Below, piece by piece: positions 1 to 64,000 of a DNA stretch of 64,000 bases. The notes beneath the pieces were generated by a model that was not told where the DNA came from, made no database searches, and was given only the letters and a program-made list of their open reading frames with translations. Position numbers and translations under genes: made by a program. Origin of the DNA: Terriglobia bacterium (GTDB lineage: Bacteria > Acidobacteriota > Terriglobia > JAJPHL01). How positions within the stretch are numbered: position 1 is the stretch's first letter; the number at the start of each line of letters is the position of its first letter. The DNA lies in assembly GCA_021325275.1 (NCBI GenBank), contig JAJPHL010000055.1, forward strand, positions 1 through 64,000, read 5' to 3'.

Positions 1-221
1 CCAAACCCGACCTCAACCCGCAACCGTGTCCCAATCACCACTCTCCGCCTTTGTTTCCATCAACCGCTACCGCGGGAGTCCCCTGTTTTGGACAGCAGTG
101 ACATTGTGCCGCCTGCTGCCGCAGGCTCGGGGCTGAGTTGTCCCACAGACTCTTAAGGGGTTTTGGAACACGGAATACACCGAAGAAAAACCAGACACGG
201 TAGGACACGGAAAACCGGCAG
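1..221. other. Non-coding stretch before the first gene
   Basis: No convincing gene is seen. A perfect 6-bp stem with a 4-base loop lies at 111-126 (GCCTGC tgcc GCAGGC). Bases about 174-216 hold imperfect short repeats of the ACACGGA type, one arm of the kind of intergenic repeat seen elsewhere in the window. The hairpin lies downstream of the leftward MFS gene and could end its transcription, but there is no clear T-run. Confidence 0.4.
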
Positions 222-1409
222 CTACACTTCCGAGCCCACAGGCGAAGCTAAGTTTTTCTCCTGAAATAGAAACGCGAATAGCAGCGCCGCGGAGACGCCG
301 GTGACGCTCAACGCGATGAACAGCGCGCCGTAGCCGCGAGCCACAATCAGTTGTCCGGCGGCGGTGGACACCGCCGCGTTGACCGCAAAAATCACCAAGA
401 GGTTGGCGGCCATGGCCGCCGGCCGCTGCTCGCTGGGGACGCCGCGCATCAATGCGGCCGAAAGGCCCGGCTCGCTCATCACCTGCAAGCTGATATACAC
501 GGTGTAAAACAGCGTAGCTTGAGGGACGGTATGCGCGCCCAACATCGCCAGCACACCGAGTGCCGCGAGCGCTTGCGTGCCGGCGACCGAGCGAATCAAT
601 CCGAAGCGCGCAATCACCAGCGACATCAATAATGTCGCGGCCGCTTGAGGAATCAAACTGAATGCATACGCGCCGCCGATCGCCGCCACCGATCCACCGA
701 TCTGATTGCGCAAGTAGGCGTTGAAAAACGGAATGAAGCCCGCGCAAAACGCGTACCACAAGGCGACGGCCGGCAGAAATCGCGCCAGGAAGCGCGGAAA
801 ATACAGGCGCGGCTGATTCGACGTGGCCGGCGACTCGGGAAATCGAATTCCCGCCAAAACCGCGGAGGCCGCAAACACCGGAACGGCGGCGCATACCAAC
901 GCCAGCGGCGTGGCGCCGGATAAATCACGTGCCGCCCCGGGCGCCACGGCGAGAATGAAGGCCGGCAATCGCCCGCCGATCAACCCGCCGAGCGATCCGA
1001 TGGCCATCGACAATCCGATGTTCAAGCTAAATCCCGTGGCGCCCAGCGAAAAAGCCGCAATCGAAGGAGTGTTCGTCACGTGCCAACCGCCGAGAAAGAA
1101 TCCGGTCAGCACGCTCGCGACACTCAGCGACAATCCCGACGTTTGCGCGCGCAGAACCAATGCCGCCGCGAGACCAAAAGCGGTCACCAGGCTTGTGAAG
1201 CGCAATCCGAAGCGGCGCGCCACGGCGGCCCAGGGAAACGTCGCGAGCGCGGCGCCCATGGTCATCAAGGCCGCCTGACGGCCCATGAAATCCTCTCGAA
1301 ATCCGCGGTCGGCGAGGTAGAGATTGAATAGCAGGACGTGGATGGTGACGCCGAAATTCACCAGCAGCGGAGCGGGAAGATAGCGGGCCAGTGAACCGTT
1401 GATGGTCAC
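222..1409 (-). CDS. MFS transporter
   Basis: A multi-pass inner-membrane protein of about 395 residues with the alternating hydrophobic segments of a 12-helix major facilitator permease; the substrate cannot be read from the sequence. The start is placed at GTG 1409, because it overlaps the stop of the upstream kinase gene (GTGA at 1406-1409) and gives a protein beginning VTINGSLARYLPAPLL. The frame stays open further upstream, but that part is arginine-rich and reads through the kinase gene. The tight coupling suggests the two proteins act together. It may be an exporter for a product handled by the kinase-like protein, though no biosynthetic gene lies next to it. Confidence 0.8.
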   Translation of the reverse strand: MTINGSLARYLPAPLLVNFGVTIHVLLFNLYLADRGFREDFMGRQAALMTMGAALATFPWAAVARRFGLRFTSLVTAFGLAAALVLRAQTSGLSLSVASVLTGFFLGGWHVTNTPSIAAFSLGATGFSLNIGLSMAIGSLGGLIGGRLPAFILAVAPGAARDLSGATPLALVCAAVPVFAASAVLAGIRFPESPATSNQPRLYFPRFLARFLPAVALWYAFCAGFIPFFNAYLRNQIGGSVAAIGGAYAFSLIPQAAATLLMSLVIARFGLIRSVAGTQALAALGVLAMLGAHTVPQATLFYTVYISLQVMSEPGLSAALMRGVPSEQRPAAMAANLLVIFAVNAAVSTAAGQLIVARGYGALFIALSVTGVSAALLFAFLFQEKNLASPVGSEV

Positions 1410-2398
1410 CGCCCAACCTCCAATTGAGCGACGCGCTCCAAGCCGTCCAAGGCTTCTTGCAAGGATGTATAGCGCATGTTGTAAGCGCCGCGGATGACGA
1501 GGTCGGCGATAGTCTGCTCGATTTCCCGCATCACGTGCGGCTCGTCGATGTGCTGATTGCGATCCACCCACAAGCGCCGATGCGCCTCGTCCGCGGAAAC
1601 GCGCTCAACTCCGGCTTCGATCTTGGACCGCCCGGAGCCGGATTGTCGCTCTAAAAAGACGATCGGACCTAACTGCGCTTCGGTGACCAGACGGCCGTGG
1701 AGCATTTCTTGCGTCGGGATCGCAAAAAACCTTTCGTTGCCCTCCTCGGACACGGGGAGTCCATTTAACTCAGGAAATAGCTCCCGCGTCGCGACGCGAA
1801 GACGCAGCCGGGAGGGATTTCCCAGCAGCTTTTGGTTTTCGCGGGAGCGCAGGACCCACACCAGATTGTCGCTCAGCATCCGATAGCCCGACTTGGCACA
1901 GAAGTACGCCAGAGTGCTCTTGCCGCTTCCCGAGTTTCCGGCGAGGCAGAAACCCCGGCCATCGCGAACGACGCAGGCCGCGTGGAACGGCGCGACCCAA
2001 TGGCGCTGGATGATCATGTAGACGAACGACTCCAGAAAATTCGTGCAGAAGTAAACTTGATCGTCGAGCATCGAGGGCGAAAAAAAACCAGCCGCCTCGC
2101 GCCGTTCGGCGTGACAAGTAAGAAAATTCTCCGTACCGCTCACCATCAGGAAAGTATCGCGCGAAGCGCGATACGCCAGTTTCGGCCATGGCGGCCCCGC
2201 GGTCGCTTCGTGATCGCAAACGATGCGCATGCGGATCGGCGGATATGGCGTCGCGCTCGGGGAAAAAATCCCAAAACTCGCGGCGGCGTGCGCCAGCAAG
2301 CGGGAGTCGTTGGTCTCGATCTCCAGGGGAAACCCGTGGGGATGAAACGTCGCATGCAGAGGGGTTTCGACGCTTCTCAACAGGGGATCGCGATTCAT
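1406..2398 (-). CDS. HprK-like P-loop kinase domain protein
   Basis: A 330-residue protein with a Walker A loop GNSGSGKST at residues 154-162, followed by LSDNLVWV around 176-183. This layout matches the C-terminal nucleotide-binding domain of HPr kinase/phosphorylase. The N-terminal 130 residues do not look like the usual HprK N-terminal domain, and no HPr gene is nearby, so classical carbon-catabolite control is unlikely. HprK-like proteins of this sort are known as accessory kinases in some peptide natural-product clusters, where they phosphorylate the peptide; no precursor is visible beside this one. It is coupled by a 4-base overlap to the MFS gene. The ATG at 2398 lacks a clear Shine-Dalgarno sequence. 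Confidence 0.65.
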   Translation of the reverse strand: MNRDPLLRSVETPLHATFHPHGFPLEIETNDSRLLAHAAASFGIFSPSATPYPPIRMRIVCDHEATAGPPWPKLAYRASRDTFLMVSGTENFLTCHAERREAAGFFSPSMLDDQVYFCTNFLESFVYMIIQRHWVAPFHAACVVRDGRGFCLAGNSGSGKSTLAYFCAKSGYRMLSDNLVWVLRSRENQKLLGNPSRLRLRVATRELFPELNGLPVSEEGNERFFAIPTQEMLHGRLVTEAQLGPIVFLERQSGSGRSKIEAGVERVSADEAHRRLWVDRNQHIDEPHVMREIEQTIADLVIRGAYNMRYTSLQEALDGLERVAQLEVGR

Positions 2399-2415
2399 GG
2401 TTGCTCAAAAGAATT

Positions 2416-2449
2416 CAACCACAAAGACACAAAGGACACAAAGAAAACC
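2416..2449 (+). repeat. Left inverted-repeat arm flanking a toxin-antitoxin cassette
   Basis: The arm is built on the ACACAAAG period and contains a 27-bp run (2418-2444) present as an exact reverse complement in the arm at 3583-3619. It begins 18 bases upstream of the HprK-like gene. The two arms enclose about 1.13 kb holding the DUF433/DUF5615 pair and a small gene. Confidence 0.8.
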
Positions 2450-2502
2450 AGCACCGGTAGCTAGCAAGGCTGTTTGTTGTATCCTTGAAAGTGGAGAGCA
2501 TC

Positions 2503-2760
2503 ATGGCGAGTCTCGACAGCATTGCCAAACGTGAAGGCGAGATCGACTGGACAGACTGTGAACTTGTCGAGCGCATCCCCGGAAAAGTATCGGGGCGGCC
2601 CTTGGTGCGTGGCACGAGAATTCTCGCTGACACGATTGTGCAGGACGCAGAGTTGGGCTCTTCCCTGGAAGAAATCCACGAGAATTATCCCGACTTGTCC
2701 ATGGCCGCTATTCAACGCCTCATCTCCTTCGCGCATTCTCAGCGACGGAACTCGCTGTGA
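2503..2760 (+). CDS. DUF433 family antitoxin
   Basis: An 85-residue protein with the DUF433 pattern: VERIPGKVSGRPLVRGTRI, then TIVQDAELGSSLEEIHENYP and a short helical C-terminus. DUF433 proteins are winged-helix antitoxins that neutralise a partner nuclease and usually repress their own operon. ATG 2503 is preferred because GGAGAG lies 6 bases upstream; an in-frame TTG at 2485 is possible. Its stop overlaps the GTG of the next gene (GTGA, 2757-2760), typical of such pairs. Confidence 0.8.
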   Translation: MASLDSIAKREGEIDWTDCELVERIPGKVSGRPLVRGTRILADTIVQDAELGSSLEEIHENYPDLSMAAIQRLISFAHSQRRNSL

Positions 2761-3119
2761 AGGTGTTGTTCGACCAGAATCTGCCGCACAAGCTAAGAAC
2801 GAGCCTCGGGTCCCACCACGAGATCGTGACGGCTGCGTACATGGGCTGGGGCGAACTCAAGAACGGTGAACTTCTGCAGACGGCGGAAGCCAACGGCATG
2901 GATGTCTTTGTGACAGGCGATGGAAGCCTTGAGTTTGAGCAAAACCTGAGCGGCCGGCTGTTGGCGATCGTCGCTCTATCGACAAACAACTGGCCAATCA
3001 TCAAGAACCACATAGCGCGGATTCGCGCCGCCATAGATGGCGCGAAACCTGGAACTTTTCAGGCCGTGGATTGCGGAAGATTTAGCAGGAAGCATTCGAA
3101 AGATGCTCCTCTCGAATAG
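2757..3119 (+). CDS. DUF5615 PIN-like toxin
   Basis: A 120-residue protein opening VKVLFDQNLPHKLRTSL with a later FVTGDGSLEFEQNL segment. These acidic positions match the metal-binding residues of the DUF5615/Mut7-C-type PIN-like fold, so it is probably an RNA-cleaving toxin. The GTG start overlaps the antitoxin stop by 4 bases. The pair stands alone and forms the core of a cassette enclosed by inverted repeat arms. The C-terminal 25 residues (…DCGRFSRKHSKDAPLE) are longer and more basic than the fold needs. Confidence 0.75.
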   Translation: MKVLFDQNLPHKLRTSLGSHHEIVTAAYMGWGELKNGELLQTAEANGMDVFVTGDGSLEFEQNLSGRLLAIVALSTNNWPIIKNHIARIRAAIDGAKPGTFQAVDCGRFSRKHSKDAPLE

Positions 3120-3200
3120 CAGCGCTGTCCAGAGATGCTGCGAGCAAAAATCACTCCGTTCCGCCTGTTCTCATTTCCCCGCCCCCGCATTTCCGTCTTC

Positions 3201-3419
3201 TTAGTTTTCCAGATGCCGGTTCCGGTTGAGCCAGTTCCGGTAGCAGTCCTCGGCAACGAATGCCGGCACGCCTACTGGGGCCCAGGCGCCGACATCGAGC
3301 AAAAAAGGCAAGTGGCGGCTTCTCCTGCTCTCAATGAGCGCTCGCGTAACTCTCGCCCACGATTCTTTGGTGACCGGGAGAGTCGCCAAGCGCCCTTCTA
3401 ACAGAGCGTACAACTCCAT
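3201..3419 (-). CDS. Small hypothetical protein
   Basis: A 72-residue frame with a good ribosome site (GAAGGAG, 8 bases before the ATG at 3419) and a plausible composition: an acidic/basic helix MELYALLEGRLATL, then a mixed C-terminus with four Trp. No family is recognised. It faces the toxin-antitoxin genes tail to tail inside the same inverted-repeat cassette and could be a remnant of another small accessory gene. A rightward open frame over the same bases is proline-rich and less convincing. Confidence 0.4.
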   Translation of the reverse strand: MELYALLEGRLATLPVTKESWARVTRALIESRRSRHLPFLLDVGAWAPVGVPAFVAEDCYRNWLNRNRHLEN

Positions 3420-3582
3420 AGCATTTGCTCCTTCAAAACAAATGTTAGCACAAGTGTTGTCCCTTCATTGTCCAAATGCGCTCGCGAGAAAAAGAAAATC
3501 AAGAAATCAATTTAACAGAAGGCACCGTACGGCGGTTTGAGCCTCCGTTAAGCCCGCGAGTTTCCCTACATTGGGCTGAGTG

Positions 3583-3619
3583 TTTTCCTTTGTGTCCTTT
3601 GTGTCTTTGTGGTTCAAAA
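3583..3619 (-). repeat. Right inverted-repeat arm flanking a toxin-antitoxin cassette
   Basis: Reverse complement of the arm at 2416-2449, with 27 identical bases in a row and near-identity for about 32. It ends 3 bases before the stop of the S9 peptidase gene, so the cassette sits between the ends of two flanking genes. Confidence 0.8.
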
Positions 3620-3622
3620 CGC

Positions 3623-6600
3623 CTACGGCTGATCGACCGCTTTCTGGAAGCGCTCTTTCTCCTGGTCGCGATCGATATACGGAATGCCGTTCTTCATCCA
3701 ATCCGGTTCCGGCGCGCCCTTGAGATAATGATCGAAGAATTGCTGCATGCGCACCGTGTAGTCTTTTTGATTCGGACGACGATCAAGGTGATGCGGCTCG
3801 CCGTTGTACACGAACAGATAGCATTCCTTCTGCAAGCGGCGCAGCGCCAGATAATATTCGATCCCCTGATACCACGGCACCGCGTCGTCCGCGTCGTTCG
3901 ACAAGATCATCAGCGGCGTCTGCACGCGATCCGCTTGAAAGATCGGCGAGTTCTGGATGAAACGCTCCGGATACTCCCAGATCGATCCGCCGATGCGGCT
4001 CTGCGTGTGCTCGTACTGGAATTGCCGAGGCAATCCCGTGCCCCAGCGGATGCCATCGTACGCGCTGATCATGTTGGAGACCGGCGCTCCCGCTTCCGCC
4101 GCTTTGAAACGCGTGGTTTGCGTCACCATGTAGGCGATCTGGTAGCCGCCCCAACTGTGTCCCTGAATGCCGATGTTCTTTTCGTCGACAAATCCGCGAT
4201 CCACTTGCGACTGGATCGCCGGCAGCACGCACTTCAACGCGCTCTGCCCCGGATATCCGGTGGTGTAGACGATGTCCGGCGTCAACACCAGATAGCCGTT
4301 CGACACGTAGTAGCTGATGTTGATGTTGTGGCCGGGGCGCGGGTCGACGAAATTGTTCAAGCCTTGCGACAGGCGCTCGTAAATGTAGACGATCATCGGA
4401 TATTTCTTGTGAGGATCGAAGTTTTCCGGTTTGTAGAGCACGCCTTCCAGCGCCACACCGTCGGTATTCTTGAAGCGGATCATCTCCGACGTTCCCCACA
4501 GCAATTGCGATTGCTGGGGATTCGCGTCGGTGACTTTCTTCAGGCTTTTGAACGACAAATCCGTTACGTTCAGGTTGGGATACTCGTTGAAGGTGCTTTC
4601 GGAAACCACCACGACGTCGGCTTTGCGTGCTTTCAAGAGCGTTCCGCCTCCGCCCGCTCCGCCGCGACCGGGAGCACCGGCCGCGCCATAATTCTTCGCG
4701 GCCATTATCAGTTTTTCAGGCCCCGCTCCTAGACTCAGGCGATAGTATCCGGTGTCGCGCGTCTCGGTGTTTTCGGCGCGCAGCAAGAGCGGATGCGACA
4801 CGTCGATTCCAGGCTCCGTGCCGCCTTCGTCGTCTTCACTCGGAAAATTCATCACGCGCAGGCGCAAATGCTCTTTGCGGCCGACGCCGGCCGTCAAGTT
4901 TTTCGCGGCGCTGCCGTCGGGTGCGATTTGCCAGATGTCGTAATAGTCGTAGATGAACGCCCACTTGCCGTCGGTGGAGAATCCCGCGCTGCCATAGGCG
5001 GGCGGCACTTCCGGCGTATCGTTTTCTTCGTTCCAAAACGCCACGGGAAGTTTTCCCGTAAGATTCGTGGTCTTGCCGCTGGGCACCTCGATGGAGTTCC
5101 AGTCTTTTCCATCGAAAATGATCCCGTAATGTCCGTCCGGGGACCACTGCACGCGTCCGCGCGTTTTCTTGGTCAGCGATTTCGCCGCGCCCGTGGTTCC
5201 GTCGATCAAGTAGAGGTCGCTGTAGCCGGAATCGTAGTCGGCCATGATGCGATAGTCGCGATCGTCGCTGCCGAACGCCCACGTGGCCTGGGCGTTGGGC
5301 GAAGCTTGCGCGATTTCCGGCGTACTGAGTTGCGCCGCTTTCTTCGTGGCCAGATCGAGCGCCGCCACATACACGCGATTGCGGTCCTGATTGGCGCGGA
5401 CCTTTTGGATCGGCTGAATGCGATCGTCTTTCCAGTGCCAGAGATCGGCGTGAACTTTGTCGTCGTTGTTGTTTCCGGCGGCCGGCGCGGCGGGCGCTTC
5501 CGCCGCAGTTTCCGAAGAGCTCGCCTCTTCGCGCGGGGGCGCCACCGTCAGGAGAATCCGCGAGCCGTCGCGCGTAAAAGCATTCGCGCCGCGATCGCTG
5601 AGCACAAACCCCGAGCGAATCCCTGGCGTCGATGCGCTGGCCAACTCCACCGGCGCGCCGCCCGCCTTACGATCCCAGCCGTAGAGCTTCCACTTCGGCG
5701 TCTTCGCTTCGGGATCGTCGTGCGTGCTCAAGAACGCGAACATGTTTTTCTGGTCGAAGCTGATCTTGCTGTACTTGCCTTTGCCCGAAAGCAGCGCCTT
5801 CGCGTCGCCGCCGCTCGCCGCCGTGGAATACACGCCGTTCGTCTCGTTTTTCCGCGAGGAGACCGCGTACGTCAGCGTCGCGGCGTCGCGGGTGAGCATG
5901 TATTCGGTGACGTCGTTGAAGGTCCGCTCGGCGCCGTCGGTGGTGTTGCGCAAGACGAGATCCGTGCCGTAGGTGTTACGGCCACGCGCACCGCCACTGG
6001 GGGCCGCGCCGCCGCGTCCACCGCGTCCTTGTGGCGCATCATCATCTTCGTCGCCCGCATCGTTGCCGACGCCTTCGGCACGGCCTTCCGCCGCGGCCGG
6101 CGCGGCTTCCTTTAGATACGCCAGGTATCCCGCGCCCACGCTCGGCACCTGGAAGTTTTTCACATTGGCGATGCGCGTGGCCTTGCCGTCGGCGAGACTC
6201 AGGATCACCATCGCGCTTTTCGGCATTTCGTCGGGACGTTTCTTGTCTTTCTTGGCCTGCTGCACGTCGGCGCGCGGCGGGAAGGTGGAGAAGACCACCC
6301 ACTTTCCGTCGCTCGAGAACGCGATGGTCACGCTACGCTGCTGCGCGGGACCTTCTTCCGATCCCGGATCGGCCGCCACCGGCTGCGGACGTTCGCCGGC
6401 CGGCTCCTGGAATTCCTGATTCGTGGCGAGGTTGCGCACCACGACTTGGCCGTCGCCCTCCTGGGGAAATAGACCATACGCGAGGAATTTTCCGTCGCGT
6501 GAAAGCGTGGGCGTGGTGATGGAGCGCCAGCTATCGTAGTCGTGATGATTCAGGGGCCGCTTGGATTGTTGCTGCGCGAGCGTGAGCCCGGCAATGGCGA

Positions 6601-6634
6601 TCAGGATGGGAAACAGGGTTCTGCGGAATTTCAT
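3623..6634 (-). CDS. Secreted S9 (prolyl oligopeptidase-like) peptidase
   Basis: About 1,003 residues. The chosen ATG at 6634 gives a signal peptide (MKFRRTLFPILIAIAGLTLA). A long WD40/PD40-like beta-propeller follows, then an alpha/beta-hydrolase domain with the nucleophile elbow GIQGHSWGGY, an acidic residue in SNDADDAVPW and a histidine in GEPHHLDRR, the expected Ser-Asp-His triad. It is probably a periplasmic or exported serine peptidase acting on peptides. Two low-complexity Gly/Arg/Ala-rich loops are inserted (around residues 200-225 and 660-675), a feature it shares with the M14 peptidase at 51 kb. It is transcribed alone. Upstream in-frame codons to 6676 lack signal-peptide character. 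Confidence 0.9.
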   Translation of the reverse strand: MKFRRTLFPILIAIAGLTLAQQQSKRPLNHHDYDSWRSITTPTLSRDGKFLAYGLFPQEGDGQVVVRNLATNQEFQEPAGERPQPVAADPGSEEGPAQQRSVTIAFSSDGKWVVFSTFPPRADVQQAKKDKKRPDEMPKSAMVILSLADGKATRIANVKNFQVPSVGAGYLAYLKEAAPAAAEGRAEGVGNDAGDEDDDAPQGRGGRGGAAPSGGARGRNTYGTDLVLRNTTDGAERTFNDVTEYMLTRDAATLTYAVSSRKNETNGVYSTAASGGDAKALLSGKGKYSKISFDQKNMFAFLSTHDDPEAKTPKWKLYGWDRKAGGAPVELASASTPGIRSGFVLSDRGANAFTRDGSRILLTVAPPREEASSSETAAEAPAAPAAGNNNDDKVHADLWHWKDDRIQPIQKVRANQDRNRVYVAALDLATKKAAQLSTPEIAQASPNAQATWAFGSDDRDYRIMADYDSGYSDLYLIDGTTGAAKSLTKKTRGRVQWSPDGHYGIIFDGKDWNSIEVPSGKTTNLTGKLPVAFWNEENDTPEVPPAYGSAGFSTDGKWAFIYDYYDIWQIAPDGSAAKNLTAGVGRKEHLRLRVMNFPSEDDEGGTEPGIDVSHPLLLRAENTETRDTGYYRLSLGAGPEKLIMAAKNYGAAGAPGRGGAGGGGTLLKARKADVVVVSESTFNEYPNLNVTDLSFKSLKKVTDANPQQSQLLWGTSEMIRFKNTDGVALEGVLYKPENFDPHKKYPMIVYIYERLSQGLNNFVDPRPGHNINISYYVSNGYLVLTPDIVYTTGYPGQSALKCVLPAIQSQVDRGFVDEKNIGIQGHSWGGYQIAYMVTQTTRFKAAEAGAPVSNMISAYDGIRWGTGLPRQFQYEHTQSRIGGSIWEYPERFIQNSPIFQADRVQTPLMILSNDADDAVPWYQGIEYYLALRRLQKECYLFVYNGEPHHLDRRPNQKDYTVRMQQFFDHYLKGAPEPDWMKNGIPYIDRDQEKERFQKAVDQP

Positions 6635-6733
6635 GGGATGGATTGTAGCAAGTCTGGCTGCGGGCAAGGGCCACAAAATGAGCCGCGACCTTTATGGAGC
6701 GGCGGAGCCCCCCAGTTGGATGAATGTCCAGGG

Positions 6734-6768
6734 CGAAAACACGAAACACCAACTTTCGCGTGTTTCCG
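6734..6768. repeat. Short inverted repeat of the ACACGAAA type
   Basis: Arms CGAAAACACGAAA (6734-6746) and TTTCGCGTGTTTCCG (6754-6768) are reverse complements apart from two positions, around a 7-base loop. It lies downstream of the leftward HlyD gene and upstream of the S9 gene, so it could act as a terminator hairpin. The remaining 6635-6825 shows no gene. Confidence 0.55.
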
Positions 6769-6825
6769 TTCAGACGTTCAACAACACGGGCGGTCCTCCG
6801 CTTCATTACTGTCGCGGCTCACTCG

Positions 6826-7521
6826 CTACTTTCCAACCACGAATGCTTCCACCTTCGACCCCAACGGGAGACTCGCGCCCGGCTCCAGCTCAATGAGGGG
6901 TTTCGCCATCCCGATCGCGATGACCTTGCCCGGGAATCGCTTGCCGGGGAACTCGGCGGCCGTGACGTACGCGCCTTGACCCACGTGCAGTTTCGACGCG
7001 TCGAGGCCCGCGAGGTCGACACGCACGCGGAGCACCGACGGGTCAGCCATCATCACAACGGGTCCGTCCGTCACGGCCTCGCCCACTTTGGCGGTGTGGC
7101 GCACGATGCCGTTGATGGGCGCGCGGACAAAATGATTCTCCCAGTCGAAGCGGGAATCGTCGAACAGAGCGCGCGCCTGCGCGAGATCGGCTTCCGCGGC
7201 TTTCTTGGCGGCCGGCGTTTGGGCGTCGCGCACTTTGTCGAGCGCCTTCTCGAGATTCGCGTTCAGCGCGGCACTCTGCGCCAGCGACTCGTCGAATTCC
7301 AGGATCGCGAGGAGTTGGCCTTTCCGTACGATCGCGCCTTCCGCCACGCGGACGAACTTCACCTTGCCGGGAACCGGCGCGGTCACCTGTACCTGGTCGG
7401 TGATGGGCTCGACCTTGCCCGACCCGGCCACTAGGCCGTCCCGGCCGTCGGCACCCGCCGCGGCTGCCATGGTCGCTACCACCGTTAGCGCCCAGAATGT
7501 GTTTTGAATGATGCGTCGCAT
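6826..7521 (-). CDS. HlyD-type periplasmic adaptor (membrane fusion) protein
   Basis: A 231-residue protein with a signal peptide (ALTVVATMAAAAGA), a biotinyl-lipoyl-like half (QVTAPVPGKVKFVRVAEGAI, residues about 45-65), an alpha-helical hairpin, the second lipoyl half (FVRAPINGIVRHTAKVGEAV) and a beta-barrel domain. This is the order of the adaptor subunits of RND, MacB-type or type I efflux systems, which bridge the inner-membrane pump and the outer-membrane channel. It is short for the family, and no transporter or TolC gene is adjacent, so its pump must be elsewhere. The TetR gene upstream runs the same way with 129 bases between them. Confidence 0.8.
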   Translation of the reverse strand: MRRIIQNTFWALTVVATMAAAAGADGRDGLVAGSGKVEPITDQVQVTAPVPGKVKFVRVAEGAIVRKGQLLAILEFDESLAQSAALNANLEKALDKVRDAQTPAAKKAAEADLAQARALFDDSRFDWENHFVRAPINGIVRHTAKVGEAVTDGPVVMMADPSVLRVRVDLAGLDASKLHVGQGAYVTAAEFPGKRFPGKVIAIGMAKPLIELEPGASLPLGSKVEAFVVGK

Positions 7522-7650
7522 TTTCGTTGCTCCTTTTTCTCCGGCTGTAAAGCCCGCCGGGCGGCATCCCCGACTTCCTCGTTCCCTTCATCCTATGCGA
7601 TTAACCGCGAAATCCTTATGAACAGTGTTAACCGATAGGCCAAAAAAAAG

Positions 7651-8301
7651 TTATACCCCCGCCTTCATCTGTCCTAACACTGGATTCGCCAGCAAGCCGT
7701 TCAGCATGGTGTCCACGTGAAAGCGAATCAACTGTCGCTGATCGACCCACGGAAACATGGTGTGCCCGATCAGCAGCGAAGTGATCCCGTGCAGGTTCGC
7801 CCAAATCGACTGGCTCGCGTACTCGACGTCCACCGCGCGGAAATGGCCCAGCCGGATGCACTCGGCCACGCTCATCCGCAGCGAGTTGAAGCACTGCATG
7901 CCGGCGCTGTTGTCGATCTCCTCTTGCGACGGCCGCTTTTCGGGATCGAAACGCAGCGGCGTCATGAACGCGGCGCGATAGTGGTCCGGATACTTCAGCC
8001 CGAATTCCACGTAGGAGTATCCAGCCTCGCGCAGGCCTTCCAGCGGATTTCCCTGCTCCAGATGCAGCGACCTCAGCGACTGGATCAGCATGGAAAACGT
8101 CTCCTGGCAGACTTGGCGGATCAGGTCGTCCTTGTCGCGGAAGTAAAGATAAATCGTGGTGGGTGAATATTCGATTTTCTCGGCGATGCGGCGCATCGAG
8201 AGGCTTTCGTACCCCTCCTTAATGAAAAGCTCGCGTGCCGCGTCGAGGATATCCTCGCGCAGTGCTACCTTTTCTCGCTCGCGACGTTCCCTGACGCCCA
8301 T
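7651..8301 (-). CDS. TetR family transcriptional regulator with WHG-type C-terminal domain
   Basis: 216 residues. The N-terminal helix-turn-helix is clear (ILDAARELFIKEGYESLSM, then RRIAEKIEYSPTTIYLYFRD). The C-terminal half contains IWANLHGITSLLIGH, the W-x2-HG signature that names the WHG ligand domain. ATG 8301 is taken because it directly precedes the usual short basic lead-in (MGVRERREREK). It precedes the HlyD adaptor gene in the same direction and plausibly represses it in response to a small molecule. Confidence 0.85.
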   Translation of the reverse strand: MGVRERREREKVALREDILDAARELFIKEGYESLSMRRIAEKIEYSPTTIYLYFRDKDDLIRQVCQETFSMLIQSLRSLHLEQGNPLEGLREAGYSYVEFGLKYPDHYRAAFMTPLRFDPEKRPSQEEIDNSAGMQCFNSLRMSVAECIRLGHFRAVDVEYASQSIWANLHGITSLLIGHTMFPWVDQRQLIRFHVDTMLNGLLANPVLGQMKAGV

Positions 8302-8355
8302 GCCTGTCAGAATACTTAACGATGTTAAGCATGTCAAGCGATAATTTGGATGGAT

Positions 8356-10497
8356 TTACGAATGCGTTGCAGCGTCCATGAAATACCGTTGACTGTTCAA
8401 CGCCTTCTTCCCCGACTTTGGACGCCGCGCGTACCTTCCGTCGACCTGCATGACACGCGCCTTGGCCGTGTCTTCGAGGTAAACGCGCACGATGTCGTCC
8501 ATCACGTGGCGGACCAGCGCGGGATCCTCCAGCGGAAACAGGATTTCCACGCGGCGGTCAAGATTACGAGGCATCAGATCGGCGCTGCCCAGGTACACTT
8601 CCGGCTTGCCGCCGTTGGCGAAATAATAAATTCGGCTGTGCTCGAGGAAACGCCCCACGATGCTGAACACCTCGACGTTCTCGCTGACGCCGGGCACACC
8701 CGGCCGCAAACAACAGATGCCGCGCACCAGCAGCGTGATCTTCACGCCCGCCTGCGACGCTTCGTAGAGCAGGCGAATGATCCGCGCGTCTTCGAGCGCG
8801 TTCATTTTGAAAATCAAGCGTGCGGCACCCCCATTACCTGCGCCCTTGCGCGCATGTTCGATCTCGCGGCGCACCAGCGCTTCGAATCGCTCGCGCAGAT
8901 TCACCGGCGACACCATCAGCTTGCGATAATCGTGTTTGGCGCTGTAGCCGGTGAGGTAGTTGAACAAATCGGTGGAGTCCTCGCCGAATTCCGGACGACA
9001 CGTCAGCAAGCCGAGATCGGTGTAGATCTGCGCAGTCACCGCGTTGTAATTGCCCGTCGCGGCATGGACGTAGCGGCGTAGCGCGTCGCCATCGTTGCGG
9101 ACCACTTGCAACAGTTTGCAATGCGTCTTCAACCCCACCAATCCGTACGCCACGTGGACGCCTTCGCGCTCCAGAGCTCGCGCCCACTCAATGTTCGACT
9201 CTTCGTCGAAGCGCGCCTTCAACTCGACCAGCACCGCCACTTGCTTGCCGTGATCGATGGCGTCGAGCAGCGCTTCCACCACCGGCGAGTTCCGGCCCAC
9301 GCGGTACAGCACCATCTTGATCGCCTGCACCTTGGGATCGCGGGCGGCGCGGCGCAAAAAGTCGACCACCACCTGGAACGATTCGTAGGGATGATGCAGC
9401 AAAACGTCTTTGCGCTGCAAAACGGAAAAAATATCTTCCTCTTCCTCGGCCTGTTCCTCCGAACTGCGCAGCAGGGACTTGGGAACCGCAGGCACAAACA
9501 CCGGATCCTTCAAATCCGGACGATTCAGCTTGTAAAGCTGGATCAAGCGCGCCAGTGAGAGCAGTCCCGGGCTGCGATACACCTGGCTCGAATCGATTTC
9601 AAGATTTGCCGTCAGGATTTGTAACAGCAACTCCGGCATTCCCGCATCCACTTCCAGGCGAACCACCGATCCAAAGCGGCGCGCGCGCACGCCTTCCTCG
9701 ATGGTTTCGAGCAAATCTTCCGCTTCCAGCTCTTTGATCGCCAGATCGGCGTCGCGGGTGATGTGAAACGGATGAACCTCGCGGACTTCCATGCCGAGAA
9801 AAAGCGCTGAGATGTTGGCGGCAATCACTTGCTCGATCCAAACGAAGACTTCGCGATGTCCGTTGTTGGCGCCGACCGGCACCAACTGCGGCAGCGTGTC
9901 GGGCACTTTCACGCGCGCGAAGCTTTCTTCGCCTTTGCCGTCTCCCGGAGGTTCGATCAAAACGGCGAGATTCAAACTGAGGTTCGAAATGTGCGGAAAG
10001 GGCCGGCCGGGATCGAAGGCTAACGGCGTCAGCACGGGGAAAATTGTGCTGGTGAAATACGCCGCCGCCGTTTCGCGCTGTCGTGCGTTCAACTCGGAAT
10101 AGTCGAGGATCGCGACGCCGTGTTTCTCGAGTGCCGGCAGCAAGCGCTTCGACAGGCACTGGTGAGCCTCGCGCAGCAGCGCTTCCACTTCGGCGCGCGC
10201 CGCCGCGAGGATCGCCGGAGGACGCATGCCGTCGGCCCCGGGCTTATCGACGCCGGCATCGAGTTGCGCGATCACGCCGGCGATGCGGACCATGAAAAAC
10301 TCGTCGAGGTTCGAGGCAAGGATCGAGAGGAATTTCACGCGCTCGAGCAAGGGATTCTGGGGATCGAGCGCTTCTTCCAGCACGCGCCGCTGAAACGCCA
10401 GCAGGCTCATTTCGCGATTCACATAGAGTTGCGGATCGGTGAGCTTGGGCCCGGGCGTCTCTTTCGGGTGTTTTCGGGGGGAAGACTTCTTAGCCAT
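8356..10497 (-). CDS. ppk1: Polyphosphate kinase 1
   Basis: 713 residues, the normal length of PPK1, which reversibly transfers the terminal phosphate of ATP to polyphosphate. The N domain opens LYVNREMSLLAFQRRVLEEA; the head domain carries FLSILASNLDEFFMVRIAGV. The catalytic half has LYRVGRNSPVVEALLDA, the phospho-histidine segment GLKTHCKLLQV (His459) and RRYVHAATGNYN (His478). ATG 10497 (MAKKSSPRKH) is preferred over upstream codons that do not fit the family. It is a stand-alone gene; the regulator on its left runs the same way. The 209 bases upstream (10498-10706) contain no gene. Confidence 0.95.
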   Translation of the reverse strand: MAKKSSPRKHPKETPGPKLTDPQLYVNREMSLLAFQRRVLEEALDPQNPLLERVKFLSILASNLDEFFMVRIAGVIAQLDAGVDKPGADGMRPPAILAAARAEVEALLREAHQCLSKRLLPALEKHGVAILDYSELNARQRETAAAYFTSTIFPVLTPLAFDPGRPFPHISNLSLNLAVLIEPPGDGKGEESFARVKVPDTLPQLVPVGANNGHREVFVWIEQVIAANISALFLGMEVREVHPFHITRDADLAIKELEAEDLLETIEEGVRARRFGSVVRLEVDAGMPELLLQILTANLEIDSSQVYRSPGLLSLARLIQLYKLNRPDLKDPVFVPAVPKSLLRSSEEQAEEEEDIFSVLQRKDVLLHHPYESFQVVVDFLRRAARDPKVQAIKMVLYRVGRNSPVVEALLDAIDHGKQVAVLVELKARFDEESNIEWARALEREGVHVAYGLVGLKTHCKLLQVVRNDGDALRRYVHAATGNYNAVTAQIYTDLGLLTCRPEFGEDSTDLFNYLTGYSAKHDYRKLMVSPVNLRERFEALVRREIEHARKGAGNGGAARLIFKMNALEDARIIRLLYEASQAGVKITLLVRGICCLRPGVPGVSENVEVFSIVGRFLEHSRIYYFANGGKPEVYLGSADLMPRNLDRRVEILFPLEDPALVRHVMDDIVRVYLEDTAKARVMQVDGRYARRPKSGKKALNSQRYFMDAATHS

Positions 10498-10706
10498 CCT
10501 GCTAAGCCTATAGCGAATCGCCGGCAAGGCTCAACGGCGCGGAGTCGCTTTCATGAAACCTTGACACGCCAGTTACCGGACGGTCCGGCCGCCGCGGAGT
10601 GTCTCGGGCTTACCAGCCAGGGCTGAGAAGCGAGCGAAGAAGCCGTGGTCAGTTCATCGAGAAACACGACCTCTGGATCGTTAATCAGCGCCGAAACCCG
10701 CAGCAC

Positions 10707-13700
10707 CTAAGGGGACTTCGCCGCCACTGGAGATCGATAGGTCGTATTGGGGCCTGGCGGATACCGGGTTATTGTGGCTGCTCCGGTTTCCAACAGGTAG
10801 TAATAACCCAGCGCGTCAAGTTGGGCGGCGAACGGCCCGGACAGTCCCGCGATGACAGTCGTGAGGTTCCCCGCCGAATCGATTCCGCGAATGAGTCCGC
10901 TCACCGATTCCGCAAACATCACGTTTCCGCTCGAATCGACCGTAATGCCTCTGGCTAAACCGATGGGTGATCCGGCGGCCGGGGCACCGTCGGCTGTTCG
11001 GCCAGTGGTTCCGTTGCCGGCGATGGTCGTCAGCGTCCCGTTGGGGGCGATTCTTTCCAGACAGCTTGCGGTATCGTCGCCGAAATAAACGGACCCGTCA
11101 GGCGCCACGGCCACGGCGATGGGTGAACCGAGATCCGCTTGGAGCGCGGGAACACCGCTGCCTCGGTTACAGGTGGACGACCGTTTTCCAGTTCCCGCAA
11201 TGGTAGTGAGCGTGTTCGACGATAAGTCGAACTTCAACACGCGTGCGCTGCCGTTCGCCGCGATGTAGAGGGCGTTGCGTTTTTCATCCAGCGCGATACC
11301 CCAAGGACCGCCGGCAGCGCCGCCGGCAACCAGAACCACACTCTTGCCATCGGCAATCGAAACGCGCACAATCTGCCCGCCATCGTTGACATAGAGCGTC
11401 AATCCCGCCGAATCCACGGCCAGGCCGGTGACGCTTGTGCTGTTTGTGACATACACCGTGGAGCTCGCTCCAAGCGGCGTGATCCGGTTTACCTTTTTGG
11501 CCGCTTGATCCGCCCAATAGACGTTGCCCGAGCCGTCCGCCGCCATGGCGCGCGCCCCGTCGACGGCCTGCCCGCCGACCGGCTGCGCGGCGAAACTGAG
11601 GACCGCACTCCCCTGCGATAGTGTGTTGCCCGCCAAGACATCCGCGTCGACGAAGCCTGCCGCGGGCGGCTGTGCGATATTCACGGTTACGCTGTCCAAT
11701 CCATATTGGTTGACGTCGGAAATACTCTGGACTGGATATACAGTCCACCCGATTCGCACACTCAACTGCGCGGGATCGGCTTTGCGGAATCCAGTGCCGA
11801 CGAGCGTAAGCGTCGCGGGTCCGCTGCTCGCGGTCCAGGAAGGTAGAGTCGCGGGCGTACAGCCGCCGACGATGCCGCATAGGCCCAGCGACACCGGAGT
11901 GGATGCGCCCGTCAGCGCGATGGTGCCCTGCGCCGTCATAAGCTGCGGAGCGGCTGCTTGCAGGTCGAGCGGCCAACTGAGCGGCGGCCCTCCGTTGGTC
12001 AACGCCAGCACAGCGGGGCCGAGCGGCAGAGTTGGGGGCAGATAAAACTGTATCGACTCTTGGGAAACGCTCACCATCGGAATCGACACTCGGCGAACGA
12101 CGTCGACGCTCTCGCTCCGCAATCTTCGGGCGGGCGGAAAATCGATCCACGCGGTCACGCCTCCCAGCGGGATCGCCGGTACGGACGACGTTGCCTGACT
12201 CAACCCTAGCCCCTGGCCTTGAAGCGTGATCAGCGAGCCCGGCGCGGCCACCGTTGGTCCCGACTGAATCACGGACGCGCCGGTGTAGGGCGGCGCAGAG
12301 GCACGCTGATCCGCAACCACCGGCACGTATCCCACTTCGAGTCCCGCGGGCGGCGTGACCACAAGCGCCGGATCCAATGATGCCAGCGACCCGGAAGAGG
12401 GAGGGCTCATATATGTCAGGTCCGGCGTCCAATGGCTGTGCATGGATGCCACAAAAGTCTGAATGCGTTGTTGGTCGGCGGTGCTCAAATTCATCCGCTG
12501 GATGGCCGGCTGATCGACAAAGCGATACCAGAAATAGGTGACCGTGCTGCCATCGGCCAAATTCGCATAAAAAGGACCCGCGGCCGGACCGGGATTGACC
12601 CAGCAACTGGAATTCGCCGTCGGAACGGTTAGCGGGCTGCCGGTCTTGGCAAGCGGAAACGTTTGCGATTGCAAGGAAAGGCTCGCGGGTACGTCGCTCG
12701 CCAATATCGGCGTCAGCGCTTTCGATCCGGGAGTTTGTTTGTAATACTCCGGCAGCGCTCCGGCAGGGAAGGTTGCGGTCGGCGTCCACTGGAGTGTCAC
12801 CGCACAGCCGTTTACGCTAGCTGCGCTGTTGGTTGCCTTCACGATGGAATCCAGCGCCAAAGGAGCAGTCTCATTGTCGCCCTGGACCTGCAGTGCGATG
12901 CCGGCGCCTGGATCCTTCGTGCATTGCGGGGTTGTCGACCCGGCACTCTGAAACTGCGCGGGAACCGGCGAGCCTCCATTAACCCAAGTCTTGAGCGCTG
13001 CGTACAGCGCCTGATCGGAATAATAATGAATGTCCTGTTGCAGGACCGTTTGACTGTGCGAGTCCACGGGAAAATGCATCGCGGGATACCGCGAGTAGAC
13101 CGTTTGGTCGGGGCCGACGGCGCGGAAGCGGGGGAAAAATCCGTATTCCGCGGCAATGCCGCTGAGGAGTGCATCGAGGGTATCGAGCCCGCGCCCGACA
13201 TCGGTGGGATAGGTGCGTGAAAGATCGCTCCAATAATCCGGCAGCCAGATCACCGCGGGTCCCTTAAAGTTGGCGCTATTCAGAAAGAGTGTCCAGGTCT
13301 GATCGCCGGTCGGCGTTCCGTTATTCGATCGCGCTCCAAACAACGGCAGCGCCATGTAGCCGTAACCCAGCAAATTTCCGTTGGTGGTAACCAGAACCGG
13401 GGAATCGATCGGCATCAGCAACCGGTTGGAAAGCTGAGCGATGCCCATCTGGCCGCACGGGATCGATCCGCCGGAAACGGCAAAACCAAAGCCTTCGCCG
13501 CTCTGGCCGCCCGAGTAACAAGTACCCGTTCCCACGACATGGATCTTCGGATTTCCCGTCGGAAACGATGAGCCCCCCCAGATGCCAACGCCGCCTTCGA
13601 TGGTTTCAAAGTAAGCGGAGAGGTTTCCGGTGCCGGTGTAGAACTGGTCGCGCGCGGTTGTACCCGGCGGACAAAGAATCTGCGGGAACGTATAGTTGTC

Positions 13701-13943
13701 GGGTATGAACCAAGTTCCGACGAAGCCCAACCGGACATCGGCCAACGGCTTGTCCAGAAGCGGCCAACTTGACGTATACCAAGTGGCCCCGAGCCCGTAG
13801 CCGGGGAACGTCGTTTGGACATTCGAATAGATGTAACCGGTACCGCCCGTGAACAAGTATTCCGGGTTCTGCTGGGCGGCCAGAGAGCAGGCCCAGAACC
13901 AGAATGTCAGCGCGAGGATCGCACGGTTCCTTCGTTCCTTCAT
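10707..13943 (-). CDS. Large secreted protein: unknown N-terminal half, IPT-like and NHL-repeat C-terminal half
   Basis: 1,078 residues beginning with a signal peptide (AILALTFWFWACSLAA). Residues about 25-560 are not recognised: they are Gly/Pro/Tyr/Trp-rich and include several cysteines spaced like disulphides (ILCPPG, GTCYSGG, IPCGQMG). From about 560 there are immunoglobulin-like segments (SVIQSGPTVAAPGSLITLQG) resembling the TIGR03437/IPT style. From about 790 there are NHL beta-propeller blades (GNVYWADQAAKKVNRI, NVMFAESVSGLIRGI). It is probably an exported or surface protein of the Acidobacteria type. The function cannot be named. Confidence 0.75.
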   Translation of the reverse strand: MKERRNRAILALTFWFWACSLAAQQNPEYLFTGGTGYIYSNVQTTFPGYGLGATWYTSSWPLLDKPLADVRLGFVGTWFIPDNYTFPQILCPPGTTARDQFYTGTGNLSAYFETIEGGVGIWGGSSFPTGNPKIHVVGTGTCYSGGQSGEGFGFAVSGGSIPCGQMGIAQLSNRLLMPIDSPVLVTTNGNLLGYGYMALPLFGARSNNGTPTGDQTWTLFLNSANFKGPAVIWLPDYWSDLSRTYPTDVGRGLDTLDALLSGIAAEYGFFPRFRAVGPDQTVYSRYPAMHFPVDSHSQTVLQQDIHYYSDQALYAALKTWVNGGSPVPAQFQSAGSTTPQCTKDPGAGIALQVQGDNETAPLALDSIVKATNSAASVNGCAVTLQWTPTATFPAGALPEYYKQTPGSKALTPILASDVPASLSLQSQTFPLAKTGSPLTVPTANSSCWVNPGPAAGPFYANLADGSTVTYFWYRFVDQPAIQRMNLSTADQQRIQTFVASMHSHWTPDLTYMSPPSSGSLASLDPALVVTPPAGLEVGYVPVVADQRASAPPYTGASVIQSGPTVAAPGSLITLQGQGLGLSQATSSVPAIPLGGVTAWIDFPPARRLRSESVDVVRRVSIPMVSVSQESIQFYLPPTLPLGPAVLALTNGGPPLSWPLDLQAAAPQLMTAQGTIALTGASTPVSLGLCGIVGGCTPATLPSWTASSGPATLTLVGTGFRKADPAQLSVRIGWTVYPVQSISDVNQYGLDSVTVNIAQPPAAGFVDADVLAGNTLSQGSAVLSFAAQPVGGQAVDGARAMAADGSGNVYWADQAAKKVNRITPLGASSTVYVTNSTSVTGLAVDSAGLTLYVNDGGQIVRVSIADGKSVVLVAGGAAGGPWGIALDEKRNALYIAANGSARVLKFDLSSNTLTTIAGTGKRSSTCNRGSGVPALQADLGSPIAVAVAPDGSVYFGDDTASCLERIAPNGTLTTIAGNGTTGRTADGAPAAGSPIGLARGITVDSSGNVMFAESVSGLIRGIDSAGNLTTVIAGLSGPFAAQLDALGYYYLLETGAATITRYPPGPNTTYRSPVAAKSP

Positions 13944-14086
13944 GCGTTGCGACGGCAGCGGCGATCACGCGCAAGCCGATTCCTTGAAGGCGCCGCCACG
14001 TTGTCTCGCGGGATCATACCACGGCGGTGCGGCGACGATAGAAGTAAGCCACTGCGCACGTCATGAAGATGTTTGGTTCCGCGAAT

Positions 14087-14120
14087 GGCCGCCGAGCGGC
14101 CGATGCGTGATCATCGCATC
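14087..14120. terminator. Two adjacent hairpins after the sensor kinase operon
   Basis: GGCCGC cga GCGGCC (14087-14101) is followed directly by GATGCG tgatcat CGCATC (14102-14120). Both stems are perfect and start 12 bases past the stop of the leftward hybrid kinase gene. There is no T-run, so intrinsic termination is only likely, not shown. The rest of 13944-14131 shows no gene. Confidence 0.45.
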
Positions 14121-14131
14121 AACTTCCGTCT

Positions 14132-16087
14132 TCAACTTCCGTCCAAGACGTCGCGCAGCTTCTGCAACAAAGACGCCGCAGAGAACGGTTTTTCGACGAA
14201 GACGATGCTTTCGTCAAGTACACCGCGCCGAATGAGCATGTCATCGGCGTAGCCGGACATGAACAAGAATCTCATGTCGGGACGGATAACATGCAATCTC
14301 TTGGCCAAGTCTGGCCCGCTCATTCCCGGCATCACCACGTCTGTAAGCACCGCGTGGATCACGTTCGGATGGTCCGTTGCGATGCGAATGGCTTCAGTGG
14401 GACCTTCCGCATCCAAAACGGTGTAACCCGCCCGGTTCAGAAGCTTGTACGCAAGCGAGCGTACCGCTTCGGCATCTTCTACAACGAGGATTGTCTCCGT
14501 GCCGGATGGTAGCGCTTGCGGAGCGTGCCGCTGACGAACCGGCTGAGCGGGCGCATGCAATCGCGGCAGATAAATCTTGAACGTGGTTCCTTGCCCCAAA
14601 TCGCTGTACACCCAGATCGTGCCGCCACTTTGGCGCACAATGCCGTATACGGTGGCCAAGCCCAAACCAGTTCCGTGACCCAGCGCCTTTGTCGTAAAGA
14701 ATGGTTCGAAGATACGCGCTATAGTTGCAGCAGTCATGCCGCTGCCGGTGTCGGCGACCGACAACATAATGTATTCGCCAGGGGCAATTTCACTATGTTG
14801 CCTGGTGTAAACTTCATCGAGAACGACATTCGAAGTGCGAATCGTCAGCGTGCCGCCTTGCGGCATGGCGTCATGCGCGTTGACCGCCAAGTTCATCACA
14901 ACTTGTTCGATTTGTCCCGGATCGACAAAGGTTGTCCACAATTGCGGCTCGGTATCGATTGCGATCATCACATCCTCCCCGATGAGTCTCTGCAGCAGAT
15001 CGCGCATCCCCGCGATCACACTGTTGAGGTCGACGGGCTTGGGTTGGCGGACTTGCTTACGGCTGAACGCAAGAAGTTGTTTGACGATGCCGGCGATGCG
15101 CTGCCCCGCGTTCATGATGGCGTCCAATCCCTCGGCGGTGGCTGCGGCATCGTCCAAGGTCTCTTTCATCAGTTCCGCTTCTCCGAGCACGACCCCGATC
15201 AGATTGTTGATGTCATGCGCCACGCCGCCGGCGAGTTGTCCGAGGGATTCCATTTTCTGCGCCTGCACCAACTGCGCTTGCAGGTTGTTCCGTTCCGTCA
15301 TGTCGTTCGCCAGCACAAGTCGCGACCGGCGTCCGCGAAACTCGATGTGATTACCGGAAATCTCAACCTCTAAGATCGCGCCGCTCTTGGTTTGATGTTT
15401 CACAATCCCAGCGCTCGCCGGCACCACCTTTTGGTCGCGCTGTTGTTCGAGTCGCGCCAGAAACGCGGGAACATCTTCGGGTGGCCGGATATCCCGCGCG
15501 GTCATCCTCAAGAACTCCTCGCGCGAATAACCGTACCGCTGAATCGCCGCGTCGTTCACGGCCACAAATGCCAGCGTCTCGAGGTCGAACACCCACATCG
15601 GATTCGGGTTGCTGTCGAAGAGCAACCGGTATTCCTCTTCGCTTTCGCGCAAAGCCGATTCCGCCCGTTTTCGGAGGGCGCGCAAGGATTTCGCGGCGAG
15701 CGCCGCTTCCACCGATGCCGGTAGTCGCGCCATCCGGTCCTTCAGCACGTAATCCATGGCCCCACGTTTGATGCACTCGGCGGCAGCCTCGTCGCCAACG
15801 CTGCCGCTGACGACGATCAGAGGAATGTCTTTTTCCATGCGATGGAGCGCTTCGAGCACATCCATGGCTGTGGAGCCGAGCAGATTGTAATCGCAAATAA
15901 TTACGTCGTACTCCCCACGCGAAATCTGGGCGTTAAAGCCGTCGATGCTATCGACGCTATCAGCATCAAGCGCGAAACCTGCCTTGCTCAAACTATGCGA
16001 GATCAGCTTAACGTCCTTGGGATTGTCCTCGACAAACAGGAGTTGGAGCCGCTTGCTTTCGGAGGAACGAGTAGCGTTGTCGTTCAT
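14132..16087 (-). CDS. Hybrid sensor histidine kinase (REC-PAS-HisKA-HATPase-REC)
   Basis: 651 residues, no membrane segment. The N-terminal receiver domain has Asp66 (VIICDYNLLG) and a Lys in VLKDRM. A PAS domain spans about 150-265. The HisKA box is LAGGVAHDINNLIG with His291, followed by an ATPase domain (NLAVNAHDAMPQGG, ADTGSGM, GTGLGLATVYG). The C-terminal receiver has Asp583 in TDVVMPGMSG and Lys in VEKPFS. Receivers at both ends imply a phosphorelay in which the kinase takes input from another kinase and passes phosphate on. It is the last gene of a three-gene signalling operon, 15 bases after the response regulator. Confidence 0.9.
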   Translation of the reverse strand: MNDNATRSSESKRLQLLFVEDNPKDVKLISHSLSKAGFALDADSVDSIDGFNAQISRGEYDVIICDYNLLGSTAMDVLEALHRMEKDIPLIVVSGSVGDEAAAECIKRGAMDYVLKDRMARLPASVEAALAAKSLRALRKRAESALRESEEEYRLLFDSNPNPMWVFDLETLAFVAVNDAAIQRYGYSREEFLRMTARDIRPPEDVPAFLARLEQQRDQKVVPASAGIVKHQTKSGAILEVEISGNHIEFRGRRSRLVLANDMTERNNLQAQLVQAQKMESLGQLAGGVAHDINNLIGVVLGEAELMKETLDDAAATAEGLDAIMNAGQRIAGIVKQLLAFSRKQVRQPKPVDLNSVIAGMRDLLQRLIGEDVMIAIDTEPQLWTTFVDPGQIEQVVMNLAVNAHDAMPQGGTLTIRTSNVVLDEVYTRQHSEIAPGEYIMLSVADTGSGMTAATIARIFEPFFTTKALGHGTGLGLATVYGIVRQSGGTIWVYSDLGQGTTFKIYLPRLHAPAQPVRQRHAPQALPSGTETILVVEDAEAVRSLAYKLLNRAGYTVLDAEGPTEAIRIATDHPNVIHAVLTDVVMPGMSGPDLAKRLHVIRPDMRFLFMSGYADDMLIRRGVLDESIVFVEKPFSAASLLQKLRDVLDGS

Positions 16088-16102
16088 AAACTTGGCCCCG
16101 GG

Positions 16103-16564
16103 CTACGAACCCCTTACGGGCGCGGCGGGCAGCGGCGGATGATTGACCACCAGCCAGAAGAGACCGACCTGATCCACGATCTGGCGAAATTGTTCAAAGT
16201 CCACCGGCTTTTGAATATAAGCGTTGGCGCCCAAATTGTAGCCTTCCACCAAGTCCCGTTCTTCCTTCGAGGCGGTGAGAATCACCACTGGAATACTTTT
16301 GGTGCGGGGATCCGATTTTACTTTCTTGAGCACCGACAGTCCATCGATGCCGGGCAGTTTGAGATCAAGCAGGACCAGCCGCGGCTGCCGCTCGATGGCG
16401 CGATCCGCGTGGGCGCCCTCGCAGAAAAGGAAGTCCAGCGCCTCCTGCCCATCTCGCGCAACCTCCACGTGCTTAGCTAAATTCCGGCCGCCCAGGGCAT
16501 GAAGCGTCAACTTCAGATCTTTGGGATTATCTTCCACCAAAAGAATATCTGCGGGTTCACTCAT
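16103..16564 (-). CDS. Single-domain response regulator (Rcp-like)
   Basis: 153 residues forming one receiver domain: acidic pair in LLVEDNPKD, phosphorylated Asp67 in VLLDLKLPG, Thr in VVILTASKEE and Lys119 in YIQKPVDFEQF. There is no output domain. The short C-terminal extension resembles the Rcp1-type regulators that pair with phytochrome-like and PAS kinases. Its ATG overlaps the stop of the upstream kinase by one base (TAATG), so the two are translated together and are the likely cognate pair. Confidence 0.9.
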   Translation of the reverse strand: MSEPADILLVEDNPKDLKLTLHALGGRNLAKHVEVARDGQEALDFLFCEGAHADRAIERQPRLVLLDLKLPGIDGLSVLKKVKSDPRTKSIPVVILTASKEERDLVEGYNLGANAYIQKPVDFEQFRQIVDQVGLFWLVVNHPPLPAAPVRGS

Positions 16565-18513
16565 TAACCGGCCTCCCGCCCAAATTCTGTAGGCGTCAGA
16601 CGCGACGTCTCAGCGCCCGGCGTTCCCAAGGTGAAATAAAACGCGGCGCCGCGATCCAACTCGGCCTCGGCCCACACCCGTCCGCCATGCTTATGGATGA
16701 TTCGCTGAATGGTGGCCAACCCAACGCCGGTGCCCTCGAAGTCTTCCTGCCGATGCAGCCGTTGGAAAACTCCAAACAGCTTGGTGGCGTTCTTCATGTT
16801 GAAACCGACGCCGTTGTCCTTCACGAAGAACTGGCGCTCCCCGTTGCGAACGATGGCTCCCAATTCGATCACGGCATGCTCCCGAGGACGCGTGAACTTC
16901 ACGGCGTTGGAGAGCAGATTCATGAGCACCTGCTTCATCAGGCCTGGGTCGCACTCCACAAAGGGCAACTTTTCGATCTTCCACTCGATTGCTCGACGCG
17001 CTTCGGTGCGCTGCAATTCCGTGACTACTTCCTGGGCCACGGCACTCAATCCGGTGATCTGAAGAACTAATTCCTTCCGGCCGACGCGCGCGAGATTCAA
17101 AAGGTCGTCCACCAATCGGCCCATTTCGCGCGTGCTGGCGCGAATGTCACGAAGAAATCCCTGCGCGTCCGCCGATAGATTAGTGCCGGCCTCCTCTTCC
17201 AACAGTTTTGAGAAGCCGTCGATGTGCCGGAGAGGAGCGCGGAGATCGTGCGAAACGGAGTAAGTGAACGCTTCTAATTCTTTATTGGCCGCTTCCAGTT
17301 CCGCGCGCCGCCTTTCTAAGTCCGCATTCAAGCGGCGCACTCCTTCCTCGACCCGTTTTCGTTCCGTGACGTCGCGAATCGCGCTGGATACCAGCACACC
17401 GTCCTCGGTTTCCAAAGGACTGAGGCTGATCTCAACCGGAAACTCGCTGCCGTCCTTGCGCAAGCCGTATAGTTCCAAGCTTGCTCCCATCGGTCGAACG
17501 CGCGGCTCGTGAAAGAATCCGGAGCGATGCCCCGGGTGGCGCGCGCGAAAGCGCTGCGGGATCAGGATCTCGATATCCCGGCCCAGCAATTCATCGCGCT
17601 GATGTCCGAAGAGCTTTTCGACCTGGGCGTTGACCAGAACGATTCTTCCTTGTGGGTTCACGACCACAACGGCGTCAGGGGCGGCCTCCAGAAGCGCGCG
17701 AAACTTCTGTTCCGCCCGCTTACGCTCGGTGATGTCGCGTATGGCGCTGGACACCAATACGCCTTCATCGGTTCGGATGGGACTCAAACTGATTTCGACG
17801 GGAAATTCGCTGCCGTCCTTGCGCAGTCCATAAAGCTCCAGGCTGGCTCCCATCGGGCGAACGCGCGGCTCGTGAAAGAATCCGGTGCGGTGGCCGGGAT
17901 GGCGGCCTCGAAAACGTTCCGGTATCAGGGCCTCGATTTCGCTGCCCAACAACTCTTCCCGCGGATAACCGAAAAGCTTCTCCACTTGCGCGTTGGCGAA
18001 TACGATTTTGCCTTCCGGATTGACCACCACCATGGCGTCCGGAGCGGCCTCCAGAAGTCCCCGGAACTTTTGCTCCGCCGCACGCAATTCCTCGGTCAGG
18101 TGCGTCTCGCCGGAAATGTCCTTCGAGATGATCAGCCAGCCGAGCGGTTGCCCGGCGGGATCATGCCGCGGCGTTACGACGACGCGCGCCATGAAGCGTT
18201 CCCCGTTACGCCGGATTCTGGTGATGGTTCCCTCCCACTTGCCATCTTGCAAAGCGCGGCGCTCGATCTCCTGCGGTTTGCCGGCCTTAACGTCCTCGGG
18301 TGGATGTAGAACTCTGGAGTCGGCTCGTCCGATGACTTCATCGCGTTCGTATCCGTACAGTCGGCGGGCCCCTTCGTTCCAAAGAACAATATGCCCGTTC
18401 GTATCGGTGCCGATGATCGAATATTCCGTGGAGGATTCGAGTATTCCGGACAGGAATTCCAGGGCGTGCGCCGGATCGCTTGCAACGCCGCCGTTGATTT
18501 GTGTGGGAGACAT
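16564..18513 (-). CDS. Cytoplasmic PAS sensor histidine kinase with a duplicated PAS module
   Basis: 649 residues with three PAS domains (about 20-140, 147-267, 268-388), a coiled-coil link ([20 protein letters not shown]), a HisKA box [16 protein letters not shown] with His422, and an ATPase domain ([31 protein letters not shown]). The second and third PAS domains are a near-perfect internal duplication of 121 residues each. It is the first gene of the operon with the receiver protein and the hybrid kinase, so it is the probable signal input. The signal is unknown. Confidence 0.9.
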
Positions 18514-18677
18514 CGCCCACCTTTCTATCTCCCATGCTAGATGGAAATCGCACCGGCTCGGAAAAATCTATCAGCCAATCCGAAAGGCTTCCGCTTTCGG
18601 GAAACATCTGATAAATGCGCGGGGACATCTTGAGTGCCTTTCGGATATATCTCCGACAGGTTTCCGCCCCGCTAGTC
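18514..18677. other. Upstream region of the sensor kinase operon with a hairpin
   Basis: Non-coding. A perfect 7-bp stem with a 7-base loop, CCGAAAG...CTTTCGG, lies at 18580-18600, 67 bases upstream of the kinase ATG. It could be an operator or a 5'-leader structure of this operon. A leftward open frame crosses the region and the repeat beyond, but it has no family features and overlaps the kinase gene. Confidence 0.4.
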
Positions 18678-18754
18678 TTTTTGAGAACAAGGTGAAAGAT
18701 CATCGGAAGTGCGCGACGCACTTTTCGAAGCCCCCGGCACAAGCTCCATGAACT
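18678..18754 (+). repeat. Left 77-bp direct repeat bounding the restriction-modification island
   Basis: It matches 22539-22615 in the same orientation at about 90 percent identity by eye, with one single-base insertion and one deletion cancelling out. Inside is the stem AAGTGC-gcgac-GCACTT. The two copies enclose the controller, endonuclease and methyltransferase genes. No integrase or transposase is present between them. Confidence 0.85.
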
Positions 18755-18851
18755 TGCCGAAGCTTTTCCCAGTGAGAGTGGAAAGCGACCCCTGCTGAAA
18801 ATGGCGGGACCGTCCGACTTCCATACGCGGCTCTCCGCCGCAAACATAGCG

Positions 18852-18880
18852 GTCTAATAGTCGATGTTGGACTATTAGAA
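18852..18880 (+). promoter_or_regulatory. Candidate C-box operator of the restriction-modification controller
   Basis: GTCTAATAGTC (18852-18862) and GACTATTAGAA (18870-18880) each resemble the GACT-N3-AGTC half-operator bound by restriction-modification controller proteins. Together they form a perfect 9-bp dyad, CTAATAGTC/GACTATTAG, around 7 bases. The site lies 28 bases upstream of the controller start, where autoregulation would act on the controller-endonuclease transcript. Confidence 0.65.
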
Positions 18881-18908
18881 ATCCGACTCTACGCTAGGGC
18901 GAGTGCCC

Positions 18909-19160
18909 ATGTACAAGTCGATTCACTCAAAAGAGTACCGCGCGGTCTTGCGCCTCCTACGGAGAGCGCGCGAAGCCGCCGGTGTGACTCAGGCTGAGTT
19001 TGCAAGACGATTAGGGCAGAGCCAGTCGTTTGTCAGTAAGTGTGAAAGAGGCGAACGCCGCTTAGACATCGTTGAGTTGAGGCAATTTTGCTTGGTACTG
19101 AAAATCAGCTTTACGGGCTTTGTCCGGAAAGTCGACGAGGAACTGGGTGCGGGCCGATGA
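18909..19160 (+). CDS. XRE-family controller (C) protein of the restriction-modification system
   Basis: 83 residues, essentially one helix-turn-helix of the XRE/Cro type: LRRAREAAGVTQAEFARRLG and SQSFVSKCERGERRLDIVEL. Size and position match C proteins, which delay endonuclease expression until the genome is methylated. ATG 18909 is chosen; an in-frame GTG two codons earlier is possible. The stop overlaps the endonuclease ATG (ATGA, 19157-19160), the usual C-R arrangement. A dyad of C-box type lies just upstream. Confidence 0.8.
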   Translation: MYKSIHSKEYRAVLRLLRRAREAAGVTQAEFARRLGQSQSFVSKCERGERRLDIVELRQFCLVLKISFTGFVRKVDEELGAGR

Positions 19161-20050
19161 ATGGCGGTTTACCGGTCGTACCGGCCCCGACTGATAGATT
19201 CACTGAACTGGCAAGGCGATACAGTGGTGCGATGCCGGAAGCGTTCATTGCCGTGCTGTGCCCATTACTCATCCCTATTGAAAGCCTGAATAAGGAAATC
19301 ATCAGGATTCCGGGACAGAGCCATTATCGCGCTTCGTTTTCGGTCAGGATAACTGACGAAAGCAGGGGAGTTCTCCAACGAGGCCGAACTGGAAAGTTCG
19401 TCCCGGCCAACTACGCAGGCGCCGGTGGTCTCTGGCGAGAGATCGCCAAGGGGCGAATCATTGATGTCGACGGAGCTACAAGCATTGCAGGTGGGGAGGT
19501 CTATGCCGGCGGGCGAAAGCGGGACCTTGAACACGCACTGACAGAATTGCAGCCGACTGACTTTCTAGAGATTGACCAGTTTGGCGCCTCCGCAAAGGTT
19601 CTGAGCGGGCTGACGGAATACTATTTAGTCGAGATTGCTAAGGCCAGCGGCTATTCTGTCAGGCGCATGCCTGAAGACACCGCGCGACACCTGGGAACGT
19701 ATTACAACTACGATTTCGAATTCGAGCGTGCGGGAGAGCGGCGTAAAATCGAAGTGAAATCCATATGGGGGACAGATACCCGCTTCGCTCGGTTGATCCA
19801 CAGCCGCGGACCAGGGTATCCCACAAGCAGCTGTAAGTTTGAAACACAAGACATATTCGCAGTAAGCCTTTTTTTGAGGACAGGCAATATCAGAGACTTC
19901 GCATTCGCGCGATCGGTCCCGAGAGACATCAGACCGTATGGGCTGCCGCGTGCCCAGAGATTTCCGGACCATGTAAACCAGAATCCTCGTTGCGAAGTAG
20001 GCGATGGGACTTGGTTTGCGACGATAGACGAAGTGTGGAGTCTCGAGTAA
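19157..20050 (+). CDS. Probable type II restriction endonuclease
   Basis: 297 residues with no strong named family. YYNYDFEFERAGERRKIEVK places Asp186 and Glu199-Val-Lys201 in the PD-(D/E)xK arrangement of restriction enzymes. It is translationally coupled to the controller gene and ends 3 bases before the tail of the methyltransferase gene, so the three form one system. ATG 19157 is preferred because of the ATGA overlap; codons upstream belong to the controller frame. The recognition sequence cannot be deduced. Base composition looks less GC-rich than in the flanking genes, consistent with acquisition (not computed). Confidence 0.7.
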   Translation: MNGGLPVVPAPTDRFTELARRYSGAMPEAFIAVLCPLLIPIESLNKEIIRIPGQSHYRASFSVRITDESRGVLQRGRTGKFVPANYAGAGGLWREIAKGRIIDVDGATSIAGGEVYAGGRKRDLEHALTELQPTDFLEIDQFGASAKVLSGLTEYYLVEIAKASGYSVRRMPEDTARHLGTYYNYDFEFERAGERRKIEVKSIWGTDTRFARLIHSRGPGYPTSSCKFETQDIFAVSLFLRTGNIRDFAFARSVPRDIRPYGLPRAQRFPDHVNQNPRCEVGDGTWFATIDEVWSLE

Positions 20051-20053
20051 TCG

Positions 20054-22294
20054 TCAGGCTTTCCACTCACTTGTTAGCCGATCGATCCGTTCGCACAATT
20101 CTCGGTCGAGTTGCTGCGCTTTCTCGCGGAGTTGCATCATCTTCTTGCAGCACTCCTCCATGTCTGCGAGGTAGCACTTTTCTATTGGAAGGACAACATC
20201 AAGGAGGCACGATTCCTCAACCGCAGGGTACGCGATGCCAACATTGTTTCTGAGGACTTGAGCGTTTACGAAATCAGATTGGAGCAGCCGCGCGAGGATG
20301 ATCGGCTCGATTGACGTGCACCTCAGGACTGCGAAGCCCGTCGAGCAGACAGCGCCATCCAACTGGTTAGGGACGATGCCCACCGCCTTACGCTCAGGCC
20401 GCACGGTCGAAACAAGGACATCGCCCGCCCTAACGAGCTTCCTAGCGCGACTGGGTGGGTCAGGGGTCCCCATCTCTTTTCCTCTAACCATGCAATCATG
20501 TGGGCTAACGTCGCCGATCTCGATGTACTGGAACGTCGGTCTCCCTGACTGACGAGGGTCAACTCTGTCATTTGCAAGTATCGCAACATCCCGAACGCGC
20601 AGGCACGCCTGGCCGCACATTTCAAGCTTTCGCTGAATGGCGATAGGAAGGCTCGCGTGAAATGTGGCGTCCCATCTTGACTCATTGGGAGCAAGGTCGA
20701 AGAGTCTGCCGATGCGGAGCGGCGCTTCACCATGGATCTCCCGAAGCAGCACCGGCAGGTCTCCGGGGCCTATGGAAACCTTGTGCCGCTGGGAGCCCCT
20801 TGTTTCCACATCGAAGCCTACGTTTCCACAGATGCCGAAATATACGGTATCTCGCCGCGTTCCTTTGTTTTCCGTTTTCTGCAGGTGGAGGACTGACGTC
20901 TTAGTGTTCGTACCGGCAACTCCGAACGTTACAGACGGAAGGGACACCACGCTTCGAAGACGAATGGAGCTTGAGATACCGCGGCGAAGGTCGGCGAAGA
21001 GACCCCTATTAGTAAGAACACTATCGGGAACGATCGCAACGAGTATTCCATTCGGTGCCAACCAATCGATGTACCGTTCAAGGAATAATAACTCAGAATC
21101 GACGCTCTGCACTGGCCGTCCAGCCCACTCCCTGGTCAACTTGTAACCGTCAAGATCCAGGGCACCGAATTCAGCGCCGAATGGCGGATTCGTCAGGATG
21201 ATTTTCGCTGTTCCCGCAAGGGCATTGGTCAGTCGGGCGTCTGGTCCAACACGGACCAGTGAATTCGCGAGGTGAAGGTTCGCTGCCGGAACGCCGAAGA
21301 GAGCCAGATTCGTCAACGCGAGCCTGATCATTCGCTCGCTCTTGTCGATTCCGACAAGCACTGTCGCCATCATCGATTCGATCCACGATGATAGTGCGGC
21401 CTCGCCGTGGCGATCTCGAACCTGCGGCTGCAGCACACGAAGCATTTCAGACAGGAAGGAACCCACGCCGCACGAAGGATCTAGCACGATGCCAGCGCTC
21501 GTACACGCAGCTGGGTTGATCAAGGCATCGAGATCCGAGGGGTCGAGGGATTGAAGGGCAAGACGCACCATGAAACTCACAACTTCGGGAGGGGTCAGGT
21601 ACTGCCCCAACTCCTTCTCGTCAGAGAACGAGTCCGCCAAAAACTGGCCGAAAGTGTCGTTGAGAACATCGACGCCTTTGGCACCACGGATTTGACCGAC
21701 TAGGTCAGGTGAGGACAACTGTCCAAAACAGTCGATGACCTCCTGGGCAAAGCGGTCCTCCGAGTCCTTGAGACGTAGTTGAAAGTCTTCAGGCTGAAGC
21801 TCGTGAGACAGAGAGGTTGGAAGATGCGACCGAATGGTCTCTGCAATAAAGTTACGCAGTCCGGCCGCTGGCCGTCCATCGCCCACTATTCTGTCGCAAA
21901 TCCCTGTCCCACCTCCATCGATTGACATTACGTGCGCGAAGAGCAGCTTACCTAATTCATCAATCGCCTCGTGCCGAGACGAAAGGCGACCGCTTCGGTG
22001 TAGAATCTCTCTCATTTCTTGGAGTACTACCTGGAGGGCTTCCCGAATCCCATGTGCATCGCGACTGGGAAAGTCGAATAATGCCGTCTGAAGGGCGATG
22101 CCTCGGCGTAGGCGCTCATTCGCGAGTGCGCGAATTCTTCCTTCCATGTCGGCGCGCGGGGCCGCTTGGCCCGACGCCCAACGTAGAAGTGTAGGGGACG
22201 AGACCCCAAGCTCGTTTGCCAGGCCCTCCATTGAACCGTGGCCGCTCTCGATCAGAGATCGCGTTAGGGTGGAGATCGGGGTATCGTAATCCAT
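20054..22294 (-). CDS. N-6 adenine DNA methyltransferase with N-terminal HTH and C-terminal target-recognition domain
   Basis: 746 residues. Residues 20-60 form a helix-turn-helix-like segment (GLANELGVSSPTLLRWASGQ). The catalytic domain is of the HsdM N6 type, with GQYLTPPEVVSF (230-241), the AdoMet loop LDPSCGVGSFL (271-281) and the catalytic TNPPFG (368-373). The last 200 residues resemble one half of a type I specificity subunit (EIGDVSPHDCMV, RAGDVLVSTVRPERK, then a C-terminal coiled coil), so modification and recognition are in one chain. It converges on the endonuclease gene and should protect the host at the same sites. Confidence 0.85.
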   Translation of the reverse strand: MDYDTPISTLTRSLIESGHGSMEGLANELGVSSPTLLRWASGQAAPRADMEGRIRALANERLRRGIALQTALFDFPSRDAHGIREALQVVLQEMREILHRSGRLSSRHEAIDELGKLLFAHVMSIDGGGTGICDRIVGDGRPAAGLRNFIAETIRSHLPTSLSHELQPEDFQLRLKDSEDRFAQEVIDCFGQLSSPDLVGQIRGAKGVDVLNDTFGQFLADSFSDEKELGQYLTPPEVVSFMVRLALQSLDPSDLDALINPAACTSAGIVLDPSCGVGSFLSEMLRVLQPQVRDRHGEAALSSWIESMMATVLVGIDKSERMIRLALTNLALFGVPAANLHLANSLVRVGPDARLTNALAGTAKIILTNPPFGAEFGALDLDGYKLTREWAGRPVQSVDSELLFLERYIDWLAPNGILVAIVPDSVLTNRGLFADLRRGISSSIRLRSVVSLPSVTFGVAGTNTKTSVLHLQKTENKGTRRDTVYFGICGNVGFDVETRGSQRHKVSIGPGDLPVLLREIHGEAPLRIGRLFDLAPNESRWDATFHASLPIAIQRKLEMCGQACLRVRDVAILANDRVDPRQSGRPTFQYIEIGDVSPHDCMVRGKEMGTPDPPSRARKLVRAGDVLVSTVRPERKAVGIVPNQLDGAVCSTGFAVLRCTSIEPIILARLLQSDFVNAQVLRNNVGIAYPAVEESCLLDVVLPIEKCYLADMEECCKKMMQLREKAQQLDRELCERIDRLTSEWKA

Positions 22295-22538
22295 GAATGC
22301 ACCAAGTGTGACCTCAAACTTATCACACGCTACTTCTCAATCGTACACCTTGACCATGAGCAGCTACTCCTGTTGCGGGAAATTGGGAGGAATACGGTCG
22401 CATGGAGGGGCAGGATTTATGTTGGACCAACGCTCTAGCCGGTGACCTCGACTCCATCAGCTTCTTGCGGAGAGCCGGATCCCATACCTCACGAAAAGTT
22501 CGTCCGAGCCTGTGGACAGCCTTAGACCCGCGTAGCCG
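22295..22538. other. Upstream region of the methyltransferase gene
   Basis: No gene is supported. It holds the methyltransferase control region with a 6-bp dyad close to the start codon. Rightward and leftward open frames exist but lack family features, codon character and ribosome sites. The stretch together with the repeat at 22539 forms the right edge of the island. Confidence 0.4.
22306..22328 (-). promoter_or_regulatory. Candidate operator of the methyltransferase gene
   Basis: GTGTGA-N11-TCACAC is a perfect 6-bp dyad whose inner edge lies 11 bases upstream of the methyltransferase ATG at 22294. A repressor bound here would block initiation or ribosome access. The N-terminal helix-turn-helix of the enzyme is a natural candidate for self-repression; this link is inferred. 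Confidence 0.45.
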
Positions 22539-22615
22539 TTTTTCAAAACAAGCTGTAAGGATCATCGGAAGTGCACGACGCACTTTTCGAAGCCCCGGCA
22601 CAAGCTTCATGAACT
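22539..22615 (+). repeat. Right 77-bp direct repeat bounding the restriction-modification island
   Basis: Partner of 18678-18754, same orientation, with the central stem AAGTGC-acgac-GCACTT. Its last 9 bases include the final codons and stop of the SnoaL-like gene, so the repeat abuts a gene end, as expected for an insertion junction. Confidence 0.85.
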
Positions 22616-23080
22616 CGGCTTAGCCGCTTCCGCGGCATGAAACGAAACGACGCGCCAACCACCTTCGCCGCGTATGTAGACCTTCGTGAACCGCCAATCA
22701 TCCTCCACCTCGCGTCCGCCGATTGTGCGCCTACGCTGCAATCTCCCACTGACAACAGCCGCGGAACCGTAGGTGCGAATGTGAAGGTCGGAAGTCTCGT
22801 ATCGCGAAAACTTCATGCGGCCTGACCGTGCGAACGAAAGTGCCTCGGCTTTGCTCATCACCGGCATGAGCGGGACGGCCACTTCTAAGTCATCGGCCCA
22901 TAAATGTTCCAAAGCATCCGCATTTCCCTGCAGGTGGGCTTCGTTCCAAACTTTTTCCAAGCGCGCGAGTTCTTCCCGATCTGCCGAAGGACCGGATCCA
23001 TTGGACGGCGGCGCTTTCTGGCCAGACGCGACACCCGAGGCAAGCAATATCAGGAACCAGGCAGCATAAAGCCGATGCAT
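22607..23080 (-). CDS. Secreted SnoaL/DUF4440-like (NTF2-fold) protein
   Basis: 157 residues with a signal peptide (LYAAWFLILLASGVASG). A compact NTF2-like fold follows: EELARLEKVWNEAHLQGNAD, ALEHLWADDLEV and a C-terminal RFTKVYIRGEGGWRVVSFHA. This pattern belongs to the DUF4440/SnoaL-like group of small ligand-binding or unknown enzymes. It is not in an operon. Its stop codon sits inside the right direct repeat of the neighbouring island, and before insertion it may have lain directly upstream of the sensor kinase gene at 18513. The 242 bases to the next gene show nothing. Confidence 0.75.
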   Translation of the reverse strand: MHRLYAAWFLILLASGVASGQKAPPSNGSGPSADREELARLEKVWNEAHLQGNADALEHLWADDLEVAVPLMPVMSKAEALSFARSGRMKFSRYETSDLHIRTYGSAAVVSGRLQRRRTIGGREVEDDWRFTKVYIRGEGGWRVVSFHAAEAAKPSS

Positions 23081-23322
23081 ATGGGCTTGAGTATAACATC
23101 CGCAAAACGCTTGCCAAGCGACATGCCATCGATACGAATCGGCGAAAAGATGATGTTTTTCCCGATTACTCGCCGTGCTGCTTGAAAAGCACGTAGAGGC
23201 CGGCTGTCGATCATCGGCTTGACACGGTAGCGGGCGATTCGAGTTCAGTAGGTGAGACTGTCCTTCCTGGCTCCGCCCGACACAACGCGGGAAATCAGAG
23301 TAAACTGATTGCGGGGGGAGCA

Positions 23323-26300
23323 GTGAGAACAGTCCGGTTCGCCCTTTTCGCCATCGCTATTCTGCTGAGCGGGGCGCTCGCCTGGGGACAAGGTGTGATT
23401 ACCACCGTCGCCGGGGGAAATCCTTGGGTGTTCACCGGCAACAGGGGTCCCGCCATCAACGCGCCGCTGGGAATCCTCACCGGCATCGCGGTCGACTCAC
23501 TAGGAACCATTTACGCCGCGGACAATAGCAACTCCCTGGTCGTAAAGATCACCCGCGACGGAGCGTTGACCATCGTCGGCGGCGGCGGGCAAGCCGACCC
23601 GTACAGCAGCAATGTCCCGGCCACCAGCCTGCCGATGGCCCCAAACGGAGTGGCGGTGGATGCGACCGGCAACATTTACGTCGCCGATAATTTTGGCCTC
23701 ATCCGCAAGATCAGTACAGCCGGAATCGTTACGACGGTGGCAGGCAATGGAACTTCCGCCTTTTCCGGCGACGGCGGCCCGGCCACTAGCGCATCGTTGA
23801 ACTCTCCGGCGGGCGTGGCGCTCGATAACGCCGGCAACATCTACATCGCCGACGCAAACAACAATCGCATTCGCAAGATCAATCCGTCGGGAATCATCTC
23901 GACGGTCGCAGGTAATGGAACCTCCGCCTTCTCCGGCGACGGCGGACCGGCCGGCAGCGCGTCGTTGAACAATCCGACCGGCGTCGCGGTAGATCCGGCA
24001 GGTAACGTCTATATCGCCGATGCCTACAACAACCGGGTGCGCAAGGTTAGCGCGGGCATCATCACCACCGTCGCAGGCGGCGGGCAGGGCGGCGATGGCG
24101 GTCCCGCCGCGAGCGCGTTGATCAATTTTGTGCGAGGTGTAACCGTAGACGCTTCCGGCAATCTCTATATCGCCGCCGTTAACGACAGCAATGTTCGCAA
24201 AGTCAACGCCGGTACGATTTCAACGGTGGCCGGCAACGGAACGGCCGCCTATTCCGGTGACGGCGGTCTAGCTACGGCAGCCTCGCTCTATTATCCCTAC
24301 GGCGTGGCACTCGATAGCTCGGGAAACATCTACGTCGCCGACAGCAACTATTCGAGCGGTTACATTCGCCAGGTCAGTCTGACAACCGGCAACATCACCA
24401 CGCTGGCCGGCAACGGTGGATACAAGTTCGCGGGCGATCTCGGCCCGGCCACCGGCGCTACCCTCAATCATCCGGGCGGCGTGACTGTCGATGCGTCGGG
24501 CAACGTCTATATCTCCGACTCCTATAACAATCGCATCCGTAAAGTCGGTTCGTCCGGCATCATCACTACGATCGCCGGAAATGGACTTCCGAATTTCTCC
24601 ACGGGCGACCCGGCCACGAGCGCATCGCTGCAACAGCCCGCCGGCGTGGCCGTGGATGCCGGAGGAAACCTCTACGTCGCCGACCGCGGCAACCATCGCG
24701 TGCGGCGCGTTACCAACGGAAGCATTTTTACGGCGGCGGGAGGCGGGACAGGCGGCGACGGCGTTTCAGCCACCACGGCCGCCTTGAATTCTCCCACGGC
24801 GGTGGCCATCGACGCGGCGGGAAATCTCTACATCGCCGATCAATACGCGTGCCGGATTCGCAAAGTGACCAACGGAATCATCTCGACCGTCGCCGGAACC
24901 GGTGACTACGGCTCATCCGGCGATGGTGGTCCCGCGATCAACGCGAAACTATCGAATCCCTCAGGGGTCGCCGTGGATAGTTCGGGCAATATCTACATCA
25001 GCGATTACGGCAACAATCGCATCCGCAAGGTCAGCCCGGCCGGCACAATCACGGCGTTTGCAGGCAACGGAACGTCAGGCTATTCCGGCGATGGCAGCCC
25101 AGCCGTGAACGCGATGCTGAGCAATCCTCAGGGCGTTGCGGTGGACGTATCGGGCAACGTCTTGATCGCCGACGGCAACGGCGTCGTCCGAAAGGTGACT
25201 CCCGCGGGAATCATCAGCACGGTGGCGGGCGGGGCGCCGTGTTGTTCCCCGGGCGACGGCGGTTTGGCCAAGAATGCGTGGTTGAGTTCCCCATCGGCGG
25301 TGGCAATCGACGCCACCGGAAATATCTTCATCGCCGATTCGGACACGGATCTGGTGCGCGAGGTGTTGGCCGCCGCGCCTTCACTGGCCGTCTCGCCGAC
25401 GACGTTGGGTCTGGCGGCCACTTCTGGATCGCCGGGCGGCACGCAGCAAATCACGGTGGTCAGCAATGCATTGGGCGTGGCTTGGACGGGACAAGCGCAA
25501 AGCACCGGCGCATGGCTCTCTGTTTCACCGTCCGGAACCGCTCCGGGTGCGGCCGACGTGAGCGCCGATGCGTCGAATTTGGGGCCCGGAACCTATCAGG
25601 GCACCGTGACGATCAAAGCGCCTCTGGCTGTTCCCTCATCGCAAACGGTTTCGGTTCAACTCGTGGTTTCCGCGGTGATGCCGGCGCGACTCACCTTACA
25701 GCCCTCGTCATTCAATTTCCAGACGCCGGCGGGCGCGGCCGGCGTTCAGGTCCAGACCTTGCAAGTCGGCAACGCTGGAAGTGGTATTTTGCAATGGACC
25801 GCATTCGCCACCACCACCTCGGGCGGAAGCTGGCTCACGATTTCCGTGCCTTCCGGCTCGGCTTCCTCCGCGTCGCCCTCAATGATCCAAATCACGGCGG
25901 GTTCCGGCTCGCTCGCTGCCGGAACTTATTCGGGCCAAGTGACGGTGCGCAGCCAAACCACCGGCGAGACCAACAACATTCCGGTGACGCTGCTGATCTC
26001 GTCGGGAACGCGAACGCTGTTGCTGAGCCAGACGGCACTCCTGTTCACCGGCGTGCAGGGAGGAACGATCGTACCTCCGCAAAACTTCTCCGTTTTGAAC
26101 ACCGGTCAAGGCGTGTTGAATTGGAACGCGGTCAACGTGATCTATTCCGGCGGAAACTGGTTGAGCTCTTCGCCCGGCACGGGAAGTACCGATGCGGCGT
26201 CGCTTCAGATCCCGCAAATCACCGTGGGCGCGAATACCACTGGGATGACTGCCGGAGATTATACCGGCATCGTCAGCGTGAGTGGCTCGTCGGCGAACAA

Positions 26301-27744
26301 CTCTCCGCAGATTGTTACCGTAAAACTGCACGTGCTGCCTCCCGGCAGCAATCCGGGAGTTTTGGTGAGACCGACCGGACTCGTCTTTGCCGCGGCGGCC
26401 GGAACCTCGTCGCCGCCCCCCCAGACCGTGACGGTGGCGACGGCCGCCTCCGGCGCCAACGACTTCACCGCGGGTTCCTTGACGCGCACGGGCGGCAACT
26501 GGCTGAACGTGTCGTCAAGGGGTGAGTTCTCCATCGGCCAGCCGGGATCTCTAGTGGTCCAGCCAGTCCTGGGAAACTTGTCTCCCGGCGTGTATCAGGG
26601 AACGGTGGCCCTTTTGTTCGCCGATGGCAGCGCGCAAACCGTTGGCGTCACGTTTTTGGTCATCGGCGCAGCAGGCACTGGGAGCAGCCTGTCGCCGGAA
26701 GACACCGGGTGCGTACCGCAAAAGCTGTTTGCCGCGGACCGCAGTGTGGGCAGCAGTTTTTCTTCACCCGTCGGCTATCCGCGGACTCTGGAGGTCTATG
26801 TAGCGGACAACTGCGGCAACCCGTCAGGCAACGGGACGGTGATTGCGTCGTTCTCGAACGGCGATCCTCCGATTGTGCTGGTCAGTCTTCTCAATGGAAT
26901 CTACACCGCGACGTGGCAGCCGGGAACGGCCGCGGCTCAAGTGGTAATTACAGAAACCGCGAGTTCACCGGGCCTGGCGTCCGCGGTGCTGCAAGTTTCC
27001 GGTCAAGCGCCGGACAGTCCCTCGGCTCCCGCGATCAGCGCCGGAGGAGTGGTGAATGGCGCGAGCTTCGCGGGCGGCGCGCCGCTGGCGCCGGGCGGCA
27101 TCATCTCTTTGTTCGGGAAGAACCTGGCTGCGGGATCCGCCTCGGCCAGCCAATTGCCGTTGACAACGGCACTCGGCGGACTCAGTGCGAGCGTGGGCGG
27201 TGAAGACATGCCGTTGTTCTATTCAAGCAGCGGCCAGATCAACGCGCAACTGCCGGTCGACTTGCCGACAAACAGCAAATTGCAAGTGATCGTCAGGACC
27301 ACGGCGCAAGGTGCGGCGTCCATTGCCACCGTCCCTGAGACGATCAACGTGGGAAGCGCCGCGCCCGGTATTTTCACGGTGCTCTCTTCCGGCAAGGGAG
27401 ACGGAGTGATTCTGCACGCCGACAACACGCTTATCAACGCGGCCAATCCCGCCAAGGGTGGCGAGGAAGTGGTGATCTACTGCACCGGCTTGGGACCAAC
27501 CACTCCGTCATTCCCAAGCGGCACTCCGGCTACGGCGCCGAACGACACGGTGAACCCGGTGACCGTTACCATCGGCGGCCAGAACGCCGTCGTCGTGTAC
27601 AAAGGGCTTACGGCGGAATTGGTCGGACTCTATCAAATCAATGCGTATATTCCTGCGGGATTGTCGGGGAGCCAGCCGATTCAAGTCACAGTCGGACAGG
27701 GGAACTCAAGTCCCGCCGGCGTGACGATTTCCGTAGTGCCGTAG
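23323..27744 (+). CDS. Giant secreted NHL-repeat protein with BACON-like and TIGR03437 domains
   Basis: 1,473 residues. GTG 23323 has an excellent ribosome site (GGGGGGAG) and leads into a signal peptide (FALFAIAILLSGALAWG). About twelve NHL propeller blades follow (to residue about 685), several nearly identical, with a recurring VAGNGTSAFSGDGGPA and IYIADANNNRIRKI pattern. Next come three or four BACON-like beta domains (NWLSSSPGTGS, GTYSGQVTVRSQTTGE). The C-terminal 230 residues are the TIGR03437 domain (VVNGASFAGGAPLAPGGIIS to YQINAYIPAG). The family is an exported Solibacter speciality of unknown role; binding of carbohydrate or protein at the cell surface is a guess. Confidence 0.9.
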   Translation: MRTVRFALFAIAILLSGALAWGQGVITTVAGGNPWVFTGNRGPAINAPLGILTGIAVDSLGTIYAADNSNSLVVKITRDGALTIVGGGGQADPYSSNVPATSLPMAPNGVAVDATGNIYVADNFGLIRKISTAGIVTTVAGNGTSAFSGDGGPATSASLNSPAGVALDNAGNIYIADANNNRIRKINPSGIISTVAGNGTSAFSGDGGPAGSASLNNPTGVAVDPAGNVYIADAYNNRVRKVSAGIITTVAGGGQGGDGGPAASALINFVRGVTVDASGNLYIAAVNDSNVRKVNAGTISTVAGNGTAAYSGDGGLATAASLYYPYGVALDSSGNIYVADSNYSSGYIRQVSLTTGNITTLAGNGGYKFAGDLGPATGATLNHPGGVTVDASGNVYISDSYNNRIRKVGSSGIITTIAGNGLPNFSTGDPATSASLQQPAGVAVDAGGNLYVADRGNHRVRRVTNGSIFTAAGGGTGGDGVSATTAALNSPTAVAIDAAGNLYIADQYACRIRKVTNGIISTVAGTGDYGSSGDGGPAINAKLSNPSGVAVDSSGNIYISDYGNNRIRKVSPAGTITAFAGNGTSGYSGDGSPAVNAMLSNPQGVAVDVSGNVLIADGNGVVRKVTPAGIISTVAGGAPCCSPGDGGLAKNAWLSSPSAVAIDATGNIFIADSDTDLVREVLAAAPSLAVSPTTLGLAATSGSPGGTQQITVVSNALGVAWTGQAQSTGAWLSVSPSGTAPGAADVSADASNLGPGTYQGTVTIKAPLAVPSSQTVSVQLVVSAVMPARLTLQPSSFNFQTPAGAAGVQVQTLQVGNAGSGILQWTAFATTTSGGSWLTISVPSGSASSASPSMIQITAGSGSLAAGTYSGQVTVRSQTTGETNNIPVTLLISSGTRTLLLSQTALLFTGVQGGTIVPPQNFSVLNTGQGVLNWNAVNVIYSGGNWLSSSPGTGSTDAASLQIPQITVGANTTGMTAGDYTGIVSVSGSSANNSPQIVTVKLHVLPPGSNPGVLVRPTGLVFAAAAGTSSPPPQTVTVATAASGANDFTAGSLTRTGGNWLNVSSRGEFSIGQPGSLVVQPVLGNLSPGVYQGTVALLFADGSAQTVGVTFLVIGAAGTGSSLSPEDTGCVPQKLFAADRSVGSSFSSPVGYPRTLEVYVADNCGNPSGNGTVIASFSNGDPPIVLVSLLNGIYTATWQPGTAAAQVVITETASSPGLASAVLQVSGQAPDSPSAPAISAGGVVNGASFAGGAPLAPGGIISLFGKNLAAGSASASQLPLTTALGGLSASVGGEDMPLFYSSSGQINAQLPVDLPTNSKLQVIVRTTAQGAASIATVPETINVGSAAPGIFTVLSSGKGDGVILHADNTLINAANPAKGGEEVVIYCTGLGPTTPSFPSGTPATAPNDTVNPVTVTIGGQNAVVVYKGLTAELVGLYQINAYIPAGLSGSQPIQVTVGQGNSSPAGVTISVVP

Positions 27745-27752
27745 GCTCGCGG

Positions 27753-28667
27753 CTATGGTGTGCCGTTGCCGGTGGTCCGCCCGGCGCTTGGGTCGGATGA
27801 ATTAGCCGCGTTGAGATCGAGGTGAATGCCGCGCAAATCCGGCGCGTAACAATTGCCGTCGCGATTGTAGGTGGCCGCGCATGCGCCGCGCGCGAACTCC
27901 GGGCGTCGCGGCGACTGCGCGAATTGCCACACGGCAGCAAACGGCACGCCGCTCTCGGCGGGATCGCGCGGTTCCAGTACGCAACCCTTTGACGCCGAGC
28001 AAGCGTCGTTGGCAACCCAAAAGACGATGAGCCGCCCTTCGGCATGCGCGCGGATATCCACCGCGGTGACCACGTTCTCGTCGTCGCGCGCGGGAATGCC
28101 CGAGCAATAGACGCCGGCGCGATAATGCGCGGACGTCACAGCGTCGGCGAAAGCGTGAATGTAGGCGTGTTGCGCGGCGCTCATGCGTCCGCCTTCCTCG
28201 AGGTCGAGGAAAATCACCGCATTTTCCGGAAATCCTTCTTTACGCGCGGCGGCGACAGCGGCGGCGCCATCCTGCGTGCCCAGCTTCGCGGCGTCGCGAC
28301 GCAACGCCGCGGACGATCGCGCGTTGTACAGCAGAAGAAATCCGAAGCCCGCGGATTCGATTGTCGCGCGCTTGCCGGTCCAAGTATTGAAACGTTCGCC
28401 CGGCGGAAGTCCCAGCCAGTATCCAGTGAACGCGAAGTGTTTGCGCAGCGCGGGGAGTTTGTCGTCGCCGGGATAGATGTTTCTGTCGAAGCCGATATAA
28501 GCGCCGGCCTGAGCGTCGAGAACGGAAGGCAAAAGGCAAAAGGCAAAAGTCAAAAGGCAAAAATACGAAAGCAGAAAAACGAGCGTTCGTACCTTCCTTT
28601 TGCCTTTTGACTTTTGCCTTTTGCCTTTTGCCTTCTGCGGTGCCCGCACCCTATCCCCAAAGTTCAT
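27753..28667 (-). CDS. Secreted DUF1906 (glycoside hydrolase-like) protein with repeat-derived signal peptide
   Basis: 304 residues. After cleavage near DAQA the mature part reads YIGFDRNIYPGDDKLPALRK, GFGFLLLYNARS, AVIFLDLEEGG and YRAGVYCSGIPARD, the (beta/alpha)-barrel pattern of DUF1906/Rv2525c-like glycoside hydrolase-like domains. The ATG at 28667 overlaps the end of the DUF1501 gene by 17 bases. No other ATG, GTG or TTG in frame leaves a signal peptide. Residues 12-47 are encoded by a heptamer inverted repeat: one arm gives a lysine-rich n-region (KAKGKRQKSKGKR), the complementary arm gives the hydrophobic core (CLLTFAFCLLP). Enzymatic activity is not established for the family. Confidence 0.7.
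   Translation of the reverse strand: MNFGDRVRAPQKAKGKRQKSKGKRKVRTLVFLLSYFCLLTFAFCLLPSVLDAQAGAYIGFDRNIYPGDDKLPALRKHFAFTGYWLGLPPGERFNTWTGKRATIESAGFGFLLLYNARSSAALRRDAAKLGTQDGAAAVAAARKEGFPENAVIFLDLEEGGRMSAAQHAYIHAFADAVTSAHYRAGVYCSGIPARDDENVVTAVDIRAHAEGRLIVFWVANDACSASKGCVLEPRDPAESGVPFAAVWQFAQSPRRPEFARGACAATYNRDGNCYAPDLRGIHLDLNAANSSDPSAGRTTGNGTP
28524..28641. repeat. Inverted repeat with AAAGGCA heptamer arms
   Basis: Left arm (28524-28562) and right arm (28594-28637) share at least 37 bases as reverse complements, built from tandem AAAAGGC units with one GTC variant at the mirrored place. The inner loop is itself closed by TACGAA/TTCGTA (28564-28569 and 28586-28591). The whole would fold into one long hairpin. 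It lies within the 5' coding part of the DUF1906 gene. Confidence 0.85.
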
Positions 28668-30108
28668 TGATCGGCTGATACACGCCTTCGCTCGCGAACG
28701 GCACGTACTCGAAGCCGCGCCCGAACGGATCGTCGTAACGGATCGTGGTGTAGTTGATGCCCAGCGCCGAGTAGATCGTCGCCTCGATGTCTTCCGGTTT
28801 GATGATGCGTTGCGCCGACCATCCGTAGTTGATCGTGTTGGCGCCCAGCGCGTCGGTCGCGCCGATCACCGTGCCGCCCTTGATGCCGCCGCCGGCCATC
28901 AGCACGGTTTGCTGCACGTAGTGGTCGCGGCCCTTCGCGCCGGTCAGTTGTCCCGTGGTGCGTCCGAACTCGCCGGCGCATACGATCAGCGTTTCGTCCA
29001 GGATTCCCGCGTTTTGCAAATCGTCCATCAGCGCGGAGAGTCCGTTGTCGAACGTGATTCCCAAACAATTCGTGCTCAGCGGATTCAGGTTGGTCGCGCG
29101 ATCGGTGTTATCTTGGGTGCCGTAAATGCCGACGTGCATATCCCAGCCGCCTACGCTGATCTCGACGTAGCGCGTTCCTTGATTGGCCGCCAGAACTTGC
29201 CCGGCTACCAGACACGCGTTGCCGAAGGCCGTACTGCCATACTTTTGCGAATTCGCCGCGCTGTACTGGAACGCCGTATTCACCACGGGATTGTATTCCA
29301 GCTGCGTCGCCGCCGTGTAGAAGTTGCCCATGTCCTGCATCGGCGTTCCGTACGGCGAGTTGTTGCGGAGCGCGCCATCCACCGTCAACAATTCGCTGTA
29401 ACGCTGGTTCGACACCGTTTGCCCGCTGACGTTAGTGGTATTGGCGATGCCCGTGGTGTTGGCGTTGCCGTTTCCCGCTTCCGAAATTTTGAACGGCGCG
29501 TACGTCGCCGCGAAGTAGCCGTTGCCCACTTGCGACGCCGCGTTGTTGGCGTTCAAGGAAAGGAACGTCGGGAAGACTTGCCCGGGTTGCCTTTCCGGAT
29601 TCTTCTCGATCGCCACCACGCTTCCGATATTCGGCGCAATGTTGCCGAGCGCGGCCGCGGGATTGCGTCCAATTTGCGTCCAGGTTTGCGCCAGCGTGTG
29701 CACCAGCGCCCACGCTTGCATCGACCGCACCAGCGCGATGTTGTTCAAGCGCTGCGAAAGTTTCGGCATCAGCCCCACCGGCCAATTGATGCCGTTGAAC
29801 ATCGTGGGATTGAAGCTCGTCGGCGTGGTGCCGTTGATCACCTTCAAGTCGAACAGGTCGGTGTGGCTCGGCGCGCCGGCCATCAAAACGAAGACCACGT
29901 TTTTGGCGGTGTTCTTCAGCGTCACCGGTTGCGTGACGATTTTCACGCCGCCGCTGGCATGCACAAACGGACCCAGGCAACCCATGGTGACGCCTGCGCC
30001 GGCCAGTTCGAAGAACGTGCGGCGAGAAATGTGCGGCCGCTCGAAGCAGTTCTTGTGCGGATGCGGGAACCGCTCGACGAAACGATCGAATTTTTCTTGT
30101 TGGTTCAT
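28651..30108 (-). CDS. Tat-exported DUF1501 protein
   Basis: 485 residues. ATG 30108 has a strong ribosome site (AAGGAG, 7 bases away). The N-terminus holds a twin-arginine motif (HISRRTFFELAGAG) before a hydrophobic stretch. The body has the DUF1501 features: FVLMAGAPSHTDLFDLK, ALVRSMQAW, VVCAGEFGRTTG-like VCAGEFGRTTGQLTG and DHYVQQTVLMAGGGIKGG. DUF1501 proteins are sulfatase-like and are almost always encoded beside a DUF1549/DUF1553 protein, as here, with 23 bases between the two. Their role is unresolved; degradation of complex extracellular material has been proposed. Confidence 0.88.
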   Translation of the reverse strand: MNQQEKFDRFVERFPHPHKNCFERPHISRRTFFELAGAGVTMGCLGPFVHASGGVKIVTQPVTLKNTAKNVVFVLMAGAPSHTDLFDLKVINGTTPTSFNPTMFNGINWPVGLMPKLSQRLNNIALVRSMQAWALVHTLAQTWTQIGRNPAAALGNIAPNIGSVVAIEKNPERQPGQVFPTFLSLNANNAASQVGNGYFAATYAPFKISEAGNGNANTTGIANTTNVSGQTVSNQRYSELLTVDGALRNNSPYGTPMQDMGNFYTAATQLEYNPVVNTAFQYSAANSQKYGSTAFGNACLVAGQVLAANQGTRYVEISVGGWDMHVGIYGTQDNTDRATNLNPLSTNCLGITFDNGLSALMDDLQNAGILDETLIVCAGEFGRTTGQLTGAKGRDHYVQQTVLMAGGGIKGGTVIGATDALGANTINYGWSAQRIIKPEDIEATIYSALGINYTTIRYDDPFGRGFEYVPFASEGVYQPINELWG

Positions 30109-30131
30109 GGCGATCTCCTTGTCGAGCGTCC

Positions 30132-32138
30132 CTAGTAATTGAAAATGAAATCGACCTTGTTGTACAGCGTCCACAGCAAGTTCACGGCTTCGGTGTTGTG
30201 ATTCGTGTTCAGATTCGCCGCCGCCAGATTCATTTCCGTGGTTGACGGATAGCGCGACAACACCGTGAGATACAAATTCGTGATCAACTGCGAGTTCGGC
30301 AGCGTCATGTTCTGCTGCAACAAGCTCGCCGTGGTACCCGATCCCGTGGCCGCCACGCGCCCCATCACGACGCTTGAGTTCATCAAGTCGAGCGCTTGCG
30401 TCGCGGAGGAATCGCCGGAACGGAAAACGTTCAAGCGGTTGCCGCGCAGGAAATCGTCGAGGAACGATGCTTCCCCGCCCGTTCCGTTGGTATCCGGATA
30501 CTGCATCGCGTAGGCGAAGGGACCAAGCGCGTACGGCTGGCCGTTGTTCAAGGTGTACGAGCTGGGAATGTTGCTGGTTTGCACGATCGCATCGCGTATT
30601 TCCTCGGCCGTCAAGCGGCGCACAAGTTTCCGCGCGAAAAGCGGCTCCCACGCCTCGTTCCAAGTGCCGTTGTAGCGCGACGACAATTGATACGTTTGCG
30701 AATTTGTGATTTCCCGCATGAGCGCCCGCAGGTCGTAGCCGCTGTCGATGAAGTCCCGCGCCAGCGCGTTCAACAATTGCGGATTGCTCGGCTGCAAGGT
30801 CCACGGCGACGGCGGCGGATTGTACGGGTCGAGTCTGGCGAGATCGAAGGTATCGGGCGGATCGACAATGCCCATGCTGAACAACTCGGCCCAAATGTAA
30901 TTCACCGTGGCGCGAGCGAATTGGAAATCGCCGGTGACCATTTGGCTCATCGCCGTGCGGTAATCCATGCCCGCGGGCGGCGCCGTGTTGGTGAAGAAAT
31001 AGTTCGGCGCGATCGTCGCGGCGTTGTTCGGCGTCGCCGAAGGCTGGCGCGCCGGACGATTGCCGGTGGTGGTGTTGAGCGAGTAGCTTCCCGTTGTCGC
31101 GCTCGACACGTACATGGGCGTCTCGTTGTTGACCGGCGTGCTCTCACCGCCCCAAGTGGTCCGCGCCATGAACGCCGCAAATCCCCACGCTTGATAGCGC
31201 TGTTGCTGGCCGCCCCACAAACTGATCGACGTCAAGTGGCCGGCCCCGTTGTGGCACAGCAGGCAATTCACGTACTGGATTCCCAGGAACGTGTCGGCCA
31301 CGTCGGCGGCCATTTGATCGTAGGTATCCTGCCGGGGAATTCCCGCGCCGTTTTGCACGCCGCCCAGCAACCAATTCAGCTCACCCTTGGTGAAGTTTGA
31401 TTCGCTCGCGGCGGTAGCGTTCGCGCTGGCCTGGGAGATGATGTCCGCGGCCATTTGATTGTACGGCGTGTTATTGGTGAGATTCGTCTTGATGAAATTG
31501 TAGAAGGCGTTGCGTCCCTGATTCCCGCGCTGGGTGCCTTGCGACGTGGTCGTCGTATTCAGGTACATGTCGCCGAAGTACATGGTCCACTTGTCCACCC
31601 ATTGCGGCGACGCCAGCAATGTATCGATGTAGATCGCGCGCTTGTCCGGCCTCTGGTCGCTCAGGAACAACGCCAACGCCTGTGTAGTAGGAACGCGGCC
31701 GGTGAGATCGAGCGTTACGCGGCGGAAAAACTCCTGATCCGTCGTGGGCGGCGCGGGGGCGACGCCGGCTTGCGCCAGGGCCTGGAAAATGTTGCGGTCG
31801 ATGGTGCCCATGTTCGACGTGTCCACCGTATTGCTGGTGTTTCCGCCGTTCGGCGCGAAGCTGGCTGCGGTCTTTGTCGATCCCTGAGCCGATCCCGATG
31901 AATCCGCTTGCGCCATCCGCATGCGCGTCACTTGCTCGGTCAACCGGCTCCGCACACCGGCCATCGTCAGCGACTTCTGGCGCTGCGCTTCGGTGAAGTA
32001 GCTGCACTCGGCGTGCTCAGTGACTGTCGCGCCGCTGTGCAATCCGTCGGTTGTCTTTTGCGCGTATGCCGCCGGTGAACTGGCGACGAGAAAAAGTGCA
32101 GGTATCGCGAGGGAAAAAGCGGCGCGTTGACAAGACAT
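30132..32138 (-). CDS. Secreted DUF1549/DUF1553-type protein with a c-type haem motif
   Basis: 668 residues with a Sec signal peptide ending near PAAYAQ. The DUF1549 part is clear (FFRRVTLDLTGRVPTTQALA, then YIDTLLASPQWVDKWTMYFG), followed by a DUF1553-like C-terminal half (DFIDSGYDLRALMREITNSQ, RRLTAEEIRDAI). A single CxxCH motif (CLLCH, residues 292-296) would bind haem covalently in the periplasm. It heads the operon with the DUF1501 gene. The upstream 268 bases (32139-32406) are non-coding and should hold promoters for this gene and the divergent TIGR03437 gene. Confidence 0.85.
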   Translation of the reverse strand: MSCQRAAFSLAIPALFLVASSPAAYAQKTTDGLHSGATVTEHAECSYFTEAQRQKSLTMAGVRSRLTEQVTRMRMAQADSSGSAQGSTKTAASFAPNGGNTSNTVDTSNMGTIDRNIFQALAQAGVAPAPPTTDQEFFRRVTLDLTGRVPTTQALALFLSDQRPDKRAIYIDTLLASPQWVDKWTMYFGDMYLNTTTTSQGTQRGNQGRNAFYNFIKTNLTNNTPYNQMAADIISQASANATAASESNFTKGELNWLLGGVQNGAGIPRQDTYDQMAADVADTFLGIQYVNCLLCHNGAGHLTSISLWGGQQQRYQAWGFAAFMARTTWGGESTPVNNETPMYVSSATTGSYSLNTTTGNRPARQPSATPNNAATIAPNYFFTNTAPPAGMDYRTAMSQMVTGDFQFARATVNYIWAELFSMGIVDPPDTFDLARLDPYNPPPSPWTLQPSNPQLLNALARDFIDSGYDLRALMREITNSQTYQLSSRYNGTWNEAWEPLFARKLVRRLTAEEIRDAIVQTSNIPSSYTLNNGQPYALGPFAYAMQYPDTNGTGGEASFLDDFLRGNRLNVFRSGDSSATQALDLMNSSVVMGRVAATGSGTTASLLQQNMTLPNSQLITNLYLTVLSRYPSTTEMNLAAANLNTNHNTEAVNLLWTLYNKVDFIFNY

Positions 32139-32406
32139 GTGTTTCTACTCCCGGAAAATAGAACTTGATCTTTCCGAACTCACGCCCAAACGTGCTGTCT
32201 TACGCTTTCTGTGTTACCTGTTTGCCTCGGTCAGGTCACAAAACTTCATGAAACCCTTCGCCGCATAAGACGCATGAAGTTGAACCTAAGTTTCCCTCGA
32301 AAACCATTGAAAAAGCAACCGGTACTTTGGTCCGGACCCGTCGGTACTGAGGTTTGCGCGTACACCTAGGCAAGCTTCGTATCGTCAGACTACAATGGAG
32401 GCGCCG

Positions 32407-34311
32407 ATGCCGGTTCGAATCAGGTCCGCGAAAGTCCAACCACGTCTCGTTGCAGTGCTGTCTCTTCTTCTGTTTGGCCTCAGTGCGCACGCGCAGCTTC
32501 CCGGCAACGGATCGCTGAACGGCAAATACTGGTTCCGCTACGTTCAAATCACCACGGACTCCACGGGGAATCTCAGCCAGGCGATGAGCCTGCTGGGATC
32601 GCTGACGTTCAACGGCTCCGGGACCTTCAGCTATTCCGCCAGTCAAACGGTGGGCGCATCGACAACCGGATCGGTCACTGGCAGCGGAACGTATTCGGTG
32701 GCGTCCAATGGATTTGTCACGCTGACGCAGCCGCAAGGCACGCTCCCGATGAACGGACGCGTGGGAATCGAGATGCTCCTGGCCTCGACCACGGAGGGCA
32801 ACACCAACACCTTTGATCTGCTAGTGGCGATTCCCGCTCCTACGTCGCCGGTGGCGGCGACGCTGTTGAACGGCACGTATCAAATCGGTACGCTCGAATT
32901 TCCCAGCGCCAGCACGGCGAACGCTCGCAGCACGCAATTCAATGTTGCGGCTAACGGCGCGGGCAGTTTGGGCAGCCCGACGGTGGCGGGGCACGCTAAC
33001 AATATCAACGGCGGCGCGTCGACGTTTTCCGCGATCGCCAACGCGACGTATACGTTGAATTCCGACGGCAGCGGGACCATGGTTTTTCCGCTGGGCGGCG
33101 GCGCAACGATCGCCACGCAACTCGTTTCCGGCACCAAGAACATCTATGTTTCGGCCGACGGCAAATTCGTCCTGGGCGGATCCACAGCCGCGGGCGGCCA
33201 CGACATTTTGTTCGGCATGAGCGCGCTAACTTCCACGACCATCGACAGCACCTATCTCAGCGGACTCTTCTTCGAAAGTGGACTGGCGTGGGTTTCGACG
33301 AGCAGCGCTGGTTTTGATTCTTATACGGGATCGGCAAACTCGGGCGGCGCGGGCACGGTGTTGTTCCACCAGCGCTATCACTCCGCTGCGGGCGGCACGC
33401 TGGATTTCACGGGATCGGAGGCGTATTCGCTGCTGCCCGATGGCACCGGCGGCTACGGCGTCGATCGAATCGCCGTGGGTGCGGGCGGAATGAATCCGGG
33501 ACAAGCGTTTCTGGCCGCCGGAACCGGCATCGCAACCTCGGTGAATTACGAATTGAACATTGCGGGACTCGCGCCCGGTTTCAACGGCAACACGCCGTTC
33601 ATTTCTCCCGCCGGTGTCGTAAATGCAGCCAGCCTCACGCCGGTGGGGAGTCCCGTGGCGCCGGGAGAATACGTCAGTTTGTTCGGCGTGGGATTAGCGC
33701 CATCTCAGGGACAAGCATCGTCGTTTCCGATTCCGACCACGCTCAGCGGCGTCACCGTGAGCGTGACGGGCGCGAACGGAACGGTCCTCGCGCCGTTGAA
33801 TTTTGTCAGCGGCGGGCAAATCAATTTGCTCGTGCCGTATGAACTCACCGGACCGACGGCAACGTTTCAAGTGAAGGCCGCGGGCGTGACGTCGAATTCC
33901 GTCTCGGTGCCGTTGGCCGCAACCGCACCGGGAATTTTCACGCAAAACTCTTCGGGCGGCGGCTACGGAATTTTCCTGCACGCCAATTTCAACCTGATTA
34001 CCGGCGCCAGCCCCGCGGCGCGCGGCGAAACGATTTTGTGTTTCCTCACCGGACTCGGCGCGGTGACGCCTCCGGTGGCCGACGGCGCGCAGGCGCCAAG
34101 CAAAACGTTGTCCAACGCGACGGCCACCATGAGTGTCTACTTCAACGGCACCAGCGGCGTGATTTCCTACCAAGGACTCGCGCCCGGTTTCGCTGGACTC
34201 TATCAAGTGAACGTGACGGTGCCGGCATCGATCACGCCGGGACCTTCCGTGCCCGTAGCGATCGCGACGAATGTCGCGTATCTCGATCAGGTGACGATTC
34301 CCGTAAATTAA
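32407..34311 (+). CDS. Secreted TIGR03437-domain protein
   Basis: 634 residues. ATG 32407 is chosen because GGAG lies 6 bases upstream; an in-frame ATG at 32395 has none. A signal peptide (LVAVLSLLLFGLSAHA) precedes about 390 residues of Ser/Thr/Gly-rich beta repeats with no named family (SLTFNGSGTFSYSAS, NATYTLNSDGSGTMVF). The C-terminal 220 residues are the TIGR03437 domain (GVVNAASLTPVGSPVAPGEY, SGGQINLLVPYEL, FAGLYQVNVTVPASI). It is an exported protein of unknown role. Its stop overlaps the stop of the convergent esterase gene by 4 bases. Confidence 0.85.
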   Translation: MPVRIRSAKVQPRLVAVLSLLLFGLSAHAQLPGNGSLNGKYWFRYVQITTDSTGNLSQAMSLLGSLTFNGSGTFSYSASQTVGASTTGSVTGSGTYSVASNGFVTLTQPQGTLPMNGRVGIEMLLASTTEGNTNTFDLLVAIPAPTSPVAATLLNGTYQIGTLEFPSASTANARSTQFNVAANGAGSLGSPTVAGHANNINGGASTFSAIANATYTLNSDGSGTMVFPLGGGATIATQLVSGTKNIYVSADGKFVLGGSTAAGGHDILFGMSALTSTTIDSTYLSGLFFESGLAWVSTSSAGFDSYTGSANSGGAGTVLFHQRYHSAAGGTLDFTGSEAYSLLPDGTGGYGVDRIAVGAGGMNPGQAFLAAGTGIATSVNYELNIAGLAPGFNGNTPFISPAGVVNAASLTPVGSPVAPGEYVSLFGVGLAPSQGQASSFPIPTTLSGVTVSVTGANGTVLAPLNFVSGGQINLLVPYELTGPTATFQVKAAGVTSNSVSVPLAATAPGIFTQNSSGGGYGIFLHANFNLITGASPAARGETILCFLTGLGAVTPPVADGAQAPSKTLSNATATMSVYFNGTSGVISYQGLAPGFAGLYQVNVTVPASITPGPSVPVAIATNVAYLDQVTIPVN

Positions 34312-35231
34312 TTCGGAAAAAGAAACTTCAGCGCATCGGGCAATCGTTTTGCCCACCACGATTCGGAATGCATGCCGCCTTCTTGCACCACGACCTTTAG
34401 ATGGCGATCGTCGAGGCCCGCTTTCCGAAGAATCTCCGCAAGCCTGGCGACGTCTTCCACCGGCTCGCCACGCGACGTTCCCACTCCGATGAAAATGCGG
34501 CGCGGCCATTCCCGCACCGTCGCGGCGTCTTTCAACAAGTGATAGTCGGAGGCATACACCGAAGGACTCTCGATCAGCAATCCGGCGAACGCGCCGGGCT
34601 GCGCGATGGCCGCATAGATCGCCGCTCCCGCACCGTACGACGATCCGCCGAGCACGCGATTTCCCGCTCCGCCGCGCACGCGATAATGGTCCTCGATAAA
34701 CGGAACTACTTCGCTCATCAAAAATTGCGGATACTTCTTCCCCTGCGGATCGGGAATGGCGGGTGAAAACGTAGAGTCGGGATACGGCAGATACTCGTTG
34801 GCGCGCTGGCGGCTGTCGCCCGAATCGATGCCCACCACGATGATCGGCGGAATCGCGCGCGCGGCGACCAACTGCTCCACCGTTTCGTCGACCCGCCATT
34901 CTTCGCCGCGCGACGAAGTGCAAACGTCGAAGAGGTTTTGTCCGTCGTTGAGATAAAGCACAGGAAAGCGTTGTCGCGCGTTCATCGGGAGGCGATAGCC
35001 CGGCGGGAGCAACACGCGCAGCATGCGCGTGTTGCCGAATACTTTGCTGTCAAACTTCACGATGTCCAGCGATCCGGTGACGGTGGATTCGCAGGATTGC
35101 GCGCCGCTCCATAAGGGAAGCGCGACGCCCAGGCAGGTGACCCACAGAGCGCACAGAGAACTCAGAGAACACAGAGAGAATCTCCGTTCATTTTTGCCTT
35201 TTGCCTCTTGCCCTTTGCCTTTTGCCTTCAC
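34308..35231 (-). CDS. Secreted esterase (Fes/EstD-type alpha/beta hydrolase) with repeat-derived signal peptide
   Basis: About 307 residues. The catalytic domain is a PF00756-type esterase: FPVLYLNDGQNLFD, nucleophile elbow VLGGSSYGAGAA, and a C-terminal His in EGGMHSESWW. Substrates in the family range from enterochelin to acyl esters. The frame is open to an ATG at 35330, only 7 bases from the divergent gene. The GTG at 35231 is preferred since it gives a textbook signal peptide and leaves room for promoters. The lysine-rich start (KAKGKGQEAKGKNERR) and hydrophobic core (FSLCSLSSLCALW) are both encoded by intergenic repeat sequence. Confidence 0.75.
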   Translation of the reverse strand: MKAKGKGQEAKGKNERRFSLCSLSSLCALWVTCLGVALPLWSGAQSCESTVTGSLDIVKFDSKVFGNTRMLRVLLPPGYRLPMNARQRFPVLYLNDGQNLFDVCTSSRGEEWRVDETVEQLVAARAIPPIIVVGIDSGDSRQRANEYLPYPDSTFSPAIPDPQGKKYPQFLMSEVVPFIEDHYRVRGGAGNRVLGGSSYGAGAAIYAAIAQPGAFAGLLIESPSVYASDYHLLKDAATVREWPRRIFIGVGTSRGEPVEDVARLAEILRKAGLDDRHLKVVVQEGGMHSESWWAKRLPDALKFLFPN

Positions 35232-35270
35232 GGTTTTGTTTTTCTCTGTGCGCTCTGCGCGCTCTGTGAT
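35142..35270. repeat. Composite inverted repeat with CACAGAG arms and a heptamer centre
   Basis: The outer arms are CACAGAGCGCACAGAG-like at 35142-35180 and its inverted counterpart CTCTGTGCGCTCTG-like at 35239-35270. Between them lies a single arm of the TTTTGCC heptamer repeat (35190-35228), as in the element at 28524. It overlaps the start of the esterase gene and fills most of the space to the divergent oxidoreductase gene. Confidence 0.75.
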
Positions 35271-35337
35271 GTCCGTGTCAAATTTCTCCGTGGTCACGCG
35301 CCGCCAGTGGTGCATCGGGCAATGATACACTCCCCGA

Positions 35338-36354
35338 ATGCGTCTTGGACTGAACTTCGGCTATTGGGGCTCGTCGAAAGTGGATCAAGTGGCGCTGGCG
35401 CAGGAAGCCGAGCGCCTGGGTTATCACTCGCTGTGGACCGCCGAGGCATACGGTTCCGATTGCATCACGCCGCTCACGTGGCTGGCCGCCAAGACGTCGC
35501 GCATTCACGTGGGAACCGCGATCATGCAGATGCCCGCGCGCACGCCCGCAATGACCGCGATGACCGCCGCCACGCTCGACCTGCTGTCGGGCGGACGCGT
35601 GTTGCTCGGCTTGGGAGTGAGCGGTCCGCAAGTGGTCGAAGGATGGCACGGCGTGCCGTACGGCAAGCCGCTGGTGCGCACGCGCGAGTACGTGGAAATC
35701 ATCCGCACGATTTTGAAACGCGAAAAACCGCTGGAGCATCACGGCGAGCACTACGACATTCCCGTGCGCGGCGGCACCGGCTTGGGCAAGCCGCTCAAGC
35801 TGATTGTGCATCCCTTGCGCGATCGCATTCCGATTTACTTGGCGGCGATTGGTCCCAAGAACGTCGCGCTGGCGGCGGAGATCGCCGACGGCTGGCTGCC
35901 GATTTTCTTTTCGCCGCGCCACATGCACGTATATCGCGAATGGCTCGACGAAGGATTCGCGCGGGCCGGCGGTCCGAAAGATTTCGACATCGCGCCGGGC
36001 GTGATTGTCAACGTGGGGCCGAGCGCGGAAGAGTGTCGCAACACGGTGAAGCCGCACCTGGCGTTGTACGTCGGCGGAATGGGCGCCCGCGACAAGAATT
36101 TCTACTTCAATCTTGTCTGCCGATACGGATACGAGGACGCGGCGAACAAGATTCAGGAACTTTATCTCGCGGGACGCAAAGCCGAAGCGATCGCCGCCGT
36201 ACCCGATGCGCTGGTTGACGACGTCGCGCTGTGCGGGCCAAAGGAACGCATCGCCGATCGGTTGCCGGCGTGGCAAAATTCCGGAATCACTACATTGATG
36301 TGTCACGCCGGTGATTTCGAAGCGGTGAGAGTCATGGCTGAACTCGTGGCGTAA
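35338..36354 (+). CDS. LLM-class (luciferase-like) F420-dependent oxidoreductase
   Basis: 338 residues with the bacterial luciferase-like TIM barrel: [46 protein letters not shown] and [20 protein letters not shown]. This set matches the F420-dependent rather than FMN-dependent branch (compare methylene-H4MPT reductase-like and Mycobacterium oxidoreductases). The physiological substrate is not readable. It is divergent from the esterase gene and is followed by a long inverted repeat, so it is probably a single-gene transcript. Confidence 0.88.
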
Positions 36355-36457
36355 GAACAAAAGTAACCGCGGATGGACGCAGATGAACGCAGATAAAAAC
36401 AGGATGCCGCGGTTTTATCTGCGTTCATCTGCGTCCATCTGCGGTTGCTTTTGTTCG
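36355..36457. repeat. Inverted repeat with GCAGATGAAC arms
   Basis: Arms at 36355-36400 and 36411-36457 are reverse complements over about 46 bases with two or three mismatches, built on an imperfect 10-base period (GGACGCAGAT, GAACGCAGAT), around a 10-base loop. It sits one base past the stop of the F420-type gene and 26 bases before the next start. Folded as RNA it could stop transcription in either direction. Confidence 0.85.
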
Positions 36458-36483
36458 AATCCTCGTGGTACGTTGCCGAAATC

Positions 36484-37464
36484 ATGCGCGCATGGAGAGT
36501 TCATCAACTAGGCGAACCGGAAACTATGCAGTTGGACGAGATACCGGCGCCCGAACCGGGGCCGGGGCAGGTGCGAATCCGCAATCGCGCCGCGGCGCTG
36601 AATTTCTTCGACATCCTACAGTGTCAAGGCAAGTATCAAGTGAAACCGCCGCTGCCGTTCACACCGGGCGCGGAAGTTTCCGGTGTCATCGACGCGTTGG
36701 GCGAGGGCGTCACGGGACTGAGCGCCGGCGATCGCGTGCAGGCGATGTCGCCGTGGGGTGGATTCGCGGAGTACTCGCTGGCGCTGGCCGCCAGTGTCTT
36801 CCGCATTCCCGATGAGATGGCCTTTCCGCAAGCCGCGGCCATGCCGATCGTTTATCAAACGTCGTATTTCGCTCTGAAGCATCGTGCGATGTTGCGTGCC
36901 GGCGAGTGGCTTTTGGTGCACGCCGCCGCGGGCGGCGTGGGCTTGGCCGCCGTGCAAATCGGCAAAGCGATGGGCGCGAAAATCATCGCCACCGCCGGCA
37001 GCGACGACAAACTGGCGTTCTGCAAGTCGCAAGGCGCCGACCACGCCATCGGTTACCGCGACGAAAGTTGGGTCGACCGCGTGAAGGAAATCACTGGCGG
37101 TCACGGCGCGGACGTGATCTACGATCCAGTGGGCGGCGACATCACGGGACTATCGACGAAATGCATCGCCTGGGAAGGCCGCCTGCTGATCATTGGCTTC
37201 GCCGGCGGCACGATTCCCAAGATCGAAGCGAATCGCGTGTTACTAAAAAACATTTCCATCGTGGGACTGCACTGGGGCGAGTATCGCAAGCACGCGCCGC
37301 AAATGGTCATCGACGCGCAACAGGATTTGTTCGCGATGTTCCGCGCCGGGCAGATCGCGCCGGTGGTGTCGCGCGAAGTTCCGCTCGACCAAGTGGTCCC
37401 CGCGCTGCGCGAATTGGCATCGCGCAAGACGCACGGGAAACTCGTACTGACGATGGGAGTATAA
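36484..37464 (+). CDS. NADPH:quinone oxidoreductase family (zinc-less MDR) protein
   Basis: 326 residues. The GroES-like domain has AAALNFFDILQCQGKYQVKP and PFTPGAEVSGVIDALGEGV. The Rossmann domain carries VHAAAGGVGLAAVQIGKAMG, the AxxGxxG nucleotide-binding loop of quinone oxidoreductases. Zinc ligands of true alcohol dehydrogenases are absent. It probably reduces quinones or enones with NADPH. ATG 36484 is chosen as it gives the family N-terminus (MRAWRVHQLGEPE); an earlier start at 36445 would read through the repeat arm. It is followed 7 bases later by a PIN toxin-antitoxin pair. Confidence 0.9.
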   Translation: MRAWRVHQLGEPETMQLDEIPAPEPGPGQVRIRNRAAALNFFDILQCQGKYQVKPPLPFTPGAEVSGVIDALGEGVTGLSAGDRVQAMSPWGGFAEYSLALAASVFRIPDEMAFPQAAAMPIVYQTSYFALKHRAMLRAGEWLLVHAAAGGVGLAAVQIGKAMGAKIIATAGSDDKLAFCKSQGADHAIGYRDESWVDRVKEITGGHGADVIYDPVGGDITGLSTKCIAWEGRLLIIGFAGGTIPKIEANRVLLKNISIVGLHWGEYRKHAPQMVIDAQQDLFAMFRAGQIAPVVSREVPLDQVVPALRELASRKTHGKLVLTMGV

Positions 37465-37471
37465 TCGCGAT

Positions 37472-37681
37472 ATGGCTTCCAAGAAGCGAACTAAGGGTTC
37501 GAGCGCCGTTGCGGAGGGGCCCGACTACACCTTGCCGGAGGGCGCGCCAGAGTGGATGAAAATTGCGTTTGAGGGCGCGCAACGACTCCGTCGTCTAGGA
37601 ATCAAGCTGCCGAGCGATATGGCTGAAAACCACGACTTCTACGCTCATGGGCGGAAGAATGCGCGACCGCGTCTTCGCTGA
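37472..37681 (+). CDS. Probable antitoxin partner of a PIN-domain toxin
   Basis: 69 residues, lysine/arginine-rich at both ends, with an amphipathic centre (PEWMKIAFEGAQRLRRLGIK). No DNA-binding family is recognised. It overlaps the PIN gene by 35 bases, and this arrangement is the main support for an antitoxin role. The mid-helix ahead of ENHDFYAHGR would suit toxin binding. Confidence 0.55.
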   Translation: MASKKRTKGSSAVAEGPDYTLPEGAPEWMKIAFEGAQRLRRLGIKLPSDMAENHDFYAHGRKNARPRLR

Positions 37682-38066
37682 CAGCTTCTTCTGGATCGCC
37701 CTGCTGAACTCAAGCGATCAGCACCACGACGTCTCCATGGACGCCGCGCACGAGTTTTCCGGATCGGCCTACTGGACCACCGAGTGGATTCTCTTGGAAG
37801 TCGGTGATGCTTGTTGCCATTCTGCCTCTCTGCGTGACCTCGCGACGGATTTTATCCGGTCTAGTTTCGTCGGTGGAATGACAGTCGTTATGGCTACACC
37901 AGAGCTATGGCAGAGATCGCTAGCCCTCTACGAGCGCCACTCCGACAAACAGTGGAGTCTCACCGATTGCCTCTCGTTCATCGTGATGCGCGACAACGGC
38001 ATCACCAAGGCCCTCACCGGCGATCGCCACTTCGTGCAGGCGGGCTTTGACGCGTTGATTCAGTAG
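37647..38066 (+). CDS. PIN-domain toxin (VapC-like ribonuclease)
   Basis: 139 residues with the PIN layout: first acidic residue in VFADSFFWIALLN, Glu in TTEWILLEVGDA, then Asp in SLTDCLSFIVMRDNGI and a final acidic residue in ALTGDRHFVQAGF. This set binds the metal of VapC-type RNases. ATG 37647 is used; an in-frame ATG at 37659 is possible. The gene overlaps its putative antitoxin and ends 2 bases before the convergent M56 gene. Confidence 0.82.
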   Translation: MGGRMRDRVFADSFFWIALLNSSDQHHDVSMDAAHEFSGSAYWTTEWILLEVGDACCHSASLRDLATDFIRSSFVGGMTVVMATPELWQRSLALYERHSDKQWSLTDCLSFIVMRDNGITKALTGDRHFVQAGFDALIQ

Positions 38067-38067
38067 C

Positions 38068-40521
38068 TCAATTCTCCGACGGTTTTTCAACACGCTCGAT
38101 TACGTACGTCTCCACGGGACCCTTGCGCGACTCCAGTTTCAGCCCGAGCGTTCGTTGCAACGTTGTGAAAAGGTCCGGCGACGAAGGATCGGGCGCGGCC
38201 TCGCGTCCCGATGCTACTCCCATCGACACCGGCGCCATCGGATCACTCCAGCCGGGGATCGTGATGTCGAAGTTTCCTTTGATTCCGGTGGCGTCCACCA
38301 CCGCGCGATCGGTCCACGTGGTCAATTCTTCGGCAAGGTCTTGCATGTTGAGCATGTTGCCGGTCAAGCCATTCGCGCGGCCGCCGTGGAGTCCGTGACA
38401 CGCGCGGCTCTCGGAACAGTCGCGCTCGGCGGCCGGCGTGAGTTTCGCATCGCCTTTCGCTGCGACCAGCGCGTAGATGGGCATTTCCTTCGTCTCGTGA
38501 CGCATCCTGAGTTGGAAGCGATCGGCTAAAATGTCGCGCAACATTCGGCGCATGCGCTCTCCGCGCGGCAAATCGTCCGGCAAGGAGCCTTTCGCGTCGA
38601 TATAGTAGCGCTGCTTGTCGAGCCACTCCGGTCCGCCGCTGACGAATCCCTTCAGCATCGGAACTTGATACGCGATTTCGATCAGAAATCGCAACGTGAC
38701 GTTCTCCGCGTGTAGCCGGCCGCCCTTGAGCACCTCGACGCCCAATCGGAACGGGGGCGTTTCGTGACTCTCTTTGATCGATGCGACATCGAACGACGGC
38801 TGCTGTGGGTCGCTGTCATCGCCCGACGGCTTTTCGGCGCGCTCGACGATCAGCATCTCCACAGGACCCTTGCGCGATTCCAGCTTCAATCCGAGTTGTT
38901 CGCGCATCGCCGCAAAAACGTTTGGTCCTTCAAGGCTCCCTGGCGGCACGTCGGGGCGTTCAGCCCCGCGGCCTTGAAAATCGTCGGGCGTCCAATCTAG
39001 TTTGATGTTGTAGTTTCCTTTCAGGCCTGTGTTGTCGGTGACCACGCGACCCATCACGAACGCCAGCATATCGGCGAGTTGTTTGATTCCCACACGCTCG
39101 CCGTACAGATGACTGCGATTCTGCATGTTGAATCCGCCGCAGGGATGATCGCGTAACTGCTCACCGCAATCTTCGTCGCCGGCCATGGGCATTTTCGGCC
39201 CGCCCTTGTCCACCGTGATCGCGTACAGCGACATTTCCCGCGTCTCGCGGCGAATCGCCAGTCCGAAGCGATCTGCCAGCAACGTTTGCAACATTTCGTA
39301 GACTTCGCTGCGTCGCGCGGTGGAGGGTCCTTTGGCCAGAATGTCGAATCTCTCGGAGTCGAGCCAAGTCGGTCCGCCAGTGAGTTGGTATTCCTGAATT
39401 TGATACGCTTCGATGATCAACATGCGCAGCGGAACGTTGGTGGCTCTGAAGGTTCCGTGCATCGGCGGTGGAAATCCCATGCCACGGTCACCCGATTTGT
39501 TGACCTTCACCGTTGCCACTTCGAAACGCAAGCCCGATCCCGGCACGTGCGCTTGCGCGCGGAGACGCGGCCCATCGATCATGCCGATCGCGATGGGCAC
39601 GGCGATCGCCGCGACGCCGGCCACCGCGAGCAGAAGTTTGCGGCCGACGCTCAAGTTGCGCGCTACGCCGCGGCTCATGATGCGCTCGATGCGTTGTTTC
39701 AAGTCGGCATCCGCGACACCCGCAACGAAGGCGGTTTCGGATCGCAAGTACAATCGGCAAACGTTCAAGATGCTTTCCGCATAGACTTCCGGCTGCGTTC
39801 CCTGCCGAATCACCTCTTCGTCGCACGCGCGTTCGCGCTCCTCGACCATTCGCGCGCCGAGCCACCAGACCAGCGGATGAAACCAGAACGCCGCCTCCAC
39901 AAACATGTGGATCGCCGAGGCCAAATTGTCGCGGCGGCGTACGTGGCATAGTTCATGCGCGACGACGGCCTGAAGTTGCGTCGCCGTCAAGCGATGGGAG
40001 ATTCCCGGCGGCAGCACCAGCACGGGCCGCCAAACGCCGAAGACTCCCGGCTCAAGAAAGTCGTTCGATGACCGCACGGGAATCTCTATTCGAAGATCGA
40101 CTGGACGCGCGGCTTTCAGAGCCACGCGGATACGCCGCCACTGCATCGTCCAACGCCCCGCGGCCAACAGCGCTCCGCACAGCCAAACGCCGAGGAGGAC
40201 TTCGCCAACCGGCAACGGTTCGCTCACGGGCGATTCAACAACGCGTTCGACCTCAGGCGGCGAGAACGGCCGGCTCACTTCGTTGATTGCAACGGCAACG
40301 GCTTCGCGCGCGGCCGGTGCTTCGGGGCGCCATTCGATCTGGCGTCCCGCCGCCACCAGCAGCGAAAACGGGACCAAAAACTTCAGCGATGCCGCGAACC
40401 ACAAGCGATAGCGAACGCGCGCATGATTTTTGCGCGTCAGCAGCACCAGCAACGCGGCGAATGCCGCGAAGATCGTAGATTGCCAAAGATGATAGGCGAG
40501 CATCGTCAGCGCCGGGGTCAT
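38068..40521 (-). CDS. M56 (BlaR1-like) membrane protease fused to two TIGR03435 domains
   Basis: 817 residues. The N-terminal 320 residues are a peptidase M56 sensor-protease with several membrane helices and the zinc motif HELCH (His189, Glu190, His193), then WFHPLVWWLGARMVEERERACD. Two copies of the TIGR03435 domain follow in the exterior part (about 335-565 and 585-815), each with a SFDVASIK/FEVATVK-like opening and an ADRFxLxxRxETKEM-like centre. BlaR1 proteins normally carry a penicillin-binding sensor here, so the TIGR03435 pair probably replaces it as ligand sensor. The gene overlaps the BlaI-type repressor by 4 bases, the classic sensor-repressor pair. Confidence 0.85.
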   Translation of the reverse strand: MTPALTMLAYHLWQSTIFAAFAALLVLLTRKNHARVRYRLWFAASLKFLVPFSLLVAAGRQIEWRPEAPAAREAVAVAINEVSRPFSPPEVERVVESPVSEPLPVGEVLLGVWLCGALLAAGRWTMQWRRIRVALKAARPVDLRIEIPVRSSNDFLEPGVFGVWRPVLVLPPGISHRLTATQLQAVVAHELCHVRRRDNLASAIHMFVEAAFWFHPLVWWLGARMVEERERACDEEVIRQGTQPEVYAESILNVCRLYLRSETAFVAGVADADLKQRIERIMSRGVARNLSVGRKLLLAVAGVAAIAVPIAIGMIDGPRLRAQAHVPGSGLRFEVATVKVNKSGDRGMGFPPPMHGTFRATNVPLRMLIIEAYQIQEYQLTGGPTWLDSERFDILAKGPSTARRSEVYEMLQTLLADRFGLAIRRETREMSLYAITVDKGGPKMPMAGDEDCGEQLRDHPCGGFNMQNRSHLYGERVGIKQLADMLAFVMGRVVTDNTGLKGNYNIKLDWTPDDFQGRGAERPDVPPGSLEGPNVFAAMREQLGLKLESRKGPVEMLIVERAEKPSGDDSDPQQPSFDVASIKESHETPPFRLGVEVLKGGRLHAENVTLRFLIEIAYQVPMLKGFVSGGPEWLDKQRYYIDAKGSLPDDLPRGERMRRMLRDILADRFQLRMRHETKEMPIYALVAAKGDAKLTPAAERDCSESRACHGLHGGRANGLTGNMLNMQDLAEELTTWTDRAVVDATGIKGNFDITIPGWSDPMAPVSMGVASGREAAPDPSSPDLFTTLQRTLGLKLESRKGPVETYVIERVEKPSEN

Positions 40522-40904
40522 GATGTCTTCTCCTTGCGCGCCAGTTTCTTCAAAGCCTTTTCCGCCTCGCGCACGTCATCCAGCGTGATTTTGCCGGACT
40601 CCACGAAATGCGCCATCACCGGTTGCGTGCGCCCGCCGAACAGCGCCAGGAATTCGTCGATCAACCGGCCTTGCGCGGCGCCGCGCGACACGGCCGCCTC
40701 GAAAATGTCGGCGTTGCCGATTTTCTTGACGCGGCGCACCGCCTTCTTCGCTTCCAGGCGGTAGATGGTGGTTTGAATCGTGGTGTAGGCGGGACGGCCG
40801 CGGCCGGGAAAAGCCTGTTGGATTTCGCGGATAGCGGAGGCGCCGCGATCCCACAGCGCCTCCATGATTTGCAGTTCCAGCTTGCTCAGTTTGGGGTTGG
40901 GCAT
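40518..40904 (-). CDS. BlaI/MecI/CopY family transcriptional repressor
   Basis: 128 residues. The winged helix is clear: LSKLELQIMEALWDRGASAI, AYTTIQTTIYRLEAKKAVRR; a C-terminal dimer helix follows. BlaI proteins repress their operon until the M56 partner triggers their cleavage. The ATGA overlap with that partner (40518-40521) supports this. The system here probably answers to a cell-envelope or extracellular cue rather than beta-lactams. Confidence 0.9.
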   Translation of the reverse strand: MPNPKLSKLELQIMEALWDRGASAIREIQQAFPGRGRPAYTTIQTTIYRLEAKKAVRRVKKIGNADIFEAAVSRGAAQGRLIDEFLALFGGRTQPVMAHFVESGKITLDDVREAEKALKKLARKEKTS

Positions 40905-40908
40905 CTGC

Positions 40909-40951
40909 CTACTACATCCGTTTGAGATACTACTATCACGGTATGCTGTAG
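40909..40951 (-). promoter_or_regulatory. Candidate operator region of the BlaI/M56 operon
   Basis: Just upstream of the repressor start are CTACTACAT (40909-40917), ATACTACTAT (40925-40934) and ATGCTGTAG (40943-40951). ACTACA/TGTAGT elements are the half-sites known for BlaI/MecI repressors. The spacing here is irregular, so this is only a candidate. Confidence 0.35.
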
Positions 40952-41007
40952 GTCAAGACGCCCGCCGGTCAAAGTTTGTGACGCGGCCCGTTTTAGTGAC
41001 AGCCGGC

Positions 41008-42012
41008 TTACGCGCCCTTGTGCGTGGCCAGGTACCACGTGTTGCCCCAGGGATCCTTCACCGTGCCGTTGCGATCGCCGTAGGGCTGATCCATCAACGG
41101 ATGAAGCGAAGTGCAGCCGGCCTTTAGCGCGCGATCGTACGCGGCGTCGCAATCTTCCACGTACATGTAGAGCATCGTGGGAAGAGGTTGATACGGGCCG
41201 CGCGCTTCGCTCGCTTCCACCGACGACGTGCCGATCCACGCCATGCCATGCACCAGCGTGCCGTCGGGATTCTTGTGCGGCGTCTCCACCTTGGCGCCGA
41301 ACGCGCGCGCCAGAAAGTCCATGAATTTCTCGGCGTCGACAGCGTGAAAATACACCTGCAGTTGCGGCACGCCCGGCCAGTGAAAACTTGGGCCCTTCAC
41401 CGTGGCGATGTACCAAATGTTGCCGGCCATGTCTTTCACGGCGCATCCGCGCTCGCCGTACTCGTGATCGGTGGGCGGATAGATCGACGTGCCGCCGGCG
41501 TCGAGCGCGCGCTGATACGTGGCGTCGACGTCGGGTACGTGGTAATGCAACGCGGCGAGTTGGTCGCTGAGAGGAAACTGAGGGCCTCCGCCCAACATGA
41601 TCATCGAATCGCCCAAGCGCGCTTCGGCGTGCATGCCGCTGGGAAGCCCCGTGACGAGGAGTTTTTCCTCCGCGCCGAACGCTTGCTTGATGAACTGGTA
41701 GACTTCGGGTCCGCGCTTGCCGATGATGTACGGCGTGACGGTCAAGAACCCTTCGCGAATGTAGGATGCTTCTTTGACGGCGGTAGCTGTGGCTTCCATG
41801 GTTGTGTGTTCTCCTTTTTCGATGAATTCGGTGTTGATCAATTCAAGCCGCAGGCGATCGCGGAACTGTTCGCGCGGCAGATCGCGCAGATCGCCGGCCA
41901 AGCTCGCGAGCGCGGCGAGCGCGCCCGTGCGCTTGCCCGGTCCCGCCGCCTTGCCGGACAGCAGGCGATCGACCGCGGCGTCGAGTTGCGCGGACAATGT
42001 CGGCTCAGTCAT
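41008..42012 (-). CDS. Two-domain VOC (glyoxalase-like) protein with an N-terminal sigma-factor-linked extension
   Basis: 334 residues. Residues about 80-195 and 210-330 are two VOC domains (FLTVTPYIIGKRGPEVYQFI, DMAGNIWYIATVKG; YMYVEDCDAAYDRALKAG, DPWGNTWYLATHKG), of the PhnB/glyoxalase type. Residues 1-70 are different: an Ala/Leu/Arg-rich helix (LAALASLAGDLRDLPREQF) resembling the short helical partner domains encoded after ECF sigma genes. The ATG overlaps the sigma gene by 8 bases. A second ATG at 41799 with GGAGAA 11 bases before it could give the VOC part alone. Enzymatic activity is unknown; an environmental sensor for the sigma factor is possible. Confidence 0.75.
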   Translation of the reverse strand: MTEPTLSAQLDAAVDRLLSGKAAGPGKRTGALAALASLAGDLRDLPREQFRDRLRLELINTEFIEKGEHTTMEATATAVKEASYIREGFLTVTPYIIGKRGPEVYQFIKQAFGAEEKLLVTGLPSGMHAEARLGDSMIMLGGGPQFPLSDQLAALHYHVPDVDATYQRALDAGGTSIYPPTDHEYGERGCAVKDMAGNIWYIATVKGPSFHWPGVPQLQVYFHAVDAEKFMDFLARAFGAKVETPHKNPDGTLVHGMAWIGTSSVEASEARGPYQPLPTMLYMYVEDCDAAYDRALKAGCTSLHPLMDQPYGDRNGTVKDPWGNTWYLATHKGA

Positions 42013-42532
42013 GCGATTCCCTCATGCGCTTTCGCAAATTCTCGAGAGCCCGCAACTGCAATTGCTTTACGGCTCCCTCGCTCTTGTTCAAGTCGTGCGC
42101 GATTTCTTTGATGCTTTGCTCTTTCACGAAGCGTCCCACGATCACCTGACGCTGCTCGGCCGGCAACCGTCGCACTTCGCGAAACAGCCGCGCACGTTCA
42201 TCCGCCGCTTCGAGCTCGTCCGGCGGGATCTCCGACGGTTCTTCCTCGATCGGCTGCTGTCGACCGGCCGCTTTCCAGTGATCGACCACGGCGTTCGCCG
42301 CGATTCGCATCAGCCACGCGCCAAACGGCACACCGCGTTGTTCAAATTGCGGAAGCCGCTGGAGCGCGCGATGAAAAACGTCGGAGGTCAGGTCCTCGGC
42401 CAAATGGCGGTCGCGCACACGTCGAGCGACGAACGCATACACGCGATCGAAGTGGCGATCGTACAAGTCGGCGAAACGCGACGGATCGCGCTGCGCCTCC
42501 TCTACGGCTTGCTGTTCTTCGAGATCCACCAT
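42005..42532 (-). CDS. ECF-type RNA polymerase sigma factor
   Basis: 175 residues. Region 2 reads FADLYDRHFDRVYAFVARRV and LAEDLTSDVFHRALQRLPQF with the promoter-melting segment GAWLMRIAANAVVDHWKA. Region 4 reads LPAEQRQVIVGRFVKEQSIK and SEGAVKQLQLRALENLRKRM, a helix-turn-helix for -35 recognition. No transmembrane anti-sigma gene is adjacent. Instead it overlaps the VOC-domain gene, whose N-terminal helix may serve that role. Its ATG is at 42532. Confidence 0.92.
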   Translation of the reverse strand: MVDLEEQQAVEEAQRDPSRFADLYDRHFDRVYAFVARRVRDRHLAEDLTSDVFHRALQRLPQFEQRGVPFGAWLMRIAANAVVDHWKAAGRQQPIEEEPSEIPPDELEAADERARLFREVRRLPAEQRQVIVGRFVKEQSIKEIAHDLNKSEGAVKQLQLRALENLRKRMRESHD

Positions 42533-42588
42533 TCACAAGGGTAAACTGCGGCGGGTGGAAAAAGTTATGGGTGCGGGATAGATTTTCT

Positions 42589-43341
42589 TTAATTCGCGGA
42601 AGGCTTCGACGCGCTCACGATCACCAGCATCGGGATCGGCCCTTTGCGCGCTTCGAGTTTCAGTCCCAGTTGCTCTTGGATCGCGGTGAACAGCGACGGT
42701 CCGTCGCTCGACGGACCCGGTTCGTTGGACGACGGAACGCCCGGCCCTAAGGCCTTCGGCTGAAAACGCTCCGGCGTCCACTGCATTTGAACATTGTAGT
42801 TGGCGGTAAGTCCCGTGCGATCGGTGACGGGGTGATCGAGCACGCTTGAGAGAATCTCGGCAAGGTCTTTCGCCGTGCCATGCCCGTTGATGCGGCCGCC
42901 GCCCCAACGGAATCCATTTTTCTCCTGCGATTCCGGCATCTTCGAACCGCCCTTCGCGACAACCAATTCGTAAACGGCGCCTTCCTTCGATTCCTCACGG
43001 ACTTCAAGTTTGAAGCGATCGGCAAGCAGCTTGCGCAACATCAAGCGGTATTGTTCGCGCGTGGCATCCTGCTCCGACTTCGCGGCGATGTCGAAAGTAT
43101 CGTCGTCGAGCCACTTCGGACCGCCGCTGAGTTGGTACTCCTGAAGGTGATATGCCACGAGGATCAGCGTACTGAGCGGGACATTTTGCGCGGTGACCTC
43201 GCGTCCCGGCGGCGGCAGGTTGATGCTTCGGCCGCGCTGCCCCGGTTGCGACGGTTTGACCGATGCAACCTCGAAGGATGGTGTGGTCTGCGCGGCGGCT
43301 GCGACGGCGGAGAACAGCACGACGAGGAACAGTCTTCTCAT
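42589..43341 (-). CDS. Secreted TIGR03435-domain protein
   Basis: 250 residues: a signal peptide (RLFLVVLFSAVAAAAQ) and a single TIGR03435 domain (FEVASVKPSQPGQRG, YHLQEYQLSGGPKWLDDDTF, LADRFKLEVREESKEG, LGLKLEARKGPIPMLVI). The family is abundant in Solibacter-type genomes and has no assigned function. It is the same domain that occurs twice in the M56 protease at 38-40 kb, so the free protein could share that ligand. It runs the same way as the sigma gene, 57 bases away. Confidence 0.88.
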   Translation of the reverse strand: MRRLFLVVLFSAVAAAAQTTPSFEVASVKPSQPGQRGRSINLPPPGREVTAQNVPLSTLILVAYHLQEYQLSGGPKWLDDDTFDIAAKSEQDATREQYRLMLRKLLADRFKLEVREESKEGAVYELVVAKGGSKMPESQEKNGFRWGGGRINGHGTAKDLAEILSSVLDHPVTDRTGLTANYNVQMQWTPERFQPKALGPGVPSSNEPGPSSDGPSLFTAIQEQLGLKLEARKGPIPMLVIVSASKPSAN

Positions 43342-43424
43342 GGCCTTTGGACGTAAGCGGGAGCCTTCTAGTTAGGTTTCACCGGCAACCGGCGCCGGCA
43401 ACCAGCAACTTGAGATCGCCGGCG

Positions 43425-44558
43425 CTAACCCGCGATCTCGATAATTGTCGCCGTGGCCATGCCGAAGCCGATGCACATGGTTTGCAAACCGTATCGACCG
43501 CCGGTGCGCTCGAGAATATTCACCAGTTTGGTCATCAGGATCGCGCCCGTTGCGCCGAGCGGATGTCCGTGTGCGATCGCGCCGCCCTGCATGTTCACGC
43601 GATTCATGTCCGGCTTCAGTTCGGCGGCCCAGGCGAGCGGCACGCTGGCGAACGCTTCGTTCACTTCGAACGCGTGAATGTCGTTGACGGTGAGTCCCGC
43701 GCGTGACAACGCTTGACGCGTCGCGGCAATGGGACCATCGAGCATCAGTACGGGATCGCTCCCCACCGCCACGCGGGTAATCACGCGGGCGCGCCGGCGC
43801 AACCCCAGCTCCTTGATTTTTTCGGCACTGGCAAGCAGCACGGCCGCCGCGCCGTCTGAAATCTGGCTCGAGTTGGCGGCCGTGATCACGCCGTCGGGTT
43901 TGAACGCGGGTTTCAGCGAGGCCATTTTCGCGGGGTCGAGACTTTCGCGGATTCCTTCGTCGTACTGCAATCCCTCGGTCGCGAACAATTCGCGCGACGT
44001 GTAACACGATTTTTTTGCCGCCGCGGCCAGGGTGTGGCTGCGCACGGAGAACTCGTCGAGTTGCGCGCGCGACAAATGATATTTCGCGGCCAGCATTTCC
44101 GCCGATTGTCCTTGATGCACGATCTCGTACGGAAATTGCACCGTGAATTCCGGCGTGAATCCCGCGTCGCTTCCCATCGGCACGCGGCTCATCGACTCCA
44201 CGCCGCAGGCGATGGCCATCTCGGCGTCGCCCGAAGCGATCAGTTGTGCAACGCTGTTCACCGCCTGCTGGCTCGATCCGCAGAAGCGTTGAATCTGCAA
44301 TCCCGGAACCGAAATCGGAAACCCCGCTTGCAGCGCGGCGAGTCGCGCGATGTTTTGCCCTTGCTCGCCGACCGGCACTACAACGCCGGCGACCACATCT
44401 TCCACTTGCGACTTCTCAATTTTCGCGCGCGACACCAATTCGTTGAGCGTGCGCGCCAGCAAGTGAACGGGATGAACATGATGCAGCGCGCCGTCGGCTT
44501 TCCCGCGTCCGATCGGCGTACGCACCGCTTCCACAATATAAACGTCGCGTCCGGTCAT
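43425..44558 (-). CDS. Thiolase (acetyl-CoA acyltransferase)
   Basis: 377 residues with the three thiolase signatures: nucleophilic Cys93 in IQRFCGSSQQAVN, the His in GGAIAHGHPLGATGA and the second Cys in TMCIGFGMA. It joins or cleaves beta-ketoacyl-CoA, in fatty-acid oxidation or acetoacetyl-CoA synthesis; the direction cannot be told. ATG 44558 is chosen over the GTG one codon upstream. Only 24 bases separate it from the divergent thioesterase start, and no ribosome site is visible, so a leaderless message is likely. Confidence 0.92.
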   Translation of the reverse strand: MTGRDVYIVEAVRTPIGRGKADGALHHVHPVHLLARTLNELVSRAKIEKSQVEDVVAGVVVPVGEQGQNIARLAALQAGFPISVPGLQIQRFCGSSQQAVNSVAQLIASGDAEMAIACGVESMSRVPMGSDAGFTPEFTVQFPYEIVHQGQSAEMLAAKYHLSRAQLDEFSVRSHTLAAAAKKSCYTSRELFATEGLQYDEGIRESLDPAKMASLKPAFKPDGVITAANSSQISDGAAAVLLASAEKIKELGLRRRARVITRVAVGSDPVLMLDGPIAATRQALSRAGLTVNDIHAFEVNEAFASVPLAWAAELKPDMNRVNMQGGAIAHGHPLGATGAILMTKLVNILERTGGRYGLQTMCIGFGMATATIIEIAG

Positions 44559-44582
44559 CACAGATATACTGACATTTTCCCC

Positions 44583-45026
44583 ATGTCCGTTTCAACGTCT
44601 GAATCAGGGCCCGCGCGAAAACCATTCATCTGGCACAGCCGCGTTCGTTTCGTCGACACCGATGCCTCGCGGCGCATTCACTACACCGCGATGTTTCGCC
44701 ACTTCGAAGCGGCAGAGCACGAGTTCCTGCGTCACATCAACTGCGGGTACGGACAAATCACTACGCGCGACGTGGCCTTTCCGCGGGTCCACGTGGAAGT
44801 GGATTTTCAGTCGGCGACAAACTACGACGATTTGCTCGAGATCGAAGTGTGGATCGCGCGAATCGGCGGCAGTTCGTTTACGTTGGCATTTCGCGCCAGC
44901 GTGGAGGGCCGGCAGGCTGCCAGCGGAAAGATCGTTGTGGCGGCGATGAGTCCGGCTACGAAAAAATCCGTGCCGCTCCCGCCGGGTCTCGCGGATTCGA
45001 TCCGTCCGTACCTGCGCGAAGGCTAA
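44583..45026 (+). CDS. Acyl-CoA thioesterase (YbgC/4HBT hotdog family)
   Basis: 147 residues. VRFVDTDASRRIHYTAMFRH is the hotdog signature with the catalytic Asp, followed by FEAAEHEFLRHIN and a beta-sheet half (VEVDFQSATNYDDLLEIEVW, SFTLAFRASVEG). It hydrolyses acyl-CoA esters in the cytoplasm, and the divergent thiolase suggests linked acyl-CoA metabolism. A TATACT box at 44565-44570 lies 12 bases before the ATG, leaving almost no leader. Its last 4 bases overlap the stop of the convergent barrel gene. Confidence 0.88.
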   Translation: MSVSTSESGPARKPFIWHSRVRFVDTDASRRIHYTAMFRHFEAAEHEFLRHINCGYGQITTRDVAFPRVHVEVDFQSATNYDDLLEIEVWIARIGGSSFTLAFRASVEGRQAASGKIVVAAMSPATKKSVPLPPGLADSIRPYLREG

Positions 45027-45709
45027 AAAATCTTGCTGATCTCGAGCGTAATCGTTTGCTTCCCGACCTTGGCGTTGTTCGGCACGCTATACCCAGCGTA
45101 AATCCCAAACTTCTTCGGCAGGTTCAGATTTACACCGGACGTTGAATATCCCATCGAGTGCGTTCCCGAATACCAGTCGGTGATCAAGCTGACGGTGTTA
45201 TTCAGCGGATGCTCGATGCCGGCGATCGCGTGAACGGTGTTGCGTCCAAACAATTGCGCGCTGCCGCCGGAGATTCCCGCGGTCAAGCGCGTCTTGATTT
45301 TCGGCAACCGGCCGCTGAAGTGGCTGTACAACCATTCGCCCGCGCCCTTGCCTTGCAGTGAAGCGAGTGCTTGACCACCGAGCGTCCACTTGAATTCTTG
45401 GTCCTTGAATGATTTCGCGGCGAGGGGAATGATCGAGCGAAAGCCCAGTGCGCCCGAGATATTACCCGACGCCGGGTCCGACGTGTTGTACAAGTTCACG
45501 TCGATCTCGGTGTGGTGACCGATGCCCGCCGCGAAATAATCGGTGGCTGCCCAGTAGCGGCCGGGCTGCCAGCTTCGGAATTGCGATTCGTGCTCCACGT
45601 AATACGTGTGTGGATCGGTGATGTCGGCGGACGGCACGTTGAAAATGGTTTGCTGCGCGTGCGCGGACAGGCCCGCCGCCAAGGAAGCCAAAAGGAAAAT
45701 GGTTCGCAT
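45023..45709 (-). CDS. Small predicted outer-membrane beta-barrel, fourth gene of the TfuA-YcaO operon
   Basis: 228 residues: a signal peptide (MRTIFLLASLAAGLSAHA) and a chain of alternating polar/aromatic beta-strands (WAATDYFAAGIGHHTEIDVN, GALGFRSIIPLAA, TVSLITDWYSGTHSMGYSTS), ending EISKIF with a terminal Phe as in many barrel proteins. No named family is recognised. ATG 45709 follows the TfuA stop with only 2 bases between, so it belongs to the peptide operon. It could be a porin, a receptor or an export channel for the product. Codons upstream of 45709 lie in another frame of tfuA and are not coding. Confidence 0.7.
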   Translation of the reverse strand: MRTIFLLASLAAGLSAHAQQTIFNVPSADITDPHTYYVEHESQFRSWQPGRYWAATDYFAAGIGHHTEIDVNLYNTSDPASGNISGALGFRSIIPLAAKSFKDQEFKWTLGGQALASLQGKGAGEWLYSHFSGRLPKIKTRLTAGISGGSAQLFGRNTVHAIAGIEHPLNNTVSLITDWYSGTHSMGYSTSGVNLNLPKKFGIYAGYSVPNNAKVGKQTITLEISKIF

Positions 45710-45711
45710 CT

Positions 45712-46434
45712 CTATTTCGACCGCGCTTGCTCCCACATCACCGGCCGCTCTAAGAAGTATGTCACGCGCTTCGGCTCCAGCCCGGCCGAAAGGTCGCGCT
45801 GCATCGTTTGAAGCATCGCAATGGCGTCCTCGCGTTTGCGACTCACCGCGCCTCGCGGGAGCCAATCGCGAAACGCCGCGAGTTCGCGGGCGTTCGCACC
45901 GCGCCCGGCGGCGATTTCCAATACCCCCGAATAATTCCGAGCGGGATAAAACAACGTCTTGGCGATTTCCCGCAATTCCTCGGAGGTTCGCGATGAAATC
46001 ACGCGATCCGCGGCCGCGCGATCCAGCGTCGCACGAATATTCACCATCGCTTCCGACGCCGCACGATACGCAAACTCCTCGGAAGCGTGCTCCACCGCGA
46101 CTTCGTCATCGTCCTCCAGCAAGCCGTCGCGATAGGCCTCGAAAATCGCGCCGACGCCCTGCATGCCGAACACACGCAATTCGGCCGCGCGCAGCGCACC
46201 CATGCTGGCGCTGCCGTAGACGTGAATGCCCTCGCTCATCGCCCACAGGATTTCCTTGTGCCACACCGACGGCACCCGCTCGAAGTATCCATCGATGATT
46301 CCGATGGCCTGCGGCCGCTGCTCGGCCGCGCGATAAACGTCGCCTTCGGCGGCGGGCGGAAGATATGCCGCGTCAAGATACGCAGCCGCATCGGTGGCGG
46401 AGATCGTGGGGCCTGTGAAAATGATCGCGTTCAT
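45712..46434 (-). CDS. tfuA: TfuA-like protein, partner of YcaO
   Basis: 240 residues. IGIIDGYFERVPSVWHKEIL and VYGSASMGALRAAEL (residues 72-86) are the hallmarks of the TfuA core domain. TfuA proteins accompany YcaO enzymes that exchange a backbone carbonyl oxygen for sulphur: in archaeal methyl-coenzyme M reductase thioglycine formation, and in thioamide-containing peptides. Trifolitoxin biosynthesis gave the family its name. The ATG overlaps the YcaO stop (ATGA, 46431-46434) with AAGGGG as ribosome site inside ycaO. Together they form the modifying pair of this operon. Confidence 0.9.
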   Translation of the reverse strand: MNAIIFTGPTISATDAAAYLDAAYLPPAAEGDVYRAAEQRPQAIGIIDGYFERVPSVWHKEILWAMSEGIHVYGSASMGALRAAELRVFGMQGVGAIFEAYRDGLLEDDDEVAVEHASEEFAYRAASEAMVNIRATLDRAAADRVISSRTSEELREIAKTLFYPARNYSGVLEIAAGRGANARELAAFRDWLPRGAVSRKREDAIAMLQTMQRDLSAGLEPKRVTYFLERPVMWEQARSK

Positions 46435-47645
46435 GCAGACCCCTTGCTCGCGAGAACCGCACGCGCGCGCGCGCCGGGCATGAATTGCGGCGTGACGGCG
46501 GTCTCGAGACCCGGCGCGATGACCCGCGCGACGGGGATTCCGAATTCACGCCGCGTCAAATCGACAACGATGACTTGTTCAACTCCCGCGCCGCGCACGC
46601 GCTCGATCGACCACGCAAGGTCCTCATCGATCGATGCGCCATCGAAATTCGGGGCATTGCGGAAATCGCGCGTGGCATCCGCCGCGAGCCGCGCACGCAG
46701 TTTGGCCAACCCGTCGCGATCCGTGATGCCGCGATAGTTCTCGCGCTTGGCGTCGTCGCGTGCCCCGGCGATCATCGTCAGCCGGCTTTGCGCGCATTCG
46801 GTGAGCGCGCGCGACAGGGCCACGGCCCGCGCCGGATGGCAGCCGTGACCGGTCGCGTGCGCTTCGTGGCGCAACACGCCCTCGCGTTCCGGCAGGATCA
46901 AGCAAGTGAACGCCGCGATCCCCACATCGCTGGTGATTTCCCAAACGCCCACGGCGATTCCCGCGCGCGCAAATTTGTCGAGCAGCTCGCGGCAACCTGG
47001 TTCATCCACGGTATCCGGATTGACGCGCGTTTCATCAAGCGCCCCGCGCAGCATCCACATTGTCATCGCGTCGCGCTCGACAAGTTCGCACAGTCCATGC
47101 GCGATCGCTTCCGGGAGATTATTCCCCGACGCCAGACCATTCGATCCGCAGGGGAAACAACCGGCTCCGGGCAGCGGTTGCGTCGCGTCCATGTGCACCA
47201 GTTCGAATGGCACGAACACACTTTGATCCGCCGCGAGCAAATCGCGCCCTTCACACCACAAAATCCGCTGCATGGGATGGAAGCGCGATCCTTTTACCGA
47301 CGGCAATTGCGCCGGATCAGCCACGCGGGTGGAGTATCGCAAATCCAAATAGGATGCCAGGCGTAGCGGAAACGTCGCGCCTTCCGCGTGAAAAAGCTCG
47401 ACCGATTCCATCAACCCGGACGCGCGCGCGGCATCGAGCGTCGCGCCCTTGCCTTGTGAAACGGAAATCGACCGCGAGTTGGGCCGGCACACCATGGTCA
47501 CGGGAATGCCGATGGAATCGAGACCGGTGACGTTGGCGATGCGCGTGATGCCCATCACCGGCGCGAGACCTTTCACCCACGCGACAGTTTCATCGGGCGT
47601 GCGCGAACGATGCGTGCCGTTACGATAGAGCTTTTGTGCGGGCAA
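46431..47645 (-). CDS. ycaO: YcaO-domain peptide-modifying enzyme
   Basis: 404 residues covering the whole YcaO fold, which uses ATP to activate a peptide amide for attack by a thiol, hydroxyl or sulphide. ATP/Mg ligands are visible in SGLMESVELFHAE (Glu80, Glu83), LPEAIAHGLCELVERDA (Glu179, Glu187, Glu190, Arg191) and LTECAQSR (Glu283, Arg288). The C-terminus (ARAVLASKGSA) lacks the PxPxP tail of azoline-forming YcaOs, which fits the TfuA-dependent thioamide class. There is no fused leader-binding domain. The start is TTG 47645, 15 bases after the precursor stop, without a clear ribosome site, so coupling to the precursor is likely. Confidence 0.92.
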   Translation of the reverse strand: MPAQKLYRNGTHRSRTPDETVAWVKGLAPVMGITRIANVTGLDSIGIPVTMVCRPNSRSISVSQGKGATLDAARASGLMESVELFHAEGATFPLRLASYLDLRYSTRVADPAQLPSVKGSRFHPMQRILWCEGRDLLAADQSVFVPFELVHMDATQPLPGAGCFPCGSNGLASGNNLPEAIAHGLCELVERDAMTMWMLRGALDETRVNPDTVDEPGCRELLDKFARAGIAVGVWEITSDVGIAAFTCLILPEREGVLRHEAHATGHGCHPARAVALSRALTECAQSRLTMIAGARDDAKRENYRGITDRDGLAKLRARLAADATRDFRNAPNFDGASIDEDLAWSIERVRGAGVEQVIVVDLTRREFGIPVARVIAPGLETAVTPQFMPGARARAVLASKGSA

Positions 47646-47660
47646 GCGGCTGGCCGGAAG

Positions 47661-47948
47661 TTAGCACATGAACCAGTGCGCCAGAACGCACGTGCAGATG
47701 TCCCAGAAGACGGTCGGCATCAGTTCGGTGATTTGCACCGAAATGTTGTGCGGTAGCGGAACCGCCGGAGCCGGGACGGGCGTCGGTGCGATCAATTGCG
47801 CGAGTTTGGTCTTCGCGTCGGGGGCCATCTTGTATTGCTGCAAGACCTCGTTGGGGATGCCGTAGAGGTTGCCGTCGGGACCGACCACAAGAATTGCCGT
47901 AGTGGGATTGTCGGTTTGCAGCGGCCCGTGGTTATGAGTCTGACTCAT
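47661..47948 (-). CDS. Candidate RiPP precursor peptide
   Basis: 95 residues, first gene of the operon. The ATG at 47948 has a strong ribosome site (GGGAGG, 4-5 bases away). Residues 1-15 are polar. Residues 17-52 form a leader-like block (TAILVVGPDGNLYGIPNEVL, then QQYKMAPDAKTKLAQLI). Residues 54-67 are a Pro/Ala linker. Residues 68-95 are a hydrophobic, cysteine-containing tail with Cys85, Cys87 and a terminal Cys95 (FWDICTCVLAHWFMC). This leader-linker-core layout beside YcaO/TfuA supports a modified peptide. No GG cleavage motif, protease or ABC exporter is seen. A small structural protein modified in place is the alternative. Confidence 0.8.
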   Translation of the reverse strand: MSQTHNHGPLQTDNPTTAILVVGPDGNLYGIPNEVLQQYKMAPDAKTKLAQLIAPTPVPAPAVPLPHNISVQITELMPTVFWDICTCVLAHWFMC

Positions 47949-48019
47949 AAGCCTCCCTTAAAGTCGGAACACAGCGAGATTTCAGCACACGACGCGAATT
48001 CCATCGCGGCTGTGACGAC

Positions 48020-48049
48020 ATCATTGTCTAGGGAAAGCGACAGTGTCAA
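48020..48049 (-). promoter_or_regulatory. Sigma-70-like promoter of the TfuA-YcaO operon
   Basis: On the minus strand a perfect -35 box TTGACA (48049-48044) is followed after 18 bases by AATGAT (48025-48020), a 4/6 match to the -10 consensus. Transcription would start near 48013, giving a leader of about 65 bases before the precursor ATG. It lies between the kinase stop and the precursor, so the operon need not depend on kinase transcription. Confidence 0.6.
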
Positions 48050-48067
48050 GCCCATTCCTGGCAAATG

Positions 48068-50875
48068 TTACGGACCAATACTCTTCAACCGGGCCCGCGC
48101 GTCTTGGTACATCGGCAGTCCGGCGTCCGCGCCCGATCCCAGATCGAGAAACGCCTTCAGTTGCTCGCGCGCGTGCACCGGGTCGCCAACTTTCTGATAC
48201 GCCACGCCGGCGCGATAGTGCAGTGTGGCGAGGCGATAGTACGCGGGATCCTCGGGCAGCCACGCGCGCTCGTTGCCACGCGCCAGTACTTGCGCGTAGG
48301 CGCGCGCGGCATCTTTGTCGCGGCCCACACTCGTATAGATGTCGCCGAGAACTTCCAGCGCCCACGTGGAATTCTGGTCGCGCAGCGCTTGTTCGGCTGC
48401 CGTGGCGGCTTCCGTCTGCTTGCCGTCGGCCAAGTCGATCTCCGCCTGCACCATCGAGCGAAACGATTGTAGTTTGGCGTCGGAATTCTTTTCCGCCAAC
48501 GCGCTGAGCGCGTCGAGAATCTTGCCCGCTTCTATTTGGTGGCCAGACGTGGCGTACCATTTTCCCAACAGGAACAACATCGCCGGGTCGTGACCGGTGA
48601 CATTGCCCGCAGTGAGCGCCTTCGCAGCCGGCGGGTCTATTTCCGCAAGCAGGATTTTGTTCTTGAATGCCAAATAATCGTTGCCGATTTTTTCCGCCGC
48701 CGCGATGCCGGTGCGCAATTCCGCGCGACCTTCTTCATAGCGCCCTTGCGCCAAGTCCAAGTCGGCGCGTGCGGCGCGTCCGAACGCTTCTTTCTCGCCG
48801 CCCGCGTGAATCATCTCGTCCATGAGAGTGCGCGCTTCCTGAAATTTCCCAAGCGACACCAGAACGTCGGAATAATAGCCGAGCACGTTGCTGCCCGCCG
48901 TCGAATCGGGCACGATCTTGCGCAACTCCGTGATCATCGAGTACGCCGCGTTGGAATCGCCGCTGTAAAGCGCGAAGCGCACCAGGTTAATTCGAATGGG
49001 GACGAAACTGGGCGCCATGGCGGCGGCCTTGCGCATCGCTTCCTGGCCGAGCGCGACGTCGCCGCGATCCAAATACGACGTCGACAGATTCAGCAGCGGC
49101 GCGGGATCCAGTGGTGTGAGTTCGGAAAGCGCTTGATAGTAGCCGATGGCCGCGTCGGTGTCGCCCGCGAACAAACTGTAGTCGCCGAGAATCTTCAGGC
49201 GCTCTTTTCCGGTAACCTTCGAGAGCATCTGCGTGGCTTGATACAAATTTTGCTTGCCGCGTTCGCGATCGCGAATGCTGTACGACAATCCCACGTACGC
49301 TTGCGCCATGGCGAACTTGGGATCGAGTTGCAGCGCTTTCTGGAACTGCGCGCGCGCGTCGTCAAAACGTCCGGCGGCGAGATAGTCCTTGCCGATGGTG
49401 AAATCGCTGATCGCTTCCAGCGACCCGGTGGTCACTTGCGCCAGCGGCGCCGATGTTTCCTTCATTTCCGCCGGCAATTCGCCGAGTTTCTGGCGCAGTT
49501 CGCGGACCATCGTATCGAGCGCGGGCGGCACTTCATCCGGTTGCTGCACTTGCGTTTGATTGCTCATCAGCGTCTTGCCGTTCGCGCCCACCGCGCGCAC
49601 CGCGAGCAAATAGCTCGACCCCAGGCGGCCGATCGCGCCCAGCACCAGCGCTTGCAATCCCTCGCGCTTGCAAATCTCCAGTCCCAACGTTTCGCCGATC
49701 GGCGATCGCGGCGGTTTTTCCGCGCGCCGCAGCGCTTCGGCCACGCGCATCGGCGGATACACCATCACCACGTGCGATTGCCCCAACGAGGCGCTGACGA
49801 GCTCGCGCAAACTCTGGTCGAAGAGCGCGTCGCCGGTGGAATTTTCGAAATCGCCTACCAGCACCACGGTGCTTTTCGCGCTTTGCCGCGCGTGCCACCA
49901 GCGATAGCCGAACCAGCCGCCGGCCGCGAGCATCACGAGCACCGCGGCAATGCTCATCACCCACGGCAGCGGTCCGCGAACCGCGTCGATAGAAGCCTGC
50001 GTGATGATCGTCGACACGCTCGAACGCGGACGCTCCGGCGGCGCGATCGCTTGCAGCGCGCTTTCCAACTCGCGCGCCGATTGATAGCGGTCCTTGGGAT
50101 CTTTCTCGAGACAGCGCCCCAGAATCGGCTGAAATTCCGCGGGCAATTCCACGGTCGGCGGATCGCTGCGCACGATCAACGCCATGGTTTCCACTTTCGT
50201 CTCGGCGTTGAAAGCGCGCCGGCCCGAAAGCATTTCGTAGAGCACCACGCCGAAACTGAAAACGTCGGACCGCGCGTCGGCAGCTTGTCCTTTTACCTGC
50301 TCGGGAGCCATGTAGCCGACCGTTCCCAGCACCGATCCTTCTTCGGTGCCGCCCGTGGTGAATCCGCTGACCGCTTGAAGGCGCGTGTCGAGCTTGGCGA
50401 GACCGAAGTCGAGAATCTTTACCGAACCTTGATCGGTAATGAAAATGTTTTCCGGCTTCAGGTCGCGGTGAGTGATTCCTTTGTCGTGCGCCGCGGCTAA
50501 ACCGCGTGCCACTTGCCGGGCCCAGTCGGCGGCGGTCGGCGCGGCAATCGTGCTCCCCCGATCGCACATGTCGAGCGCCTCGCGCAGCGTGCCGCCTTCC
50601 AGCAACTCCGTGACGATATATGGCAGTCCTTCGTGGAAGCCGATGTCGTAAATAGAAACAATGTTCGCATGATTCAGCATCCCGACCATGCGGGCTTCGC
50701 GTTCGAAGCGCTTGATGCGTTCGGGATCGCTGGGCGACGCGCCGGAGAGAAACTTGATGGCCACTTCGCGGCCCAATCGCGAGTCGCGAGCGCGGTAGAC
50801 CTCGCCCATGCCGCCTTTTCCCAGCAGGGCCAAGATTTCGTAAGGTCCGATGCGAGTCTGCGGCGAGAGCTCCAC
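48068..50875 (-). CDS. Membrane Ser/Thr protein kinase with a C-terminal TPR-like sensor
   Basis: 935 residues. The kinase domain (14-280) is complete: LLGKGGMGEVYRAR, Lys41 in VAIKFL, HRDLKPEN (136-143) and DFG (156-158), with GTVGYMAPEQ in the activation segment. A transmembrane helix at about 304-326 places the remaining 600 residues outside the cytoplasm. That part contains repeated 34-residue TPR-like helices (FDDARAQFQKALQLDPKFAM and others). Such kinases are numerous in Acidobacteria and phosphorylate unknown targets. It lies upstream of, and parallel to, the peptide operon, with a separate promoter between them; a regulatory link is only possible. Confidence 0.9.
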   Translation of the reverse strand: MELSPQTRIGPYEILALLGKGGMGEVYRARDSRLGREVAIKFLSGASPSDPERIKRFEREARMVGMLNHANIVSIYDIGFHEGLPYIVTELLEGGTLREALDMCDRGSTIAAPTAADWARQVARGLAAAHDKGITHRDLKPENIFITDQGSVKILDFGLAKLDTRLQAVSGFTTGGTEEGSVLGTVGYMAPEQVKGQAADARSDVFSFGVVLYEMLSGRRAFNAETKVETMALIVRSDPPTVELPAEFQPILGRCLEKDPKDRYQSARELESALQAIAPPERPRSSVSTIITQASIDAVRGPLPWVMSIAAVLVMLAAGGWFGYRWWHARQSAKSTVVLVGDFENSTGDALFDQSLRELVSASLGQSHVVMVYPPMRVAEALRRAEKPPRSPIGETLGLEICKREGLQALVLGAIGRLGSSYLLAVRAVGANGKTLMSNQTQVQQPDEVPPALDTMVRELRQKLGELPAEMKETSAPLAQVTTGSLEAISDFTIGKDYLAAGRFDDARAQFQKALQLDPKFAMAQAYVGLSYSIRDRERGKQNLYQATQMLSKVTGKERLKILGDYSLFAGDTDAAIGYYQALSELTPLDPAPLLNLSTSYLDRGDVALGQEAMRKAAAMAPSFVPIRINLVRFALYSGDSNAAYSMITELRKIVPDSTAGSNVLGYYSDVLVSLGKFQEARTLMDEMIHAGGEKEAFGRAARADLDLAQGRYEEGRAELRTGIAAAEKIGNDYLAFKNKILLAEIDPPAAKALTAGNVTGHDPAMLFLLGKWYATSGHQIEAGKILDALSALAEKNSDAKLQSFRSMVQAEIDLADGKQTEAATAAEQALRDQNSTWALEVLGDIYTSVGRDKDAARAYAQVLARGNERAWLPEDPAYYRLATLHYRAGVAYQKVGDPVHAREQLKAFLDLGSGADAGLPMYQDARARLKSIGP

Positions 50876-50891
50876 TTCGAGAAATTATACA

Positions 50892-50958
50892 GTCAGAACC
50901 GTCCGCGGTAGCAGACGGGTAAGCCTGGTGGCCCCTCCGCTGCCGCGATGGTTCTGAC
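50892..50958. promoter_or_regulatory. Large imperfect palindrome between divergent kinase and peptidase genes
   Basis: Arms GTCAGAACCGTCCGCGGTAG (from 50892) and the reverse complement of GTCAGAACCATCGCGGCAGC (50939-50958) match except for two substitutions and one extra base, around a 26-base loop. It occupies the centre of the 152-base gap between two divergent starts, so it may be a shared operator or a bidirectional structure. Confidence 0.45.
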
Positions 50959-51027
50959 GGCAGCGGCGTGCACCCGCACAAAAAAGGCGACCATGCATCC
51001 GGCACCGGGGACTAGAATAGGTACCTT

Positions 51028-53856
51028 ATGCGATCGCTTACACTCGTTTTCGCTCTCGTTGGCCTTCTTTTCGCATGCGCGCTGAGCGCGCAGCCCGCGT
51101 ATCAATCGTCGCAACCAATGGACGAGGAATTCGCCAAGCTCGTGAAGGAGTGGACCACCAAGCCGGAATTCATTTCGCCGCTGGTGGATCACTTGCCGAA
51201 ATCGTCGACGGTGCCGTCGCCGAAAGACGTGATCGGCCACTATGTCGGCGAGCCGAAGAAGCTCGACTACTACGAGGATCTCTTGAAGTATTACCGCGCG
51301 CTGGCTGCGAAGTCGTCGCGCGTGAAGATTCTCGACATCGGGCAAAGCGACGAGCATCGTCCGCAGATCGTGGTGTTCGTCTCATCGGACGACAACATCA
51401 AGAATCTGGAAACCTATCGCGGATATCTGGCGCAACTCGCCGATCCGCGCAAACTCAGCGAGACCGAAGCGAGGGAAATAATTGGAAAGGCCAAGCCGAT
51501 TTATCACCTGATGTCGGGGTTGCACTCGGGCGAAACGGGACCTTCGGAAATGCTGATGGAACTGGCCTATCGCTTGGTCACCGAGGATTCGCCGCTCATC
51601 CAGAGCATTCGCGATCGCGTGATTGTGTCGATCACGCCGGCGGCCGATCCCGACGGCCGCGATCGCTACGTCGATTGGTATTACCGCTATAAGATCGACG
51701 AAAAAACCGAACAGGACAGCATGGGCGGTCCGCCGTACTGGGGAAAATACATTTTTCACGACGACAACCGCGACATCAACTACTCGCAGATTCCCATGCA
51801 GAATCTGCTGAAGTGGTATTTGCAATGGCATCCGCCGATCATGCACGACCTGCATGAGTCGGTGCCGTTCATGTACGTTTTCAGCGGACAAGCGCCACAG
51901 AACACCGCGCTCGATCCGATCCTGTACGGCGAACTGCCGTGGTTCGCAAATTTCGACATGGCGCAAATGATCAAGTACGGCATGCCGGGCGTGTGGACCC
52001 ACGCGTTCGTCGACATGTGGTCGCCGGGATATTTGGGTTTCATGTCCTCGAATCACAACGGCATGATGCGCATGTACGAAACGTTCGGCAACGGCGGGGC
52101 GAACACGATGCATCGACGCGTTGACGGCGGACCCGAGGGCGGCCGCGGCGGCGCGGGCGGCGGCGATGCCGGCGGCGGCGCTGGTCGCGGCGGGCAGACG
52201 ACACGCGAATGGTACCGGCCCGTCCCGCCGTATCGCGAAGTCGATTGGTCGATGCGCAACAACACCAACTACATGCAGACGGGCGTGCTGAGCGGACTGG
52301 AGCTCACATCGCAATTTCCGGAAGTGGTGCTCGACAATTTTTATCGCAAGTCGCGCAATTCGATTGAGGCGGGGAAAACGGAAACGCCGCACGGCTACGT
52401 TTTCCCGATTGGCCAAGACCAGCAGGATTTGACGCGCGTGGCGTGGGTCGTGAACATTCTGCGTTTCCAGGGAATCGAAGTGGGCCGCGCGAAGAATGAA
52501 GTGAAACTGAAGGAAGGTACATATCCGGCGGGATCGCTCATCATCAAACGCGATCAGCCGTACGGGCGCTTGGCGCGAATCCTGCTCGAGAAACAGAATT
52601 ATCCCGACCCGCAATTGCGCACCTACGACGATTCCGCGTGGACCATGGGCTTGATGGCGCACGTGAAAGTTGTCGAGGTCGCCGATCCCGAAGTGCTGAA
52701 CGTGCCCGTGGACGCGGTGGAAAAATACGAACCGCGCGGCACAGTGGAAAGCGGATCGGCGGGTGCGGCGGTGCTCGACAACGGGTCTCCTTCCATGATT
52801 ACCCTGCGCTACCGCATGAAGGACACGCCGATGAAGATCGCCGAGGCGGCGTTTGAATCGGGCGGGAAGAAAATTCCCGCGGGATCGTTCATCGTCCGCG
52901 CGTCCGCGGCCGCGAAACTGAAATCGGTCGCCGAGCCGCTGGGGCTTTCTGCGGTATCGTTAGCCTCCGCGCCGGACGTAAAGATGCACGACGCCGATTT
53001 GCCGAAACTCGCCGTGTTCAGTTCGTGGGGAAATACGCAAGAGGTCGGATGGGTGCGTCACGCGTTCGATCAATTCGAAGTGCCGTTCGATTTGATCTTC
53101 AAGGAGCAGATCAAGCAAGGCAATCTGCGCGCGAAGTACGACGTGATCGTAATTCCACATCAGCGCGGCGGCAAGGGTTTGGTGTTCGACATCGAGCCGC
53201 GCAAAGATGCGCAAGGAAATCCGAAGCCGCTCGCCTACACCAAGACCGACAAATTCAAATTCCTCGGCGATTACGGATCGTCGGAAGACATCACCGGCGG
53301 AATGGGCTTGGAAGGCGTGATGGAATTCCAGAAATTCGTGGCGCAAGGCGGATTGCTCGTCACGCTCGGGCAAGCCAGCACGTTCCCAGCGGACTTCGGA
53401 ATCACGCATCGTGTAACGGCGTCGACGACGTCGGCGCAATTCTACGCGCCGGGTCCGGTGATCCAAGCGGACATCGTGCGCGCCACGCACCCGGTGTTCT
53501 ACGGCTACACCGAGCACACCACGAACGTGCGTTGGGCCAGCGGTCCGCTGTTAAACGTGCCGCAGCAAGACGGCGGCCAAGTGTTGATGCGCTTCCCCGG
53601 CGGCGACGCCGCGGTGCTGAGCGGATTGATGCGCGGCGCCAACGAAATCCGCGGACGCGCCGCGATTCTCGACGTGCCGGAAGGCAAGGGCCACGTGCTG
53701 TTGTTCGCCACGAACCCGTGCTATCGCTGGCAGAACTACGGCGAGTTCCGCATGTTGTTCAACGCCGTGCTGAACTTCAACGATCTGCCGGCGACGCCGC
53801 CCGCCCCCGCGGGTCGCGGCGGCGCGGTGGAATCGGACGACGACGCGCACAACTGA
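51028..53856 (+). CDS. Secreted M14 family zinc carboxypeptidase-like protein
   Basis: 942 residues with a signal peptide (LTLVFALVGLLFACALSA). The peptidase domain holds the zinc ligands His and Glu in YHLMSGLHSGETGPSEML and a His in IMHDLHESVPF, plus TPAADPDGRDRY with the conserved substrate-contact region. A Gly/Arg-rich insertion (about residues 368-393) interrupts the middle, and the tail ends in an acidic PAGRGGAVESDDDAHN stretch. The C-terminal third resembles a glutamine amidotransferase-like/beta-sandwich region of unknown role. It probably trims peptides in the periplasm. It runs alone, divergent from the TPR kinase. Confidence 0.88.
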   Translation: MRSLTLVFALVGLLFACALSAQPAYQSSQPMDEEFAKLVKEWTTKPEFISPLVDHLPKSSTVPSPKDVIGHYVGEPKKLDYYEDLLKYYRALAAKSSRVKILDIGQSDEHRPQIVVFVSSDDNIKNLETYRGYLAQLADPRKLSETEAREIIGKAKPIYHLMSGLHSGETGPSEMLMELAYRLVTEDSPLIQSIRDRVIVSITPAADPDGRDRYVDWYYRYKIDEKTEQDSMGGPPYWGKYIFHDDNRDINYSQIPMQNLLKWYLQWHPPIMHDLHESVPFMYVFSGQAPQNTALDPILYGELPWFANFDMAQMIKYGMPGVWTHAFVDMWSPGYLGFMSSNHNGMMRMYETFGNGGANTMHRRVDGGPEGGRGGAGGGDAGGGAGRGGQTTREWYRPVPPYREVDWSMRNNTNYMQTGVLSGLELTSQFPEVVLDNFYRKSRNSIEAGKTETPHGYVFPIGQDQQDLTRVAWVVNILRFQGIEVGRAKNEVKLKEGTYPAGSLIIKRDQPYGRLARILLEKQNYPDPQLRTYDDSAWTMGLMAHVKVVEVADPEVLNVPVDAVEKYEPRGTVESGSAGAAVLDNGSPSMITLRYRMKDTPMKIAEAAFESGGKKIPAGSFIVRASAAAKLKSVAEPLGLSAVSLASAPDVKMHDADLPKLAVFSSWGNTQEVGWVRHAFDQFEVPFDLIFKEQIKQGNLRAKYDVIVIPHQRGGKGLVFDIEPRKDAQGNPKPLAYTKTDKFKFLGDYGSSEDITGGMGLEGVMEFQKFVAQGGLLVTLGQASTFPADFGITHRVTASTTSAQFYAPGPVIQADIVRATHPVFYGYTEHTTNVRWASGPLLNVPQQDGGQVLMRFPGGDAAVLSGLMRGANEIRGRAAILDVPEGKGHVLLFATNPCYRWQNYGEFRMLFNAVLNFNDLPATPPAPAGRGGAVESDDDAHN

Positions 53857-53870
53857 GGTAATCTGAAGAC

Positions 53871-54077
53871 ATGCAGGTCACCTTGCCTCTCGACCAGCTA
53901 ACGGATCAGGAAAAGCTCGCGCTCATGGAGCAGCTATGGGAGGACTTGGCTCGAACGCCGGAGGCCATCGAGTCTCCCGCGTGGCACAAAGAGGTGCTCG
54001 ACGAGCGCAGCGCCAACCAATCTCGTTATTTGGATTGGGAAGACGCCAAGAATCGAATCCGGCAAAAGCGGCAGTGA
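53871..54077 (+). CDS. Orphan addiction-module antitoxin (TIGR02574-type)
   Basis: 68 residues: LDQLTDQEKLALMEQLWEDL and the C-terminal SPAWHKEVLDERSANQ are typical of the putative addiction module component family, the antitoxins of ParE/RelE-like toxins. It starts 14 bases after the M14 gene. Its TGA overlaps a GTG of what should be the toxin gene (GTGA, 54074-54077), but that frame keeps only a toxin-like start before running into the neighbouring gene. Confidence 0.82.
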   Translation: MQVTLPLDQLTDQEKLALMEQLWEDLARTPEAIESPAWHKEVLDERSANQSRYLDWEDAKNRIRQKRQ

Positions 54078-54175
54078 GAATTGAGTTGCACGCTTGCGTA
54101 AGACTCAAATCACAAACTTCTCCACCCACCGCCCCACGGCGGCGAGCCCCGACTGCACCAGCCCGCCGGGGCTAG
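54074..54175 (+). pseudogene. Truncated ParE/RelE-like toxin remnant
   Basis: The frame overlapping the antitoxin stop begins VRIELHA, matching the usual start of ParE-type toxins (MRIEFHPE-like). After about seven codons it loses all similarity and enters sequence antisense to the zinc-ribbon gene. The toxin has apparently been deleted, leaving the antitoxin without a partner. Confidence 0.5.
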
Positions 54176-54811
54176 ACCCGCGCCGGCCATCGTCGTCATG
54201 AAATGCGGCGAAGACCCGGTCGGCGTCCAGCGTGGCCATCGCCAGGTTGGCCGGCAACATCGGATCTACCGGCTTTGACGCGGCCTGCTGAAGCTCAGCA
54301 ATCAACCGCTGGGGCTGCTGCATGTCCAACATCGCCACGGGGGAATGGCAGAAGGAGCAGATGGAATTACGCTCCAAATCGATCGGCGCTCCGCAATTGG
54401 AGCAGTCGATGACCCGGACGTTTTGGCGCAATTCATTGATCTGATCCGGCGAAAGAGGATGAATGAAACTCTTTTCCTTGAGGAAATCGAAAAAGGAGAT
54501 GAACTTGCCGCCCTCGGCATCGCACCGCCAGTACGTGAAGCGCATGCTCCGCGCCATGTCATGCGCCAACGACAACGCCCTCCGCATCGCGGACAAGATA
54601 GCGCTTCGTTCCAAACCGGCCGCCGCGTCTGCGAGTTGTCGCCGATCAGCTTCATCAATTTCAGCGTGGCCGACGGCGCCAAGTGCAGACTCTCGAACTG
54701 ATCGAACCAGAACGCTTGGCAGGCGGTGCAACAATCGATGGACACTTGCGATCCCATCACGCCGTCCAGCGTCAGCGCATTCATCTCCGTTCTGCAGTTC
54801 GGGCAGGTCAC
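54105..54811 (-). pseudogene. Zinc-ribbon (zf-TFIIB-type) protein gene with a frameshift
   Basis: Two overlapping frames make one protein. The first (from ATG 54811) gives MTCPNCRTEMNALTLDG, then CCTACQAFWFDQFESLHLAP and ALSCPRCGG. The second continues ALSLAHDMARSMRFTYWRCD, FFDFLKEKSF and VIDCSNCGAPIDLE...CSFCH. They join if one base is added in the GGAGGGC run near 54576-54580. The reconstructed protein is about 235 residues with three CxxC zinc ribbons and no membrane segment. The role is unknown. The shift is either a real mutation or a read error in a G-run. Confidence 0.7.
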
Positions 54812-54858
54812 CTGGATTCCTCGGAATGAGAATAGCAGATCGCCGTTATACTCGCTTC

Positions 54859-55509
54859 ATGCGCCGCCGCGAATTCCTGGAAATCTCCGTCAGCGCCGTT
54901 GGCGGCGCGCTGATTTATTCGCTTGATCGGCGGCCCACACTCCTCGGCGCGCAAACATTGCGCGTGCCGTTGCGATTCTTCACTGCGAGCGAAGCGAAGA
55001 TCGTTGCGGCCGCGGCAGCGCGCATTTTTCCCTCCGACGATGCCGGTCCCGGCGCGAACGAAGCCGGCGTGGTCATCTATATCGATCGCCAACTCGCCGG
55101 ACCTTACGGGCGCGATCGCTGGCGGTACACGCAAGAACCGTTCGAAGCGGGACTTCCTGAACTCGGTTACCAAGGGCGAGAAACGCCGCGGCAGATCTAT
55201 CGCGCGGGACTGGCGAAACTCGCGGGATTCGACGCGCTCGACGCCGCGGCGCAAGACGCGGCGCTGCGCGCCATCGAGTTGACGCCGTTTTTCGCTCTGC
55301 TGCGCACGCACACCATCGAAGGAATGTTCTGCGATCCCATGCATGGCGGCAACGCCGGGATGGTCGGCTGGCAGCTCATCGGATTTCCCGGGCCGTCGAT
55401 GAGCTTCGACGATGAGGTCGAAAAATACTACGGGCGCGCGTTCCGTCCCAAGCCGCAAAGTTTGGAGCAAATCTCGGGAGAGCGCGTGAAGCCAAGCGAA
55501 GAATCATGA
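54859..55509 (+). CDS. Gluconate 2-dehydrogenase subunit 3-like protein
   Basis: 216 residues with a twin-arginine start (MRRREFLEISVSAVGGALIY). The body (FFTASEAKIVAAAAARIFPS, AGVVIYIDRQLAG, CDPMHGGNAGMVGWQLIGFP) is the small subunit 3 pattern of membrane-bound gluconate/sugar dehydrogenases. This subunit chaperones Tat export of the FAD subunit. It is fused by a 4-base overlap to the GMC gene. The usual third, cytochrome c subunit is not present, so electrons must pass to another carrier. Confidence 0.85.
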   Translation: MRRREFLEISVSAVGGALIYSLDRRPTLLGAQTLRVPLRFFTASEAKIVAAAAARIFPSDDAGPGANEAGVVIYIDRQLAGPYGRDRWRYTQEPFEAGLPELGYQGRETPRQIYRAGLAKLAGFDALDAAAQDAALRAIELTPFFALLRTHTIEGMFCDPMHGGNAGMVGWQLIGFPGPSMSFDDEVEKYYGRAFRPKPQSLEQISGERVKPSEES

Positions 55510-57254
55510 AGACGCTGCGCCACACCGACGCCGTGATCGTGGGAGGCGGATGGACCGGCCTCCTGATGGCCAAGGAACTCACCGCGCGCACGCCGTTGTC
55601 GGTTGTGGTGCTCGAACGCGGGGCTTCTAGACGCAAAGGCGAATATTCGGCGTCGATGGACGAGCTTGATTACTACATTCGTCTGCGAATGATGCAGGAC
55701 CCCTCGCAGGAAACCGTGACGCTGCGCCACTCGCGCGACGATCGCGCGCTGCCGTTGCGACAACACGGTGCGTTCTTGCCCGGCACCGGTACCGGCGGCG
55801 CGGGCGAACATTGGAGCGGCATCGCGTATCGCTATCTTCCTGACGTATTCGAGTTGCTCACGCGAACGCGCGAGAAGTACGGCGTGAAACGTATGCCCGA
55901 AGATCATTCCATCGAAGACTGGGGCGTGACGTACAACGAGCTCGAGCCTTACTACGTGCGCGCCGAGCGTCTGATGGGAATTTCCGGACGCGCCGGCAAT
56001 TTGAATGGTCGCGCGATCGCGGGCGGAAATCCGTTCGAGGGTCCGCGCTCGGTGGATTTTCCGAATCCGCCGACCAAGATTCCCTATCTCGCGGCGATGT
56101 TTCGCGACGCCGCATCGTCGCTTGGCTATCATCCTTACGCGCTGCCCGCCGCAACGATTTCGCAGGCGTACACGAATCCCGACGGCATCGCGCGCCCGGC
56201 GTGTACCTATTGCGGGTATTGCGAACGCTTCGGCTGCATGATCGGCGCGAAGGCGCAGCCGTCGAATACGCTGCTGCCGCTGATCGCGCGTCAAAAAAGC
56301 GTCTCGCTGAAAAACGACTGCTGGGTGCAAAAGATTGTCCACAAAGACGGCCGCGCTCGCGGCGTTGTCTATCGCGACTCGAAGGGCGCGGAATTCTTTC
56401 AGCCGGCCGACATGGTTTTTCTCGCGTCTTGGACGTTAAACAACACGCGTCTCTTGCTGCTTTCGCAAATCGGCGAGGCCTACGATCCCGCGACGGGACG
56501 CGGCAGCGTGGGCCGCAATCTCACGCATCAGGTAGCGGCGCCGGCGGTGACCGGATTTTTCGAGAAGCCGCTGAACCGTTTTATGGGCGCGGGATCGGCG
56601 GGCGTGGCCATCGCCGATTTCGACGGCGACGTTTTCGATCACACGGGCCTTCCGTTCCTGCGCGGCGGTACGCTCTATTCGGTCTGCTACGGATTCAAAC
56701 CGATGACCAACTTCGGCGTCACGCCGCCGAGCGTGAAAGCGCGCTGGGGCCCGGAATGGAAACGCGCGGCGCTCGATTGGTACGATCGCACCGGGCGCAT
56801 CCAACTTTACGGCGAGCACTTGGCGTATCGCGGCAACTTCATGGACCTCGATCCTGTTTACAAAGACGCGTTCGGCCAGCCGCTGCTGCGACTGACGCTC
56901 GATTGGCGCGACAACGAGCGGCGCATGGCGGAGTTTCTCACCGCCAAGGCCGTGGAAATCGCGCGCGCTATGGGAGCGCGCCAGACGATTCCGTTCGCGG
57001 GACTCAAACACTACGACGGCACACGCTATCAAGGAACGCATCTGCAAGGCGGCGCAATCATGGGCGCGTCGCCCGAGCGATCGGCCGTAAACACGCATAT
57101 GCAAAGCTGGCGCATGCCGAACCTTTTTGTACTCGGGGCTTCCGCGTTCCCGCAGAATCCATCGGGAAATCCCACGCTGACGGCAGTGGCGCTGACCTAT
57201 CGCGCAGCCGACGCGATTGTGGAGCGATACGTGAAGCGGCCTCAATTGTTGTAA
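55506..57254 (+). CDS. GMC family FAD oxidoreductase (gluconate/sugar dehydrogenase large subunit type)
   Basis: 582 residues. FAD binding is shown by DAVIVGGGWTGLLMAKEL and a GTGTGGAGEHWSG loop; the C-terminal ASAFPQNPSGNPTLTAVAL contains the conserved Asn-Pro of GMC enzymes. Residues about 237-250 carry clustered cysteines (CTYCGYCERFGCMIGAK), placed like the cluster-binding cysteines of bacterial FAD-dependent sugar dehydrogenases. It lacks its own signal peptide and would be exported with subunit 3. The substrate is probably a sugar, polyol or sugar acid. Confidence 0.88.
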   Translation: MKTLRHTDAVIVGGGWTGLLMAKELTARTPLSVVVLERGASRRKGEYSASMDELDYYIRLRMMQDPSQETVTLRHSRDDRALPLRQHGAFLPGTGTGGAGEHWSGIAYRYLPDVFELLTRTREKYGVKRMPEDHSIEDWGVTYNELEPYYVRAERLMGISGRAGNLNGRAIAGGNPFEGPRSVDFPNPPTKIPYLAAMFRDAASSLGYHPYALPAATISQAYTNPDGIARPACTYCGYCERFGCMIGAKAQPSNTLLPLIARQKSVSLKNDCWVQKIVHKDGRARGVVYRDSKGAEFFQPADMVFLASWTLNNTRLLLLSQIGEAYDPATGRGSVGRNLTHQVAAPAVTGFFEKPLNRFMGAGSAGVAIADFDGDVFDHTGLPFLRGGTLYSVCYGFKPMTNFGVTPPSVKARWGPEWKRAALDWYDRTGRIQLYGEHLAYRGNFMDLDPVYKDAFGQPLLRLTLDWRDNERRMAEFLTAKAVEIARAMGARQTIPFAGLKHYDGTRYQGTHLQGGAIMGASPERSAVNTHMQSWRMPNLFVLGASAFPQNPSGNPTLTAVALTYRAADAIVERYVKRPQLL

Positions 57255-57264
57255 ACCGGGATTG

Positions 57265-58038
57265 CTATGACGCGAACTTAGCCCACGGCGCTTCGCCCGA
57301 CTGCCACAAGCTCTCGAGACGCCGCACGTCGCGCAACGTGTCCATGCACTGCCAGAAATCTTCGTGGCGATAAGCGAACAACTTGCCCGCCTCGGTGATG
57401 CGCTCCATCGGGTCGCGTTCGAAAATCGAGTTGTCGCCGGGAATGTAGTCGAGCACGCCAGGCTCGAGCACAAAGAAACCGCCGTTGATCCAACCTTCGC
57501 CGATCTGCGGTTTTTCGACGAACTCGCGGACGCGTTCGTTTTGCAAATTCAACCCGCCGAAGCGCGCCGGAAAGCGCACCGCCGTTACGGTGGCGAGTCC
57601 GCCGTTTTTGCGATGAAAATCGAGCAACGCGCGAATGTTGACGTTGGCCACGCCGTCTCCGTAGGTCATCATGAACGTTTCGTTGCCGAGAAACGGCGCG
57701 GCGCGGCGAATGCGACCCCCGGTTTCGGTGGCGTTGCCGGTGTCGACGAGATGCACTTTCCAGTCTTCCGTTGAATTCGAATGCACTTCCACTTCGCCGG
57801 TAGCTAGGTTCGTGGTGATGCTGCAGTTGTTATGGTAGTAGTCGAGAAAATATCGCTTGATCATCTCGCCTTTGTAACCGAGCGCGACCACAAACTCCTT
57901 ATGGCCGAAGGCGGCGAAGATTTTCATGATGTGCCAGATGATGGGACGGCCGCCGATTTCCACCATGGGCTTCGGCTTGAGCACGGTCTCTTCTTGTAGT
58001 CTCGTGCCTAAACCGCCGGCGAGAATCAGAACTTTCAT
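57265..58038 (-). CDS. rfbF: Glucose-1-phosphate cytidylyltransferase
   Basis: 257 residues. The nucleotide-binding start MKVLILAGGLGTRLQEET, MVEIGGRPIIWHIMKIF, VALGYKGEMIKRYFLDYY and FMMTYGDGVANVN fit the cytidylyltransferases that make CDP-glucose, the entry to CDP-3,6-dideoxyhexoses of lipopolysaccharide. ATG 58038 gives the exact family N-terminus. It is the last gene of a leftward run SDR - propeller - SDR - rfbF, although no CDP-glucose dehydratase is present here. Confidence 0.92.
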   Translation of the reverse strand: MKVLILAGGLGTRLQEETVLKPKPMVEIGGRPIIWHIMKIFAAFGHKEFVVALGYKGEMIKRYFLDYYHNNCSITTNLATGEVEVHSNSTEDWKVHLVDTGNATETGGRIRRAAPFLGNETFMMTYGDGVANVNIRALLDFHRKNGGLATVTAVRFPARFGGLNLQNERVREFVEKPQIGEGWINGGFFVLEPGVLDYIPGDNSIFERDPMERITEAGKLFAYRHEDFWQCMDTLRDVRRLESLWQSGEAPWAKFAS

Positions 58039-58048
58039 ACGTGGGCCC

Positions 58049-58795
58049 CTATCGTTGAGTCTCGGCGACAAGTTTGTCGAGATCGTCGGCGACGGAAATG
58101 AATTTCCCAGACAGCGAATCATACTTGCCGGATGCCAGTTTCACACAAAGGTCGGCGGCGAGTTCCGGCCCCACCGCGTTCTTGGCAAACATCGGCCCGA
58201 ACCACGGCATCCATTTTGCGGCTTCCGGGGACTTCAAGAATGCCTCGGACATTGCGGTGTGTACGGGGCCCGGCGACACGGCGAAGAAACTCACGCCGTG
58301 ATCTTTGGTTTCGGTGGCGAGCAATTCGATCATTTTGTTTAGCGCGGCCTTGCTGATGATGTAGCTCGAGAAGTAAGGCGTGTTGAGATTCGCCGCGCCG
58401 CTCGACATATTGATGATGCGCCCGCGTCTCCGCGCGATCATGCCGGGAAGCACGGCGTGCGTACACAACATCGGCCCACGAACGTTCACCTCTTGCGTGC
58501 GCCACCAAACCACGGGATCGCTCTGTTCAACCGGACCCACAGGGCCGCCGTCGCCGGCGTTATTTACGAGAACATCGAGTGGTCCAATTGCATTGAAAGC
58601 TTGAGAAATTGCGGCTGCGTCGAGAACGTCGAGCGTCACGGCTCGCGCGCGGCTGCCAATCAACGCGACTGTTTCCGCCAATTCGCTCGCGGATCGCGCG
58701 AGCACAACGACGTCGGCACCGGCGGCGGCGAAAGTTTGCGCGATCACGCGTCCGATACCGCGTCCTCCTCCGGTAACTGCAACGGTCTGTCCCAT
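58049..58795 (-). CDS. SDR family oxidoreductase
   Basis: 248 residues with the classical short-chain dehydrogenase motifs: NAD(P) loop TGGGRGIGR, NNAG in LDVLVNNAGDGG, catalytic Ser in INMSSGAAN and Tyr-x3-Lys in SSYIISKAAL. ATG 58795 lies one base after the stop of the upstream propeller gene, so they are co-transcribed. The substrate is unknown. rfbF starts 10 bases further on. Confidence 0.88.
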   Translation of the reverse strand: MGQTVAVTGGGRGIGRVIAQTFAAAGADVVVLARSASELAETVALIGSRARAVTLDVLDAAAISQAFNAIGPLDVLVNNAGDGGPVGPVEQSDPVVWWRTQEVNVRGPMLCTHAVLPGMIARRRGRIINMSSGAANLNTPYFSSYIISKAALNKMIELLATETKDHGVSFFAVSPGPVHTAMSEAFLKSPEAAKWMPWFGPMFAKNAVGPELAADLCVKLASGKYDSLSGKFISVADDLDKLVAETQR

Positions 58796-58796
58796 G

Positions 58797-59807
58797 CTAT
58801 TTCCAATCCGCCACGAAAATATTGAACTCGTAGCGCTCCTTGGCGTTGCGATTTGAGACAAAAACCAGCTTCTTGCCGTCGGCGGAAAACATCGGGAACG
58901 AATTGAAATCGCCGGCGGAAGTGAGCTGCTCAAGACCGGTGCCGTCAGGATTGATCAGGAACAAGTCGAAGTAGCGCGTGTCGCATTTGTTCTTGTTCGA
59001 GGAGAAAATGATCTTCTTTCCGTCGGCGGTGAATGCGGGCGCGAAGCTGGCGCATCCGTAATTGGTAATCTGCCGGGCGTTTTTTCCATCGGAGTCGGCG
59101 ACCCACAACTCCATCTTCATCGGCGCGACGAGTTCCTGCGCGAGCTTTTCCTTATAGTCCTTTTGATCTTCGGGCGTGGTGGGATAGTGCGCGCGCCACA
59201 CGATTTTCTTTCCGTCGGGCGAGAGTGTCCCGCCCCCATCGTAGCCCAACTTGTTAGTGATCTGCTTCAGATGGCCGCCGTCTATGTCGGCGGTCCAAAG
59301 ATCGAGATCGCCGCCGCGCAGCGACGTGAAAACCACTTTCTTCGTTTTCCAGTTGATTGTTGCCTCGGCGTCGTAGCCCGTCGCGGGGAGAAACTTGTTC
59401 GTAATTTTCCCGGCGAGATCGGAAACATAGATGTCGTACGTGGAATAAACCGGCCACAAGTAACCTTTGCTGCGATCGGGCTCCGGCGGGCAGTCCGCGC
59501 CGCCTTCGTGCGTCGAACCGTACAAAACATGCTGACCGTCGGGGAGGAAAAACGCGCAAGTTGTCCGTCCTTTGCCGCTCGAAAGCATGTGCTGATCGGA
59601 GCCGTCCGAGTTCATCACGTAAATCTGATCGCACTTCCCGCCATCGCGCGTGGCTTGGAACACGATCTTCGATCCGTCTGGTGAAAAATACGCCTCAGCG
59701 TTCGCGCCGCCGAAGGTGAGTTGTTTTACGGCGGAAAAATGCGTTTCGCTTTGCGCGGAAGCGAGCGTGGCCATTGCAGCGAGCAAAAGAACAAGGCGCA
59801 GTCTCAT
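58797..59807 (-). CDS. Secreted TolB-like (PD40) beta-propeller protein
   Basis: 336 residues with a signal peptide (LRLVLLLAAMATLASA). PD40/WD40-like blades repeat the pattern YFSPDGSKIVFQATRDGG, TLSPDGKKIVWRA, AFTADGKKIIFSSNKN and MFSADGKKLVFVSNRN, as in TolB propellers. It is probably periplasmic and binds protein or polysaccharide. ATG 59807 gives the signal peptide; an antisense-like extension upstream runs through the neighbouring SDR gene and is rejected. It sits between two SDR genes in one operon. Confidence 0.85.
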   Translation of the reverse strand: MRLRLVLLLAAMATLASAQSETHFSAVKQLTFGGANAEAYFSPDGSKIVFQATRDGGKCDQIYVMNSDGSDQHMLSSGKGRTTCAFFLPDGQHVLYGSTHEGGADCPPEPDRSKGYLWPVYSTYDIYVSDLAGKITNKFLPATGYDAEATINWKTKKVVFTSLRGGDLDLWTADIDGGHLKQITNKLGYDGGGTLSPDGKKIVWRAHYPTTPEDQKDYKEKLAQELVAPMKMELWVADSDGKNARQITNYGCASFAPAFTADGKKIIFSSNKNKCDTRYFDLFLINPDGTGLEQLTSAGDFNSFPMFSADGKKLVFVSNRNAKERYEFNIFVADWK

Positions 59808-59821
59808 AAGGGATGATTGTA

Positions 59822-60595
59822 TTACTTCTTCGCGACCATCGCGCGCATCGCGCCTGTGGTGATTCCGCCATCCACCAGTAACGTTTGACCCGTCACGTAG
59901 GCGCTGGCGTCCGACGCGAGGAAAACGATCGCGCCTTCGAGATCGGGCATTTGGCCGGGTCGTTTTAGCGGAATGCGTTCCTTCAGATATTCCACCCACT
60001 CGGCGTCTTCGTACATCACTTTGTTCTGCTCGGTGCGAAACCATCCTGGGGCGAGACAATTCACCGTGATTCCATGAGGTCCCCAATCGTCGGCGAGACT
60101 CATGGTGAGTTGCTTCACGCCGCCGCGGCTCGCGCAATATGGACCCAGCCCTGCGTAACCGAAGACGCTGGTCACGGAACCGATGTTGATGATGCGGCCG
60201 TATCCACGCGGGATCATGCGGCGCGCCGCTTCTTGCGCCATGAAAAACGTGCCGCGCAAATTCGTTTCCAGCACCAGGTTGTAGTCGTCCCACGTGATAT
60301 CGACCGCCGGCTTGCGCACGTTGCATCCCGCGTTGTTCACGAGAATGTCGAAGTGCCCCGCGGCTTCGGAGCACGCGCGGATACTGGCGTGATCGCGCAC
60401 ATCGAGAACAACGGGCGTGATGCGCCGGCCCATCGCGCGGATCTCGGCGCAGAATGCATCGAGCGACGCGAGCGTTCGGCTCGTGACGACGAGGTCCGCG
60501 CCGGCCTGCGCCAAGGCGCGCGAAAAAGTTTGTCCCAGGCCGCGACTCGCGCCCGTGACGAGCGCGGTCTTGCCGGTGAGGTCGAAAGAGGCCAT
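59822..60595 (-). CDS. SDR family oxidoreductase with Arg in place of the catalytic Lys
   Basis: 257 residues, close to gluconate 5-dehydrogenase/3-oxoacyl reductase-type SDRs: TGASRGLGQ loop, LVNNAG, Ser140 in INIGSVTS, and a C-terminal ASDASAYVTGQTLLVDGG. The active-site motif reads YCASRGG, so Tyr153 is present but the lysine four residues later is arginine (codon CGC). Activity may be altered or lost. First gene of the leftward operon ending with rfbF. Confidence 0.88.
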   Translation of the reverse strand: MASFDLTGKTALVTGASRGLGQTFSRALAQAGADLVVTSRTLASLDAFCAEIRAMGRRITPVVLDVRDHASIRACSEAAGHFDILVNNAGCNVRKPAVDITWDDYNLVLETNLRGTFFMAQEAARRMIPRGYGRIINIGSVTSVFGYAGLGPYCASRGGVKQLTMSLADDWGPHGITVNCLAPGWFRTEQNKVMYEDAEWVEYLKERIPLKRPGQMPDLEGAIVFLASDASAYVTGQTLLVDGGITTGAMRAMVAKK

Positions 60596-60629
60596 ACGGT
60601 TTACGCTACACTAGTTGAGCCCGCCCGCC

Positions 60630-61346
60630 ATGGAGATCCTCAGCTTTTTGCGCGCGCTGTTCATCATCGATCCGCTGATTTATCTCTATACATTTGCGTG
60701 CGGCGCTGTATCGTTCGCCGGATCGTTCTTCGATTCCACGGGGCGATTTCAACACGGATGCGCGCGCGTCTGGTCAAAACTGATTCTGGGAACGAGCGGT
60801 ATTCGCGTGACGGCGCTGGGCCTGGAGAACGTCGACACGTCGAAGCCGCACGTTTTCTGCTCGAATCACTTGAGCCTGATGGACACGCCTGTGGTGCTGA
60901 TTCACGTTCCCGTGCAATTCCGCATCATGGCGAAAAAAGGATTGTTCGGGTTGCCTTTTCTCGGCTGGTGGCTGAAGCGATCGGGACACATGCCCGTCGA
61001 TCGCTCCAGTCCCAAGGCAGCGATGCACAGCTTACAGATCGCCGCGGCGCGCGTGCGCGAGGGAGCGTCGGTGGTATTCTTTCCAGAGGGGACGCGCAGC
61101 CGCTCGGGCGTCACCGGGGAATTCAAACGCGGCGCGGCGCTGTTGGCGATTCAAGCGGGCGTGCCGCTGCTGCCGGTGGCGATCAAAGGCACGCGCGAAT
61201 GTCTGCAACCTGACTCACTGCACGTGCGCCCGGGACGCGTTACGGTGCGATTCGGACGGCCGATCCCAACTTCCGGCCTCACGCATCGCGACGCCGGCCG
61301 CCTCATTGAAGAGACTCGCAACGCCGTACTTGAGATGATGAAATGA
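60630..61346 (+). CDS. plsC: 1-acyl-sn-glycerol-3-phosphate acyltransferase
   Basis: 238 residues. The acyltransferase blocks are all present: NHLSLMD (NHx4D), KKGLFGLPFLGWWLKRSGHM, FFPEGTRSRSG and VPLLPVAIKGTRE. A hydrophobic N-terminal segment (FLRALFIIDPLIYLYTF) anchors it to the inner membrane. It adds the second acyl chain to make phosphatidic acid. ATG 60630 is preferred to the TTG five codons upstream. It overlaps the next gene by 4 bases (ATGA). Confidence 0.92.
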   Translation: MEILSFLRALFIIDPLIYLYTFACGAVSFAGSFFDSTGRFQHGCARVWSKLILGTSGIRVTALGLENVDTSKPHVFCSNHLSLMDTPVVLIHVPVQFRIMAKKGLFGLPFLGWWLKRSGHMPVDRSSPKAAMHSLQIAAARVREGASVVFFPEGTRSRSGVTGEFKRGAALLAIQAGVPLLPVAIKGTRECLQPDSLHVRPGRVTVRFGRPIPTSGLTHRDAGRLIEETRNAVLEMMK

Positions 61347-62050
61347 AACGACCGCTCATCGGCATCACTTGTCGACTGGAACCAAAGCCGCAGTACAACA
61401 CCGCGTGGCATTATCTCCAGCGCGAGTACTCCGAGGCCGTGTGGAATGCAGGTGGATTGCCGGTGCTCGTGCCGTTGATCGCGGAGGAAGCGTACACGCG
61501 CGAGTTGATGACGCACCTTGACGGTGTCTTGCTCTCGGGCAGTTCGAGCGATGTCGATCCCGCGCGATACGGCGAATCCAAGCAAGTGGAATGCGGACCC
61601 ACGCACGCGGAACGCGACGCCGTCGATTTGTCGATGATTCACTTGGCGCTCGAAACGCACAAGCCACTGCTGGGAATTTGTTTCGGCGTGCAGGCGATGA
61701 ACGTGGCGCTTGGAGGCACATTGATCCAGCACCTCACGGTCCCGTTAAAACATGACGATCGCGAGATTCGCCACAACGTCGATGTCGAAGCGGGATCGGT
61801 GCTCGAAAAGCTGGGCGGCGGAAGAAAATTCCTCGTGAACACCAGCCATCATCAAGCGCTTGATCGCGTGCCCGCTGGATTGCGCGTCACGGCGCGATCG
61901 TCCACCGACGGCGTGATCGAAGCGGTCGAGACCACCGACGCCGGACGGTTTCTCGTCGGCGTGCAGTGGCATCCGGAGCGCATCTATAAGGAAGAGCATT
62001 TGTCGCGGGCATTATTCGAAGAACTTGTCAGACAGGCTAGGCGTTCATAG
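61343..62050 (+). CDS. Class I glutamine amidotransferase-like (PuuD/peptidase C26) hydrolase
   Basis: 235 residues with Cys113 in LLGICFGVQAMNVALGGTL, His210 in GVQWHPE and the preceding VLLSGSSSDVDPARYGE. This is the gamma-glutamyl-gamma-aminobutyrate hydrolase pattern, cytoplasmic enzymes that split gamma-glutamyl amides. No polyamine genes are nearby, so the true substrate is open. It is translated together with plsC and followed 7 bases later by an SDR gene, suggesting one rightward operon of four genes. Confidence 0.9.
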   Translation: MKRPLIGITCRLEPKPQYNTAWHYLQREYSEAVWNAGGLPVLVPLIAEEAYTRELMTHLDGVLLSGSSSDVDPARYGESKQVECGPTHAERDAVDLSMIHLALETHKPLLGICFGVQAMNVALGGTLIQHLTVPLKHDDREIRHNVDVEAGSVLEKLGGGRKFLVNTSHHQALDRVPAGLRVTARSSTDGVIEAVETTDAGRFLVGVQWHPERIYKEEHLSRALFEELVRQARRS

Positions 62051-62057
62051 GTCCAAC

Positions 62058-62825
62058 ATGATTCCCAACATCTCTCTCGAAGGCAAAGTGGCAGTCGTCA
62101 CCGGCGGATCGCGCGGCATCGGCGCGGCCATCGTGAAACTTTTCTGGAAGGCCGGCGCCAGCGTCGTCTTCAGCTATCGCAAGGATCGCGCGTCGGCGGC
62201 GCGCGTGGTCGCGGAGTGCGACGCCGAGCACGTTTGCTCCGTGAAGGCCGACGTGTCGCGCATGAAAGACGCCGAGGCGCTCATCGGCGGCGCGATCGAG
62301 CGATTCGGGCGTCTCGATATTCTCGTGGCTAACGCGGGAATCTGGAACGCCGCCGACGCGCCCATCGATCGCATGACGGAACGGCAGTGGGATCAAATGA
62401 TCGACACCAACTTGAAGGGCGTGTACACCGTCACGCATCAAGCCGTGAAGCAGATGAAGAAACAGAAATCGGGACGCGTGATTTGTATTTCCTCGACGGC
62501 GGGCCAGCGCGGCGAAGCGTTTCATTCTCACTACGCGGCGTCGAAGGGCGGAATCATCAGCTTCGTCAAAGGACTTTCCACCGAACTCGCGAGCGATGGA
62601 ATTTTGGTGAACTGTGTCGCGCCGGGATGGGTGGATACGGACATGGCGCGGCCGGCGCTTGAAGATCCCGACGTGGGCGCGAAGATTTCCGCGGTGATTC
62701 CGCTCGGTCGCGTGGGCACGGCGGACGAAATCGCGGGGCCGGTGCTGTTTCTCGCAGGCGAGCACTCCACGTTCATCACCGGCGAAATTCTCAACGTGAA
62801 CGGCGGCGCCGTACTCGTTGGATAG
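62058..62825 (+). CDS. SDR family oxidoreductase (FabG-like)
   Basis: 255 residues with every SDR motif intact: TGGSRGIGAAI, LVANAGIW, ICISSTAGQRG and the active-site YAASKGG, then the C-terminal AGEHSTFITGEILNVNGGAV. It is close to 3-oxoacyl reductase-like enzymes. ATG 62058 gives the standard N-terminus (ISLEGKVAVVTGGS). It is the third gene of the plsC operon. In contrast to the SDR at 59.8-60.6 kb it keeps the catalytic lysine. Confidence 0.9.
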   Translation: MIPNISLEGKVAVVTGGSRGIGAAIVKLFWKAGASVVFSYRKDRASAARVVAECDAEHVCSVKADVSRMKDAEALIGGAIERFGRLDILVANAGIWNAADAPIDRMTERQWDQMIDTNLKGVYTVTHQAVKQMKKQKSGRVICISSTAGQRGEAFHSHYAASKGGIISFVKGLSTELASDGILVNCVAPGWVDTDMARPALEDPDVGAKISAVIPLGRVGTADEIAGPVLFLAGEHSTFITGEILNVNGGAVLVG

Positions 62826-62844
62826 AGCCAGTCGGATAACGCAA

Positions 62845-63813
62845 ATGGTCAACTGGGCCGTTGTCGGCGTCGGCGACATCACAACGAAACGCGTGCTTCC
62901 CGCCATCGCGGAGGAACCGCGCAGCCGCGTGCAAGCGATTGTCACGCGGAACCCCGAGCAAACGCGCGCCGTGTGCGAATACTTCGGCGCGAAGCATGTA
63001 TGCACGACGCTTGAAGAAGCGCTGGCCGATCAAGAAGTGAACGCCGTGTACGTGGCGTCGCCGGTTTTCCTGCATTTTCCGCAGACCATGGCGGCGCTCG
63101 CCGCGAACAAACACGTCCTGTGCGAAAAGCCCACGGCGCTCAATCTCGATGAAGCGAAAACGATGCTCTTGACCGCGCAAGCGAGCGGCGTACATTACGG
63201 CGTGGCGTTTTATCGACGCTTGTTTCCGGTTCTCTCTCGCGCCCGCGAGTTGCTGCGTCAAGGCGTGATCGGCCAGCCGACGCTCGTCTGGGTCACGTGT
63301 CATGGCTGGTTCAACGACGAAGTCGTGAGCCATCGCGCGTGGCTTTTCGATCCCGTAAAATCGGGCGGCGGGCCGCTGATGGATGTGGGCAGCCATCGCA
63401 TCGACGTGCTGAATTATCTTTTTGGCACGCCGCGCTTGGTGTCCGCGGCCATGTCGCGGCAAACGCATCAGACGCCGGGCTTCAAAGTGGAAGACAACGC
63501 CACTTTGACTATTGAATATAACGGTGAGTTCGGGCCGCTACGCGCGATTGTCGACGTGCGATGGAATTCGCAGGTAGCCGGCGACGATTTCAAGGTTTTT
63601 GGAACGCACGGCGACATGGATCTCACGCCGCTGAACAGCGGTCTGATCCAATGGCCCGGCGGCAAGGAATCGCATCCGGCGGATGTGAATTTTCACGCGC
63701 CGCTACTGAAGCACTTCGCCGACGTTCTCGAAGACGGCGCGCCGCTCATCTGTTCCGGGGAAGCGGCGCTGGCCACTGATCGCATTTTGAACGAAGCATA
63801 TCGCAGAGACTAA
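62845..63813 (+). CDS. Gfo/Idh/MocA family oxidoreductase
   Basis: 322 residues. The Rossmann start NWAVVGVGDITTKRVLPAI, the motif HVLCEKPTALNLDEAK and the C-terminal-domain signature SGGGPLMDVGSHRIDVLNYL identify an NAD(P)-dependent sugar or inositol-type dehydrogenase. ATG 62845 is chosen; an in-frame TTG at 62818 overlaps the previous gene. It ends the rightward operon, followed by an inverted repeat. Confidence 0.9.
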   Translation: MVNWAVVGVGDITTKRVLPAIAEEPRSRVQAIVTRNPEQTRAVCEYFGAKHVCTTLEEALADQEVNAVYVASPVFLHFPQTMAALAANKHVLCEKPTALNLDEAKTMLLTAQASGVHYGVAFYRRLFPVLSRARELLRQGVIGQPTLVWVTCHGWFNDEVVSHRAWLFDPVKSGGGPLMDVGSHRIDVLNYLFGTPRLVSAAMSRQTHQTPGFKVEDNATLTIEYNGEFGPLRAIVDVRWNSQVAGDDFKVFGTHGDMDLTPLNSGLIQWPGGKESHPADVNFHAPLLKHFADVLEDGAPLICSGEAALATDRILNEAYRRD

Positions 63814-63820
63814 GAATTTC

Positions 63821-63920
63821 AAAACAGAGCACACAGAGAACTCAGAGAGCACAGAGAAATGCAAAAACCTTGGGCTTTGTTTTTCTCTGTGTGCTCCGTG
63901 TCCTCTGTGTGCTCGGTGTT
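63821..63920. repeat. Inverted repeat with CACAGAG arms
   Basis: Arms at 63821-63866 (ACAGAGCACACAGAG period) and 63875-63920 (CTCTGTGTGCTC period) are imperfect reverse complements around a short loop. It sits between two converging genes, where it could stop transcription from both sides, and belongs to the same class as the arms at 35142-35270. Confidence 0.75.
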
Positions 63921-64000
63921 AGATTGCCAGCACTCGGGCGACTTCCTCGACAACCAACTGCACATCTTGCTCTGTGGTTTGCCAGCTTGACGCGCTCACG
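63919..64000 (-). CDS. C-terminal end of a probable PLP-dependent decarboxylase/aminotransferase (cut by window edge)
   Basis: Only the last 26 codons are visible, reading VSASSWQTTEQDV and ending EVARVLAI before TAA at 63921-63919. The S-x-SSW-x-TTEEDV pattern closes many group II pyridoxal-dependent decarboxylases and related class V-like enzymes. The identification rests on this short tail alone. Confidence 0.5.
   Translation of the reverse strand, partial: VSASSWQTTEQDVQLVVEEVARVLAI

Follow-up and report, generated by a model that had tools for sequence, protein, structure and literature searches.

The locus described here raises the question of what a YcaO enzyme and a TfuA protein do with a small neighbouring polypeptide whose last residues include three Cys. 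It lies in the window, by which the whole analysed stretch of 64,000 nucleotides from a Terriglobia bacterium is meant. With a probability of about two in three, we consider the 95-aa product, P0001, to be the precursor of a small YcaO-TfuA RiPP system in which the C-terminal tail would undergo backbone thioamidation. The features concerned are the following.

45023..45709, minus strand: secreted or outer-membrane-like protein, 2 nt after the TfuA stop (from the sequence)
45712..46434, minus strand: TfuA, 240 aa, its start overlapping the YcaO stop (ATGA); PF07812, 2.8e-48
46431..47645, minus strand: YcaO, 404 aa, with a TTG start 15 nt after the P0001 stop; PF02624, 7.6e-84
47661..47948, minus strand: precursor ORF P0001, 95 aa (translation; leader-profile match)
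47664..47747, minus strand: putative core, residues 68-95, with Cys85, Cys87, His91, Trp92, Met94 and Cys95 (sequence, position after the leader, variability among relatives)
47751..47789, minus strand: Pro-rich linker, residues 54-66, APTPVPAPAVPLP (from the sequence)
47790..47897, minus strand: leader module, residues 18-53, a beta hairpin with a conserved DG turn followed by helices (profile and AlphaFold2)
47952..47959, minus strand: ribosome-binding site AAGGGAGG, 3 nt 5' of the ATG (from the sequence)
48020..48049, minus strand: promoter-like site TTGACA-18-AATGAT, 10 of 12 consensus positions (consensus match only)
48068..50875, minus strand: Ser/Thr kinase-TPR protein, 935 aa, ending 120 nt upstream of P0001; Pkinase, 5.3e-53, plus TPR

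The translation of P0001 closes with FWDICTCVLAHWFMC and runs to VQITELMPTVFWDICTCVLAHWFMC immediately before the stop. The six Cys, His, Trp and Met residues that the preliminary description had placed in the last 28 residues are all present, and residues 68-95 are indeed free of Gly, but the span it gave for this core, 47661-47746, falls one nucleotide short, since 28 codons and the stop occupy 47661-47747. Such an ending is rare by composition. Cys makes up 0.82% of the residues in the 38 non-overlapping window ORFs of at least 150 aa, a frequency at which three or more Cys are expected with P = 9e-5 within 11 residues and P = 1.6e-3 within 28. Among the 523 mechanical ORFs of at least 40 aa in the window, five have at least three Cys in their final 11 residues and 39 in their final 28, so the cluster alone is no proof of a gene. 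This count, together with the failure to find any homologue of the tail in 396 genomes of the phylum, in plasmids or in viral contigs, is what would favour a chance tail, with P0001 spurious or running past a decayed end. We hold that to be hardly credible, as the homology of the leader falls in the P0001 frame, the ribosome-binding site is good and YcaO starts only 15 nt beyond the stop. On the strength of this leader, of the AAGGGAGG site and of its place before YcaO-TfuA, P0001 is a real precursor gene of the TfuA-associated YcaO, as had been proposed. The sigma-70-like site, about 70 nt further upstream, is the single match of a simple scan across 44900-51100 (6.2 kb), with 1.3 matches expected in shuffled sequence.

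In most of 89 loci a short ORF just 5' of YcaO carries the motif (V/I)-x-x-x-DG-x-(L/V)-Y-x-(V/I), which has no Pfam or NCBIfam match; 80 of these loci came from GTDB species genomes scanned with a YcaO alignment, and nine had been taken earlier from genomes and plasmids. A profile was built from ten leaders, hand-picked as seeds from motif matches, each of which had been obtained without using the window as query. It scores P0001 at 23.7 bits (E 2.1e-6), against 5.1 bits (E 1.7) for the next of the 1302 frames. It matches 46 of the 89 loci, 0-450 nt upstream of YcaO and on the same strand, a number that does not represent independent cases because many of them are Azospirillum. Elsewhere, only four matches of at least 12 bits occur among 19,312 frames, all in such loci, and these are plausible further precursors. 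A version from five leaders (three Azospirillaceae, L110 and L061), mostly alphaproteobacterial and too narrow, ranked P0001 second of the 1302 frames (E 1.9), and the ten-leader version adds delta-proteobacterial and other leaders. The AlphaFold2 model, calculated with 17 aligned precursors, predicts strands at residues 18-22 and 28-32 and helices at 33-38 and 43-53, with block means of 83-93 pLDDT over residues 21-50, while the rest of P0001 is of low confidence (mean pLDDT 69, pTM 0.33). By profile match and YcaO-TfuA adjacency P0001 is thus assigned to what is named here the DG-x-LY leader family, which offers a handle for finding YcaO-TfuA precursors in Myxococcota, Azospirillum, Chloroflexota, Acidobacteriota and others.

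P0001 as a whole matches no Pfam or NCBIfam family, including the Nif11 leader PF07862, and has no convincing homologue in the 396 genomes of the phylum: a foreign match at 4.8e-5 (genome G077), the best obtained, was discarded because the frame concerned belongs to a longer protein of repeat type. The best plasmid match has an E of 9, and the viral contigs yielded no convincing homologue.

Both enzymes are related to thioamide-forming homologues. The best PDB match of YcaO is 6pe3, MJ1094 of M. jannaschii (5.7e-33), the azoline enzymes TruD (3.6e-21) and LynD (8.5e-19) being weaker, and with TIGR03266, the McrA thioamidation YcaO, it reaches 228.7 bits, under the cut-off of 365. TfuA is closest in the PDB to TfuA 6xp8 (5.8e-40) and remains narrowly under the cut-off of NF033432 (226.7 against 235.2 bits). 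Judged by these cut-offs, neither protein is the archaeal equivalog. The adjacent ycaO and tfuA, with a small precursor ORF alongside whose leader is common to other such loci, are what is expected of a YcaO-TfuA RiPP system. Ten neighbouring proteins (approximately 38.0-57.3 kb) were scanned, and among them no azole-type dehydrogenase, E1-like, decarboxylase, DUF692, HopA1-like, methyltransferase, metal-transport or transporter domain was found. The protein at 45023-45709 on the minus strand, with no Pfam or NCBIfam match and no relative at E 0.1 in the fetched related loci, is predicted to have a signal peptide and is possibly a beta-barrel; its gene is probably cotranscribed with TfuA. Further away, 38068-40521 and 42589-43341, both on the minus strand, encode two DUF3738 proteins, one of them fused to a BlaR1-type M56 peptidase. 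The window TfuA is the sole TfuA match of its genome. The same genome encodes a second YcaO (452 aa, 9257-10615) in locus L160 (genome G000, contig C51, 105000-122000), where 7914-11539 also covers an upstream protein of 306 aa and a partner of 448 aa.

The preliminary description had also regarded the C-terminal tail as the likely core, and the relatives bear this out, since it is the tail that varies: behind the common leader, the tails of same-leader loci are wholly different. In Azospirillum the tail reads D-x-E-A-x-R-x-x-I-T-P-G, with no Cys, in Niveispirillum GASAELHSA, and in L061 it consists of ASSWF repeats. Locus L078 holds, upstream of YcaO, a 317-aa ORF (5925-6878) with D-A-D-A-G-R-W-A-(I/V)-(S/T)-P repeats, which looks like the Azospirillum tail in multi-core form. 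At the YcaO-TfuA locus L121, a 311-aa ORF (8190-9125) has a DG-x-VY leader and then many GAMAAR/GAMAAQ repeats, a Gly-rich core. A Cys-bearing tail, type C, follows C-[YTFMV]-[VLI]-[VLI]-[ND]-L (CYVLNL-like) and marks 19 loci, for the most part from myxobacteria or delta-proteobacteria. One Cys is kept beside a fixed [N/D]-L in all of them, an invariance that follows from the choice of motif, as type C is assigned by the tail motif itself; a CxC occurs in two of the 19 (L045, L083) and a terminal Cys in none. One of these, L083, has a single ORF (5064-6185) with two leader-tail units, so that CxC occurs twice, in CSCVVLNL and CACYLLNL.

A direct identification of the window tail with the CYVLNL tail was tried and rejected, because no HMMER match to the type C profile was obtained and shuffling the tail gave scores just as high in 4471 of 5000 cases. 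By eye, ICT is common to the window and L062/L098, and CxC to the window and L045/L083, a likeness that we keep as a suggestion only. The YcaO tree comprised 99 rows with labels (A, N, C, o, Nif) set by hand, L147 and L153 (broken or missing YcaO) being left out. One supported branch of 20 rows is formed mostly by type C (18 rows), and the window YcaO has no resolved placement in this tree. Thirty of the 99 rows carry the label x, that is, no precursor was identified, including the acidobacterial L036, L094, L114, L122/L151 and L155/L156; a few such rows were given a precursor later, for example Nif11 in L103/L149 and L154. Precursors with a Nif11 leader stand beside YcaO relatives at four acidobacterial loci, L148 and L150 (PF07862, 7.7e-12 and 2.8e-11) and L103/L149 and L154 (by tblastn). 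All four have a single tail Cys followed by V or I (TCVPMV, TCVAMV, MCVVITAIR, NCIVWVAK). Taken with type C, these tails point to a single Cys being useful for part of the family, which in the window would most naturally be Cys87 (T-C-V).

Among the label-x loci, L036 has at 8569-10623 on its minus strand a radical SAM B12 enzyme (TIGR03975, 666.9 bits, cut-off 281.85) whose gene stops 36 nt short of the YcaO match. At L109 there is a weaker relative of it (96 bits, under the cut-off), and at L100 the corresponding position is taken by a long ORF. Products with both thioamide and C-methyl groups are possible.

These comparisons bear directly on what is done to the tail. The arrangement CxC...HW-M-C might bind copper or zinc, possibly with a thioamide sulfur as a further ligand, in the manner of methanobactin, and a stretch of 11 residues with three Cys plus a His and a Met is indeed unusual for the composition (P 9e-5, counting the Cys). 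Nevertheless, no relative keeps the full set of residues: tails with the same leader have no Cys or keep a single one, His and Met are not kept, and the low counts of CxC and of terminal Cys in type C tell against it. Among the scanned neighbours, moreover, neither a DUF692 (MbnB-type) nor a metal-transport domain was found. The metal site of the preliminary description is in this way left without support, its own check of whether the three Cys are invariant having gone largely against a fixed three-Cys site when run on the wider leader family, and we regard such a peptide as quite improbable. The second suggestion was azoline formation at ICTC, for which YcaO would cyclise Cys85 and/or Cys87 to thiazolines with TfuA in an accessory role. 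Cys and Thr, the classical azoline residues, are both in the tail, but same-leader relatives dispense with Cys altogether, YcaO is closest to MJ1094 rather than to TruD or LynD, and the scanned neighbours include no E1-like or ocin-ThiF partner. Moreover, the C-terminus, GARARAVLASKGSA, has no PxPxP motif. Azolines are thus disfavoured, and we consider them unlikely at this locus.

Thioamidation of the backbone is rated well above both azolines and a bare metal site, owing to the kinship of the enzymes, the scan of the neighbours and the precedent of VarA, VarY and VarT, a precursor, a YcaO and a TfuA that are reported to suffice for a thioamidated product (PMC6511847). The lack of Gly had been thought unusual, Gly being held to be the residue thioamidated in TfuA-dependent cases. 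That premise was wrong: the thiovarsolin thioamide is described between Pro and Arg (PMC6511847), and thiostreptamide S4 has thioamides at residues that include Val2 and Met3, TsaH and TsaI both being needed (PMC8153245). Since E. coli YcaO, likewise, is reported to target Met82 of uL16 (PMC13063428), a Gly-free core is ordinary, and the idea that YcaO-TfuA cores must contain Gly stands corrected. We infer that the folded leader module (residues 18-53) would dock the peptide, that YcaO would activate at least one backbone amide of the tail at the expense of ATP, and that TfuA would supply the sulfide for the thioamide or thioamides; the sulfur donor is reported to be thiocarboxylated ThiS, hydrolysed by TfuA (PMC8153245, PMC8939145). 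The modification would most likely fall in or near the ICTCV stretch: there, behind two unrelated leaders, relatives retain one Cys and then a hydrophobic or beta-branched residue. Against thioamidation stand the scores of both enzymes, which are under the cut-offs, the lack of fit between the window tail and any relative, and the Azospirillum-type tails, whose lack of Cys shows that such systems do not need it in general.

The kinase-TPR gene upstream of P0001 adds a further element. Its product is a probable regulatory partner and probably controls the system. The protein reaches 181.6 bits with TIGR04510 and 156.7 with TIGR03903, both far under cut-off (705.75 for TIGR03903), and AAA_16 is not among the families listed for it. 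With the window kinase domain and an Azospirillum cyclase-AAA-TPR protein as queries, same-strand kinase/cyclase matches were found ahead of YcaO at 46 of the 66 loci that extend at least 6 kb upstream, compared with seven of 80 downstream; the window is excluded from these counts, two duplicate loci were removed and Azospirillum is over-represented. Representatives combine Pkinase with AAA_16 (L048, L097) or TPR (L148), or Guanylate_cyc with AAA_16 (L050, with TPR; L121, with a SAM domain), and L106 passes TIGR03903, the TOMM kinase/cyclase model (795 bits). In the acidobacterial L103/L149, L148 and L154, kinase genes lie directly 5' of YcaO. Near the Nif11 precursor and kinase-TPR gene of L154, a 262-aa protein (12075-12863, minus strand) presumably resembles the tetrapyrrole-methylase-type enzymes of split borosin systems.

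These associations open another reading, in which P0001 is not the precursor of a secreted natural product but acts as a small signalling protein, with a modified tail that the neighbouring kinase reads. In its favour, besides the upstream bias and the domain make-up of the representatives, several myxobacterial 'precursors' are 200-370 aa long and no exporter is found among the 10 scanned proteins. The genome has, however, 45 Pkinase matches, which by our estimate puts a chance kinase neighbour at the order of 1%, so that one adjacency says little alone; the promoter-like site separates the kinase and precursor genes, and hypervariable tails, repeated in some relatives, fit natural-product cores. 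We therefore think a signalling role unlikely. A bolder version, which we would offer only as speculation of low probability, is that of a widespread cassette made of a sensor (kinase or cyclase with AAA_16 and/or TPR), a DG-x-LY protein and YcaO-TfuA, in which the thioamidated tail would serve as sensor input, not as an antibiotic, the Cys tail of the window being tuned to redox or metal state. No description of a kinase/cyclase-TfuA association was found in the open-access literature; the main text of two TfuA surveys (PMC8120280, PMC6511847) contains neither 'kinase' nor 'cyclase'. Adenylate cyclases are described in the vicinity of ATP-grasp loci, at which YcaO and TfuA can also occur (PMC8939145), and the names of the NCBI models show that curators knew kinase/cyclase proteins beside TOMM clusters. 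A functional link would take peptide thioamidation out of natural-product chemistry and into signal transduction.

Returning to thioamidation, the nearest minimal precedent is the thiovarsolin system, varA-varY-varT, which likewise consists of precursor, YcaO and TfuA and has no dedicated protease (PMC6511847). It differs from the window in being actinobacterial, with an unrelated precursor, an APR/GPR repeat core and no mention of a kinase or cyclase (PMC6511847). The archaeal McrA system provides the best NCBIfam models for both window enzymes (TIGR03266, NF033432) and their best PDB matches, MJ1094 and 6xp8, but its substrate is McrA, while that of the window is a small peptide, and the window enzymes stay under the curated cut-offs. 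The thioamitides (thioviridamide, thiostreptamide S4) share YcaO and TfuA, and the thioviridamide core has a terminal Cys with a nearby His, a likeness to the window tail; unlike the window, they have a Cys decarboxylase, a HopA1-like/phosphotransferase pair and a His methyltransferase, none of which is found among the ten neighbours scanned, within approximately 38.0-57.3 kb, or among the five proteins searched separately with Pfam. Over the same interval there is neither the E1-like or ocin-ThiF partner that accompanies YcaO in azole/azoline TOMM systems nor the MbnB (DUF692) and MbnC that stand beside a methanobactin precursor. The window tail falls outside the profile of the myxobacterial CYVLNL-tail group, and the large kinase or cyclase beside peptide-modification genes, typical of the TOMM kinase/cyclase proteins (TIGR03903, TIGR04510), is seen at the window as well. 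The locus is, in this context, a variant YcaO-TfuA system, marked by a shared leader that lacks a database name and by a link to sensor genes.
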